From Morinoia aosen (taxonomy: Eukaryota; Arthropoda; Malacostraca; Amphipoda; Talitridae), in the NCBI GenBank assembly GCA_030386875.1, contig CM059573.1, positions 26,329,891 through 26,393,890 of the forward strand: a stretch of 64,000 nucleotides of DNA, written 5' to 3'. The notes below the pieces were generated by a model. It had not been told where the DNA came from. It saw only the letters and a list, made by a program, of their open reading frames with translations, and searched no databases. Below, in pieces: positions 1 through 64,000 of this stretch. Position 1 is the stretch's first letter; every line of letters starts with the position of its first letter. Both the position numbers and the translations under genes were made by a program.

Positions 1-188
1 GCAATAAGGTAAAGCTAGTGGAAATTGAGCTTAATTTAAATATCTCTCAAATTTTAAAGGAATTTAATATGGAAGTATTTACCTCAGAGTCAAGGACTGA
101 GTAAAATCGATTTAAGTAGCAATAACTGGTCCAAGGTAGCCATTGCAGCGAGAGTTATACTGTAAATAAAGATTAAAGCATTGGTAAG
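1..188. other. Unannotated left edge
   Basis: AT-rich sequence. I see no coding signal or repeat match here. It borders the repeat beginning at 189. Confidence 0.5.
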
Positions 189-268
189 CATACAGCCAAA
201 AAAATAAAGAAATATAAAGAAGGAATTTATCAGGTCATACTCAGATTAGATTAGATTAGATTAGATTA
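189..268 (+). repeat. 80-bp repeat ending in (GATTA)5
   Basis: This segment recurs almost exactly at 2500-2574. Both copies read CATACAGCC followed by an A-rich stretch and end in tandem GATTA units: five here and four in the second copy. The second copy lies inside the BEL pol fossil, while this one abuts the LTR-like segment starting at 269. A pentanucleotide tail of this kind could be the 3' end of a retroposed element or part of the BEL untranslated region. The sequence alone does not decide between these. Confidence 0.75.
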
Positions 269-953
269 CAGACAAGATTCCCCGTACCTGAACTTAATTT
301 GGTCCAGTGTGCGGCGACTTTCAGACGTAGACTCGGAATGAGACAAGATTTTAAGGGTTCAGAAGAAATAAGAAGAAAGAAGGAAGAATTGCTCGGAGAG
401 AATTTTCACTCTGAACAAATCTTAGGTTAACAGGATGAACAAATCTTAGGTAAGGTAATATAGGCAACAGCCAAGGTAAGGTAATATAGGCAACAGCCAA
501 GGTAAGGTAATTTTACCTCACACACAATTATACACACACAAACATACAGTCACACCAAGCATTAAAGAAAAGTGCAGAGTAAGGTAAGTTGAGTTGAATA
601 AAGGTGAGAAACGATTCCGTAAATATTGACTCGCAGTTGCAGATCTTCAGCACAGTTGAAGTTACGCCAATCTTGGCAGAAAACGGCCACTTGCCAGACG
701 AGAGCAAGCATGATGGACGCAACTTGCTGCGCACATCTAACTTAAAGAACGTAAATGAGTTCGACACTGTAACTGACGAAAATTAGAAGTTGGATGAGGT
801 TTTTCCTAATTAAAGGCTGGCCTGGAGATCATGCTCTCTATCGTTCGACTAAATCCTAAGTAAACATACAAAAAAAAACACAGACACAATAAAAGGTTGG
901 CCCGTAATGTTACTGTCAGGCCCTCACTAGAAACTGTGAGGAAATTCCTCACA
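269..953 (-). mobile_element. BEL/Pao LTR-like segment (fossil)
   Basis: Read on the minus strand, this roughly 685-bp segment begins at the palindromic TGTGAGGAATTTCCTCACA immediately after the gag remnant and runs to the GATTA repeat. It contains short tandem repeats around 420-510, including two copies of a unit centred on AATATAGGCAACAGCC. Its place next to gag and its TGTG start suggest a BEL-type LTR. A similar palindrome (TGTGGGAGGAATTTCC) follows the pol remnant near 4080, which supports this. The far boundary is not certain, and no second full LTR is present for comparison. Confidence 0.5.
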
Positions 954-1521
954 CACACTCCCTGCAGCAAAGTTAACGCCACCAGATAATTTTCGTCATT
1001 CACAATCAAATGTTCCACCAACTTCGCGGCATACCCTGCTAAGTAGCTCTTTAAATAAGTAAACTTAGCCGAACTCGACAAACCAGGTCTATGCCCAACA
1101 GCATTGTTGAAGGAAACCATAAAACTGTGAAAAGTCAGACAATCCCGAGAATCTCCCTTAAAAGGCTCTATTTTAATGGCTGGTAGTTTCACATCTTTCA
1201 CAAATTCAGCTTTCCCTGCAGTTTCACCTGAAGAGACGCTCTGCTTAGCGAAACTCTCAGCGCTAGTTCCACCTCTAGGTGATATGCCAGCTGAGCATCG
1301 ATCTCTGCATCAAGCGCTTCTTCTGAGATTTTTTCTTCTATCATCTGTGCAGTCAAAGCCTCATCACACTCCCTCACCTGACGTAGGTTACACTGTATGA
1401 GATCGCGATGTACTGCAAGTTCAGATGCAGAGTCTCTGGCTTGAGCATCCCGGGACTTCTTCATAGCCAGCGTTATCTTACGCTTGGAGACTCCCCGCTT
1501 TTGAGCGAGGGTACTATCCAT
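954..1521 (-). pseudogene. BEL/Pao gag fragment (fossil)
   Basis: The minus strand encodes the start of a BEL-type Gag: a charged, coiled-coil-like N-terminus from the ATG at 1521, then the family signature around LPAIKIEPFKGD and FTYLKSYL (DUF1759-like Gag region, about 985-1190). The gag sequence then runs straight into the LTR-like segment, so this is an old, truncated copy with more than one break. It sits head to head with the plus-strand pol remnant. The join lies somewhere between about 1521 and 1570. Confidence 0.75.
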
Positions 1522-1544
1522 TTTGGAACGGTAACAAGTCCTGC

Positions 1545-4098
1545 AAAAGAGCAATCTATAGAACCTGGAAGACGCACCCGTAGCGGCGAAAAGCCTACCT
1601 ACTCTTGAATTACTTGCCATTTACCTAGCCTTAAAGTGTTCTCTGACCATTTTAAATTCTTTAGATAGAGTAACTGTTACGGACTTGACTATTGCCACAG
1701 ATTCTCAAATTGCCCTCTCATGGGTTCTAAACAGGAAGACCAAGTCTGGAAATGTATTTGCCGACAACCGGGTAAAAGATATTCATCAATTTATAAATCA
1801 ACTTGGGGACGATTTCAATTTGACCTGTTCATTCAAGTTTGTACCTACTGCAAGTAATCCTGCTGACCTCATTACCAGAGGTTTAACGGTTGAACAACTT
1901 GCATCTAAATTCGACTTCTGGACTACAGGTCCCGATTTCCTTAAAGCCCCAAGCCACTGGCCCGTTGATGCCTTGGGATGCATCTCTACACCTAATCGTG
2001 CCTTGATTACTTGCTCTGCTGCTTCTGGAGTTGCGGAGAGCCCTCAACCGATTTTCAGTGTAAGTAAATTTTCAAGCTTGGACAAACTTGTTGGCGTGAC
2101 CCGAAGAATATTCTCTGTTTTTTTTTCACTAAGCGTAAATCTATTTCCAGGGATGAATGTGTACGAGCTGCTAAAATTTATTGGGCTAGACTTGAACAGC
2201 GTAAATATTTTGATGAAGAGTTTAGATTTCTGTCTTCGGACCTTCAGTCTACTGTTGTGCCTCAACTGGTGAGAAATTTAAACTTGTTCCTTGACAAGGA
2301 CGGGTGAATTCGGTCTCGTGGTCGACTTAATAAATGCACCTACCTTTCTTTTGACATTGCTAACCCCATTTTATTACCCAGAGGTTGCTTCTTTACGAAA
2401 CTTGTTGTAGAAGATTGCCATAAAAAATGTTGTCACTTGGGTTTGGCCTCTACGCTGAACGCTTTGCGCAACTTTGGTTCTGGCTTCCTTGCTGCGTCAC
2501 ATACAGCCAAAAAAATAAAGAAATATAAAGAAGGAATTTATCAGGTCATACTCAGATTAGATTAGATTAGATTAATGAAAGTATTACCAGACCAGAACCA
2601 GAATATCCCAACATGAATATCCTTAGTTACCGTACATGGGTATCGTAATACCCATGTCAATTTTCCAATGAATGATTGAGAGAAAAACATGAAAAGGGCA
2701 TGAGCGAAAATATTTTAAAACACCACAAATATATAAAAAGTTTGTTGCATAATGCTATCTAAACATAGTACTACACACTTGGGGCAATTTGTGAAATTGG
2801 CTAACGTAATATATTCATGAGCGTAAAAACGAGAAATTGCCACAAGAGTGTAAAGTGAAAGTAAAGCCCAGACCTGTAATCAAGAACATTCTAAAAGAGT
2901 GCATAATTTGTAAAAAAATTAATGTCCGTCACTTTGCATATCCAAAGCCTACGGATCTACCTTGAGATCGTGTAAATTTTGTTCAGCCATATCAAGCAGT
3001 TAGAATAGATTTCACTGGTGCTTTCCATGTACGACTGGGGGACAGATCAACAAAAATGTACGTGCTTCTTTCCACTTGTTTATGTGTACGCTTGGTTCAT
3101 CTAGAGCTAGTGCCAGACATGAGCGCCGATGCGTTCATCGCTGCATTTGAAAGGTTCACAAATAGATATGGTATGCCTAAAGTTATTTATAGTGATAACG
3201 CTCCCACTTTCACGCAGGGGGGAGAATTATTTGCTGGCTCTTCAATAGATTACGTTTTCATTCAGCATCTGATCATGAACAACGTCATACACGTTAAAAT
3301 ACCTCTTCACAGTGCTTGGTTTGGGGCTACTTGGGAACGTATGGTTGCCGTTGTAGCGCTGTTTGTTCAAAGCCGTTGGCCGAGGAAAGATAGAATACTT
3401 TGCTTTCTTAACTCTCTTGTCTGACATTCAAGAAGCTATCAATAACAGACCCTTAACTTACCAAGATGGTGCTGAGCGCGATCTCGAAGTAATAACTCCT
3501 AACTCCTTTCTTGAACTTTCTAATGCTGGTAATGTCACCTTTCTGGCTCAAGCTGGGAGCAAACTTATTAGCCCTTCACGTATTTCTATCTTGAAAAGCT
3601 TGGAGTTTCGCCAAGAAGCCTTTGAAAAGTCTCAAGACTCGTTTTTTTCAGACTACCTTCTTTCTCTGAGAGAGCGACACCTGCCTACTTATCAACTCTC
3701 TTGGGAAGACCGCATAAAAATTAAGTAGTTCTTATATCTTCTCCCGTGAAATCAAGGCCCTTCTGGTCATTGGGGTGAGTGGTGCGTTTGTATACCGGTG
3801 CAGACGGCCGAACTCGCTCTGTGCAGTTTATGAGAGCCGATCGGTCTCTCGGAGATTACGCGGTCTCGGTACTTTATCCTTTGGAACTTTTTGCTGATGC
3901 CGTTGCTACACCTTACTCTCAGGAACCCGATACTTCTTCTAATCCCTTGAATTCCTCATCTAACACAGATACTTCAAGCGGCTCGGTTCCGAGAAGGCGA
4001 ACACCCAGAGTCGCTGCGATGCGTTGTCGAGCTCGATTGCATGAGATATTCGACGACTCTCTCGGCCCCCCCGGGAGTGTGGGAGGAATTTCCTCACA
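1545..4098 (+). pseudogene. BEL/Pao pol fragment: RNase H, integrase, C-terminal domain (fossil)
   Basis: The plus strand encodes recognisable BEL/Pao Pol parts in the usual order. An RNase H-like region comes first (LELLAIYLALK near 1600, TDSQIALSW near 1700, NPADLITRG near 1855-1880). A zinc-binding and integrase core follows (about 2890-3400, with CIICKK, then YSDNAPTF near 3188-3211). Last is the C-terminal domain with NNRPLTY near 3442 and the DUF5641-like region near 3779-3900. The protease and reverse transcriptase are absent. The copy is old, broken in several places, and interrupted by a separate repeat insertion at about 2500-2848. A short palindrome resembling the LTR start of the minus-strand piece follows pol at about 4077-4098. 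Confidence 0.8.
2500..2848 (+). repeat. Composite repeat inserted in the BEL pol fossil
   Basis: Pol similarity stops near 2500 and resumes near 2850. The intervening 349 bp has two parts. Positions 2500-2574 copy 189-268. Positions about 2603-2848 copy 4270-4845 but lack two internal blocks of roughly 280 and 57 bp. It therefore looks like a short, internally deleted member of a dispersed family. A perfect 10-bp hairpin (ACATGGGTAT, loop CGTA, ATACCCATGT) lies at 2634-2657 and recurs at 4301-4324. Confidence 0.7.
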
Positions 4099-4269
4099 AG
4101 AGCGTCTAAAACTCTCTTCCAAAGAGAGATTTTTGAAATTATTGAACATTGAACATTGAAGAATTGAAACAACCAAGTAAAGTGAAAGATGTAGCACAAT
4201 ACGGAAATGAGACGAAAGAAACAGTTTATTTCCAGTGAAGATGATACAAAAACCATCACTGGCTTTAAA
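4099..4269. other. Sequence between BEL pol and the next repeat
   Basis: AT-rich sequence with small tandem ATTGAACATTGAACATTGAA repeats near 4140-4160. It may be the remains of the BEL downstream LTR, but I cannot match it to the minus-strand LTR-like segment. Confidence 0.35.
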
Positions 4270-4845
4270 ATATCGCAACATGAATATCCTTAGTTACCGT
4301 ACATGGGTATCGTAATACCCATGTCAATTTTCCAATGAATGATTGAGAGAAAAACATGAAAAGGGCATTCCCATAGTTACGTTATTGTAAGTTTTATAAT
4401 GCATGTAATTAGAAGTAATTAAAAAAACAGAATATAATGCCAGGGACACATTGATGAAAAAGCCTTTTTTTGCTTGGGCACACTTATCTTGAAATAAGAA
4501 CTTAATAACTTGCAATATTAAGAACAATGTTGAAAGTAAAATGGGTAGATTTAGATAATTCTACGTCTAAGACTAAAGGTAGAGTTTCGGAACAACTTTT
4601 TTCGTGCTTACGTATCAACTAGCATACCAAATAACTAGCTCGTAGAAAATATTTTAAAACACCACAAATATATAATATTACTACGTTAATAATGCTGGCG
4701 CAAAAAAACGCTACCGGAGTCAGAAACATGAAAAAGTTTGTTGCATAATGCTATCTCAACATAGTACAACACACTTGGGGCAATTTGTGAAATTGGCTAA
4801 CGTAATATATTCATGAGCGTAAAAACGAGAAATTGCCACAAGATT
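4270..4845 (+). repeat. Dispersed repeat, longer copy
   Basis: This is the longer version of the segment found inside the BEL fossil at 2603-2848. The first about 95 bp, a middle piece at 4646-4676 and the last about 95 bp are near-identical to the short copy. The extra blocks match, more loosely, sequence near 28.6 kb and 30.95 kb (for example AATAATGCTGGC followed by CAAAAAA at 4688 and about 30945). The 30.95-kb site lies beside a Tc1 transposase fossil. I infer a non-autonomous, internally deleted relative of that Tc1-like family. Confidence 0.65.
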
Positions 4846-5264
4846 AAAAAAAATATTATATGACACGAATAGGAAGAAAACATTTTATTTTAGCAAAGTT
4901 GATACGTACAATGAATTACATTTCGTTTTAAAATGGTGATGTCATAAACGTTGATGAACGTATAAAGGTATAATGACATGCAGACCATGTAAATGTTTGT
5001 CAAGATATTGAGAGAAAATCATAAGAATATAATCTCATGGCCAAATTTTTTTTAAGTTTAATAATACTGTACATGAATGTAACAAAATGTATAAAGACAG
5101 GAACACAGTGGAGTAAAACACTTTTGTCAGTCTCCTCGTTCACATATGAGCTTTGGCTTCTGCGATATCAGGGAATTATGTTGAAAGTGTGTTAGTTTGA
5201 AGTAAATAACTCTATATTCAAAACTAAATGGTCGAAATAGCAGAAATTCGAAACCAATGATCAA
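4846..5264 (+). repeat. Diverged copy of the dispersed repeat family
   Basis: Positions about 4930-5240 match 28560-28830 at moderate identity. Shared landmarks are GTAAAACACTTTTG, CACATATGAGCTTT and GATATC.GGGAATTA.GTTGAAAG. The final part (5220-5262) also resembles about 33440-33470 (ACTAAATTCGAAGCCAGGGATCAAA). The minus-strand LINE 3' end appears to begin just after this, so the LINE probably inserted into this repeat. Confidence 0.6.
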
Positions 5265-5545
5265 ACTTGAATATCCGCCACACCAGGCAATATTCGGACA
5301 CTTCGGGTAGTCAGACTCCTTGGGGGCTTCAGCTGCCCACCCATTTATGGCCGAGAGCCTTACCCTCGCTGAAACCCCCCGAGGTGTCAACGCAGTGCGC
5401 CCGGTCATATTGCGGTTTTATTGTCAACCATTAAATAGAGATGCTGGTTCCTATGTTAACAAAATGTGTCTCGCAAAATTCCAAGCACATATCTTGACCG
5501 GATGGTGAGATTCACAAGTTTGCACTCACATATGATAGCCTTAAC

Positions 5546-8500
5546 CTATTCTAGCACTCTTCCTACTGGGCCACCACCCCACCACCCTTCTTCTAAGCCA
5601 CCATTTCCGCGGAGGATACTTCTTGGTTGCTGCAGAGCAGGATATGTTCCAATTATATGTTTTATCGTCAGCACCTCATCTCCGCACCATCCGCATGTGG
5701 GTCTCTGGCCCAGGGCTTTAGGGTTCAACAAATAGTTATGGGTGAGGGCGGTATGTTGCAATCGAAGTCTATTAATTATGATATCTTGGCGTTTCAACTT
5801 CTGCCGGCTCACTTTCCACCTTCCAGAACTGCCTGTCATCTCTTTCAGAACGCTTCGGTTTCGCTGCCACTCCTCATTCCATATTTCATACGTCCTCCTC
5901 CTTACCAATGGGAACCAGCCTTCGTATGGAATGAGGGCAAATTCTGACGGTCTCGTTGCTGCTTCTTTTGCTGCTCTGTCCGCACACTCATTCCCGCTTA
6001 TCCCCACGTGGGCTGGCTCCCAGCAGATTGTGATGCGCTTCCTTTCTAAGATGAATTGATGCATATCCAATAAAATCCTGTTGAGAAGCTGGTTGTCATC
6101 AGTATTATTGTCAATAGCCTGTATAGAGCTCATAGAATCGCTCAACAACACAAAGTTATGAAACTGTGTTTCTTTTATTATGCTGACTGCCAGTTTTATT
6201 GCATCAAGTTCTGCTGTCATAACACTTGCAACGGCCGGTAACGAGATTTTTTTTATGATGCTGCCCATCACTGCCGCTGCACCAACCCTCGTCTGAGACA
6301 TCGAACCGTCCGTGAAGATGAACTTGCAGTTACCGTATTTACTCGCTGTATCCTCATGCACGTGTCTCATGAGTGCCGGAGTTACCTCATCCTTTCTCAG
6401 CTTCACTATATTTTCCACGATGGTAAGCCGCTTCTGAACCCATGAATACGTCCCAGGAGTGAAGTATGGCTGGACTGGTTGCGTAGGAATTACTGTTTTA
6501 TGACTCGGCGGAGTTTCATGATGACAGATTTCGATGAGCGCTCACGGCTGCTAAAGAACAATTCTAAGTTTGAGTTGTGAATACACCGGTAGGCAGGGTT
6601 GAGGAAGGGGCATTTGAGTTTGAAAAGACTGCTAAGCAGTTCATTTCTTCTGAATTCTAGATTAGGTTCATTGGTGAGGATGTTCAAGTTTTGTACAGAC
6701 GTAGTCATGAAGGCTCCAGTGCTGATGCGCTTGGCCTCATTCAAGATGTCATCTAGCTCTTTCAGTGTTGTTGCGTTGGTTGATCCGTAAACTATGCAAC
6801 CATAGTCAATCTTTGGGCTGATTAAAGATCTGTATAGTTTCATGATGATTTCTTGATCTTCTCCCCATATATAGGAGACAGATTTCATTAGATTCAGGTT
6901 CTTTTTACATTTAGCTTGTGTTTTTTGGATATGTGCAATCCAGTTAAGTTTTCTGTCCCATTCCAGTCTTAAGAATTTTGAGTTTTCAACATTTGGTATA
7001 ATGTGGTCTTCCAGTTTCAGCGTTGGTAGAATTACTGGTTCGTTTCCTTTATAGAATTGCACGGCTGTTGTTTTGGAGGTTGAGAATCTGAAGCCGTTAT
7101 GTTTGGCCCAGCGGGTAACTCGGTTGATGGTTGCTTACAGTGTTTCTTGAACCATAGATGCACTGTGATCAGCAAAGGCGATGAGCAGGTCGTCCACAGA
7201 TAATGAAGCAAACACCTCCTCAGGAATTTCTTTAGCCAATGAATTGATTTTCAGAGCAAAGAGGGTGTACCATTCGCCAGTTCTTTTAGAGACGACAGCT
7301 GATGTTCCACTCTCACTTGGAATGTGCAATTCCTTAGAAATTCCCTTATGAGGTTGGACAACCCTCCTTTCAAACCTGCAGTCGCCAGATCCATCATTAT
7401 ACCATGACGCCACGTCATGTCGTAGGCTTTTTCTTGGTCAAAGAAGACTGCTAATACATATTTCCCTGCGGCGGGCGTTTGTCGTATGCAGGTGTCAAAT
7501 CTGATGAGATGGTCGATTTTGGCTCGGTGCTTTTTGAAGCCACACTGTATGTCTACGAATATTTTGTTATTTGCAAGATAGTCGATTAATCTTCGGTTTA
7601 TTATTTTCTCAAATGTCTTGCATATGCAGCTTGTCAGCAAGATGGGCCTGTAATTCTTAGGGTCTGTGTGGTGTTTGCCAGGCTTAGGAATAGGCAGAAT
7701 GATAGCTTGCTTCCATGGCTGGTAAAAGTACTCTTCCATCCATATTTTATTGTAGATATTCAGTAGGTATTGATGTGCCCTGTCTGGCAGATTTTTAATC
7801 ATAATGGAACTAATAACATCAGGTCCTGGGGCTGTATTTCTGTTACTCTTAATTGCTGACATAAGTTCTTCGAAGGTGAAAGGGCTATTGTAATGTTCGT
7901 CGTTGTTGCTTATTAGGTCCACTGGTATCTGCTCAATCTGTTGCTTGTACTGACGAAACTCGTTAGAATAGTTCTCATCGCTGGAAGTGTGGGCAAAGGT
8001 TTGTGCTAACTTCTCCGCAATGGTTGTTTTTGTAGAAGAAAGTTCGTTTTTTCCTTTCAATATTTTTATTCGTCTCTTGGCTCTGCCACGGAATCTGTTC
8101 CACTACTCGCAAATATAACTGCTTGGTGTGGTTGCGTTGAGCGATGACACATACTCGCGCCAGCTATTCTGCTTCGCTTCTCTGGAAGTACGTGTTGCCA
8201 CCGCTCTCGCCCATTTCCATTTTAGCTTGTCATCGAGCGCATTCGTCCGCTTGTAGTCCCTCTAACACTTCTCCCGCTCTCGCCACACTCTCCTGTACTC
8301 AGGGGTTTACCAAGGCTTTGCATAGTATCGTCGTGTATTGTTCGTTGGAATCCATTTGTCTGCTGTAGACCTGAATCTCTCCGACAGCTGCTTCAGGGTC
8401 TTCTGGTAATTCCTGCCGATGTACTTCTCTCCATATCGAGTCAGTCCGGTTTTCCTTCCAATTACCCTTTTTAAAATTTCCCCCACCATTTCATCTCTCC

Positions 8501-9152
8501 ACGCACATTGCTGTACAGTAATTGATAAAATAATCGGGTAGTGGTCACTATTGAATACTGCAGACAGGGCTGAAAAATTTATGTCGGGTGTTATATCAGA
8601 GGCAGTTAGCGCAAGATCGACACTGAGCCAGATATGTGAGTAGCTGAGATGTCATTTATGATGTTGAGATTAGTCTTGGTGAGGGCATTCTGCACTTAAC
8701 TGCCTCGGCGGTCTGTTGTCCTGTTTCCCCAATCGATGTGATGAGCATTGAAATCTCCAATCACCACACCCGGCTTGAGTAGTGCGTCCAGGTTGTTTGA
8801 GAGTTCTTGAAGGTTAACATTTGCTCCTGGTGGTAAGTATATATATGCTATGGTCATAATTTTATAGTTCGTCAGATGAATTCTTGCTCCTATGATCTGA
8901 AGCGACGACGGACTCAATTTCTTGGGTCGGTACTGAAGAATGAATATACTCGTATAATGCAACTCCTCCGTGATGTCTATGGTTGTAATGACCTTGTTTA
9001 CTGAATCCGTTGTAGACAGCTAGTGGTGATATGTAATCATTACCATTGAATGTCTCTTGAACTGCTATAACTACTGATTTGTACACGTCATTAAGGTTTA
9101 TCAAATCTTCCTCTGATGAGGCCATACCTTGTAGATTCCACTGTAGGAACAC
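5546..9152 (-). pseudogene. LINE ORF2: endonuclease, reverse transcriptase, RNase H
   Basis: An APE-type endonuclease comes first (QWNLQGM at 9145, QETF near 9060, GDFNAHH near 8745, SDHYPI near 8545). Reverse transcriptase follows (about 8060-6490), with NYRPILLTS near 7655 and FFDQEKAYD near 7440. The catalytic box reads SVDD near 7195, where the family normally has Y.DD. RNase H is at about 6316-5930, with FTDGS, TAELDAI, LLSDSMSS and ECADRAAKEA supplying the acidic residues. A C-terminal zinc-binding segment ends the protein (CGWCGDEVLTIKH near 5690). Pieces lie in different frames with at least six breaks, so it is a dead copy. The RNase H frame (6418-5546) is the longest open piece at 290 codons. 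Confidence 0.9.
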
Positions 9153-9444
9153 TTCACCCCCAGTTCCCTACTCACCGCCATTTCCTTCCACTTGCTCCTG
9201 GTCTCCGCTGCCCACTGTCTCTGGCTTGCCCTCTTTTCGGGGATACTCGTCTCCGGTCTTCTCGAGAGGTTCCACGCGATTTTTGAGTCCTATTTTTAGA
9301 CAAAAGATTCGCGTTTCTTAGTTCTTCTTCATACATGTCTCTGTCTACTTCACCGCTTCTGTCTGTTCTTGGCTTTTGTCCATGCTACTCGATGTTTTCC
9401 TTTTCTCAGCCCTTTTTTCCACTTTTGGAGGCATTAGTGCCTAG

Positions 9445-10523
9445 CTATAGGTTAATTGATGTTCTGTAAATTCTTCCAGTGTTTGGGCTCTCACAGACCG
9501 CTTCAGTCCCACCGCCACTTTCTTCATCAGCTCTCTGCCACCCACTACTCTTCTTTGTCATGTTACCAGTTGGGGTTTCAGCGCACTGCTTGATATTTTG
9601 TTGGCCTTCTGCACCATCGTCTTCTGAACGCTGGCGTGTTTTCGAATTCAATTTTTTAGTGTCATTGGTGGTGATTCCATCTGTGACAGCTTTGGAGTAG
9701 TTCATACTGAAGTTCGGATGACGTCTGTTAAAAAGAAGTTTGGCCTGTCCTTTGCACACTCTTTCCCGTCTCTGTATCATCAGGATTTCCTCCTCCACCT
9801 TCCTCATTTGACACACTTTAGGTCCAGCTGTATGTCCTTCACCACAGTGATAGCACTTGATTTCGTCGGACTCACACTTGTCAATTCCATGTCCTGCCTC
9901 ACTATACTTCAAGCATGATTCTTCCCCTTGACAATATTTGATTCCATGCCCATATTCTAAATATTTTTTGCACATCATTGGCTTAGGTTTAATTTCATAC
10001 ACTTTAGTTTTAGCTTGTTCGCCTGGTATGTCTATGTATCCTAGAATGGGTGGTTGTCTGAAGGACAGTAGTAGGGGTTTGGCATGCGCATTGGTGGGTT
10101 TTATCCAAGTTGCTTGAATCGAGTCCTGAATTCCGCACTTTTCCAGTAGACCCTTCTTGAATTGCTCAAAATTATTCATGTCGTATTCATAGACATATTG
10201 AGGCTTTCTTCAACTGAAACGGGGAACTGATACATCTGTTTTAATTGTTTCATTCTTTGGCTTTGCGCTGCGTCGCTCACTTCTACAGTAAATACCGTTT
10301 TGTTCGTTGATCTGATGGTTTTGGGTTTGCTTCCAAGCTGATTTGCTATGCATTTTTCTAATAGCCAAGGGGACAGATTTCGGCGGTGTGCTTCACTCAT
10401 TTTACAATCGAAGTGGGTAATATAGTTGGTTGATGGCATCGCACGTTCAGGCTTTGTTACTCCGTCGTTCAGTTGTTTTGTTCTTCGCCTTGTTACTTTT
10501 TCTCTCTGCATGATTTCCAACAC
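9445..10523 (-). pseudogene. LINE ORF1, second zinc-knuckle unit
   Basis: Two overlapping frames (10523-10176 and 10179-9445) carry a second Gag-like unit aligned with the first. ATWIKPTNAHAKPLLLSFR here corresponds to TFIKPRNPETQVFLITFR upstream, and YIDIPGE to NIYIPGE. Three knuckles follow at about 9955-9790. In the first two the second cysteine is replaced by tyrosine (CKKYLEYGHGIKYC and CLKYSEAGHGIDKC), while the third (CYHCGEGHTAGPKVC) is intact. The C-terminus is basic. Either the ORF1 domain was duplicated within one element, or two related copies were joined. Confidence 0.8.
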
Positions 10524-11293
10524 GTTCCTCTCTTCTATTTCTCCCCTACACGCAGTACTCCCTGCTGCATGTGAGCCTCCACAGTGGTTGCATTTCTCCT
10601 GGTCGGATGTGCAGCCTTGAGTAGAGTGACCGACTCCACCGCATCACCTGCACATCACTGCGCTGCTGAGGCATGCTCTGGTAGTGTGCCCATACGTTTG
10701 GCAGTGGTTACACATCGTAGGTTTATTGTTGAAAGTGTACACTCAAGTATCATGTCGTTCTCCAGGGATGTAGATATTGTTGGGTACATATTGTTGTCGA
10801 AAGGTTATTAAGAAGACTTGCGTTTCGGGGTTCCGTGGTTTGATGAATGTTGCTCTTGCTACGTTTCCACATTGTGTTCTTCTTGGAGTCCTACCTTGAA
10901 CTCCTCCACGTCTCTAATGATGAAGTCATTGACGTAAATTAGTCCAACTGAATGATTGAATCGGTCTTACTGCGTTGTCTGGCATGGCACATCTTCCACT
11001 CTCGAGAGATCTAAGATCTTCTCGGCCTGTCGCTCGCTGCGCATCTCCACCACCATCTCTAGGCTCATGCTGAAGAGTTGCTTCACTTTTTCTCCCGTGA
11101 CTTTAATGATTTCCTCCATTATACTGAAGTAGTTGACTCTTTTCTTTTCTTGTGGGGCAAAAGTTTTTGGGAAAGTAACTGTCTTCTGTAAGGTTAAGTG
11201 AATACACCAGTGTTTCTATTTCTGATCGGCTCCTCCAACGGTCGGTATCTTCGGGGACGGAGGCCCCTCCTCTGCAGTTTTCATCGTGTCCAT
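10510..11293 (-). pseudogene. LINE ORF1, first zinc-knuckle unit
   Basis: The reading frame starts at the ATG at 11293 and is interrupted by several stops and frame changes. The central part (about 10930-10740) has the non-LTR Gag-like fold signature, including TFIKPRNPETQVFLITFR. Three CCHC knuckles follow. The first is CNHCQTYGHTTRAC. The second has a stop codon between its first two cysteines. The third is the CX2CX3HX6C form, CNHCGGSHAAGSTAC. ORF1 proteins bind element RNA and assemble the ribonucleoprotein. A second unit of the same design follows directly downstream, which is unusual. Confidence 0.75.
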
Positions 11294-11476
11294 TTTTTGA
11301 TTACTTTCCCAGCCTCAGCGCCAAGCCGAGAGCAGGCAAGGGAGGGGTCCTTGCTGGGCAAGGACCCGGACACGAGATTTAGGGAAAACTCCCTATATTC
11401 TTTTTACAAATTCTTAACATTAGTACAAGAAACAAAAAACCCTGATGTTAAAGGGCACCGACCGCGTTGGTTCTAG

Positions 11477-11814
11477 CCAGAAGAACTAGGTTGATGGAAA
11501 AATTTATAATCAATACAATTGTCAGGGCAAACTCTAGCCCTTAGTTCGAATTGCCTACTTGGGCGAAAGATTGTTGAAAAACCGTTACTTTGAGGGCTTT
11601 TGAGGAACAGATTTTCTTTATATAGCAATACCAGGATAAATAATCTCGGAAGTTAAAGACATTTAATTGAACAAAAGAGCAATTTAAATACGATAACAAA
11701 AATAAGGATTTGAGGAAAGAAGAGAAGGGCGAGTAGCATAATAATCACTAATACTTATACAGAATTGTTCATTTAGACAGGATCGCATTAAAGTTCCGGA
11801 TAAAGGTAAACTCT
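11477..11814. other. Flank between LINE and LTR element
   Basis: AT-rich sequence without coding signal. Together with sequence from 20811 onward it forms the site into which the LTR element inserted. I recognise nothing in it. Confidence 0.4.
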
Positions 11815-11818
11815 ACTG
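11815..11818. repeat. Target-site duplication, left (ACTG)
   Basis: ACTG immediately precedes the 5' LTR and is repeated immediately after the 3' LTR at 20807-20810. Confidence 0.85.
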
Positions 11819-13548
11819 TGTGAGGAAATACTACTCTCATAAGATTTTTTGGGGAATTTTTGGGAAATACTCTCGTAAAACATTTTTTTTGGGGAATTTT
11901 CGAGAAATACTCTCGTAAAATATTTTTTTTGGGGAAACAGGCTTGCAAAATGTTCTTTGGGAAAATACTTCACTTTATGGTTCAAAGATGCTGTGCTTTA
12001 TTTAGCGAGAGATGTTACAGCAAGGATTGGAATTTGACGGTTAGGCCGCCAAGTGGGGCTGCTTCGAGGGGGAAAAAGGGGAGACGTAGCAGAGAACCTA
12101 TTGTGCTGCACCAATGAACGCTTGCCTAGTGATCACGCGAGAAGGTGTGTCTGAGCACACACCAATGGGAGACCCAGACGTCAGAACAAACAAGAATCCC
12201 GCCAATCAGGATGCAGATACGGCCTCTGTAGATGGGATGCTTCGAGATCAATCTCGAAGCAAGGAAGCGAAACGCTTATAAGGAGGGGAGATGAAGCCTA
12301 AGCGAGGATTTTTGAACGCACGAGAGAGCACTACGCACGAGGGCTGAGGGTGCATTACGCAGCAGGTCGGCAATCGCCGGCTTGCCTTCTACCAAACTGC
12401 AATTTGAAAGTTAATAATTCGAAGTGCAAGAAACAACATTGGACGTCGGCAACCGGTGAACACCGTCTCACAAAAGAAACCTGATCGAAGTAAACCAGCC
12501 TCGCATCGGTGATCGTCATGTGTAAGCACGTCGGAGATTCAACCGAGAGCATTCAAGTATCTTTGCATCGGGGTCAAACTCACAAGCAACTTTAGCGTCA
12601 AGATGTGGAGCCACGCATTTGCTAACATTGCGAGTGTCAGCAGTCAAGTTCGTTCACCAACAATGCGAAAATCAACTCACAAAACTACAGTGAATTGGCG
12701 CACCAGCGAAACTCTTAAGAAATTCCCGGCACTAGGGCGGCTGTGAACACGAGCTGGGATGTCGGCAGCACGAAGAAGAAGCGGGAAGGCACCGCTGCAG
12801 CGCGTTAACGAGAGATCAGCCCAGAACAGCAGCGACTCTAAGCAACGACAAAGGAGATCAGCAGTGAAAGATAGCACATCGGCAGTGAATGTCTATCAGT
12901 GAACCACTTATTATCAAAGGGGCGAGTGTTTTATGGATGTGAGAGCTCTGTTAGGTGGTGATAAAAGTTCAATTTCAGATGTAGATCAGCACCCCAGGAA
13001 AGTGCTTTTCAAAGTGTCGCGCAAAATCATATAATTTGTAGGCAATCGGTTTCCTGTGTTTATTTAGTCGAGGATCGAATTCACGTTGTGAATTGTGCGG
13101 CGCTTCATATAATTCGACACCGTGTTGCAGCTCCAGGTTGAATCGTGATATGTTATTCTCGCTAATATTGTGTTTTATGTTGCTGTGGAACCTGCGGTTT
13201 TGTGGATGCGTAATTTGTTGTCTACGATGGAGTATTGGTAACTTGAATTCTCGGTAAGCATCACATTTATATCGTGTCACGTTTAGAGTCTTATAACGGT
13301 AGAATGTGTGTGCCTTTCATTAATGCAGTTGTGCCCTTTCAAATTATTTCGTTTCAATGCCTTGTGTGATTTATCCAGGTGTTTCCCCCAAATAAATTCA
13401 TGTAAATCTTCAATCCTTTTATTCTCCATGTCTGGTATGCAGGTGTACGCAAGCATGATGGACAATATTTTAAATTTTGCGGGGGTTGAGAGTCCCTCAG
13501 CGTATGGAAAGGGGGTCCTAAACCCACCCCTTTCTCCGTATCGCAACA
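11819..13548 (+). repeat. 5' LTR, 1730 bp
   Basis: The LTR runs from TGTGAGG to GCAACA. Its first about 130 bp hold three diverged tandem copies of a roughly 50-bp unit built on AATACTCTCGTAAAA, a T-run and GGGGAA. A promoter-like block lies at 12239-12283 and a polyadenylation signal (AATAAA) at 13391-13396, so a U3-R-U5 division is plausible. At 1.73 kb it is long for an insect LTR. It has no significant reading frame. Confidence 0.9.
12239..12283 (+). promoter_or_regulatory. Candidate LTR promoter: palindrome plus TATA box
   Basis: A perfect 9-bp hairpin (GCTTCGAGA, loop TCAA, TCTCGAAGC) at 12239-12260 is followed by TATAAGG at 12277. The same arrangement is present in the 3' LTR. The position within the LTR fits a U3 core promoter. 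Transcription start is inferred about 25-35 bp downstream and is not shown by the sequence. Confidence 0.5.
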
Positions 13549-14049
13549 AGAAAAATATATTAATTGTCCTATGCAAGCGTACTGTCTGTATATTGGCATA
13601 GAGAATTTTCTTTAATCATTTTCAGTTGCTTAAATTTTTATACAAGTTTTATAACGGTCCCTCAAGAAAGAATTCAATTAATGGTCCAGTCGTTTGCAAG
13701 GATTTGTCCGGCATTGTATTTCGCTTGCTCGGTGTAGTTTCTTGGGGCGGCCATTGTCTCGCTTACGAGAAATTGCCCTTCGTTGTGGTATGGCATTTCA
13801 CTGCTGTGAGTCATAAATGCGTGAGAGTGTGGAGCAATAAAATTTGAAATTCTTGCAGCTGCAGTCGGACCATTTCTGAGCGCCTAATTTAAAGTGTACT
13901 TGACTGAGTGTAATCCATGGCCATTAATTTCGAAATGCTATGAGAAATTGATATTTCCAGAATCTTTGCTCATTTTTCTCATGCCGCTAAGTTGATCTAG
14001 TTAATAGTGTCTGAGTGAATATTGCATCAAATACTTACTCTATTTTCTT
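13549..14049 (+). other. Leader of the LTR element interior
   Basis: The sequence directly after the 5' LTR should hold the primer-binding site. It begins AGAAAAATATATTAATTG and has no TGG start, so I cannot match it to a tRNA 3' end. No coding signal is visible. Confidence 0.4.
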
Positions 14050-15830
14050 GACAATGTGTTCGATAAAATTTTTCTTGAGTGCTGAATTTTTGGTTGAATC
14101 TTTCTATGATCTGTACAATTATTAGTTGTAACTGAATTTAGGTGTGAAGCATTGGCTGTGGAAAATGACGCCTTAACTTCAGCAAACACCGCCTTAGCAC
14201 AAGTGAATCTTCGAGACAAGTTTACATTTTCCGGGCTTTGAGACATTTAGTAATTAATCTAGTTGGAATTGTTATTTTTAAAGGATACCTCACTTATAAA
14301 TAATTTGCAGAATTTTTTTGGCCTCGTGTGTGTCAAGCTTCTCCAATCAGCTTTAGCAACATGATTAATATTGGATTCGAAAACATTTGAGCATTTAATT
14401 TATAATAATTAACATATGCTGAATTTGAATTGAATGTTTCCAGGATGTATCAATCCATTACAATTTACTGAGCGACATGTTGAGAGCAATGGATCCCTAT
14501 TTTTATACGTTAAATTTCAGCAGTTACCGCCATATATCAGTTGAAACATTTGAATAAATTTTAATTTTCTTAGTGGGCAGGAATAGCTAATGACTGAACA
14601 AGTCAAATTTCATATTGTGACCAGTTCAAATTATGAGGTGAAAATGCTTGAGGTATTGTGTAACTTAGAGTCCGACAATTCCTTTCAAACCAGCTTTGGC
14701 AATATGATCCACAGTTTCATTCATTAAAATCCGAGTATTTATTTGTGATGATAAAAACAAAGTTTTCTGAGATGTGGTGACGGAGTTTTTGAGAATAAAT
14801 TTCCCTGCTATCAATGGGGCTGAAAAATTTTGTTGCGGATTGTTGAATGAATTAAGTGACGGTGCTTAGAATAATAATCAATTGTAGTGTTTTAGAGTAA
14901 GTGATAATTTTCAACGATGCTGCACTTGCAATTCATTTCATTTTATTCTGCAGGCGGAAAATAACAGTTGAATGCCGTTGTGATGAGAATATAATCAGCA
15001 TGAATTGAACTAATGGAATCCGATGCATTTGCTGAGCGAGTATTCGTGCAGAGCTCTGTCTTGAATATGTGTTTCATAAAATTTTCAGTAGGCTGTTTTC
15101 TTATTGAATGTTTCCAGGATTTATTACCTTTAATGCTCATTGGTTTTATGTGTAGAACGATGACCCCGGATGTGTGCCTATATTTTTAAAGTGAAATCGC
15201 CTTACACCACTTGAAAATTTGAAACAAATTTTTTTTTTGGGTGTTCAGATATATTGAATGACTGAGCAAGTTTAATGTTATTATGACACCTCGATTGAAT
15301 TTAATTTAAGAGTTTTCTTGAAGTTTAATATGAATGTAAATTTGCCCTAACAAGCTCAGTAATACAAATTTTTTTTACCCGTTGAGGTGAGAGTATTTAA
15401 AGAAGAATGGTTGATGTCTTCTGCCAAATAATCATGGGATAATTTGAAAAATGAATTTTGTTCCTTGCTGTCAAATGCAAAGTAAATTAAATTTTTCATG
15501 CCGGTGTCTGATGGAAGCTGAGTCAGTGACGGTGCCTAGAATAATAAATTTTAATGAAGTGTACTCGGTTCCTCTCTGAGAGTGTGTTGCATCTTCTGAA
15601 AAGGCCACGCAGCCAATTCTTGGATAAATTTAGTTACTTAGAGATAAAATATCGCCACACACGTGACCAGTAAAGTAAAAATCATTTGTTGAATTTCAGC
15701 ATTTATAACAATTTCATGCAAGACTCCAGTGTTCAAGAGTGAGAAGTGAATATTGCTTTTTTTCTGAGCTGTTGCTGAATTCGATTGTTTCAATGTAATT
15801 TGTTTTGTTATTCTTCTCAAATTCCGTGGA
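14050..15830 (+). repeat. Diverged tandem modules with ~670-bp period
   Basis: Several landmarks recur at a constant offset: TGAATGTTTCCAGGAT at 14431 and 15105, GTGACGGTGC.TAGAATAATA at 14856 and 15527, and TGACTGA.CAAGT near 14593 and 15260. A weaker third occurrence of the first landmark lies near 15775, and an earlier partial one near 14060-14100. The spacings (666-674 bp) point to an old tandem duplication inside the LTR element. The modules are far more diverged than the LTRs, so the repetition was present in the parent element before this insertion. Confidence 0.7.
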
Positions 15831-17126
15831 CATAAAATCTTTAGAGCGTCATACCACTATTCATATAAAGTCCTTGGAAAATATAATTTTTTTTTGTCGA
15901 GTGTTTGGCGAATAAATTTAGTGTGCTTCAATTTCAGCTCCATAGGTGGGTTGAAACTCTATTAATAATTAAGTATACGTAGTTTTAGGAAAATAACACG
16001 TGGGGTGCAGACACATTTTGCCTATTCCGTTACATGTCAGCAATGAATAAATTTTCCTTTTTTAAAGTGTGCGTTAATGGAAAAATTGTGTATTTTTCTT
16101 CAAGTCGTTGGTTGTTTAAGGGAATGTTCAAGTTATACTCATGTGAGAGGTGCAAATTATGTCTTACTGAAACTGAATTCTACTACAGCGAAAGAGAGAG
16201 AGTTGTGTAGATGTTGAAGAAATACTGCGCAATTCTCGAGTCGGATTCAACCTCGTATTTTATCGCAAAGTAAAGTATTGCCTTGTGTGAGAGATGAATA
16301 TTTCCTGCGTACGCCTGGGGTTATTGTCTCCCTAAACAGGAAAATTTACTTGTCGTATAAAGGTAATTTGCCTGGTGTTTACATATAAATTTATCCCTGA
16401 ACATCCCTGAGAATTCTTCAGAATATTTTTGGATTTTTATAATGGATTCCTAGTATTTGTCTAAGCATTCTCTCTCGTTCGTGCGCGGATTTTGGACAGG
16501 TTCGTACGAGGTAGCTTTGCCTGATCAACGAAGTAACTCAAGCGTACCGTCTGAGGTTTGGGCACGAGATTGAGGGAGCGGGAGCATACGACAATGCTTT
16601 GAATGTTGAATGTTAACATGATTAAGCAGTAACTTTAAACAAATTGTGTGGACCGTTTCGTCAGTAATTGAAATTAAATCGTTAATTGCTGGCGAGAGTA
16701 GGTTTGCATAATTAGGATGGATTTATCAACTTCATTAGGATATGTTCATTTTCTACAACGAAAATGCTCAATATTTCGAGATGGAGTGTAATTTCTGCAG
16801 ACGCATTGATTATTGCGTAAAAATTGAAAATGAATTACGACTGGAATGTACAAGTGAAATCTTCATTGAGATTGTATGTAAGAGAGGTACACCGTGCAGC
16901 AGAGAGCCTCTGCCGGAATTTTATTGCTTTATGGATAGCACAAGCAATTAAGAAATTGTGGCGGTACGTTCAAGCTGATGTGGTTAAAACTCTAGTGTGG
17001 TATTACGGAACGCAAGAATGTAGGATGTTGTGAGAACATGGAAAGAATGTATATTAAATGGTATCAGTAGCATTGAAGTAAATGCGTTTAAATTGAAGGA
17101 CGACGAAGAAAATGATATCGTTGAAT

Positions 17127-17785
17127 AACAATTGTGCAATGTCTCAAAGGCTGAGAATTAGGTGAATAATCATGTCATTTTTTTTGCATTTTTTTGTGTG
17201 TGTTATCAGGATGTTAGATCATCAGAACGGCTGTTCTCAGCACAAGTGTGATGTAAAGTCTGACAGAGTGATGACACATTGTGTATACATTTTAGTAGAT
17301 TAAGTGCGTTAGGGATTTCAGCCTAATTGGTAAATCTCCCGATTCTGCGTACAATATTTGTGTGAAGGTTTATATAATCTTGTGGCAACGTGGAATCATT
17401 TAAATGTGCTGCACTGTCTCTGGGGCTGAGAATCGTATAAAATTTTGTGTCATGTCTATTGTTTTTTTTGCATTTTTGTATCAGTATCACAATGTCAGAT
17501 CGTCTGAAGAGCCTTTCGGCGTAGTAAGGTGTAAAGTTTGACGGGTTGATAACACTACATTTTGTCTATTTTTGCATTTCTTTGTATGTCGGGGGTTGTC
17601 AAAATGTCGGATCGTTAGAAAAGCCTTCGCGGCAGAGTATAACGTAAAGTTCGATGTGTTAACAATACCCAATTTACATGTGCTTTTTCTTTATTGGTGC
17701 GGATTCGGGATTTTGGCCTACCTGGCAATTCTCCTGATAGTTCGTACGTCATGTGCAAAATGTTATCTTCGAAACATTTAGGTGA
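17127..17785 (+). repeat. Second set of diverged tandem modules
   Basis: A module with a T-run, GCATTTTT.TGT, ATGT.(A/G)GATC, AGA and then GTAAAGT appears at about 17177, 17463 and 17571. A partner block (CCTA.TGG.AA.TCTCC.GAT) lies at 17325 and 17718. A CTGAGAAT block lies at 17151 and 17424. The irregular order suggests repeated unequal duplication of a roughly 110-270-bp unit. Confidence 0.6.
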
Positions 17786-18327
17786 TTCAACTGATTAGTG
17801 ACACCGTCGAACGAATTTCGGCTTTTGTCTAGAGTTGGTTGAGGATACCGGAAATTAAATATTTTATGTATGTATGTGGGAATTCTTCGCGTAGCTCACG
17901 TCCGCCTCACTCAAGGCAGATTTGAAGGAAACCGAGGAACAATTCTTACGTTGATCGACCATGTAATGCGCTGTCTCTCGAGTACAATGGACCAGGTTAG
18001 ACAATTTAACGCGTATTTACGGAAGGAGATCATTAGCAATTTAACGCGAACCTCAGGGGTCAATGTTATGCTAGGCGACGAGCAGACTGAGAACTAAAAC
18101 CTGAAGATCTTCGCAAATAAATGTGCTTCATTTTCTACAATTATGATGAAAGAGCTGATGAGCTCCTACGTGGGAGTCCAATGCGCATTTGACGCAGTAA
18201 TCTACAGGATTTGTCCGCGATTTGACGCAGCGAGGATCTACGGAATTTTCCACGAGTTCACGTGGCGCCAAGGATGAATTTTTATGGAAAAGCTTCAGTA
18301 ACTTCGATTCTCAGCAGGGGGCCCTCC

Positions 18328-18417
18328 CCAGGATCAGTAGCAAGCCCAGGATCAGTAGCAAGCCCAGGATCAGTAGCAAGCCCAGGATCAGTAGCAAGCC
18401 CAGGATCAGTAGCAAAC
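18328..18417 (+). repeat. 18-bp minisatellite, five units
   Basis: Five near-perfect copies of CAGGATCAGTAGCAAGCC stand in tandem. Because 18 is a multiple of three, the array keeps one frame open and would encode repeated RISSKP if translated. I regard that as incidental, since no start or conserved protein surrounds it. Confidence 0.9.
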
Positions 18418-19023
18418 CGAAGAGGAGTAGCACGTCACAGGAACAACAACAACAAGCTGTACCTAGGTGCACAGGAGGAGCAACAGCAAGTTTTTGTTGC
18501 AAGAAATACGTCTACTCTGAATCACAGGATGAAATGATAATTATGAGGAAGAAAACTTGAGGTTGGAAAATTACCTCCATTTTGAGATTTTGTTTTTAGG
18601 TGGATTGCAATCGAGAAAGCTGAAAGGATGTCTCTGCTTGTACAAAAGTCGCCTATTTTCGATCTCTAATTTGTATGTTTATCTATGTTGATGAATTTGC
18701 CGAGAGCAAGTTGAGAATAATAAGATGTCGTGTGTGTTTTATTTTATGCGTTGAAGTGTCCGATTTATGCGTTATCTTTGATGTGTTCTTTTCTCCTTGC
18801 GTTCTATAATAATGTGTATAAGAAATGTGCGTTTCAAGTATTAGGTGTGTGTCAGGTATTAATGAACTTTTTATAAATGCGTCAACATCGGCGTAAATCA
18901 TGAGGTGAGATGTAAGGATATTTTCATGTCAGGAAAAGCGAAGGGATTGAAAAATGGGGGCGAATATTTTCTAAATTTTTAACGTAAGGGGTAAGTCACG
19001 GTTATAATTGAAATTAACGGATG

Positions 19024-19079
19024 AAAATTTGCACCAACTTTGCAAGTTGGCACAAATTTTTCTGGGGCGAAGCGGGTAT
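19024..19079 (+). promoter_or_regulatory. Hairpin and candidate polypurine tract before 3' LTR
   Basis: A near-perfect inverted repeat (17-nt arms with two mismatches around TGC, 19024-19060) is followed by the purine-rich GGGGCGAAGCGGG at 19064-19076, three bases before the 3' LTR. The position fits the plus-strand primer of an LTR element. The purine run contains two C residues, so the call is tentative. Confidence 0.5.
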
Positions 19080-20806
19080 TGTGAGGAAATACTACTCTCA
19101 TAAGATTTTTTGGGAATTTTTGGGAAATACTCTCGTAAAACATTTTTTTGGGGAATTTTTGAGAAATACTCTCGTAAAATATTTTTTTGGGGAAACAGGC
19201 TTGCAAAATGTTCTTTGGGAAAATACTTCACTTTATGGTTCAAAGATGCTGTGCTTTATTTAGCGAGAGATGTTACAGCAAGGATTGGAATTTGACGGTT
19301 AGGCCGCCAAGCGGGGCTGCTTCGAGGGGGAAAAAGGGGAGACGTAGCAGAGAACCTATTGTGCTGCACCAATGAACGCTTGCCTAGTGATCACGCGAGA
19401 AGGTGTGTCTGAGCACACACCAATGGGAGACCCAGACGTCAGAACAAACAAGAATCCCGCCAATCAGGATGCAGATACGGCCTCTGTAGATGGGATGCTT
19501 CGAGATCAATCTCGAAGCAAGGAAGCGAAACGCTTATAAGGAGGGGAGATGAAGCCTAAGGGAGGATTTTTGAACGCACGAGAGAGCACTACGCACGAGG
19601 GCTGAGGGTGCATTACGCAGCAGGTCGGCAATCGCCGGCTTGCCTCCTACCAAACTGCAATTTGAAAGTTAATAATTCGAAGTGCAAGAAACAACATTGG
19701 ACGTCGGCAACCGGTGAACACCGTCTCACAAAAGAAACCTAATCGAAGTAAACCAGCCTCGCATCGGTGATCGTCATGTGTAAGCACGTCGGAGATTCAA
19801 CCGAGAGCATTCAAGTATCTTTGCATCGGGGTCAAACTCACAAGCAACTTTAGCGTCAAGATGTGGAGCCACGCATTTGCTAACATTGCGAGTGTCAGCA
19901 GTCAAGTTCGTTCACCAACAATGCGAAAATCAACTCACAAAACTACAGTGAATTGGCGCACCAGCGAAACTCTTACGAAATTCCCGGCACCAGGGCGGCT
20001 GTGAACACGAGCTGGGATGTCGGCAGCACGAAGAAGAAGCGGGAAGGCACCGCTGCAGCGCGTTAACGAGAGATCAGCCCAGAACAGCAGCGACTCTAAG
20101 CAACGACAAAGGAGATCAGCAGTGAAAGATAGCACATCGGCAGTGAATGTCTATCAGTGAACCACTTATTATCAAAGGGGCGAGTGTTTTATGGATGTGA
20201 GAGCTCTGTTAGGTGGTGATAAAAGTTCAATTTCAGATGTAGATCAGCACCCCAGGAAAGTGCTTTTCAAAGTGTCGCGCAAAATCATATAATTTGTAGG
20301 CAATCGGTTTCCTGTGTTTATTTAGTCGAGGATCGAATTCACGTTGTGAATTGTGCGGCGCTTCATATAATTCGACACCGTGTTGCAGCTCCAGGTTGAA
20401 TCGTGATATGTTATTCTCGCTAATATTGTGTTTTATGTTGCTGTGGAACCTGCGGTTTTGTGGATGCGTAATTTGTTGTCTACGATGGAGTATTTGTAAC
20501 TTGAATTCTCGGTAAGCATCACATTTATATCGTGTCACGTTTAGAGTCTTATAACGGTAGAATGTGTGTGCCTTTCATTAATGCAGTTGTGCCCTTTCAA
20601 ATTATTTCGTTTCAATGCCTTGTGTGATTTATCCAGGTGTTTCCCCAAAATAAATTCATGTAAATCTTCAATCCTTTTATTCTCCATGTCTGGTATGCAG
20701 GTGTACGCAAGCATGATGGACAATATTTTAAATTTTGCGGGGGTTGAGAGTCCCTCAGCGTATGGAAAGGGGGTCCTAAACCCACCCCTTTCTCTGTATC
20801 GCAACA
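19080..20806 (+). repeat. 3' LTR, 1727 bp
   Basis: It matches the 5' LTR along its full length with about a dozen substitutions and a few length differences in T, G or C runs, or roughly 99% identity by eye. The hairpin/TATA block (about 19498-19540) and the AATAAA at 20649-20654 are conserved. The LTR ends in GCAACA followed by the ACTG duplication. Confidence 0.9.
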
Positions 20807-20810
20807 ACTG
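20807..20810. repeat. Target-site duplication, right (ACTG)
   Basis: Matches 11815-11818 exactly. Confidence 0.85.
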
Positions 20811-22534
20811 AGTGACAGACCACAATGAATATTTCAGAACAATTCTAGATGAGCCGGAGCTATACTGAATAAGAGAATACACAGACTGATAAACTGAGAC
20901 TGAGCTGTACTATACTGACATGGGTAATTGGTGCTCGTAAGACCTGTAATGAAATGAAACTGACATTGCAACCTAGCGGTTTAACCAAGAAACAAAGTAA
21001 GAAAAAGGACTCGTATTTAAGAAGACCGGATCTATCTACCGACAACAATCAGTCACAAAGTAAATTGTACACTAACGAAGCTGGCTATACAAACGGTATC
21101 ACCTCGGGAAAGTGCGGGTCGGCTAGGTACAGCCAAATAATGAAGGTAACATACAATCAAATCCTTGTCTTCTTTTGATGTTCCCTCTATCACAGTTATA
21201 ATAAGTTCAATTGGATACCAGTATTCGTGGTAAAGGGAACACGTAAATTTCGTACGTACCCAAATACATATCAGCGATGGCTAGAGATGGCCAGTGCACC
21301 CGTCTCGTCAAAAATGAAGATATCGTTTACATACGCTGAAAGTGTTATGTGCTTTTGTACATAACCGCGTACTATGGAAATTCCCCAGCATAACGGTTGG
21401 ACTTTACGCCTCGGCTGGCAACAGATCACGGCGACAAAATGTGCAAGCTCAGCAGGCCGCAGCAGAGAGAAGGCGACGCCTGCGTGGCAGCAGCGAAACG
21501 GGCGTCGGAAAAAGGATGCATAAAAAAGCCTCACGACGGTTGAACGCTACCAACGTCTTTCGAGGGTAGCTGCGGCAATAGCTTCTCCATAAGCTCGTAC
21601 CGAGAGTTAGGAGTATTCATTCTTGTATCAGAATTAGTCTCAGAAGGGTCTCTTCGATGCCACCTATCCTTTAACTCTAATTTGAACTCAGTTAGGCACA
21701 CTGAGGTTGTTATTGTATAATTTACCATAGTGACTTCATACCTCAGACCGAAAAAATCCAATATAACGTAAACGAGAGACCCCTGTCTTTATCTAATTTA
21801 CCGTCATCATCATCGCTGCTTTCTCCAAGTTACGTAGACGGTATTGTAAACCTATTTATCATCATTAGCATTTGCTGGTTCTAATCTATCTCTTGTCGTG
21901 CGTGGTGTTCATCAATCATTAAAACAGTAAATGTGTGGCAATGCATAATGAGTGTTTCAAAACCTGCTATAGATAAAATCTTTATTTGAAGGTCGATCAT
22001 GAGAATTATCCACAAAATACGAAAATCAATATACTCGATCAGAAAAGAAACTATGACCATAACAAGAGCATCATTTCTTCAGTTGAAGAAATTGTGTGGA
22101 GAATCTTTCGTCTTATATTAGTCATACAGATAAAAACTCGAAATTTTGCACCACGGAAGGTAAATGTCTCTAAATCAATGTTGGGAGCCTTACCAGTAAG
22201 TTTTCTAGTATTTGGTCATAAATCTGTCACTTAAATCGTTTCCTTATTGAGGGTGACCGACACTTTATTGAACGAACTTCAACTTAAGGTTGAGCCGTTG
22301 AAATAAACAATTTTTACTCAATAACTGTGAGTTTAAAAATGTTCGTTAAAAAGTCGCAAGGATTTAAAATTTTAAACGTGTGGGAGATTCATACCTTTAG
22401 TGCGGCAGGGAAATGAAATGTAGAAATAAGGGAAACATTTTCATTACAAGTACAATAAACAAAAAGACAGCCTCAGTGATTATGACCACAAGAAACAGAT
22501 TTCTACATCAGATTACGTATTTACAAAAGATGTT
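20811..22534. other. Unannotated, with a GC-richer patch
   Basis: No gene recognised. Positions about 21390-21560 are GC-richer than the surroundings and open in several frames, but show no domain. TAGAGATGGCC at 21281 resembles the end of some hAT elements, and no partner end was found. Confidence 0.4.
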
Positions 22535-22755
22535 CTAAAAGAGGCCTAGATTTTCACTTCTGGGGTCATTTGAAGAGTTCGGTGAACGAAACACCGTTTC
22601 ATTCCGAAGACCTTATCGTAAGAATTTTTGAAGCCTCCACAAGGATTCATGAAACTCCTTTTGTCTTCGATTGTGTTCGGCAATCGGCAAGCTTTGAACC
22701 GGCTTTGAACGCCTGCATCGAAACAAGTGGGTGTCATGCTGAACATCTTTTGTAA
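22535..22755 (+). pseudogene. IS630/mariner-type transposase, C-terminal fragment
   Basis: The frame reads LDFHFWGHLKSSV and continues through an acidic helix to a terminal HAEHLL and stop. This is the recognisable end of a widespread insect transposase in the IS630-Tc1-mariner superfamily, where the motif is normally DFFLWG.LK..V and the protein ends near H.EHL. Only about 70 codons remain. No upstream catalytic domain is visible, so this is a fragment. A related, longer remnant lies at 43540-44690 on the minus strand. Confidence 0.75.
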
Positions 22756-22759
22756 TTAC

Positions 22760-24430
22760 CTAACCTTACCTAAAAAATTTTTCTATTATTATTTGTGGTC
22801 ATAATAATTAAGACTGTTACTCTGTTTCTCGTGTTCATTACGAAACTGTTTCTCTATCCTCTGCGTTTCACTACCCTGCCATTCTCATAGTACGAATTTT
22901 TTTCCTATAAATCTCAAATTTTGAGTCCTTGTAACGCTTTTAGACCACACGGTAACTGAATAAGAAGTGCTTATAGATCTTTTCTTGATAAGCCCTACCA
23001 CTAATGCAACACATAAGTTCACTCACTTGTAACTTTCAAAATAATGCACCTATCGACTTCAAATTACTCTTCAAACGAAAGAATGTTTTAATCTTTCGTT
23101 TAGGACTCCCTAGCCACAACGAAAGCCACCTCAAGAGAGCGAAGAGAAGGGACAATTCAGTGTGTATTCTAGAATACTGAGAATCTATGCGGAAATTGTA
23201 CTTCCACTTAGGATACCCTGAGCATATAAACAGAAGTTGAGGTGGAAAAAGAAGAAAAGACAAAGAAGACGGCGAATAAGGCATGAACACAGAAAGGAAA
23301 AAAGTATGCAGAAAAGATAGAAGTACGTAAGGCCTACCTATAGTGGTGATAGCCAAAACAGTATCCTCCCAGGGGGCGCCACTCTTCATTAATTGAAAGA
23401 GGATGGACAAACCTAACTAACCTAAATATATTTTATGCCCCATGAAGTGGTTCATTATGCAATTCTCTGAATTTTCGTCGATATGTACGTACTTGCAAGT
23501 GAACACCTGCACTATAACAAAAAACATGTAATAAAATATATGCTATCAAGTTTGCACCATAGTAATTCATTTAGATCTTATGTCTTAAAAAAAATATTAT
23601 TATCTAAATTAGATGCATGTAGGAGACACATACATACTGTAAAAGTACAAATCAATTTAAAATAAAATTGACAACTCCACTAATGAACAGGCATCTACGA
23701 ACTATCATTGATTTGTGCTTACTCACATATGCGCACAAAAGGAGTCACTATCACGTCTACCATGGTCACTGTTGCACTTTAAGAATTTTGTGCCCCAAAA
23801 ACTGCCACGAGGTGGGCACCCCACACGTTAAGGTGCCCCACATTCGTACGTATCTTTTCGAAGTAAAGTAGTTGAATCATGTACTAGACCCACAGACCTC
23901 ATTTTTACAGACAAAAGTACGAACATTCAAGCGTTAAACACAACAATGCAACTGGTGATGAATAAGCTGTAAGTCTGGGTCAGTTCGGAATGACGCAATA
24001 GTGTCCGACAAAGCACGTAAATCTTTTACTAATTTTATTGTAAAGATTGCTCTGATTACAAAGCGGCTGAGTTTTGGATAAATAAACTGCAAATACAACA
24101 GATATATAATTGCATTATACACGAACAAATATACATGTATTTACAGAAAATAAATATTTATGGGAGAAAAAATAATGTTGAAGCGTTTATCCGTGTATTG
24201 AAAGTTACAACTTTATACAAGGTTGACCAGACAAAGATAAACAGGAAAATTTATAATAAGTGCGTAGCAGGGAGATTCAAGCTCCACACGAGCAGGGTGA
24301 CTGGTTGAAGATGCGGACCGTCACACCTTGCACTCAATTAAGCCGCGAAGGAACTGCAAGGGGATAAAGAAATGCAATTTAGTTTGCGTTGAGGTTCAGA
24401 GCATAATAATGCCTCCTTTTAGTTATCGTT
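22760..24430. other. No feature recognised
   Basis: AT-rich sequence with short open frames only. Positions 23080-23400 are purine-rich on the plus strand. I can support no gene or repeat here. Confidence 0.4.
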
Positions 24431-24454
24431 CGTTGTCTTACAGACAGTAGTTAT

Positions 24455-24580
24455 AAGATGGTCATAGTAACCGTTATAGTAATAGTTATAGTTATTAAGT
24501 ATTTTAGTTATAGTTCTAAGTAGTTATGAAGCCGTTGCAGCTTTACGTAATCATAGTTATAGGGCTTACAGGTTATGGTA
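24455..24580 (+). repeat. Degenerate (TAGTTA)n tract
   Basis: Many imperfect copies of ATAGTTAT or TAGTTATAG lie within about 120 bp. This is a decayed simple repeat. Confidence 0.7.
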
Positions 24581-24599
24581 GAGAATGGAATAGATACGA

Positions 24600-25190
24600 G
24601 GCCTGGATTGCGCACACCTAAAACCAGCTCACGGAATGGACATTCACATAGTTAACGACAATAGTCACCAACCTCCACAAGTCCGTGAGCCTCAGCGAGT
24701 GAGCGGAGCAGAGGTAGGCAGGCGTAGACGTCGCAGCAGCTGGTGGCACACTCAGCCCATCACCACATCCCCAGCCGTGCAGAACATGACGAAAGGGTCG
24801 CCAGAAACTCCCCCAGGACAGAAGGCGCAGGAAGCACAGTCGGAAGTTTGCAAAGCAGCTGGATGCGGGGAGGCGTCACGGATGACGTCACGTTAGACCT
24901 CAGAGTGCGTATGCAGTGGTGCCAGCTCGGAGAGCAGGAGTGAACTGCTCAGACAGCTCCGAGACGAGTTAAAGTAACCTCTGCTGTTTAAGGCAGGTTG
25001 TATTCAGGCAACGACATGTCGGCTAACTACATGAATGTCACCCATGGTGCTGGAGTGGTACGCAATCATTTTTATGTATCCATCAGAATTCAACTTAAAC
25101 CTAGAAATACTTTATTGCAAATAAAGTTGGTTCCAAATTGAATCCTTAACTTTGAAGGTTCTTCACAGTATTTGGCAATTTATGGTTTAA
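24600..25190. other. GC-rich patch of unknown origin
   Basis: Positions about 24640-24960 are clearly GC-richer than the surroundings and open in two plus-strand frames (86 and 66 codons), with an arginine-rich stretch but no domain I recognise. Candidates are a piece of an LTR, a non-coding exon or a promoter region. The rest, to the TTAA at 25187, is AT-rich and unremarkable. Confidence 0.35.
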
Positions 25191-25876
25191 GGGACTTGGA
25201 GGAATGAGGAATTGGAAATTAATTCTTCGGAATTGGGGACCTAACTTAAAACTCCTGGTAATTTGTTCTTCTACTGACTTGATATGTGCTAAACGGACCT
25301 AAATTAACCTGCCTCACCTCTTCTAACTCAAATTGATTTATTAAAATGTGTCGTAGCGCATTTTTGGCAAGATGACGTGATACTCGTATGTGATGTATCA
25401 TAACATCAGCTGGCTGTTTTCTGCACCGAGTTTTTTCGATTGCTGACAAGTTTGTTTCCCGCAGCGCTATTTTTTGTATTGAAAGAACTAGAAGCCCTTT
25501 AGTGCTGCAATGTACTGAGTGAAAAATCCATCATATCTATTACATGAGGAATTTTTCACTCTACATTGCAGCACTAAGGGCTTACATTTCTTTCAATACA
25601 AAAACAGCGCGGCGGAAACAAACTTTTCAGCAATTAAAAAACCTCGGTGCATAAAACAGCCAGCTGACGTCATGATGGCATCACATATGACGTCACCTTG
25701 TCAAAAATGCGCTACAAAACATTTTAATAAATCAATTCAAGTTAGGCGAGGTGAGGCAGGCTCATTTAGGTCCGTTTAGCACATGTCGAATCAGTAGAAA
25801 AAACAAATTACAAGGAGTTTCAAGTTAGGCCCCCATTACGAAGGATTAATTTCCAGTTCCTTGTTCTTAAAGTCCC
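25191..25876. mobile_element. 686-bp foldback element flanked by TTAA
   Basis: Two arms of roughly 330-340 bp are inverted complements at about 85% identity around a short central loop near 25531-25548. The ends are GGGACTT and AAGTCCC, with TTAA on each side (25187-25190 and 25877-25880). TTAA duplication is the hallmark of piggyBac-type integration. Very long arms with no coding capacity make this a foldback or long-TIR MITE. The arms include GACGTCA-type palindromes. The right TTAA is also the left TTAA of the next element. Confidence 0.85.
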
Positions 25877-25880
25877 TTAA

Positions 25881-27021
25881 GGGGTCAACCCAGCGATTGT
25901 TAATTTTTGATCCGATTCGTTTGAAATATAGCCAGTATGCATATTTTTTGAAAAAAAAACATATTTTACTCCTATAACTTTTCGATTTAGGCCTTATTTC
26001 TTTGAAAATATGAAATATCAGTTTTTTAGTACATTTTCATGGATATTTCAAAAGAATATAAGTCATTGAGTTTTTATGCTAAAACAAAACCAAAGACAGT
26101 TTTAGAATCCTTGAAGCACTGCAAACAAAGTTCCGGTCTCAAATTTTCCATTTGAAACTTTTCGTTTTTTTGTTTGCGATATTTGAGCACTAACTAAATA
26201 TACACAAATTTTGGGTTTTGAGCTATGCTAAAAAAATACTTATGTATAATTCGGAAACAAGGGACCGTAACTTTGTTAGAAATGTTCCAAGGATTCTAAA
26301 ACTGTGTTTGTTTTTTGCCTAGCATAAAAACTCGCTGACTTCTATTCTTTTGAATGTTGAAAATAAGGCTTGTTGGTAATAAGGCATAGATAATTTTTTT
26401 ATATGAACGTTAATATAGTGGACAATTTATGTAATTGAATGCTGTTTTCATTTTAATTTCGATAATCTCTATGCACAACTTCATATTCACACTGTGAATA
26501 GTAATTTACAACAAAAAAATAAAAAAAATCTTTTTTATAAAAATTATGAGCTTTTATATTTGTAGTCTGATTCTTATGAAATTTGACTATAGTATGTAAT
26601 TTTAAAAAGAAACACAATTTCTTCTATTCATTTTTTCGATTCAGGCCTTAGTTTTTTGAAAAAAATTGGACATATTGGTTTTTTAGTTGATTTTTATTGA
26701 TATTTCAAAAAAATAGAACTCATTGAGTTTTTTGCTAGAACAAAACCAAAGATAGTTTCAGAATCCTTGAAGCATTGTACACAAAGTTACGCTTTCAAAT
26801 TTTCAATTTCTAGTTTTGTTTTCTTTTCATATGGGGTCGAAAATTCAGGATCTTAGGTCCCCTTACACATCCCTGGAGAGGGGGGAGTGAATCTAGTGTC
26901 CGTAGCGCCATGAAATTTTAGGACAGAATAGTCCACCACCTAAGGGTCCTTTTCAACAACAACAACAAAAAAATTGCTCATCGTACCGACATGGGCCTGG
27001 CAGGGGCCTGGGTTGACCCCC
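25881..27021. mobile_element. 1141-bp TTAA element with internal foldback units
   Basis: The ends are GGGGTCAACCCAG and CTGGGTTGACCCCC, inverted complements of 13 bp, flanked by TTAA at 25877-25880 and 27022-27025. It encodes no transposase. The interior carries a core sequence (TGCTAGAACAAAACCAAAGA) forward at 26077 and 26733 and reversed at about 26290-26325, so parts can fold back. The right portion contains GTGTCCGTAGCGCCAT and CCACCACCTAAGGGTCCTTT, which recur at 32.7-32.9 kb. Likely a non-autonomous piggyBac-type family. Confidence 0.8.
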
Positions 27022-27025
27022 TTAA

Positions 27026-27665
27026 GCTACAATTTGTTAAATACACATGTATATTTGTTCTTGTACCATATGAACTATACTGTGAAATGAAGCATCTAAT
27101 ATCGAGTTAATCATCTCATTGATCAGTCTATTGCGAAACTATGGTTAAGTGCATCAGGCTAAACATTATTGTACACCTTAGAATAACGTTGATGGTAGGA
27201 TGCCCTAGAAGTCGCTGAACTTATTCGGGCCCACAGGTAGCTATACTCAAATTTGACTATTGTAATAGACTTAAGAAACATTCTACTTCTGTGTCACCTG
27301 TGGTAAATAAATTGTTTTAATTGTTTTATACAATAAGAAGTAATTAAGGTTCGAATTATAATCTTTTTTTAAGTTTGAAAATGGAGTCAATAAAAGAAAA
27401 TCGCTAAAACCTGCATTGATCTTTTATGGTGTGTGAATTAATTTGTTACTTTAAATTTTAAAAAACAAACTAGACTGGTGTTTTTAGATGTTATTTTTGA
27501 GTGTTTTTTTAATGCCAACCCTGGTTATATCGGACTCTATCGCGTTATTCCTGGACTGACCCAAACATATACTGTATATGTATAAGTATATACAGTGCCT
27601 ATTTATGTACATTTACACATATGTATATATATTTGTACTTGTATATTTTAGGAGAGGTATTTTAG
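27026..27665. other. No feature recognised
   Basis: AT-rich sequence. A short tract of TATA/TGTA repeats occurs near 27565-27640. Nothing else can be supported. Confidence 0.4.
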
Positions 27666-27669
27666 TTAA

Positions 27670-27939
27670 CACGTTCGTCGCGTTTTGGGCCGTTTGTGTC
27701 CCAACCGGTAAATTTCCAATTCACTTTCTGATATAAATGAATGACGTTTCATCTGTTTCGCCACCTTTTTAATGAATAAATTATCATACAAGGTGAAATT
27801 GTACCGTGCAATTGTATTTACATATTTCTTGGGAAGGATGAAAATGCATTCGAGCGGTAAAGTCTATATATTTCCCTCTTCTGCTACTTTCAGCCTAACC
27901 AAACCAATCGTTAACAGCCAGGGATACGCGATGAATGTG
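27670..27939 (+). mobile_element. 270-bp TTAA MITE, copy 1
   Basis: It is flanked by TTAA at 27666-27669 and TTAG at 27940, with ends CACGTTCGTCGCG and CGCGATGAATGTG as imperfect inverted repeats. A full-length relative lies inverted at 35123-35391 (269 bp). Shared internal landmarks are CATCTGTTTCGC, CCGTGCAATTGTAT, TTCTGCTACTT and CAACCTAACCAAACCAA-like sequence. No coding capacity. The end sequence and TTAA site suggest a piggyBac-related MITE. Confidence 0.8.
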
Positions 27940-28008
27940 TTAGGTTAGATTAGATAAGGTTAAAGTTAGGTTAGGATGGGTTAGTATAGGTTAGGTAAGG
28001 TTTTGTTC
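27940..28008 (+). repeat. Degenerate TTAGG/TTAGGTTAGG patch
   Basis: About 65 bp with many TTAGG or GGTTA units interspersed with variants. It resembles interstitial insect-type telomere repeats. The array is short and irregular. Confidence 0.6.
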
Positions 28009-28559
28009 TTTCATCTCATGTTGAAATGAAAAGTACGGCTATAAAAAAATTGAAGGATAAAATATTGGTATGAAAATTTTAAACCGATTAATTTCAGGCT
28101 CCTAATTCCTTAATGTGGTGTCCGCAAAAGGCCGTCGCAGCCGTAGTCTGAAAATGCAAAGTCGATTTTTGTGCCCACAAAATTCCGTGAGTGCACTCCG
28201 TACAAATTCAGACTAGAGTCAAGCTTTAAGTTCCCTAAATGTACGACATCCAAAGAAATACAAATATAATATATGGGTACAGTGGGTAACCTAAGTATCT
28301 GATGCATAATCAAAAGTTAATTTACTGTAGTTGTACCACAGCAGAGTAATCGAACAATAAAGATGTCATGTATATTTATACGCTGAATACAAATTTAGAG
28401 TCAAAATACTCAAATAGTAAGACAATACGACGATTAGATCAAGACAATAAAGAAGTAAAGAAAAATAAGATAAACGGTTATCTACCATGAAGTTTATACA
28501 AAAGTCAGTATGGGTTTCAAAATATGTATCTTAACATAAAAATCCGTGGTTGGTAAAGG
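28009..28559. other. No feature recognised
   Basis: AT-rich sequence with no coding signal or repeat match. Confidence 0.4.
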
Positions 28560-28830
28560 TTGATGAATGCCATAATTGCCCATGACATTGTTTGTACAAA
28601 AAATTAAGAGAAAAACAGGGAAATGAATTTCCATGGGGACGTTATTCTAAGTTTTTCATGCTTATGAATACTTGTAACAATAAAAATACAAAGAAAGTGT
28701 CGAATTCGTGTAAAACACTTTTGACTCACGTTGACATATGAGCTTTTTTAGCTTCAATGATATCGGGAATTACGTTGAAAGAATACTGGGTGGGAGGAAA
28801 TAATTTTGCATTCGAAACTAGTAAGTCGAC
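28560..28830 (+). repeat. Dispersed repeat, copy related to 4.93-5.24 kb
   Basis: It aligns loosely with 4930-5240 (GTAAAACACTTTTG, CATATGAGCTTTT, GATATCGGGAATTACGTTGAAAG). A related sequence occurs at about 33375-33475. It lies on the 3' side of the minus-strand Tc1 fossil at 29940-30480, so it may be that element's terminal region. Confidence 0.55.
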
Positions 28831-29939
28831 ATGGGAGAAATTTTCGTCCGTACATATTAAAGTATGTAGTACGAAGCCATTCCATCAAAGAACTTCTTTT
28901 CTATCAAACAACAAATTTATTATGTTTCCTACATTAATTATGCTGGTTAAAAAGGGAAAGGAAACAGATAATTTCGATTGCTCCTGCAATAAAAAAATTG
29001 TCAAAACATTGATTATTGAGGAATTCTATGCATAAAAGTTTTTAATTTGTGCAAAATCATAGAAAGTATTAGAACAGCCTTGTCAAAGGTGGCTTAAAAA
29101 TTATTAAGTTAAAAAAACAAAACACGTGTTCCCTTTGTAAGTTTACTATATGTTAACAAGTTTATAAATGAATACCGCCCACAAAGGCCAAGACGGTTAA
29201 CATTGGTGAGAACGCATTGGGTAAAAAAATAGTCTCTATTTACATTGACACGTTAGCTTAGCGATTCTGCGATAGATAACTATGTTTGTTGAAATATGAT
29301 GAATGGAAATAATATGGCCTCAGCGTATCTCTGTCGTAATTTACTTTTATTTATGAAGCATTGGCACACACTGACACTAAGGCGTGACAACAAAGACATA
29401 AGGGAAGTGATGTGTTAAGTAACGTGATTAGTTGATAAAAAATTACGGTACTTATAGTAAAAATGTAAGTTGCCGATTTAGCAATTTTGCACTAACTGCA
29501 GTGCGAATTCACATAATACGTACTAACATACAAGATATGACATCGCATGCACTCACTATAAAAGTTCAACTCTTTAACGACACATCGTTAAGATTCCGTT
29601 GCAAGATTTTCATTTTTTTTCCTTGGGATTTGGAGGATATATCATAGTTGAATCGAGCCAAATGACTAAAGTTTTCAATGTTTTTAATGACCCAATTAAA
29701 TCATTTTCTATCGTTAAAGTTAGATCTGAATTTTTTTAATTACTTTCGAAAGTTAAATTAACATTTCAAAAAGTATTTCAAAACATCTATGAAATGTAGT
29801 TGGAATTTAGTGATGTGACCTTTCGTAGCTTCCGATCGTTTGGAATGCAAACAGTACTTGTGTGGTGCTTGCAAATACCTAGAAGTATCTAAGCCTAATT
29901 TTCTAATCACATTCCTTATAAATCTGTCAGATTAATTAT
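28831..29939. other. AT-rich interval, no feature recognised
   Basis: A 92-codon open frame at 28757-29035 overlaps the repeat and has no recognisable domain. I take it as chance. Confidence 0.35.
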
Positions 29940-30480
29940 ATCCCTTTTCTGTATCCTTTGTTTCCATTCTAGGCCACAGGTTCGTTCCATTTAGGGTTGG
30001 CGCCTGACAAGGCCATTCCATAACCACAATTTTTTCTGCTGAAACCACGCTGCAGTGTGCTAGCTAAGCCTTATGTTTTAGATCGTAGCGATGCAATTTC
30101 TCTCGGCAACTCAAAGTCGTGCGCAGACATAATCGCCCAAAATACTGCGATACCTCATGCAGAGTATTAATTTTTCATTTAATGATACTGGGTTTTCATG
30201 GACCTGCTAATATAAAGCCCCCAATTCCATTATGCTGCTTCCATCAAACTTCACTGTAGGGGTGTATTATTACGGTCATGCGCCGTGTTTTTCGGCCTCT
30301 AAACGTGACTAATATGATTCCGTCCCCATAACTCAGTTTTCGAATCGTCAGATCATAGTTAAGTGTCCCACTTACGGGCTCTTATGCTCTTCTCTAAATG
30401 TTTCGTGGTCAATGCAGACGACTTCTGGCAAGGAGAGTTTACAACACGAAAACAAAAGAAAGCCCGTTCGCTTCCAAGTA
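29940..30480 (-). pseudogene. Tc1-like transposase fossil
   Basis: The minus strand retains landmarks of the Tc1 catalytic domain in order. SDDSKTELWG (near 30345) corresponds to SDESKFELFG. TVKFDGSSIM (near 30240) corresponds to VK.GGGSIM. A region near 29985-30030 resembles WP.QAP.LN, the counterpart of WPAQSPDLNPIE. Frames change repeatedly, so it is long dead. Dispersed-repeat segments on both sides (28.6 and 30.95 kb) may be its terminal regions. Confidence 0.6.
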
Positions 30481-31539
30481 ATTGATACATGAAATGCATC
30501 ACAACCGGGTTTTAAACGTTTGTTAATATAAAGGTACTAAATTTATAGGCAAACCATAAGGAATAGAAGATAGCGTTGTAAGCGGTTAAATATGTAGTTG
30601 GGAGATGCGAAATATAAAATCTATTCGCATCGATATTCTCTTTTAGGCTCGAGGACTCGAAGCTCAAAAGTACTGTGAATACTTCTACAGAATGCCATGG
30701 AAGACAGTCTCCTCTTACATTCGTACAAAAGCGAAGGCTTCTGAGGCAGCCGTTGATATCGTCGGAAGCACAATGAGTATATAGAAGTAAATGAAAATGC
30801 ATTTGAAAGTAAGAAATCGACATTTCAGAAATTTAAAACTAGTTTTCGTGTATGTATATATGTGTCACCAAGCGTGTACTTAGTGACCAACTCGGGTAAG
30901 TCGTTTCACAACCCAAAGCAATATTTTTTGAACTTGGACCAAAATAATGCTGGCACAAAAAATTCTCAAGATTCCGAAACAAGGAAGGGTTGTCGCACTT
31001 GACTAACTATAACATTTTAATACCCGAAAAAGAGAGAACGAAAACGAGTATTTCCAAAACGTTTATATGGAAAGCCAACATTTTAGATTTTCCAAGTTCC
31101 TCAATACAAAACAATTTCTATCTAATTAATGAAAATAAACTAAAGGTATCATAATGACAATTACAGAGGTACAATTAACTGCGAGCGATGCAGTAAAAAT
31201 GTGCTCTCTTTATGCTCTACAAGACAGGAAATAAGAAAAGATCTAAAATAATTTAGTGAACAGACGAAAATGTCATTCAAAATATTGTCATTTTCAAGCA
31301 ATGAGAACGTGTTGTCCAACATAATTAACAGAAAAAATAATGTGTGTGCAAAGATGTCTTTCTTGGTTTGCAGAAACGGAATACCTTGTTCTTAAGAGCT
31401 ACCGTAATTACAATTTTGCTCACATTTATCTCAGTAATTTATTTCCAAATCATTCTGACGTCCAGACGGAATATTTCAAGGATTTTTCTTTTCTTAAAAA
31501 ATATAAGTTCAGCTGCAGTGTTTGAAATTTTAGATGGAT
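30481..31539. other. Mostly unannotated; short dispersed-repeat match at 30.95 kb
   Basis: Positions 30940-30985 match the dispersed repeat near 4688-4735. The remainder is AT-rich without recognisable content. Confidence 0.4.
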
Positions 31540-32990
31540 GACCTGAAGGGGACCATGTAGAGATTTTGACTATTTTCATCCGATTCGTTCGAAATTTGCT
31601 CAGTACATGTATGTGTTGAAAGTGAACCTTTTTTACTCGTGTCACTTTTTCGATTTAGGCCTTATTTTTTTTTACGAAAAATTCGTTTTTTGGGGCATAT
31701 TTACGTACCATTCAAATCCTATCAGGGCATTGAGTTTTGATGCTAGAACAAAACCAAAGACAGTTTTAGAATCCTTGGAACATTTCTAACAAAAGTACAT
31801 TAAGTTTTTTTTGGAAATTCAAATTTTTTCAATTTTTTCCAAATTTCTAAACCCTTTAAAAATTTTTTGGGTTTAAAACTATATATTTTTTCGAAATATT
31901 GGAATTTGAAAAAAAAGAGAATTTACTTTTGTTAGAAATGTTTCAAGGATTCTAAAACTGTCTTTGGTTTTGTTCTAGCATCAAAACTCAATGCCCTGAT
32001 ACGATTTGAATGGTAAAAACGGTAATTTTTCACTAGAGCCCATAAACAAAGTATGTCCATTGAATTGTAATATCATGAAAATTTTAGTACATGAATGCAG
32101 TTTCAATGCTTTATTGCTATGTACGAATTATGAGAAACGTTTTCCCTCTTGAATTTCAATGAAACACAAGAAATATAGTGCATAAAATTATAGAGAAATA
32201 TTACAGTTCTTTTGAGTACTCAGTCATATTGAGGTCTCACCAACTTTTTTCGTCCGATTCGTTTGAAAATTGGCCAGTATATGTATTTGTTGAAAGTAAA
32301 CCTTTTTTACTCATGTCACTTTTTCGATTCAGGCCTTAGTTTTTTTTTATTTTTCGAAAAATTCGTGTTTTGGTACATTTTTCGTACATTTCAAACCGTA
32401 TCAACTCTCAGAGTTTTGATGCTAGAACGAAACCAAAGAAAGTTTTAGAATCCTTGAACCATTTCTAACAAACTAGAATAGTCTTTTTATCCAATTCAAT
32501 TTTTTTCCAAAATTTTTCAATTTTTGAAAAACAAAAATAATTTTTTGAGTTTAGAGCAATATATTTTTTCCAACAATTTGAATTTGAAAAAAAAGACAAT
32601 ATTCGTTTGTTAGAAATATTCCAAGGTTTCTAAAACTGTCTTTGGTTTTGTTCTAGCAACAAAACTCAATGAGTTGATACGGCTTGAATGGTAAAAATGC
32701 TAATTTTTCACTAGAGCCCCTTTGGACCTCCCGTGGGGGGTTTCTAGCGTCCGTAGCGCCATAAAATTTCATGGCACAATAACCCAACCACTAAGGATCC
32801 TTTTTCAACAGAAAAAAAATTTGGTCCAAAAATTATGTTTATCGGTCCCCTTTGGACCGGGGGGGGTTTCTAGCGTCCGTAGCGCCATAAAATTTCATGG
32901 CACAATAACCCACCCCCTAAGGATCCTTTTTCAACAAAAACACGCATTTCCATTCGGGGACCCAATTTGGCCCTAGATGGACTGATAGGC
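31540..32990. mobile_element. Two tandem foldback units, relative of the 1141-bp TTAA element
   Basis: Each unit starts near CATCCGATTCGTT or GTCCGATTCGTTTG (31573 and 32253). It carries the core TGCTAGAACAAAACCAAAGA forward (31741, 32419), then a spacer of about 150 bp, then the reverse complement of the core (31946-31982, 32620-32659). Each half can therefore form a long hairpin. A 90-bp segment (GTCCGTAGCGCCATAAAATT through CTAAGGATCCTTTTTCAACA) is then present twice, near 32752 and 32875. The 25881-27021 element shares all of these parts. Outer ends are degraded, and no clear TTAA pair remains. Confidence 0.7.
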
Positions 32991-35118
32991 AGATATACAT
33001 GCATGATATACATGCAGTGGACTGATAGGCAGTGAACTGGTTAATAGGGTCACAAAACCTCGTGAAAAGCATTCTCAGCACCTATGAAATTTTTCCATAG
33101 CTTAACCAGTTTTATGTCACTAAACAATAAGTTCTCTAGTCGTTTCTAAAAAATTGTCAGTCTTTGGCATTTTGGAATAAGGGTATTGAATGATGACCTC
33201 CTTCGATTGTAGCTCTCAGACATTGACTGAATTCCGATGTTATCGAGGACCAAATAGATTATATGTACTCCTAAAAAGTTCTATTGCATTCTTGTCACGT
33301 GAACTAATCTTGAATGTTCGAAAACTAGGTATTATGGCTTTGAAACTAATTTTGAGGGTGTGTTGAACATTTGTTGAGAAGGTAACCTGACACTTTTGTC
33401 GACTTCATGTATACCACAGCTTTAAACTAACCGAAATTCTAAAACTAAATTCGAAGCCAGGGATCAAAATTATATAAGATGATAAATTTTTGGAAATTTC
33501 ACTGTTGTGCGACTATTGAAAATAAAATTTTGACCATGTATCGGAAATTTATTGCATTTCATGTAGATTCACGAAATGCAGTAGGTGTGGGCATTTTATG
33601 TCTTACGTGTCTTGGGATTTGGTGCCCTTTTTCGAAATATCGTTTTACGTACAAATATCGCACTCATTTTCATCGAAATGGTTGCTTACTAACATTACCA
33701 GACCTAAAGAACAGTGAAATAACCAACATTTCTTGTTGAGAACGATTTATAATGAAAATTCCCACAGAAATATGGACGAAATGCGTCCCCGAGTATTCAA
33801 TACCCATGACTTTCTTCAAGTTATTGTCTTTTCCTGCCGATGGATTCCTGAAATTGAAACATGTCATTAATAACACTCTCAAAACTATGGTAACAGATGT
33901 TTAAGGGAATTGAAGAATGATTTTCTTTAAAATTGTCTTACAGATATTTCGTCGTACATCAAAAAAGTCGACAAAAATTTGAAGCCTACAAGTCATGCAC
34001 CATGCGTACGCCTGACATAGCGTGCATTTTGGACTTGATAATTTTGACAATTTTAGTTTCAAACAAACGATTAACTTATCACAAGTACACGTCAACAAGA
34101 TTGTTTCTTTAGTCTATAAAAGTGTGCAAATTTGAATATAGTAACTTGCAAACGCAAATAAGTTCAGCAACTTCTAGTGCTTCGTATTAAAACGCTATTC
34201 TGAGAAATGCAGGTATGTGTAAGTAACTCAGTACATTTAACGTGGTCATTTGTTGATCAAATGATAGGTTCGCTCGGGATTCGGTACATAAATTAACATT
34301 ATTTTTGGAGAACTGAATTAGAACTGTATGTCTTAGAATACACTTAGGATCAATTTTGTTCCCGAGTAAAATTACCCTTCAATTTTTACTTCCCATGAAA
34401 AAGTCATTCTTTTAATTCTTACATCTACAGTCAAAGTTAGTACCATTAGTTTTCGAGCGCTCCACACATATAAGTCAAAATTCCACACCTTGCTTCCAGG
34501 TATCAGATGGAAAATTGAACATTCTTCTTTCACTAATAACGTAGGGGAAAATTTACAGAGTTCTTTCATTTTTCAAATAAATCACACTTTTCATTCATAC
34601 AAAGAGAGATATTCACGTTTTCCTGGATTTAAATTATGCTAATTTTGGTGTTTTTTTGCGCATACGATGTTTCGTGAATATTCATATTAAAAAAGACATT
34701 TCCAATTGATTCGGCAACTGGCCGAAGTTATAAACAGCTCCTTAATACTGATTTCATTCTTGCGGGTAAAATACATGAATATTAGCTAATTCTTCCATTA
34801 AACAACGTGTTATATAAAAGACGTGACAAAAATGATCACACGTGATTTGGTATTCGCATTAATCTTTGATCATCTCGTTAACCTGTGCGCTTATATCCCG
34901 TTGCAGGCTTGTTTGTCTGCCGGTTTGATTTTCTCCGTCGACTCTATTTTCAGAAATACATTGTGTAAAATTTAAAACCCCTCTCTCTGTGAAAAGATCG
35001 GGGATAAAGTAACTCCCAGCTTTCAGTGATGGCACAGGGACAATTCAACTTTTTTTTACAATACAGACTTTGTTTTTCACCAATGCAAAGGAAAACTTGA
35101 TTTTTTTCTTTCCCCGAC
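32991..35118. other. AT-rich interval with weak repeat similarity
   Basis: Positions about 33375-33475 resemble the dispersed repeat at 5.1-5.26 kb and 28.7 kb. A TATATAAAAG box occurs near 34810 without a supported downstream gene. Nothing else recognised. Confidence 0.35.
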
Positions 35119-35122
35119 TTGA

Positions 35123-35391
35123 CACGTTCACTGCGTTTCCGCGGTTGTTAACGGTTGGTTTGGTTAGGTTGTAAGTAGCAGAATAGGAAAATCGATTTTA
35201 CAGCTTGAATAAATTTTAATTCTTCCTAATGAATATGAAGAATACAATTGCACGGTAACATTTTACTTCGGATGATAACAATTATTTTGCAAAAACATCG
35301 CGAAACAGATAAAATGTCGTGCATTGATACCGGCACGTAAGTGGGCAATTTACCTCTTGGTACACATGTGGCCCAATCCGCAGTGAACGTG
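35123..35391 (-). mobile_element. 270-bp TTAA MITE, copy 2 (inverted)
   Basis: The ends CACGTTCACTGCG and CGCAGTGAACGTG are perfect 13-bp inverted repeats, flanked by TTGA (35119) and TTAA (35392-35395). The reverse complement aligns over its whole length with 27670-27939. This copy preserves the family ends better than copy 1. Non-coding. Confidence 0.85.
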
Positions 35392-35395
35392 TTAA

Positions 35396-36343
35396 GTTAA
35401 TCCCACCCGTTATATTGTGAATACGTTGCGTAATAAATATTCCTTTTAAAAAGAATATTTTACTTTCTCACTTGCCTTTACCAAGCCTCTAGAGAAATAT
35501 TTTTTCCCCTCTGAATTATACAGCTGCTGCAAAAAGAACGTCTATCAAGCAATTTCTAGGTTACAAGTGAGAATGTGAATAACCTGATCCCCCGTGTTTC
35601 TCATAATCAGCAGAGGACAATAATTATGTCTACTCGGAGAAACCTACGTTACAGACCTGGCCGTTGTGAGCTAAACAGAGTAAAATGAAAAAAAAAATTG
35701 TCTGCCCACAAAGGCTACATAAATAAAAAATATCAGAAACAGAAATAGTTGTAATTGGTATTAAATTATCTCGCATCTTAAATGAAAGATTGTCAACCAA
35801 TTACTTAGTTAAATAAATAGTGATACAGGCCATGACCCAATGTGTCGCAGTAGGTTTGGAATACTTCTAAAACACAAATATTCGTATCGCGACACTTATA
35901 GTAGCTCGATTTTTCATTTGCTTGGTTTATCACCGTCTATGTCCTGCTTTCGGCAATAACATAGAGCAAAATTCAGCACCTGGATTTCCGAATAAAGATA
36001 AAGGAGAATGGAGATACGGATTTTACTAAAAATGTAGTTAAAATTCGGCATATTTTACATATTGTAAAAAATGTCTTTCGCTGATACGTTAGGAGAAATT
36101 CCCTTTTCTCTTGGTTCGACTTTTCGTAACTATCCCACACGTATCATCTATACGATCTGTCACAAATCTTTATTTTACCAAAAATATTCCCATTAACTTT
36201 CTAGCAACTTTTCACAACAATGTTCTACATAAATATGGAATTACTTTTCTAAGTGAAAAGCATAAATACCATATAAAAATTTTTAAAAGTTAGTTCATAT
36301 AACAACCTAACCCGAAGTTGGTCTCGCGTTGCCTAATATAATA
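35396..36343. other. No feature recognised
   Basis: AT-rich sequence ending at the TA that precedes the Tc1-like element. No coding signal. Confidence 0.4.
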
Positions 36344-36545
36344 CAGTAGCGGCCATAATGGTTCGGACAACTAACAACTCGACCAACTGTCATCAATAAC
36401 TTCAATACTATGTAGAAGCTGCAATGAGCTCAATTTATGTCTTACCTAGCAGGTGTTAAAATCTTAAATCATTTGTGTGTACATAACACAAGTGCAGAAT
36501 GGTACATTAGAATAGTAAAAATTTCATGTGGTCAAAAAAGTTCGG

Positions 36546-36790
36546 ACTCTCTTCTAACCTCAGCAAGAGACGACAATGCATTGGTTAGAATAGCTAAAAA
36601 GGACCGATTCAAAACTGCAGCAGGAATTTCTCGCGAAGCTAGCGAGTTCTTTGATATCAGAGTATTCAGGAAGACTCTTTCACGCCGCCTTGAAGAAGCA
36701 AACCTGCATGCTAGGACTCTAGCTGTTAAACCTTTGGTCAGTAAGAAGAACACAAATGCTAGGTTGGCCATGGTTGGCCAAATTTGCTGG
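36546..36790 (+). pseudogene. Tc1-like transposase, N-terminal part
   Basis: The frame reads LLTSARDDNALVRIAKKDR and later TLSRRLEEANLHAR and KPLVSKKN.NARLAM. This is the second helix-turn-helix of a Tc1 DNA-binding domain and the linker to the catalytic core. The first helix-turn-helix, normally about 50 residues, is missing, and the inner terminal-repeat motif abuts the second one directly. The frame runs into an unrelated insertion near 36791. Confidence 0.75.
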
Positions 36791-37955
36791 GGTGAGAGAT
36801 GTGTAAATTACACATCTTGAAAATAATTCAGGAAGAGCCAGTGAAAACATCTCACGAGAACAAATTTTATTACACGAGAACAGATTATATTAAAATGGCA
36901 AAATAGACTTGGCTGGTTCTCGAGCTCTCACCTCAGCAGGTCGGAAGGTTCCGCTCTCAATAGGTAGAGAACGGAACGCGACCTCCTTCCAGCACTCTGA
37001 AGTTTCCCAAGAAACAGCAGCGTGTTAGAGATGGAGTCACGCATTATAGCCTGAGAGTTACAGAGCATGACTTATGCAATATATAGAGATTATGTAAGTT
37101 ACTTTCAAAAGAATGGATGACATTCTTAAAACGTTTTAGATTTTCGTACTATACATGATAATAACGTTAGAAATATATTGGAAAAGATCTCAACTGAACT
37201 GACGAGTCGAATTTGACACGAGAACGTGAGAAAATCACTTCAATGAAATACAAGTGGCCGTATGCATTTTTAACAGGTTATCACATAATTTGTATGACAA
37301 CTACAATTGCTCGTAAGGTCTCCCAACGAATGGTCATAGCTAGCAGTGCCCTCTACCTCTCCAACCAACCTCCGTGGAGAGTCATCCCACGAGGAGTCCC
37401 GAAGAGGTTCCCGCGTGCTGAGAAGACGCTCTCACAGCGCACACCGAATGAATAAGCTCATCGCGCTGGTTGGCTGGCTCCACGAAGATCTACGTTTAGA
37501 AAACGTATAACGTAAGAGCGGCAGGTATAAAACCGTACCACCTTAGCAGCAGCAGAAGTAGCCGTGATCTCAACTGAAACCATAGCAGCAGTAGTAGCCG
37601 TGACCTGATAGTGGGTGTAGTAGCAGAGGTAGCACAAACATGGTACTTTGTCACATAACACAACACGGCACTGCACAAACTTGTAGTCGCTGCCATGCTG
37701 TAAAATGCGCAGCCAGAGACACGGCTTTCCAACTGCGCCTGCGCCTCTTATCCAGAACTGTCGCGCAGTCGTACGCGCAGAAGGAGCTCTGCTGCGCTGC
37801 GCACATAGAAGGTTCAACGCAGACGACCATATCATGAGCACCCTGAAAACTAAGTTGAAGTGGCATTGACACTACTGCAATGCCACTGTCTGGGATGAAC
37901 AATACGAGTAATTGTAACTTTATGCGAGGGAAAATTCTCCGTTTTCTACAATACA
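36791..37955. mobile_element. Unclassified ~1.17-kb insertion inside the Tc1-like element
   Basis: Transposase similarity stops near 36790 and resumes near 37955 (HVFWTDDV, then VKVLFSDES). The insert is GC-richer than its surroundings. It begins with a perfect 21-bp palindrome (AGATGTGTAA, A, TTACACATCT; 36797-36817). Near its right end is a perfect 10-bp stem (AGTGGCATTG and CAATGCCACT) about 37859-37887. The middle has repeated AGCAGCAG..GTAGCCGTGA units near 37540-37600. CTGG occurs on both sides and could be a target duplication. I recognise no family. A solo LTR is one possibility. Confidence 0.5.
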
Positions 37956-38565
37956 GCATGTTTTCTGGACTGATGATGTTTAGGTAAAAGTGCTTTTCAG
38001 CGACGAATCGTAGTTCAATTTATTTGGATCAGATGGAAAAAGATTTGTTCGTCGATCAAATGGAGAAAGATTGCCCAAACAGTGCATCAAATCCAGTGTC
38101 AAGTTAGCTGGAGTCTTCATTAGGATTTTCGGCATGATTTCAGCAGAGGGTACCGTTCCCCTAGTTCGACTGGAAGGAAGAGTAAACGCGCAAGTGTAAA
38201 AGGAACTTCTGCAGAGACATGTGGTACCAGTTATCAAGGACTTGCCAGCCGAAGACCCAATTTTTATGCAAGACAATGCTCCGTGTCACTTTGCAAAATT
38301 AGTGAAGTCATTCCTGGATCAAGAAGAAGTCACTGTTATGGACCGGCCAGCGCAAAGCCCAGATTTGAATCCTGTCGAGAATGTTTGGAAACTTTCAGGA
38401 GAAAGGACATAGGCGAGGAATCTCGGAAATTTGCAAGATTTGTGGACCGCTTTGCAAGATGAATGGACAAATATAACACAAGAAGAATGCAGCCACTTGG
38501 TGAAGTCTTGTAGCAGAAGATGTCAAGCCGTTATTGACAATAAAGGATTCCATATCAAATATTAA
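37956..38565 (+). pseudogene. Tc1-like transposase, catalytic and C-terminal part
   Basis: FSDES (near 37997) gives the first catalytic aspartate, MQDNAPCH (near 38265) the second, and SPDLNPVENVW (near 38357) the glutamate. Between the second aspartate and the glutamate I count 34 residues, the DD34E spacing of Tc1. The frame from 38221 is open for 63 codons. Stops occur upstream of it and after NVW. The protein ends at DNKGFHIKY and a stop at 38563. The copy is dead but less decayed than the other Tc1 fossils here. Confidence 0.8.
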
Positions 38566-38865
38566 ATTGTTTATTATTTTGTACAATGTTTATTTCATTT
38601 TGACAGCAAATTTCAAATATTTATTCAATTTCTATAATGTCTGTTCGAACTTTTTTGATAAAATGAAATTTTTGCTATTCCAATGTATTTGTTTACAACT
38701 TATGTTTTGTTCCCCCAAATGATTTAAGATTTCAACACCTGTTAGGTAAGACATGTGGCTTCACATGTGTGTATAAATTGAGCTCATATCAGCTTCTAGT
38801 ATTGAAATTATTCATGATAGTTTGTCGAGTTGTTAGTTGTCCGAACCGTTATGGCCGCTACTGAA

Positions 38866-41800
38866 CTTATAAAACCCTGATAACGTCTCGCACCTGATCT
38901 TTACAAGAAGAGATAAGGGTTTTGCCCAAGTCCACAGGGATTTTTTTCCAATCTTTAAGATAGATATATTCTGCGAAACACCCAAATTTGATAGTTGCCT
39001 GTTACAAACTTGGATTTTTTCCATGCTTTCGAATATTTTAATTGAATTTAAATCCGGAGGTTTTGAAGGCTTGTCTACATGATTCTCCTCTTGCGCAGTC
39101 AATCTGATGCGTATTTCGATATGAGTTTTGACAATGCTTCCAACATCTCCCAGCCTGCTATTAAAAATCGTAACGTTCACAAGGGTGCTCGTGGATTTCT
39201 CGCCATTTGGGATTAATCGAACGGGGGGGAAATTTAGTTAGCACCATTTCATTAATGATTGTCCGTAAAGCGAGCTGAGAAGGATGTAAAAAATCATAGG
39301 GGAATATGCAGTGATACGTTTCTCTCATATAAGTGTTTGAACATTTCAGTTTCCTTGAGTTATTTCTGTTACGACATAAAACTGAAGTGGAGTTGAGCTT
39401 GTTTGGGTCCAGAATTAACCCTCGTCAATAGATGAGAATATTTACGCTAATGTATTGTTGCACTCACGTATTTCACACAAGATCAATAGTTTAAGGTCCT
39501 TTTTTTATCATTGGAACATATGAGTTACGTAAGTTAGGGCATATTCTAACCATTTTCCTTTCCATGTAGATCTTACATGCGACACAAGTTTGCTGACACC
39601 GAGTGTTACTACAAAAGTTCAGCACAGTTCGACAAATCAACACGAATCAAACACTCCAAATTGGACATTATCACCGAAATCCACCTAGGCAACAGCCTGA
39701 TTTTTCCATCGCTGTATATCGCTAATATCTCGATTCCCTTACTTAGTCTGAGTGTGCTGGGGCATGTGTATGTGTCCCACCATATATTTTAAAAGTCCAC
39801 AGGTCTATATATGACTCAGAAACGTGTTCTATTATATCGAACAGACAGTTATATGTTCATCAACTATCCGCGACACTTCACTGTCATCTATTGCACAATG
39901 TCAGAGAACAATAGCACCCAGTTGACCTGCTACTGCTGACGAAATAATTTTTTCTATTTTTTTACCGATTTTTTCAGATTTTTGTTATAGAGTAAAATTG
40001 TTGTTGTAATACTATAAAGAAAATGTGCATTCAAGATTGTTTGAACCCTATTTTTCGTGACTGTCCATTGGGACATAATCTTCCCAGAACCCATAAACTA
40101 ACATGTTTGCTGGGACGCCGGTGTGCCAATGCTATAAAATACCATAGTTCTACAATAATATAAATAAAATATTCTTTTTTGTTAAATCCATTTCCATATG
40201 GGTAATGGAGCTGAAGCATGTATTTTTAACTGTCGTAATAAATTTCGTGAAAGCCGATTCGAAAGGGCTAATGCGCATAATTATCAGGGTACAATGAGTA
40301 TATATTAGGACATTACATGTTTTTACCCCCACATTTGTAATTTGTAAACTCACAAATGATACTTCACAAAAGTTTTCGTTGAAATTAGGTGAAACTACTC
40401 ATTGACTTCCTTTCCATTCCTTTTGTAAAAATGGAACTATTGTTATGTCCAGCAGTGTGACGTCGTTGCTAAAGTGCCAAGTCTAGGACCAGGCCAGGAG
40501 ATTTAGAAGGCACTTGTAATTAGGGTCGTAACCTTACGGTAACACCCATTTACTCTTTTTCGACCTGATGCTCTGAATGGAAGGAGCGAAGTATTAAGGT
40601 AAAATTTTACAATAGCTGGTCGAATTTGTCGTTCTTATTAGCACGTAAGTCGTCTTGGGCCTACGAATGAAAAATAACCTCATGATATCGTGCTCTCGCG
40701 TCCATGCTTCACTAGGATTAGCGGCATGGAAGTATTCGGCCGCTCAAAAATTTCTATCGAAATTGATGTCAAATAAGTTAACTTTGGATTCGTCTGCCCT
40801 CAGAATATTTTTGAAATAGTAATTATGTTCGCTGAGAACGAAAATAATCTTTAGACATGGTCAAAGGAATCATGACCTCACACTAGTATATATAGTCAGA
40901 TTTTGCACCAGTTGTGATGAACAGAAGGAGGAAAATTGAGTTAGCTTAAATCTAGCTTTGATTTTCCATACAACAAAGCTAGTCGGGCTTTGAAAAAAGT
41001 TAGGAGATATGCGGTGACATATTTTCTGTCTAATGAGTGCATTAAAAAATTTTCTCATGTAGTAATTATTATGACAGAAAATAAAAGTGCAGTCGAGTTT
41101 GTTTGGGTTCGACGATAGCCTGCGCTATCAGATTGAACAATTTAAACAAAGGAACTATCGCACTCACTTTCTTTGTACTATCAGCTGGCTTGGGATCTTC
41201 TTGTTATCACTGGAGCATCGAATTGCATAAGGTAAGGTTTCTGCTCGCAATGTTCCTTTTCATATTGATCTTGCATAACATGAACTCATCAAAGCCGCCA
41301 GTTACTACAAAAAGTATGGCACTGTCCAATTAACAAACGAGAATCATTCAAAATTGGACATCATGACCTTGAACTTCCTAAACTAAAATTTTTTCTGTCA
41401 AACTCTACAAAGCCCCTCTTGACGACCTTAAGTGGGACCACTAGTGTTACGTCATTGCTGCGTTGCTAAGTCTAGGAGCACGCCTGGAGGCTTAGGAAAT
41501 ATTGGGTGAACACTACTAAAAATTGTTCAGGGTTATTAATTCTTGTAGTGAAGTACCTCGCGTATGAAGAAGCACAATGTCGATGCGACTCATATCTTCA
41601 GACTGATCCAAGAGTGGGCTGGGCACAAAGCAATAATGCCAAAATTGTTCACTATCATTGAAATCTACGTGCGCAACAGCAACGATCTTCCACGCGCTAT
41701 ATTATTCCTGACTGTGATTCCCTCTTCTGGTCATAACATCGGTGCCAGTTTTAGGAAAATCGAATTGAAGTCATTGCTTAGCTCCGAATATTCCCCATCA

Positions 41801-42050
41801 GAAGTAACATGATACTGAGTGTGAGCGATACAAATTTACGTATGTGATGTCGAAAGATATGTAGAGTTCGAATAAATACACATCGGGCATATTTTTGCGT
41901 ACATTTTGATTTACATTATTTATTAAAGGAGGGAATCGCAGGCAGAATGATACAGCGTTTGAAAGATCGCTGCGGTTGCCCAGGTAGATTTCAACGGTAG
42001 TGAGCAATTTTGAAAATTTTTTCGTTGGTTTGTTCAACAGTGCTAAACTT
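38866..42050 (-). mobile_element. Overlapping fossils of a Tc1-like family
   Basis: The minus strand holds a catalytic C-terminal piece at 38880-39180 (PSKPPDLNSIKIFE, compare PSQSPDLNPIENLW) and a first-aspartate piece at about 40750-40830 (ILRADESKVNLF, compare VLFSDESKFNLF). The stretch 39300-39720 aligns with 41010-41730 at modest identity, so at least two copies lie in the same orientation. A third piece, 41929-42030, is the reverse complement of 41637-41740. All are old and rearranged. Confidence 0.55.
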
Positions 42051-43449
42051 TGTACTAGCTGGAGATTTTTGACGCCTATAGTGTTGTATAGGATCAACAC
42101 TAAAAGGAAAAGGGCGTGAAGGCGCCCTTACCCTGTGTAACTCATACGCTCTAGTGATTAAATGAGGACCCTAACGTACTGACATTGCAAGGAAATGCGT
42201 GAGTTCATGATAGCCTTTCTTTACATATTTTAACCTAATAACCCAAGTTAATGCTGGGCCTAAATAACATCGACTACGCAACTATTTTCGGTCGTATCAG
42301 GAAAAATTTAGGTAACTAATTTTTTTACCACAAAGGATCTTTGCATACCTCCTAGGGTTTTTCAAAGCCTGGTCAACCCTGCGCAATAGGAAATAAATGA
42401 TAGATTGGAGATAACTTATTCTCGCACCTGTAGATTCAACACAAATTGAGCAAAATCTCAGACCACGACTGTTGGGACACAATTTCGATGAGCATGCATA
42501 AAGATGTAGGGGACATCGGTCATCCATGGTCATAATGTGAACCTAAACTTATATGGATCTACAAGGCAGGTCGAAAAACATACTCTTCAAATTGCAATAA
42601 CTCATTTTTGTTCAGCGTGGAAACAAATGGGAAACCATCGGCAAGCTGACAATAATTCGGTCCGGACTGTATCCCCTTAAACCAGCCATTTGAACATAAA
42701 AGCAACCACCATGTAGCTTTTAATTCGTCGTTTTTCAACGTTTGCTCTCTTTTACCTTAAATAAGCCAGCTAACTATTAACTAACGCAAATTCCTCGTGC
42801 AAGAAATGATACCCACAAACTCAAAGGCTGGAACAATAAGGAGGTTGTACAGGTTTTATGGCTTCACGCCGACTCCGCTTCACACCACTATGAGCAAGAT
42901 TCTCAAGTGGTCAGCAGAATAAGGAGCTTTTCATAACAGGAACAAAGGACGATCTGAACGAACTCAAACAGGAAGTAAACCTTTCACTGGGACTGTAACA
43001 ACTACGTATGATAGAAGAAGATGACACTCTCAAGTAGAAAGATCTCAGCTTTCCGATTAGGTTTATGTTTATTTTCTTTTCTGAACACAAAATAAGTTAT
43101 TGCAGTTTAAGGAGCGAAGTACCTTTTTTTAAGAGTTTACTTTTTTTTGGCCCCCTTGCATTTATAATTCTCAATTGTTTCTAGTGACTCATAACGAGAA
43201 TTTGGCATCGTATTATTTGATCAGCGAGAATTATTTTGTATCAATTTTTTTATAACATACTTAAACTTAATCTGGTTTCAAAGCTTAAAATGTATACTCA
43301 TACGAATTAAATTGTTTTTTAGTTATAATGATAGTTTAGGAACTGTAAAGAAAAAGTAAGATTATTTTTTGCTCATTGCGAGAGTGGGTCTTTAAAATTG
43401 CTATCACTACCTTCATTTTCTTAAAAAAGCTAAATCTCAAACTAGGAAA
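42051..43449. other. No feature recognised
   Basis: AT-rich sequence with only short open frames and no recognisable repeat. Confidence 0.4.
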
Positions 43450-43539
43450 AAATAATGAAAACGGAAATTTGTAAAAGGAAAACATTTATTTCCAACAACA
43501 ACCCAACTTTCGATTCTGGTCTTAGTAGTTCATATATTT

Positions 43540-44690
43540 CAGTTAACAGCTACCGTTACTTGCGAGATACTCGTACTTATGGCATTAGTGTCTCATTGCT
43601 CGCACAGATTTCTGAATCATTTCACTGTTGTCTTTAAGCTCGTCATCATTGTGGACGATACGCTCTCGTGAATCTTGCAAGTCAATGGGAGGGGTTGTAA
43701 AAAAATTATTTTTCAAATAACCCCAGAGAAAAAATCCCATGGGGTCAGGTCGGGACTACGCGGTGGCTATTAATTCTATCACATGTCCAACTCCAATGAC
43801 ACGCTCTCTAAAACTTCGACTAAACGGATCGATCTTTACTGGAATACTTCTGTGGCATGGAGCCCATATATTTTGCGTACACCACGCTCTGTTTAATCGT
43901 TCCCCTTAATCAGTCTGCAACTGTAGAATAACTTGTTAATTGAGCATGTCTACTTGGCCGTTCCAATTTTGTTCATAGAAAATTGGCTATAGATAATTAG
44001 ACCATTTCCGGTATATACAATCAAAACGGATATTTTTTCTCGAGAGTTTAATTTTTCGAAAAAATTATCCGTGGTTGTTAGTTAGGAGGATATACCTTTG
44101 CTTTTACGCGTTAACCGAACTATTCATATGAAAAGCCGTTTCATCAAAGACAACGAGGTCTCCAACAAATCTTTCACTTCTGTTCGTAAACCTCTTTCAA
44201 AACATGTTTCTTCTTCTAAGATCATTTTCAGTCAATGCTTTACGAATTTCGGTTTTGTAAAACAAATAACGTAAATCCCTTTTTATAACTCTGTACACCG
44301 TGGTCTGAAATAGATTGATTCCATTTCGCAGACAAGAAAAATATTCATTCTGTCCCATTTGATGACGTACTCCTTGTTTTATGATATTCTTTTCGTGAAG
44401 CGTCTACCAGAATGTTTCTTGTTTCTGTTGAGTATGGTTCTACGTTTTTTTTTTCAATATAGTAACTGTCTTTCTCACAGTACTCTGACTCAAAAGTCTT
44501 CCCACCAAATTTAGTTGGACATTGTTCAACAGTAGCTTTGACATGTTTGATTTCCTCTGTTGTATTGATGAAGATGCGTTTTTCCTTTGTTAATTGCATG
44601 GTTGAACTCAATGCAAAATTTAATTTTGGACAGTGAAATGTTAACGCAAAAAACTTGGATAAATTATGGGCGGTATACACGAAACAATAT
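43540..44690 (-). pseudogene. IS630/mariner-type transposase fossil
   Basis: On the minus strand FDETAFHMNSSVN (about 44155-44110) matches the first catalytic motif (..DEA.FHL.GYVN) of the insect IS630-Tc1-mariner group that also left the 22.5-kb fragment. FFLWGYLKNN (about 43745-43702) matches the later DFFLWG.LK motif, followed by PPIDLQDSRERIV, a typical C-terminal helix. The upstream segment 44680-44345 is open for 111 codons and may be the N-terminal region, though I recognise no motif in it. Several frame changes separate the pieces. Confidence 0.65.
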
Positions 44691-44999
44691 TTTGATCCTA
44701 TAATGAATACTTAATGCGTAATAAATATTTGAAAACCCCAACAATTTTTCGCGAACCATCCTGCAGTATACGAGATGAAACAAGTATTCAGGCAGAAAAT
44801 TGCTTATTTTGGGTATTTATTGAAAACGAAAACTATGAAATGTACACAAAGTATTCGATTAGCACTAGCAAATGTAATTGAGAATAGGAAATGGAATATG
44901 TGTCACGAGCACAAAATCTATTCACAGTTTGAGAAACATGGTAAAATAAAAATTGGGACGCTTTAACAAAATTTGCTTAATATGTATTGGAAGCACCTC

Positions 45000-46100
45000 C
45001 ATTGGCAGTTGCAGTTCTCAGGCGGGTTCTGTCAGTTTTAACAAGTCCGAGCGAGATTTAAGAAGAATCTTAACTCCTTTTTTTTGCAAACACCTTTAAT
45101 TCATCGAGGCTGGTCGGTCATCTACCATGGATCTCTCTTTGGAGTTTTCCCAAAAGGTTTCTACCGGATTCAAATTAGGTGATGGACTAGGCCATGTCTT
45201 TTGAGTTTGTATATTGCATCTTTACACTGAGTCGTTGATATTGCTCCCATGATATTGGTATTTTGTAACCATCCATGAATTATCTCAGGATACCCGCAAC
45301 CAGCCAAACTGCCATTTTTGAAACATATACATATTCAAATCCTGTTGAAACAACCATTCAAATCCATGATACCGTTTTTCAACAGAATTGTGCAAATGAT
45401 GTTCTAAAATTTTATGACATTCGGTTTTGTCCACAGTAATCTCAAGTATTCCAAATTGCCAGGCATTATCAAATGTAAAGCGGTTTTATAGGTTGGACCC
45501 AGAGGGTATTCTTCTGGGTGATTGCTGTTCAATCTCTACCTCTCACATGAATGATATCAGCCCTAATGCTATACTTTACCTTCTTCTGGTCACAAAATTT
45601 GTTTGAAAAATCACCATCATATCCCAAATTTGCTTTTGTAAACGGCTACCATAATTTAAAGCGGTGTTTCTTCAGTTATGAAGGAGATCAAAATTTGAGT
45701 TCTTGCCTATGAAGTCCATCACTAATTGTTCTTTTATACATGAATGTTGCAGCAGCACTTGAAGCTTCCTGTAGTTTAGATCTCATCCCAAAAGGATTAC
45801 TTCAAGCTTTACATAATCGGTTTTGTGGATTTTTCATTAAAACTTTACGTGGTGCATCAGATTTTAAGATTTTTTCGTGGTCTCAGTCATCTTCCATTTC
45901 TCCACAGAGTTTTTTTCAGCGCTAAAAGGGACAGTTAGCGTTTTGTGATCAATTTCCGATTGCTCATTTTGAATGTGTTCAGAAATAATGCGGTCTTCGA
46001 GATCTTTTGATAACTCCCTTTGTTTCTGAATTTTGTAGTACTTCTGGACAGGCTTCTTATGTAAATCTAACTCTAAAATCTCCTGATAATTCACTCCTGA
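45000..46100 (-). pseudogene. Tc1-like transposase fossil, near full length
   Basis: The minus strand begins with a Tc1 N-terminus in an open frame of 76 codons (46094-45864), with RELSKDLEDRIISEH, compare KELSKDLR.RIV..H. A middle region at about 45800-45640 has GMRSKLQEAS and later LKKHR. The C-terminus at about 45175-45000 has LLGKLQREIHGR and PTSLDELKVFAKK, then LVKT.RTRL, the usual Tc1 ending. The core between is badly decayed. At about 1.1 kb it is close to full transposase length. Terminal repeats were not identified. Confidence 0.7.
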
Positions 46101-47316
46101 TAATTTAACATTTCTTACTCAAAGTAATAAATTCATTGAATGTTTAGTCATAGAAAATTACAGAAATCCTATTTATATAGCATTTGAAACTTGTTCATCT
46201 AAGTTTGTAAAATTGTATTCACCATGCATTTTATGAATTATTCAATGAATTTGTTATTTAATGGATGTAAATTTTAGTTTCTCTGTGATATGTCATTGTG
46301 TAGTTTTACTTGTTTTGTAAATTGCAGGACTTCATTTCTCAAGAAACAACCATTAAATGACTTTTTGAACTGTTCAACACTTGCTCCCCTCACTGCGAGC
46401 ATGAGGGTCGCATGAAATGTTGCCAACTGAGTATAACTGGAGGACAGACTGTACGTGATTTGATGTTGCAATGAACATTTTGTGAAAATGTCGCATTTTT
46501 ATACTAAAGCATCCGTACAAAACACGAAAATGAGTGTTTTATATTACCATCTGTATTAAATCATAGAGGGAATGCATTAAAATGTGACTGCAGCTAGAAA
46601 AGAAAGTAAAGCGCCATTTTGTCATTTTGTCAAGTAAAGCGTTTTGTCGCCATTTTGTCTTAGCACCTTGTTCAATTCAAAACTCGTTCAAAATTTGAAA
46701 TTATCAGCTGACTGGTTTAAAAAAAGTCGCTATGAATGTAGAATTACTTCCACTACAATTCATCTCAGTTAATGGGCAATAAAGTTACACGAATTGGAAA
46801 GAAAAATGATAACTTTTTTCAGGTCGTGTAAATAGGGTAGTAAAATAAATAAATAATAATTAGTCAGTAAAGCAACAAATATTTTGAAAAAATCAGCTAT
46901 ACTCATTAAAAATTATTTGACTATATTTTTCTAGTTTGTATTCAATTTTCAAATTTCAAAAAACAGAATACGAGGCTTGGCGAAAATTCTGTTCAGTTAC
47001 AGTCCTCGGTTTGGTTCCTACTTTTTGGCTGTTCTCTTGTGATTAAAAAAGATAAATTTCTTAAGAGAGCAGACAATAGAGTAGGTGGACGAAGTATACA
47101 AACTTACACATGTAATCCCTCATTTAGAGGTGACATGTTTATACCTCTTATGTTCGCCCGTTTCATATGTAGACTTCTTAGTTTTCTTTGGTATCTGAAG
47201 TCGTTCGACAAGATGGGTAATTTCATGTAGAAAGTTTAGAAGAGCGTCAAACCAAACCGCGATACCGCTAAGTACGCCGGTTCCTTCGCCATGCTGTTTT
47301 ACTAAACAAATCTTGT
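46101..47316. other. No feature recognised
   Basis: AT-rich sequence containing small repeats such as AAATAAATAAATAATAATTA near 46848. Nothing supportable. Confidence 0.4.
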
Positions 47317-47616
47317 AATAATAATAATAATAATAATAATGAAGGCATCTACGGATGCTTTATTTCCAATCAAGCCTGATACATATCACCTTGTACATTG
47401 GATTTTCAAATGCCTTATAACTAACGCCAGGACGCCATGACGCTTTCCCCCGGTCGAGACCGGTACCCATTTCAGACACCTGGGTAGAGTGGGGTATTGT
47501 GCTTGGAATTTTTCTCCTATACCCAACAGAGAAAATCGCCACTGCCAGCGCCGAGTTTCGAACCCGGGTCCCGGCCGCACGGCGGCGGAACCTATAGCAC
47601 ATGGCTATCGCGAGCA
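47317..47616 (-). mobile_element. tRNA-derived SINE with (ATT)8 tail
   Basis: On the minus strand the element has an RNA polymerase III promoter of tRNA type: an A-box-like TAGCCATGTGC (complement of 47597-47607), then a good B box GGTTCGAAACTC (complement of 47553-47564), about 43 nt apart as in a tRNA. A GC-rich body follows, and the element ends in eight ATT units (47317-47340). Internal promoter, short length and simple-repeat tail define a SINE. The parent tRNA cannot be named from the degraded head. I found no target duplication. Confidence 0.8.
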
Positions 47617-47647
47617 GGTCGGATTCTAATGCAGGTCGGATTCTAAT
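47614..47647. repeat. 17-bp tandem duplication at the SINE 5' end
   Basis: GCAGGTCGGATTCTAAT occurs twice in tandem (47614-47630, 47631-47647), overlapping the SINE head. It could be an insertion-associated duplication or a family feature. Confidence 0.8.
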
Positions 47648-49310
47648 GCAGACCAAGCTTTTCGGGACAGTGTTCAGGAGGCAGGTAGAAAACCGAACGA
47701 TGGATGCTCTCAGACCGGTGATGTGGAGCGACATTTTTCTGCGTCCTTTCTTTCAGTCTCTTTCTCTCGCTGATGTGCTTCTCGCCCGACGCTTTGGCTG
47801 CGTTGGCTGGGCATCAGTCGGGCTCGAGCTGTGACACTCATAGCGCTCCATGTTACTATCGTGTCTTTCCTTACTTCTCAGTAAGGAAAATGTATCTAAA
47901 CCAGGCAGGCATGAAGAAATTCTTTTATATATTTAATAGTGACGTATTTATTCAAATTAGAGTGTAGGTCAATTGTTCCTTTCCTTTGTGATTTACGTTA
48001 ACGTTGACAAATTATTTCTGATATAAAGTGCACCTACCTTCTACGCAATTTTAAGAGTTGATGCGGGCCTGCTACTGATCCGATTTGTTCTTTACGTTTG
48101 CACTCATCGCAGTCACTGGTTGTTTTGCTTAGAAATAAAAGAACTCAATACCGAGTCCCCTGGTGCACAAGGACGATCCATGGTGTATGGAAGGACGCTA
48201 ACTGGAATGGCAACGGTCACAAGCTCCGTCATACGCTCGACTGTTTGTCATACTGTCGGAGAAATTATCTCCAAAGAATTCATTCCTCCTGAAACGATCT
48301 GAACTTGAGCCTTGGTTTTGACATAATGAATTTCTAGCCGAACAAAGAGCTCACAGAAGACTTCACTGCGTTTTCAACGTCTATCAAAGACTTCAGCTGC
48401 AATTGATCGTTCTTCAATGTCCGGTTCGTACAATAAAATAATCTGTAATCTTAAAATGTTTACTTTTTAGAAGTCCTTGCTTTATAATGCCGGGTAACTA
48501 TTCAGTAAGCTTAGCTGGAACTAATTATTCACGGGTAAAAATAAATACACGGGGACATTTTTTTTGCTGGGAGAAGTTTTCATATTTAATTTTTTTTCAC
48601 GTGTTGAATTGATAAGTAAGTATAAGTTCGTGCAAATAACGTTTGTTTACCTAACCATTCCATAGTTTATGAAATTTTATTGAAATTTGTTACTCTGCAC
48701 TGTTACAGTAGCTTTCCTTAGACCTGCACAAATATGTGCGTCTCCACACGCTAAGCCCCATAATGTTTCTCTACGAAAATTTTGAGCTGTGATTTTCGAA
48801 TTATAAATCTTCTTTGCACTGAATTATGAATTACTGTAAGGTTCAAATTCACTTTGTCTAACCTTCCTTGTTTTCTACTGTGTGATTCATTGAATTAACA
48901 ATTTCCTCCATTGCTAACCTACGAGACGAATAACACTAGTCACAACGATGTTTAAAATCGACCGTTACACGTTTCAAAAATGATTTCGTAAAAAACACAT
49001 CGGCTAAAAAGCAAAAACTATGACAGTTGAACATATCGTAAAAACTATTTAAGATGTTATGAAACTATAATGCGCAATTTTGAAACTAATATACCCTAGC
49101 TGTTAATACGTGACTCTTCGATTTATGGAAATATAGACGAACAATAGAAACTATAGTTAAAAGTAAAACAATCATACGACATTGTGTAAAATCGTACTCA
49201 GTTAATATTCTGAAATGATATGGTCTGTGACCAAATGATGCAGTCTAACTTCTGTGTTGTGACAAATGCCACGCGCCTCTCTCTGCAGCCTATACCGTTA
49301 CAACCCTATT
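47648..49310. other. No confident feature
   Basis: Positions 48098-48302 contain two overlapping open frames of 60-64 codons with a faint helix-turn-helix look (STVCHTVGEIISKEF) that recalls Harbinger-type proteins, too weak to call. The remainder is AT-rich. Confidence 0.35.
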
Positions 49311-49319
49311 GAAATTCTG

Positions 49320-49735
49320 AGCCTTTTACAGAGCGTTTTCAGGCAGTTATAAGCCAAGAGATAGTCGTTTTCAAGCAAAAAATTAGCCCTTTTCAGTGCA
49401 AATGTCTCTTATTTTAAGCCCTGTTAAACGGCTATTTCTGGGCATCGAAACGGCTACGGCAACGGCCATTTTGAGCTTCTCTACTACTTGAACGAGGCTA
49501 GAGGTTGTCGAAAAAGGCTTGAAAACGACTTTAAACGACCCGAATGAGCCCGAAAACAACCATTGACTTGACCTATAAAAGGCCATTTGAGTGAAGGGCC
49601 CTTTTCAAGCCCTAATAAGCCAAGTATAGGTAGGAGTCGGTTTGAAGTCGTGATTTTTGGCCCTTTTGTGCCGTTTTTGACCTTTTACGACTAATTTACT
49701 ACCTGAAAAGGGCGATAATTTTCAATTGGGAAAGA
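49320..49735. repeat. Cluster of GCCCTTTTCAAGCC-like motifs
   Basis: Variants of GCCCTTTTCA, its complement TGAAAAGGGC, and related GAAAACGAC or GGCCATTT blocks recur about a dozen times in 400 bp in both orientations. This looks like a decayed satellite or foldback sequence. No coding signal. Confidence 0.5.
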
Positions 49736-52125
49736 ATAGCATTTGAAGAGCCTTGCTCTTGAAATTTACCATGGTCTGGACTTCCGAAAAGTACTGCAGA
49801 AACCGAAACATTTTTCCTGCCTTGTATGGCTTCAAATAATAAAATCTTGGACTGAATTAAAGTTTTTTAAATTTATGATATTTAAAATCAAGGTATTCGT
49901 CTGAAATGTTTTCCTTTCAAAACAGGCAGAGGGATCATTGAGTTGAACAAATACAAGGAAGCAAGCGCGGATTTGTTTCCAAACGTCGTTCGACGTGCTT
50001 TTTATAGTCGTCATGCGCCTCCACTCTCTGCCGCTGTTCTATTTTTCCAAGTTATCGAGATTAACCGCCAACGGTGACAGAAGCAGTTTTTGACGGTCAG
50101 TACCTTCACGCGGGAGGTCTGAGGATCACTGCCCATTAAGAGGTTGCAGGTCTAAGTCTTGCAGACCCTCGCGACCGAGTGTCGAATCAATGCGTGTTGA
50201 TGCAGTGTAGATCATCTTTTGTATGATACTCAAAATTACTAGTCATATTCTAATAAAAAAGAATAGTTTCAGGTTTTAGAGAGTCGCACTTGTGCACAGA
50301 GGTGTTCCAACGCTGTCTTTTTTGACAACTGACTGTTTTTTCCCGTACGAGAAGTTATAGGGAAACTCGCTTACTCATCAAACATGCCGTTTCATTTTCC
50401 CTTAAGTTAATGGCATGAAAAACATGCTTATTGCAATTTTTTTTGCGCGACGTAGCGGTGAAGAAAGATATTTCTTTCTGGCTTTTGGCAAAGATTACAC
50501 TATGATCGCCTTCCTGTTCCCTGACCATTTCAGCGTAACGGCACATGGCCATGCCTGCCCCAGGCCTATGTGACCGCGATTATTAATAACCTAACCAGAT
50601 AAGATAGCTCTCCTCCCCCGAAATGAACGACAATAGAGTACAGGAGGCACTTCTAACGGGTGGGACAAGGTCAACACTTAACGAATTCCATGCATTACGA
50701 ATATTTTAATTTTTTATTTTCTGCTCCTCAGAAAATGCACGAGTAAATACGCCCTAAGCGGAGTACTAAAGGGATTTAGAACAGTATAACAATTTGTATA
50801 ACAATTAGTATAACAATTTGTTCTTAGTTATCTTAGTTCTGTAAACCTCAATACTTACCCTATGATAGTTTGATTAGCATCTACGACATAAAACTTTGGA
50901 TTTCGCAAAAGTTATAGAAAAGTTGGAAAACATTATTAGTTTACCAGTAAAGCATATTTGTTATATGTCAGATTCAAATTCACTCTCGTGATTTGTCTAT
51001 TATGGGAATCTCTCAGTTTTAACAGATACTCACCGGTGTAACATATATATATATATTCCACAATACATATATAACGTATAACATTTGTACATATCTCCAA
51101 ACATAATTTAGTCGACCTCTATGTACTCTGTTGACAGTATTTTCTCTTGCGTGCCACGTTCAATTCACGTGATTGAATGCGAACAAACGCTAGGTGCAAA
51201 GGATGACTTATTCTTTGGTACAAAAGCGGGCATGTTTTGCGATGCAGCTAATGTTACGACTTGTGACAGACCAGTTTTACGGAGTGTGACTTTCATATGC
51301 TCGGTTGAACTCCCCAGTTGAAAATAATGAACTTTTTTGTGCATGGTAAAGGCACACAAGTAGGATCCAAGCTGCTCGAGAGACGTAGTATTTTCCCATG
51401 TGCTGTGTAGGTTGCCAATTTTCTGTCAGCAACCATTCTGCTGATTCGAACATTGATTTTCTGAAATGAGCTGACAGCAAGCTCCCATTTTCACTTGTAT
51501 TAACAGTATTAATATTCTAAGATTGAGGTAACCATAATGAAGATTTTCTCTGCATGTGTAAAATTAAGTATAATTCCTCTTAACATGGTCTTTTGTGGGA
51601 ACTAAAACAACGTCTTCCTGTGTTTCTCTGTGACGAAAATTGTGTGAGGGGAATGAGTTTAGCTAAGCTAATCAAATACAATTCAGAAATTACAATTTAT
51701 CATCTTAGCGCGAATCTGACTATCGATCAATGTAGAGATGAAGTTCTGCTTTTTATACGCATGCACGAGTGCGTAGCGACTGTTTCGTGAATGAGAAGGC
51801 ACTCTCTATCGTGACCTTTGATTGAGTGATAGGGGGCAGAAGTGGTCCTTATCTTTGATAACATCCTTGTCTCTTGTCTCCCGTATTCGAGCCCTGCTGT
51901 CATTGTTGTTCGCACGTCGAGCTTCTTCGAAGCACTTCGTCGTGTATTCGAGGGCGACTCTCAAGGCAAGAAATCAGTAAGGTAATAAAGCGAACGCAAA
52001 AAAAACGATGAACATTCACTACCGAAAAATCTTTCCTGCGCACATTGCTTTTCATGGGAAACGCGCCTACTAATTTGTGTTAGCCCAAACACTAGTTGGT
52101 TCCGCTAACGTTGCGTGCTTGCCGA
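49736..52125. other. No confident feature
   Basis: Short open frames only. A small (AT)n tract lies at about 51041-51056. No gene or element recognised. Confidence 0.4.
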
Positions 52126-52134
52126 TGTCAGCAT

Positions 52135-52192
52135 ATACTGTATATATGTATATATATGATAAATATATATATATATATATACATACATACAT
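52135..52192. repeat. (TA)n microsatellite
   Basis: Alternating TA with TGTA/TACA interruptions, ending in CATACATACATG. Confidence 0.85.
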
Positions 52193-54245
52193 GAATATAA
52201 TAAATTCAAAAATTCATTGTTCAACATTTCTTACGTAAAGTAATAAGAAGTAGTAAGACTTCGGAAATTAAATGAAAGGGTAATTGTGTGTCATCTATCA
52301 GCATATTACAATTTAATATTTTGATATTAAATCTGTAGTTGACTGCCCATGTATACAGTTCGAAAGGTTAAATTAATTAAATTGTTTACTTCGACGCAAA
52401 TTTACCCAATGAACTTCATAAAAAACTTTAGAAATTAAATAGTAAAGTGCTGTGAGATCAACAACAAGTACCACTAACAAGTATTTTTTAGCCAACAATA
52501 TGGATTGGTTACCCAGAACTTATTTCAACACCGCTATTGTACACATATCAGAAATAAAAATTTTAGAATGTAAGCCTTCTGCTACAAACGCTACTTGCTC
52601 TGCTGTATGACATTCGCAGAGATCCTCTAAGTAAGCTAATTTACGCCCACAAAGTTTTTGTGAACTATAAAGAACGATATTATTAATATTTTACTTCTTT
52701 TAAAATCGTTTAAATACACTACCTATTTCTTAATAGCGAGAACTAATAGTGCAGCAAAAGCGAGAAGTATTTCAGCAAAGAATTTGACCTTCATTTTAAA
52801 TCAAATTTTTATTAAAAAGATATAAAGAGCAACCGATTCCCTAAATCCTACTCAAATAGACTGCAAATACTTGGTAAATTTTGGTAAAACTGCAGCGAAT
52901 ATCACGTGTACTGTATTACTACAATGACACAGTGATAATCTAGCGAAAATTCCAAGGTTTCTCGCGATAAGACCATGACTATGTGCTAGGCACCTCATGT
53001 GTGTCCCTAGGAATGTTGAAATTTAAGGTGTCCTGGGATTAATTCTGACATTCCGAATAAAAATTAATTATTGAACTACACATAAAAATTCTTGTAAAGA
53101 ATGTATAATAGAAATATTTTGAAGCACTTGTGCTTCAGTCAATCTGAATTTTCTATATAGATGTGAATTAAATACGGGATGTCCCAAAGCGATTTAAATA
53201 ATTTGGAAAAATACGTCTACACGTTGTAGTAAAAATTTACAGAAGAAAGACATTTCATGTACACAGCATCTGGTTTCATTCTTTACCAGCCGAATATTAA
53301 ATTTTCATTCACTCTTTCACAAACGTTTTCCAGTAAAAATATCAATTATTTCGTGATAAAGTTACTAAATTACAATGGAGAGTAAAACCGTAAAAATCTT
53401 CTTTTGTAAAAATTGACGAAAATGTCCAAAGAATTTTTACCTCAAAAAGATGCTTTTCAATGAACGAAATTCTGAAAGAAGTGAGTATAATTGTCAAAGA
53501 CTCAAAGTTTTTCACTTTGAAGTATTATGTTCCTCTCTCTATTATGTTTTCGCACAGTAATGCACCGAAAATTTCACAAGTTTTTGGGAAAAGAACATAT
53601 TTTTCACACACACATACACACCCAATGAACTTCACCGAGTGGTGTACGTAGCAAACATGGCTTCCGCTAAATCTTTAATAATGTGCAGCGGCTAAGAAAT
53701 CCCTGGCGGGTCCAGAGCACAATTCGCCGCAGGCAATGTTCAAATCAGCAACACGTCATGCTGAAGTGCGTGGACATTAAAACAAAAAAATATACAGTTT
53801 AACTTTCAGAGTACATTTCAATTTCGAGCAAAATTTTAGTTGTGAAGACGATCAACAAGTAATTCTTCACAATCGCTTTGCATGATCAATATGGAAGCAG
53901 AATCAGTTCTAGTTTCTCAAAAAAATATAAAACAAAAATAATTTTATTTATTTTCTGAGCATCGTCATTTATTATAAAAATTATTTGGGAGTGGAATCCT
54001 CGGCTTTAACTTGCGCAGATAGACAAGGCTCTGCCAGTATGGTTAGTGAGTCGATAGCAAGATCGAAACTTTGTGCTTCAGCAAAGGTGCGGCGAGCACA
54101 ACGTGCTCGAGCGTGTGCGCGCGAAGTAGTAAAGTAGAACGTTGAGGAGTACTGCCAGGTTGAGCACTTTGCTTCAGACTTAGAATCTCACACCAGAACT
54201 ACCACGGGCTTTGAGTTTCAGGAGATAGAATCCAAAAACGTTTTA
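52193..54245. other. No confident feature
   Basis: AT-rich sequence. CGGGATGTCCCAAA at about 53175 resembles the end of some Tc1/mariner-type elements, but I could not find a partner end. Nothing coding is supported. Confidence 0.35.
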
Positions 54246-54253
54246 GAAGCGAG

Positions 54254-54408
54254 CAGTAGCGCAGCTAAGGAGGGGCCTCGGGGGCCATGCCCGCCCCCCG
54301 AAATTTTGAGCTGGGGGCCAGTTTCAGTCGCCGTTTTAAGTAAAAGAAGTAAAAAACTGCTGATAGTTAATGTCTGCCCCCCGAAATTTTCGACTGACTG
54401 CGCCACTG
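54254..54408. mobile_element. 155-bp hAT-type MITE
   Basis: The ends CAGTAGCGCAG and CTGCGCCACTG are inverted complements (one mismatch in 11). An exact 8-bp duplication GAAGCGAG flanks the element (54246-54253 and 54409-54416). An 8-bp duplication with CAG.G-type ends is diagnostic of the hAT superfamily. The subterminal GCCCCCCGAAATTTT occurs twice in the same orientation. It is non-coding and would need a hAT transposase from elsewhere. The exact duplication suggests a fairly recent insertion. Confidence 0.9.
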
Positions 54409-54416
54409 GAAGCGAG

Positions 54417-56359
54417 TACTAGATATGTGCACCTATCCAGGCTTGTCAATTCCTCGTTGGATGTCGATGTGTGGTTTTCCGTCTGACAATCGAGACAGGA
54501 GCATCATCAAGAAAAAATGACAAATTTATAGCTCTGTGCAATTTTCATAATCGTGATAACATATCAGAATGAGAATTCTGTTATACACAAAGTTAATTAT
54601 CACTGCTAGATAACACGGGTCATCGTACTAAGTATAAATAATTTCCGACAACTTTATGGCACTCAATAAATAACCAAGAACAAGTACTCAAACGTCTAAA
54701 AACGTTATCGATGCTTTATTTACATATGATTCGTTATTTAATTATCACAGAAGCACCATTATATCTTGCAATTATTCAGGAACGCGTGAGATAAAGCAAA
54801 TGAGTGCACTTGTATCACAAGTGCGCAGCATGTCATTACGCTACCACGTGAACTCTGCGCTCATAAGGAGCCTCGTTAGATCACCACCCACATGCCAGGT
54901 GGCTGCCCCCCCAGTTAGGGGCGTCTTGATGCAACCTTATATACACTCTGCTCGTTATCGATAATTGGGCTCACGAACAATTTTCATTTGTGCATCACTC
55001 ACACCAAGTTCGTAAAAAGAAGAATGCGGAAATTTCCTACGAGTGAGCGAATAGTAGCACACGCTCTCTAATAATCAGCTATAACCTTAAGAAGTAACGC
55101 ATGTGACCATTGGACAAATGTCTGTGTATATAAATGCGAATCATCAATTTGGCTCGCTGCAAATTTTTTTGATAAATCTAGACTCTGGATGCGTATGGAA
55201 TTAATCTTCTCTCCTGTTGTTCCCTCTGTTCGCCTGTATTCGAAATCACCACTTTCTGTTTCTTTGTAAACATTACTTCAGTCATAATAAATTGGGCAGT
55301 ATATTGCTAAATAACACTTTAAAAAATTCAAAAGTACCTTTGCAGTCATGAATACCCAGCGATGAAAATCTAATGAAGTGATGTTGTGTCGCGCAATCGT
55401 AACAAAAATCATAGAAAACTTACACTAAATATTGATTTGAATGAAAATATCTATACACCTGCAATGCAGCTGACAGATGTTTTCCCTTATTGTTTCTTCG
55501 CAACAGAATGTTTTGCTAGTTCATTTTTGAAAAGCATTCCGCACCGAACAAACTGCTTCACCATTCAGTTGTTTCCGAATTATTCTTTTAGAACAACCCT
55601 TCTAAAACAGCCCGTTATCACGATTTCTAGTTCCCATTAACAATGTCATTTTCATTGCAGAGCAAATCGAAAACATTTAACCAGATTCGTACACTGCAGA
55701 GTTCTGGTCTAAAGTAAAAAGAGTTTGCCCTGATCGTTTGGCAAACTCTTGCACCGAGTAGTAACTAATTTGAGTCTTCGGCCTCGATCATTATACCTTT
55801 GCACTTCATTTATACTTGTTAGCAAGTGCGTAGACGTCACAGATGCAAATGAGTAGATGAAAGAGAGTTTCCTTGAGGTCTAAGTGTTCTTGAAGGTATT
55901 TTCAGGAAATTAAGTTAACGGAAACTTATTACCGAATGAAACAAGTCATTATTGGATTAAATAAGTCAGAATTAAATTAAAGAAGTTATGATTGAACTGC
56001 AATTACTCACTAAAATAAAAAACCCCGGCAAAACTCTCACGAGACTTTCGTTATTTACGAGGTCTTATCTCAAACTTTCGTTCCAGCATGCCAAAGAGAT
56101 TGGAAAACACCACTTGACTTTCCAAAAACCGTCGATATCTCAAACTAACATTTTTCAAAGTATAGATTACTCGTGCCTAAACAACAAGAATTTTACTTCA
56201 ATTCAAAACACAGTAATCGTGACGTAAATTTAGTAATGTTGAATAGTCATTGTTAACGCAAAGTTTCGACAAGCACCAGTCGTTTCACCGAGATAAAATC
56301 TTCTTAGCATCGTATACGGTGTTGATATGGAAATTTTCACTCAAAATTTCATCCTTACC
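54417..56359. other. No confident feature
   Basis: AT-rich sequence. Open frames of 79-84 codons (55386-55640, 55988-56227) have no recognisable domain and are probably chance. Confidence 0.4.
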
Positions 56360-56580
56360 TGCTGATATGGAATTGACCTGTGTACAAACAAAAACGGAAG
56401 CGTGCTTGAACTAAGAAAATATTGGGCTAACGCTCAGTGAATATCAATATTTGATGAGCTTCGTTTACATCTAGTGAGGTTTAGGTGAATCAAGATCCTT
56501 CCGCAGTGAACTGAGGGTCTTCAGTGAACGAGGTCTCACGCGAGCTCGGAACGTGAAAGAGGCATCATACGGAGCCTCGA
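56360..56580 (+). repeat. Segmental repeat, copy 1
   Basis: It aligns at modest identity with 59650-59860. Landmarks in order are CTGATATGGAA, GTACAAAC, a CGCTC.(A)TGAATAT block, AGTGAG.TT.AG.TAAATC-like sequence, GCAGTGAAC and GGAACGTGA. I recognise no known element. It could be a duplicated promoter or first exon, or an unknown repeat. Confidence 0.6.
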
Positions 56581-59500
56581 AGTTGTTAACTCAAGCGGTA
56601 GATCTTTGTTTCCATATGCTTCAACAACTTCTGAAAGCATGGTGAGTGTCAGGGTATTAGTGTTTAAAGTATGAAGAGGCGTAGTGGTGGGCGGTAATGA
56701 CCAAAAATTTAGGTTAAATTGCAAAGAGTTCCCAAGTTTGCTTCCGCATCAATGCTCGCAGAGTAGTAATTCGTGTTACAAAGAGATATAAAATTAAAGA
56801 ATTAAATTCAGCGGAGCACGGAAGACGACCATCTAAGGGATCGGTGACTCGATACGCCGACCTTTACCGTGACTTAGAAAAAACAACAAAGGCCAGCCTG
56901 AAGCTAAAGCATGTGAAGTTATCCTCCCACAAACGATGCAGGTTTTTGTTATGAGAGACTATCTCCCATTTTTAAAAAAGCTCAGACCTCCCAAGCTATG
57001 ATACGAGAAATCAAAATTTCTTCCTATTCCCGAAGAGCGAAAAGCTTTTGATACGATAACTTAGAGACTTGGAAGTGCACGTCACAAGGAAGTGTTGTAG
57101 GTCCAAGAGGTGGTCATCCCGTGTACTGAATTAGTTTTCACCATAAATGAGAGAGCTGCGGAGAAACTGAAACCAAACTAAGTTCACAACTACACTGAAT
57201 TAAATTTCACCAGACCAACTCGAGAAGAATAATTCTAGCAGCATTGAAGTATTAACAACGGAATACTTACTGTTTTTATTTAAGGCATCTGACATTATGC
57301 AGAAAGCGATATGGCTGCAGTAGGAAATGAAGTTCCGTTTACAACAAGCGGACGCATCCTATTTTATACACAGGAAACTCGGACTGGCAACAATGCACCT
57401 GAAGTTAGTACTTCCTGGAGAACTGACCTTCTAATCAGCATGCAGCGGAACCTACCTCACTATTTTCGGAAGAAAAATACGGAAATTTAACCGAGATCTT
57501 CCGAGTAGTTATCGTGAGTCTTTTGAGAAGTTGTTCTGCACGTAATAAATTCATCTTGAGCTCGGTTCAGAACGTTTTCGTGAATGGAACGTCATGCTAA
57601 TAAAACAACGCACAGTCCGATGTGCGTGGTTTAGATGAGATGCCTTGCATTCTTACGGCATCAACATACAGTAGAAAGGTATGGAAGACTAGCCAAGGAG
57701 CAGTACTAAACTTTGTGAATTGAAATAATTAGAAGCTTGCAGTGTCCTATAATAGCATTTCGTTTTGATCTGAATTAAGAACGATGATTTAAAAATTTGG
57801 TGGGTTGGCAGAATCCGTGAATCAACGAATATTCAAGTCAGAAGTCTTCCTTAAAATCGTCTATAATACAATAGGAATTAGCGAGTACTCATAGCCTGGC
57901 CGCCTGACGCAAGAACAGTTACGGAGGCGCGTACGTCCGTCGCACCTATTAGAAGCGAATGAATAGCTTCCTGACTAAAACATGAATAGTAGCACGTGTA
58001 ATTGCGTTGTTTTAATACTAATCAATTGAGAACTTGTGGTGAAATACTGCTCAGTAGAAAAGTGAATCACCTGAAAATAGCTAAATTTAATTTAAAATGC
58101 TATTACCAGTGATATATTGCGTGCTTTGAATCAACGAATAAAATCCGTGAGATTGAATTCTTGAATCTTGAAAGTAAGAAAAAGAGATGTGCATGCGATG
58201 AATGACCAGACTCTAAAAAGACACCATCCAAAGTCGCGGCCTGCGATGCCACCAGCTAAAAAGTCCTGTCAAGAAGCCTGGGCGCAGGATCCCATTCCTT
58301 AGCCAGCAAATGTTATCAGCGCGGCCGCCAAGCGCTGGCCCCTGCCACGACCTTGCAGCAACACCATGTGTTCGGAATGAAATTTTAAAAGTAAGTTGAG
58401 CGCGCATAATTTGTAAGTGTTTCGTATAGATCTTGAGGCAGACCCTCGGCCGCTCAAGATGAATTGTACCTATATTTTCAATAAATGTCTGTCATTTCGC
58501 GCGATGATATATTGGCGGGTATGAATTTCATTCCACTAATCCGCTCACGGGAATGCAGCTATCTTGTGTGAGTGAGTTAGCTCTCCAAGAAGGAAAGATA
58601 TGAGATCTTGAGCTAAAGGTAAGGTCAGCCTTCTTTTGGTTGAAATATAGTTTTGTTATGGGCCATCTTTTTCATTTCACTGCTATTTTTTCAGCATCTA
58701 TTACGTTTTTCTGCAGCTTTGTTCTTGTCGTATAAACTTCCTTTAATATTGCTGTTTGTGGGGAGGGTTTGAGGACACATCTTGTGTATATATTCCCTCT
58801 TCCGTAAATTAGATGCTGGCTGGTACCTTCATCCTTTCATGCCAGGAAACACTTTTCTAGAGCCTAGGGTTGTTGAAGTAATTTGTAATCTAGTAATCTA
58901 ATCATCGCAGGCGTAACTCCTACGAACGTGAAACGCTTCAATTTGAGGAGAAAGTAGTTCATTTTGTCTTCGGTCGTGATAACCTACTTGCTTATTGGTG
59001 ACGTGTTCTCCACAGATCGAATAGAATGAAAAAATTTCCTATGCGATAGAGGTTAAATTTATCGCGAAATATTACATACAATACCACGACCCGCAAAAGT
59101 GGTATAAGATTTTGGGTGATAGGTAGATCCATTGCTTTAAAAAAACAGTAAAATACCTCATGCCGACTCAAGATGCAAGCGAAGTAATCGAAAGCGAGCT
59201 GATGTAGCTTGTAGGTCAAATTGCCTGTCTTATGATGCAGAGGTGTAGTGTGGGTGATGCTCCATCCGAGAGCATCAGAATATTGCGGGAGAAATTTTAC
59301 AACCGGTTCAATTTTATCCGATCATAATTTTCCGATGTGCAAATGAAATTTTTGAAACATTGTATTCATATGTTATAATCCATATATTCTAAATTTTTAG
59401 GAAAGTGTACTTATACCTCGACGTGAGAATCCATAGTCATAGCATTTTTACATTAATACCAGACTTTAGAAGCGTTTTCGGTTGGTATCCTTCACTAAAT

Positions 59501-59649
59501 ACTCACATGATATGACCCCCAAATAGGGTAGTGTTTATCTTTAATTTGTTTTTTTTTCTCTTATGCTGACTGTTTCATGAGCTGTGGATAGTTTACTTTC
59601 TGATATTCAAATTACTACTGATGTCAACATCGTGAGACTGCCTGCGTAA
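56581..59649. other. No confident feature
   Basis: A faint open stretch near 56820-56930 (GRRPSKGSVTRYADL) does not extend into a recognisable protein. A GC-richer patch at 58220-58370 is followed by AATAAA at about 58480, a possible transcript 3' end. I cannot support a gene. Confidence 0.35.
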
Positions 59650-59860
59650 CACTGATGTGGAAATTGTGTTGCGTACAAACGAGAAATGAGAGCGTTCTGA
59701 GAAAAATGTAGACGCTCGATGAATATTAAATTACGGGGAGCTTTATCCGCTTTTAGTGAGATTCAGATAAATCGAGTCGATTCTGCAGTGAACCAGTGAC
59801 CGCTGTCTGACGCAAGCTTGGAACGTGATCCAGGCAAGCGTTCATGCCTCGGTGTCGCGC
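59650..59860 (+). repeat. Segmental repeat, copy 2
   Basis: Counterpart of 56360-56580, about 3.29 kb away in the same orientation. The part around CTGCAGTGAACCAGTGACC and CTTGGAACGTGATCC is the best conserved. Confidence 0.6.
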
Positions 59861-62640
59861 CTCGCTCGAGTGATGAAACTTATTCTGACACGCTAATGTC
59901 AAACTCATGCCGAGTGATGGAGAGAAACGGACTGAGCGGCAGTTGGGAGTGAGAGACAGTTTAACATAAATGTGCTTCATCTCCTAATACGTAAGTGCTT
60001 TTTGAAATGATTGTTACACTATAGATTTCATCAATTTCTAGGTAGTTATAAAATCCTATGAGAACAGAAGCACAAAAATCACAAATTTGCACACTTATTT
60101 GCTACAAAACATGTTTAATGATATTCCTAAGAAAATTTCAATTATAGAAGCTTCTCAGAAGTGTGCAAAGCAAATCCGGGTACCGTTAAAAAACTGTCGA
60201 ATTTAAAAACAATTGCTTCCGCATTAAGCAGATGATAACGCGTCTGACGTCAGAGACCTAACAAGTGAGTTGGTGTGAAAAATTCTCCTGCCTTCAATGC
60301 AAGTATAAGAAGTGATATCATTCGAAAAGGAAGGAAGTCTTATCCAAGTTTACAGCGCGAGAGTTACACATGTGGCTTTAATATTTCACGGCCGCCGAAG
60401 ATAAGGCGAATGTTTGGGGCAGAAGTTAGGTAGTGGCAAGAAGAAGTGGCCTATCAGAGGGTAGAGGACACGTTATCGGAGCTGCTGCAGCTCTCTGAGA
60501 CACTACAGAGCCAGTGACCATCGGAGTGCCAGCAGTGACATGACATCTGAGAGAACAAAGTGCCTTAGCGAGACAAAGTGAATTATCTGACTGCATTATG
60601 TGCACGTCGATGTTGAATCAGTGATTAGAGCACTCCCTTAAAATCATTCCCTCTTACTTCTCATGACTGCTTATGTGCTTGATTTTCACTTATGCTCTAA
60701 AATTACACTTAAATGTGCTTATCGAGTCCTTTTCATCATCGAGTGCCGCGAGTGATAGCATCCTAACAGTTTTTTTTCAAGTCACGCACATTTGCCACAA
60801 TCAAGCGTTAAACTCCTTAATTACTTACCCAAAAATAAAAAGTGACCTCTCACTGCGAGTCCTTATCAAGAGGTATCATCGACATGTGCATCGTGCTCTA
60901 TGCAATCGGCAGCAGTTGCACGTCCACGCCTGACAACTGTTCATGGATACTTGCCTAGTTAACCTTCGTTAAAAGTTCCGCTTAATTATTTACCTTCAAA
61001 TAACAAGTAATAATATCGCTCACAGTGATCAGAAGTTGACTGAGTGACAGCTGGAAAAAAGCGAGTCTCCAACGGAGTGTGCTGCAGTTTTTCAGAGAAA
61101 TTATGTAAGTAGTTCGATACAAGAATGAATTTTCAATAAAAAATCGTCTATTGGGTGGTAATACAGAGGGTAAAATATTTATCACTGCCTAAGCAGTTGA
61201 AATTGTATTTTAACGTTCTCAAAAGTACTGGTAGGTTGTTACATTTTGCTACATCAAGGGTTACCTCTGAATAGTATTTTTCGTGACCGGTAAAGTTTTC
61301 AAAGATCCAAGAATAAGGAATATATGAACAAATTCAGCAGTTTGTGGGTAAAAAACTTTCTTTAGGCGCAATATACACGTAGGTCGTCTAAGCCGCCAGT
61401 GTCGTTTTCATTATCCGCCCTAATTTTTTTACAATCATAAATTCTGAAACATGTTAGACGTGTTTTACCTTAGTCTTTATTGATGAAATTTTTTAAAACT
61501 CTGCTGAAATTAAATTCGATACTTTTTGCTTTTGAACTAATGAACTTGTATTACTTAAAAATTCATTAAATGCTGGATGAGGGTATACTTATAAAGACGT
61601 ATTCTTACACAGACGTGATGAGGGAAAATAAATACTTGTCGCAAAAGCACTCTTTATTTCTACGGTGCTAAACGACTGTTTGCTCACAAACCAGTTTCAC
61701 TCCGATGTCGAATAGATTTATTATGGGCCAAAATACTTTCGATGGATTTTGTCTTTCTTATAGCAAACGTAAGCGATGACGAAGGCATAAATCAGTATCG
61801 CTGTCTCTGCCCAACTCTGTCCACACTTGTTCAGTCTGGTGATTTTACTAGATGAGGACGATGCTTGATCGTATTCCCCTAGGTCTCCAGACCCAAAAAT
61901 TGATTTTTGCAGCCGGATTTATAGATGCACTAATAACTTGTGACACGCTTGTGCCTCTCAGCTAAACGCCGATCGTTTGGAATCTTTCATTAAATTTGTG
62001 TTCTCTGCAACATAGAACAATAATGTTTAAACCACACGAAATATGAAATTAAGCTATATTGAATGAGTAAAATGCAGCATCTGTAGTGAGTTTCAGAGTA
62101 AATGCATTTGTTCATTTGATTTGAATTCACATCAACAATATTTGCATTTTTGTATATATTTGTATTTGACAAATATCGGGAACAGTGACGACCCAACTAC
62201 AGTAAAGTGAGCACTGGAAACAAACCTTCGTTTAAAATCCCCTGAGAAGATCATTCCTCTCGTGACATAGAGTTGTATGAAGAAACACCGGCCACCAAAG
62301 TTTCCTCTTAGTATGTACCAAGCTCCTTAACATTCGTAGACTTATACTAATTGCACATTCAAGTTGTAAAAGAGAGACACTACTGGTCACGAGGTCGTCT
62401 TTTTACTATAATGTTTTTAATGAACTCAGAGAGGGTAAAAACGCCAGTGGACCAACTGCGCGACCGGCTTTTGCGAGGTAGAGACTCGTGCTCCAGCCTC
62501 TTCAAACGAGCTAGACAATAGAAGACTCTAACGCTTCTTAAAAACCAGACCTTGAGAGGGAATTGTCTGAAGAGCGTTATTTTACGTAGTAATATGCGTA
62601 GTTTACTGTTCAGGTGACTACCCTCCGTGTATGTACCGCA
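59861..62640. other. Possible non-coding exon region; otherwise unannotated
   Basis: Positions 60400-61100 are GC-richer, with several CAGTGA motifs and a donor-like GTAAGTAG at 61105. This would fit a 5' untranslated exon, but there is no acceptor, coding sequence or homology to confirm it. The rest is AT-rich without recognisable content. Confidence 0.3.
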
Positions 62641-62823
62641 TGTCTCACAAAAACCGGAACCGAGTATTTATTTTCCCGTATCAGTAATACCCGTAATTAT
62701 TTTTCGAATCAGTAGTAATCAGTAATACCGCATAATGTTGCTTGAAATTAACTGCTTATAGTATTCTTTCATGGTATTACTGATACGGGAAAATAAATAC
62801 TCTGTCGGGTTTTTGTGGGCACA
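62641..62823. mobile_element. 183-bp MITE with ~50-bp terminal inverted repeats
   Basis: The left arm 62641-62691 and the complement of 62773-62823 match closely. Both contain CACAAAAACC, then a perfect run of about 30 bp including GAGTATTTATTTTCCCG and TATCAGTAATACC. The loop of about 80 bp repeats CAGTAATA. No target duplication is obvious, so I do not assign a superfamily. Confidence 0.8.
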
Positions 62824-64000
62824 CTGTGTAGGAGAACGTTCCTGACTATCGACGAAATTATGTACTTTGACCACGGCCGCGCCTAGCGATAAGGAATCTA
62901 GGCCATCCATTTGCGCACCAAATTACCAATCAATAGAACTTTTAACCGACCACTTAGACTTCGGTAGTTTTGACAAGAAATAATATTCTAACGATCGTAG
63001 TATAGATTTATTCGAGAACGTATTATTCAAACACGACTGTAAAGTGTAAATCAACCAGTTTGACCAAAAGTGCTATCTTGAGGTCACTGAAATTAATGTG
63101 AACCTGCCTGCAGAAACGTGGAGGGAACAGCTACTCCTCTCAATTCATGTGATCGCGAAGACAGACGCCACAAACTGCTTGCAGAGAAAAGTCGAACCTA
63201 TTCCATTAACAACATTATACGTGTAGTATACGAGAGGTTGCCTTGTATCTATGTATAATTATTTCTGTTTCACGCAAATATTTGGTGTGAAACAACTGGA
63301 GGTGTTTGATTAACGTACCTGTGATGCAGGCTTCACTACCTACCGGGTGTGTGTATACGATTAACGATTATTATAAGGAATAAATTTGTTGGGTTCTATA
63401 GGTGCAGGATTATTTTAGGGAAAGTGCACAGAAGGTGAACCTGTATCACAGATACGCTCATCGCACACTTCTATATGGTTCTCAGACCGGTCTTCGTCCA
63501 AGCAATAATGTGGGCCAGCTAGTGGTGGCATAATCATCATTAATGTATTAAAACGCCACGCGTCTCCTTGAATTTATAAATAAATAAATAAGCTTATGTA
63601 TTTTTTGTACGTCATTTCTCCCATGTTATTACAATGTGAATCTCATTAAACACATTAAATTTGTAGAAAATTTTATACACTTAATTAGCAATAAAAGCAT
63701 TTAAGCATTAAGCATTTAATTAGCAATTAAGTAATTAAGCACGGTTACTGCTTGCTTGGTTGGTCCGTCTCTGTGTCACGTTCTTAAAGGATGCTCAATG
63801 ACCGTCTCTGAGAGACGAATTTCACAAGTGCACAAGTATAAGAATATTTTAATCGCGAGTACTATTAGGATAGGTCCTTTGGTCCTTTGGTGAAGTTCGG
63901 ACGCTCTGGTCCAGGTCACGCCGAAGGCGCCGCCTCACAGCGCAAATATATTTGCGCCTCACAGATATATTTGTTTGTCATCTATGTCTTGAGACTTATT
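62824..64000. other. Right edge, simple repeats only
   Basis: Positions 63640-63745 contain decayed repeats of AGCATTTAATTAGCAAT type. Positions 63932-63972 contain two copies of GCGCCTCACAG followed by ATATATTTG. GGTCCTTT is duplicated near 63874. No gene recognised. Confidence 0.5.

Follow-up and report, generated by a model that had tools for sequence, protein, structure and literature searches.

A young LTR element of the amphipod Morinoia aosen with a non-coding interior and a triplicated covarying hairpin

An 8,988-bp element (positions 11819–20806) lies within the 64,000-nt stretch of Morinoia aosen DNA analysed here (called the window). It raises the question of how an element in which no Gag or Pol domain can be recognized came to be inserted recently, and whether any part of its interior RNA has been under selection.

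The element was bounded by long terminal repeats (LTRs), whose extent was taken from alignment of the repeats and whose ends were read directly. The 5′ LTR was 1730 bp (11819–13548, + strand) and the 3′ LTR 1727 bp (19080–20806, + strand). Each began with TGTGAGGAAATA (TGTGAGG) and ended with GTATCGCAACA (GCAACA), giving the paired direct repeats with TG...CA ends of an LTR retroelement. The flanks read ...CTCTACTG upstream of the element and ACTGAGTG... downstream, and ACTG directly adjoined the outer end of both LTRs (11815–11818 and 20807–20810), forming a 4-bp target-site duplication, within the range of 4–6 bp for LTR retroelements. Over 1727 aligned columns the two LTRs differed by 10 substitutions (6 transitions and 4 transversions) besides 3 one-base indels, and the K2P divergence was 0.0058. 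This is a complete LTR element that was inserted recently. The earlier note had described it so, with the right coordinates, and the TG...CA ends, the ACTG on both sides and the 10 differences in 1727 positions bear this out. No second copy was detected in the window by blastn of the window against itself (E up to 1e-5).

Several other repeats were seen in the window. An integrase-like piece (2966–3421, + strand; E 4e-7, just under the Pfam cut-off) and a DUF1759 piece on the opposite strand (809–1309) are presumably BEL/Pao-like. The region from 189 to 4843 contained several short direct repeats of 98–100% identity (189–263/2500–2574, 2602–2701/4269–4368 and 2735–2847/4731–4843) and looked like a rearranged or nested pair of elements. 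On the − strand at 5549–10643 was a non-LTR retrotransposon (LINE) with reverse transcriptase and RNase H domains, split across several frames, in which CCHC-like motifs were read by eye. About 700 bp at 25187–25880 matched their own reverse complement at 84%, as a long diverged palindrome or a foldback element would. Repeats ~74–93% alike, in both orientations, were common within and between 25904–26809 and 31569–32940. A Tc1-like transposase N-terminus (Pfam HTH_Tnp_Tc3_2, E 2.6e-12) was found at 36428–36817, and a degenerate GTTAG (TTAGG-type) array (27939–28002; 12.6 copies, 70% matches) was possibly an interstitial telomere-like repeat. The integrase-like and DUF1759 pieces, the LINE, the Tc1-like transposase and this array are the kind of neighbours to be expected in an arthropod genome. 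When 71 flanking pieces of at least 72 aa (20810–64000) were compared with Pfam, three untrusted matches (E 0.0003–0.002) were obtained besides the transposase domains.

The 5′ LTR contained 2.3 copies of a 40-bp tandem repeat in U3 (11824–11936, + strand; in the 3′ LTR at 19084–19195), a TATA-like box TATAAG (12277–12282, + strand), from which a transcript start is predicted ~25–30 bases downstream, and an AATAAA poly(A) signal (13391–13396, + strand). Judged as sequence motifs, a promoter and a poly(A) signal were therefore both present on the + strand in retroviral order. The positions of the box and of AATAAA suggest an LTR in which U3 takes up ~490 bp and is followed by a long R (~1.1 kb) and then a short U5. 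A strong hairpin was predicted at the end of U5 (13500–13544, + strand); its copy in the 3′ LTR had the same fold with one base changed.

The 3′ ends of tRNAs read CCA, and a tRNA primer-binding site is accordingly expected to begin with TGG. The first TGG began 46 nt past the 5′ LTR, in a test that consisted of this TGG search and a search for self-complementarity. Self-priming of the Tf1 type was rejected, as no exact complement of at least 9 nt was found between the LTR and the first 100 nt after the 5′ LTR. No purine run of at least 7 occurred within the last 80 nt upstream of the 3′ LTR; reading by eye gave a weak polypurine-tract candidate, GGGGCGAAGCGGG (19064–19076, + strand; 11 of 13 purines). 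Just upstream of the 3′ LTR a hairpin was predicted at 19023–19063 (+ strand), with a z of −1.4 that was not significant. The main oddity of this locus is a young element without a recognizable primer site.

No Gag or Pol domain, and no other credible Pfam match, was found on either strand of the 5,531-bp interior (13549–19079, + strand). Fifty-eight stop-free interior pieces of at least 40 aa, compared singly with Pfam, gave ten weak matches, of which KOW was the best (E 0.023). With X in place of stops, twelve half-interior frames (six per strand) gave one match, ECM29_N, with an E of 0.021, under its cut-off; interior pieces shorter than 40 aa were covered by these frames alone. When the 5′ LTR and both junctions of LTR and interior were examined through another ten pieces, three weak matches appeared, none reaching its cut-off (best E 0.021). 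The longest stop-free interior frame, of 119 aa, was equalled in 78 of 200 dinucleotide shuffles. Three-base periodicity at p ≤0.01 was seen in 4 of 89 interior windows versus 3 of 334 control windows, by a test of limited power in which known coding pieces of the window scored only moderately; all four periodic interior windows overlay a perfect 18-bp tandem array (18327–18415, + strand; 4.9 copies) revealed by repeat finding. Two coding candidates were rejected. A short conserved protein at 17843–18094 had no Pfam match better than E 0.023, a best PDB match of E 1.1 and marginal three-base periodicity (p 0.04–0.05), and the open reading frames over 18201–18557 contained the 18-bp array, the source of the sole significant periodicity. 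Like a LARD (large retrotransposon derivative), the element has a large non-coding interior, and the absence of Gag and Pol from 13549–19079 claimed in the earlier note was upheld, Pfam scans of both strands having given only weak matches (best E 0.021).

From the K2P of 0.0058, ~16 interior substitutions are expected by arithmetic since insertion. Gag-pol could not have been erased by so few changes, and the interior would already have lacked coding capacity when the element inserted. The enzymes would then have come from elsewhere, and movement would most likely have been in trans; such movement, also proposed before, is probable from the young LTRs together with the non-coding interior.

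When the interior was compared with itself, five direct but diverged matches emerged (E 4e-21 to 5e-10), against none in 30 shuffles. They revealed an ancient diverged tandem array in the order A A B A B (14044–15562, + strand; 0 of 30 shuffles), with spacings of 339, 674 and 1013 and matched blocks 57–60% identical. The array may extend to 15735, by forced alignment only. In forced alignment A and B units were 35–43% identical, near chance, so they need not be related; matches of an array profile fell mostly on the units from which it was built and are thus no independent proof. A second ancient duplication (17044–17360/17429–17755, + strand) was 60% identical, with an additional 65% match at a different offset. 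The divergence of these duplications far exceeds that of the LTRs, indicating that they long predate this insertion. An interior that grew by old internal duplications, and that has long been non-coding, would best explain these sequences.

Within the second duplication were three ~78-nt hairpins, detected by folding and covariation, H1 (17202–17281), H2 (17483–17559) and H3 (17595–17672), all on the + strand and 60–69% identical. Folded alone, each copy gave the same plan. From the outside inward, this was an outer stem, a small internal loop, a stem of 8–9 bp, a 4-nt bulge on the 3′ side within an invariant GUAAAGU, a stem of 5 bp followed by another internal loop, and a stem of 3–4 bp with a small loop at the tip. 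Stability z-scores of the single copies were −3.4, −1.0 and −1.8, two of the three being not unusually stable. Nineteen pairs were common to the three independent folds. In an alignment made from sequence only, 65 of 68 cells paired (95.6%), versus 26–52% when the partners were slid by 1–3 columns. The percentage paired was equalled in 6 of 500 shuffles; six of 23 pairs had changed on both sides (reached by 8 of 500), and the covariation score was reached by 1 of 500, while the number of further pair types was unremarkable (210 of 500). Pairs were counted on the consensus predicted from the alignment itself, after the tighter cut had left out three outer pairs that each had one cell gapped or broken; both the choice of this consensus and the trimming favour the true over the slid alignments. 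The alignment had 13 G-U cells and 2 A-C cells, which points to the + strand as the structured one, the strand also indicated by the signals in the LTR.

A stronger test was the prediction of one copy's pairs from another copy's own fold. With the wider cut, P was 0.0000–0.018 in six comparisons. With the exact cut on the + strand, P was <0.001 in five of six and 0.056 in the sixth, and on the − strand one of six was below 0.05 (0.032). Applied to slices of the A repeats, which are equally old, the same test gave P <0.05 twice in 24 + strand comparisons and never in 24 − strand comparisons. The consensus folding energy of the second duplication was −43.6 kcal/mol, versus a weak −9.8 kcal/mol each for the A and the B repeats. 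A consensus structure was accordingly rejected for the A repeats, on this energy and the mostly null cross-prediction, and for the B repeats on energy only. Another hairpin of the second duplication (K, 17300–17360/17692–17755) looked conserved in the alignment and failed the same cross-prediction in its permutation test. A covariance model of the three H copies found no fourth copy on the + strand of the element or of the whole window, and its two other matches in the element were both on the − strand (E 0.4 and 3.9). No Rfam match was obtained for the element, whether the gathering threshold was applied or E was allowed to reach 1. The covariation rests on three copies, few for statistics, in a segment noticed after several repeats had been viewed; even so, we judge it probable that selection has acted on the pairing itself.

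The rest of the interior folded ordinarily. In 91 interior and 150 same-window control windows per strand, mean folding z was −0.16 versus −0.13 on the + strand and 0.27 versus −0.17 on the − strand. In 80-nt windows mean z was −0.08 for interior and control alike, with z < −3 in 7 of 276 and 8 of 500, respectively. RNA structure throughout the interior was therefore rejected, its average folding energies being like those of control DNA. The proposal of selection on RNA structure is thus supported in part, for the three covarying hairpins at 17.20–17.67 kb but not for the whole of the interior. One hairpin of 29 pairs stood out at 16642–16713 (+ strand; z −7.4); it had no second copy in the window and is a possible small-RNA precursor.

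Animal elements of the LARD-like kind are already known, so the kind is not new. LARDs have been annotated in honey bee (PMC4028053), bumblebees (PMC4414376) and whitefly (PMC9143410); these are insect non-coding LTR derivatives like the Morinoia element, but genome-wide computational categories. In Culex quinquefasciatus, 38 non-coding, non-autonomous LTR retrotransposons (cqUNK) were described, each with a listed primer tRNA, in a study that also reported most of its defective LTR candidates to be false positives (PMC3286476). According to that description, cqUNK elements resemble the Morinoia element in being non-coding, in having tandem repeats between the LTRs and no known coding master copy, in LTRs >98% alike and in target duplications where found. 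They differ in their sharply defined primer sites and polypurine tracts, whereas no primer site was recognizable here, and in their LTR length (125–931 bp as tabulated, versus 1.73 kb; PMC3286476). In the Morinoia element the main repeats show far greater divergence, with covarying hairpins among them. Grass LARDs (Sukkula and relatives) are likewise large, LTR-bounded and without protein-coding capacity (PMC3532108, PMC7215508), and are said to specify well-conserved RNA secondary structures (PMC7215508). Typically they have ~4.4-kb LTRs and a 3.5-kb central domain (PMC3532108), proportions that are reversed in the Morinoia element. Such elements are described as typically keeping priming sites (PMC3286476), whereas no primer site was found here. 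Among mouse elements, ETn, with no coding capacity, is moved by MusD, and the non-autonomous VL30 by MLV (PMC6466679); these are animal LTR elements mobilized in trans whose helpers are known, and they are likened to the present one by mechanism, not sequence. Plant retrozymes (PMC4918200) are also non-autonomous retrotransposons with a structured RNA motif, but theirs is a hammerhead ribozyme, and the Morinoia element matched no Rfam family.

The element works like a LARD or ETn, yet it is not filed as a strict LARD, because its primer-binding site is unrecognizable and its polypurine tract doubtful; strict membership is not supported when the first TGG lies 46 nt past the 5′ LTR and the 80 nt before the 3′ LTR lack any run of 7 or more purines. 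What sets it apart from the known kind is the triplicated covarying hairpin, together with the missing primer site. In the open literature searched, no animal non-coding LTR element was reported to have a covarying hairpin, and no relatives were found in public viral and phage collections. A search of genome collections returned three bacterial or archaeal records with an 18-base pattern, and a second genome search returned nothing. The three records were rejected as relatives, since blastn with the LTR gave the 18-mer and one 20-base piece at 95%, and the interior gave nothing.

On this evidence we consider it likely that the locus is a non-autonomous, non-coding LTR retroelement that was moved in trans. 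Pol II would make an RNA of ~8.4 kb from the promoter-like box in one LTR to the poly(A) signal. Since the element has no recognizable Gag or Pol, this RNA would depend for its packaging, copying and integration on proteins encoded by another LTR element of the genome. The TG...CA ends with the 4-bp duplication point to an integrase of the retroviral type. The three + strand hairpins are proposed as RNA sites for packaging by the helper (Gag) or for a nuclear-export factor. As a candidate binding site for one of these, the H hairpin would have its likeliest role, tentative as that assignment is. Mason-Pfizer monkey virus exports its RNA by a secondary structure that binds NXF1/NXT1 (PMC10309623), a precedent for the export version only, by function rather than by compared structure. 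A bolder reading, in which transposition needs no canonical tRNA primer site and the triplicated hairpin is the handle by which a helper's proteins select the element's RNA, is improbable. The preferred explanation has points against it, too. A recently copied element should somehow have both a primer site and a polypurine tract, and here the one is unrecognizable and the other weak. One copy only is at hand, so that a family is not proved, and no helper was seen. The interior folds ordinarily overall, and the hairpin copies are few and their segment was chosen post hoc.

The missing primer site and the lack of a clear polypurine tract would be explained if a coding LTR element or endogenous retrovirus had decayed, or had its interior replaced up to both borders, after insertion. 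LTRs with just 10 differences in 1727 aligned positions argue against this, as do the frames with X at stops, which showed no decayed domain, and an exchanged interior would be unlikely to stop precisely at the two LTR borders; we regard this reading as improbable. Still less credit is due to an origin of the two repeats by segmental or tandem duplication, with only the look of LTRs. LTR finders can be misled by long direct repeats that lack clear priming sites, but such an origin is made highly improbable here by the TG...CA ends, by the 4 bp duplicated at the two outer ends and by the retroviral order of the promoter-like and poly(A) signals.

Pairing might also have been selected in the host before capture, if the element had taken up a host non-coding RNA locus, for example a cluster of small-RNA hairpins. 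Three ~78-nt hairpins within 0.5 kb, a 29-pair hairpin nearby and duplications far older than the insertion are in keeping with such a capture. The lack of any Rfam match, even with E allowed to reach 1, speaks against it. So does the shape of H, with its conserved 4-nt bulge and wide internal loops, which are not typical of miRNA precursors. Capture of a host RNA locus is thus unlikely, and a non-coding element moved in trans remains our preferred explanation.

Non-coding LTR elements are usually filed as debris. With old duplicates inside a single young copy, this one carries an internal test of selection that shows where its RNA was under constraint. Should relatives bear this out, the hairpin would be a concrete candidate for how a helper recognizes the RNA of its parasite in an animal.
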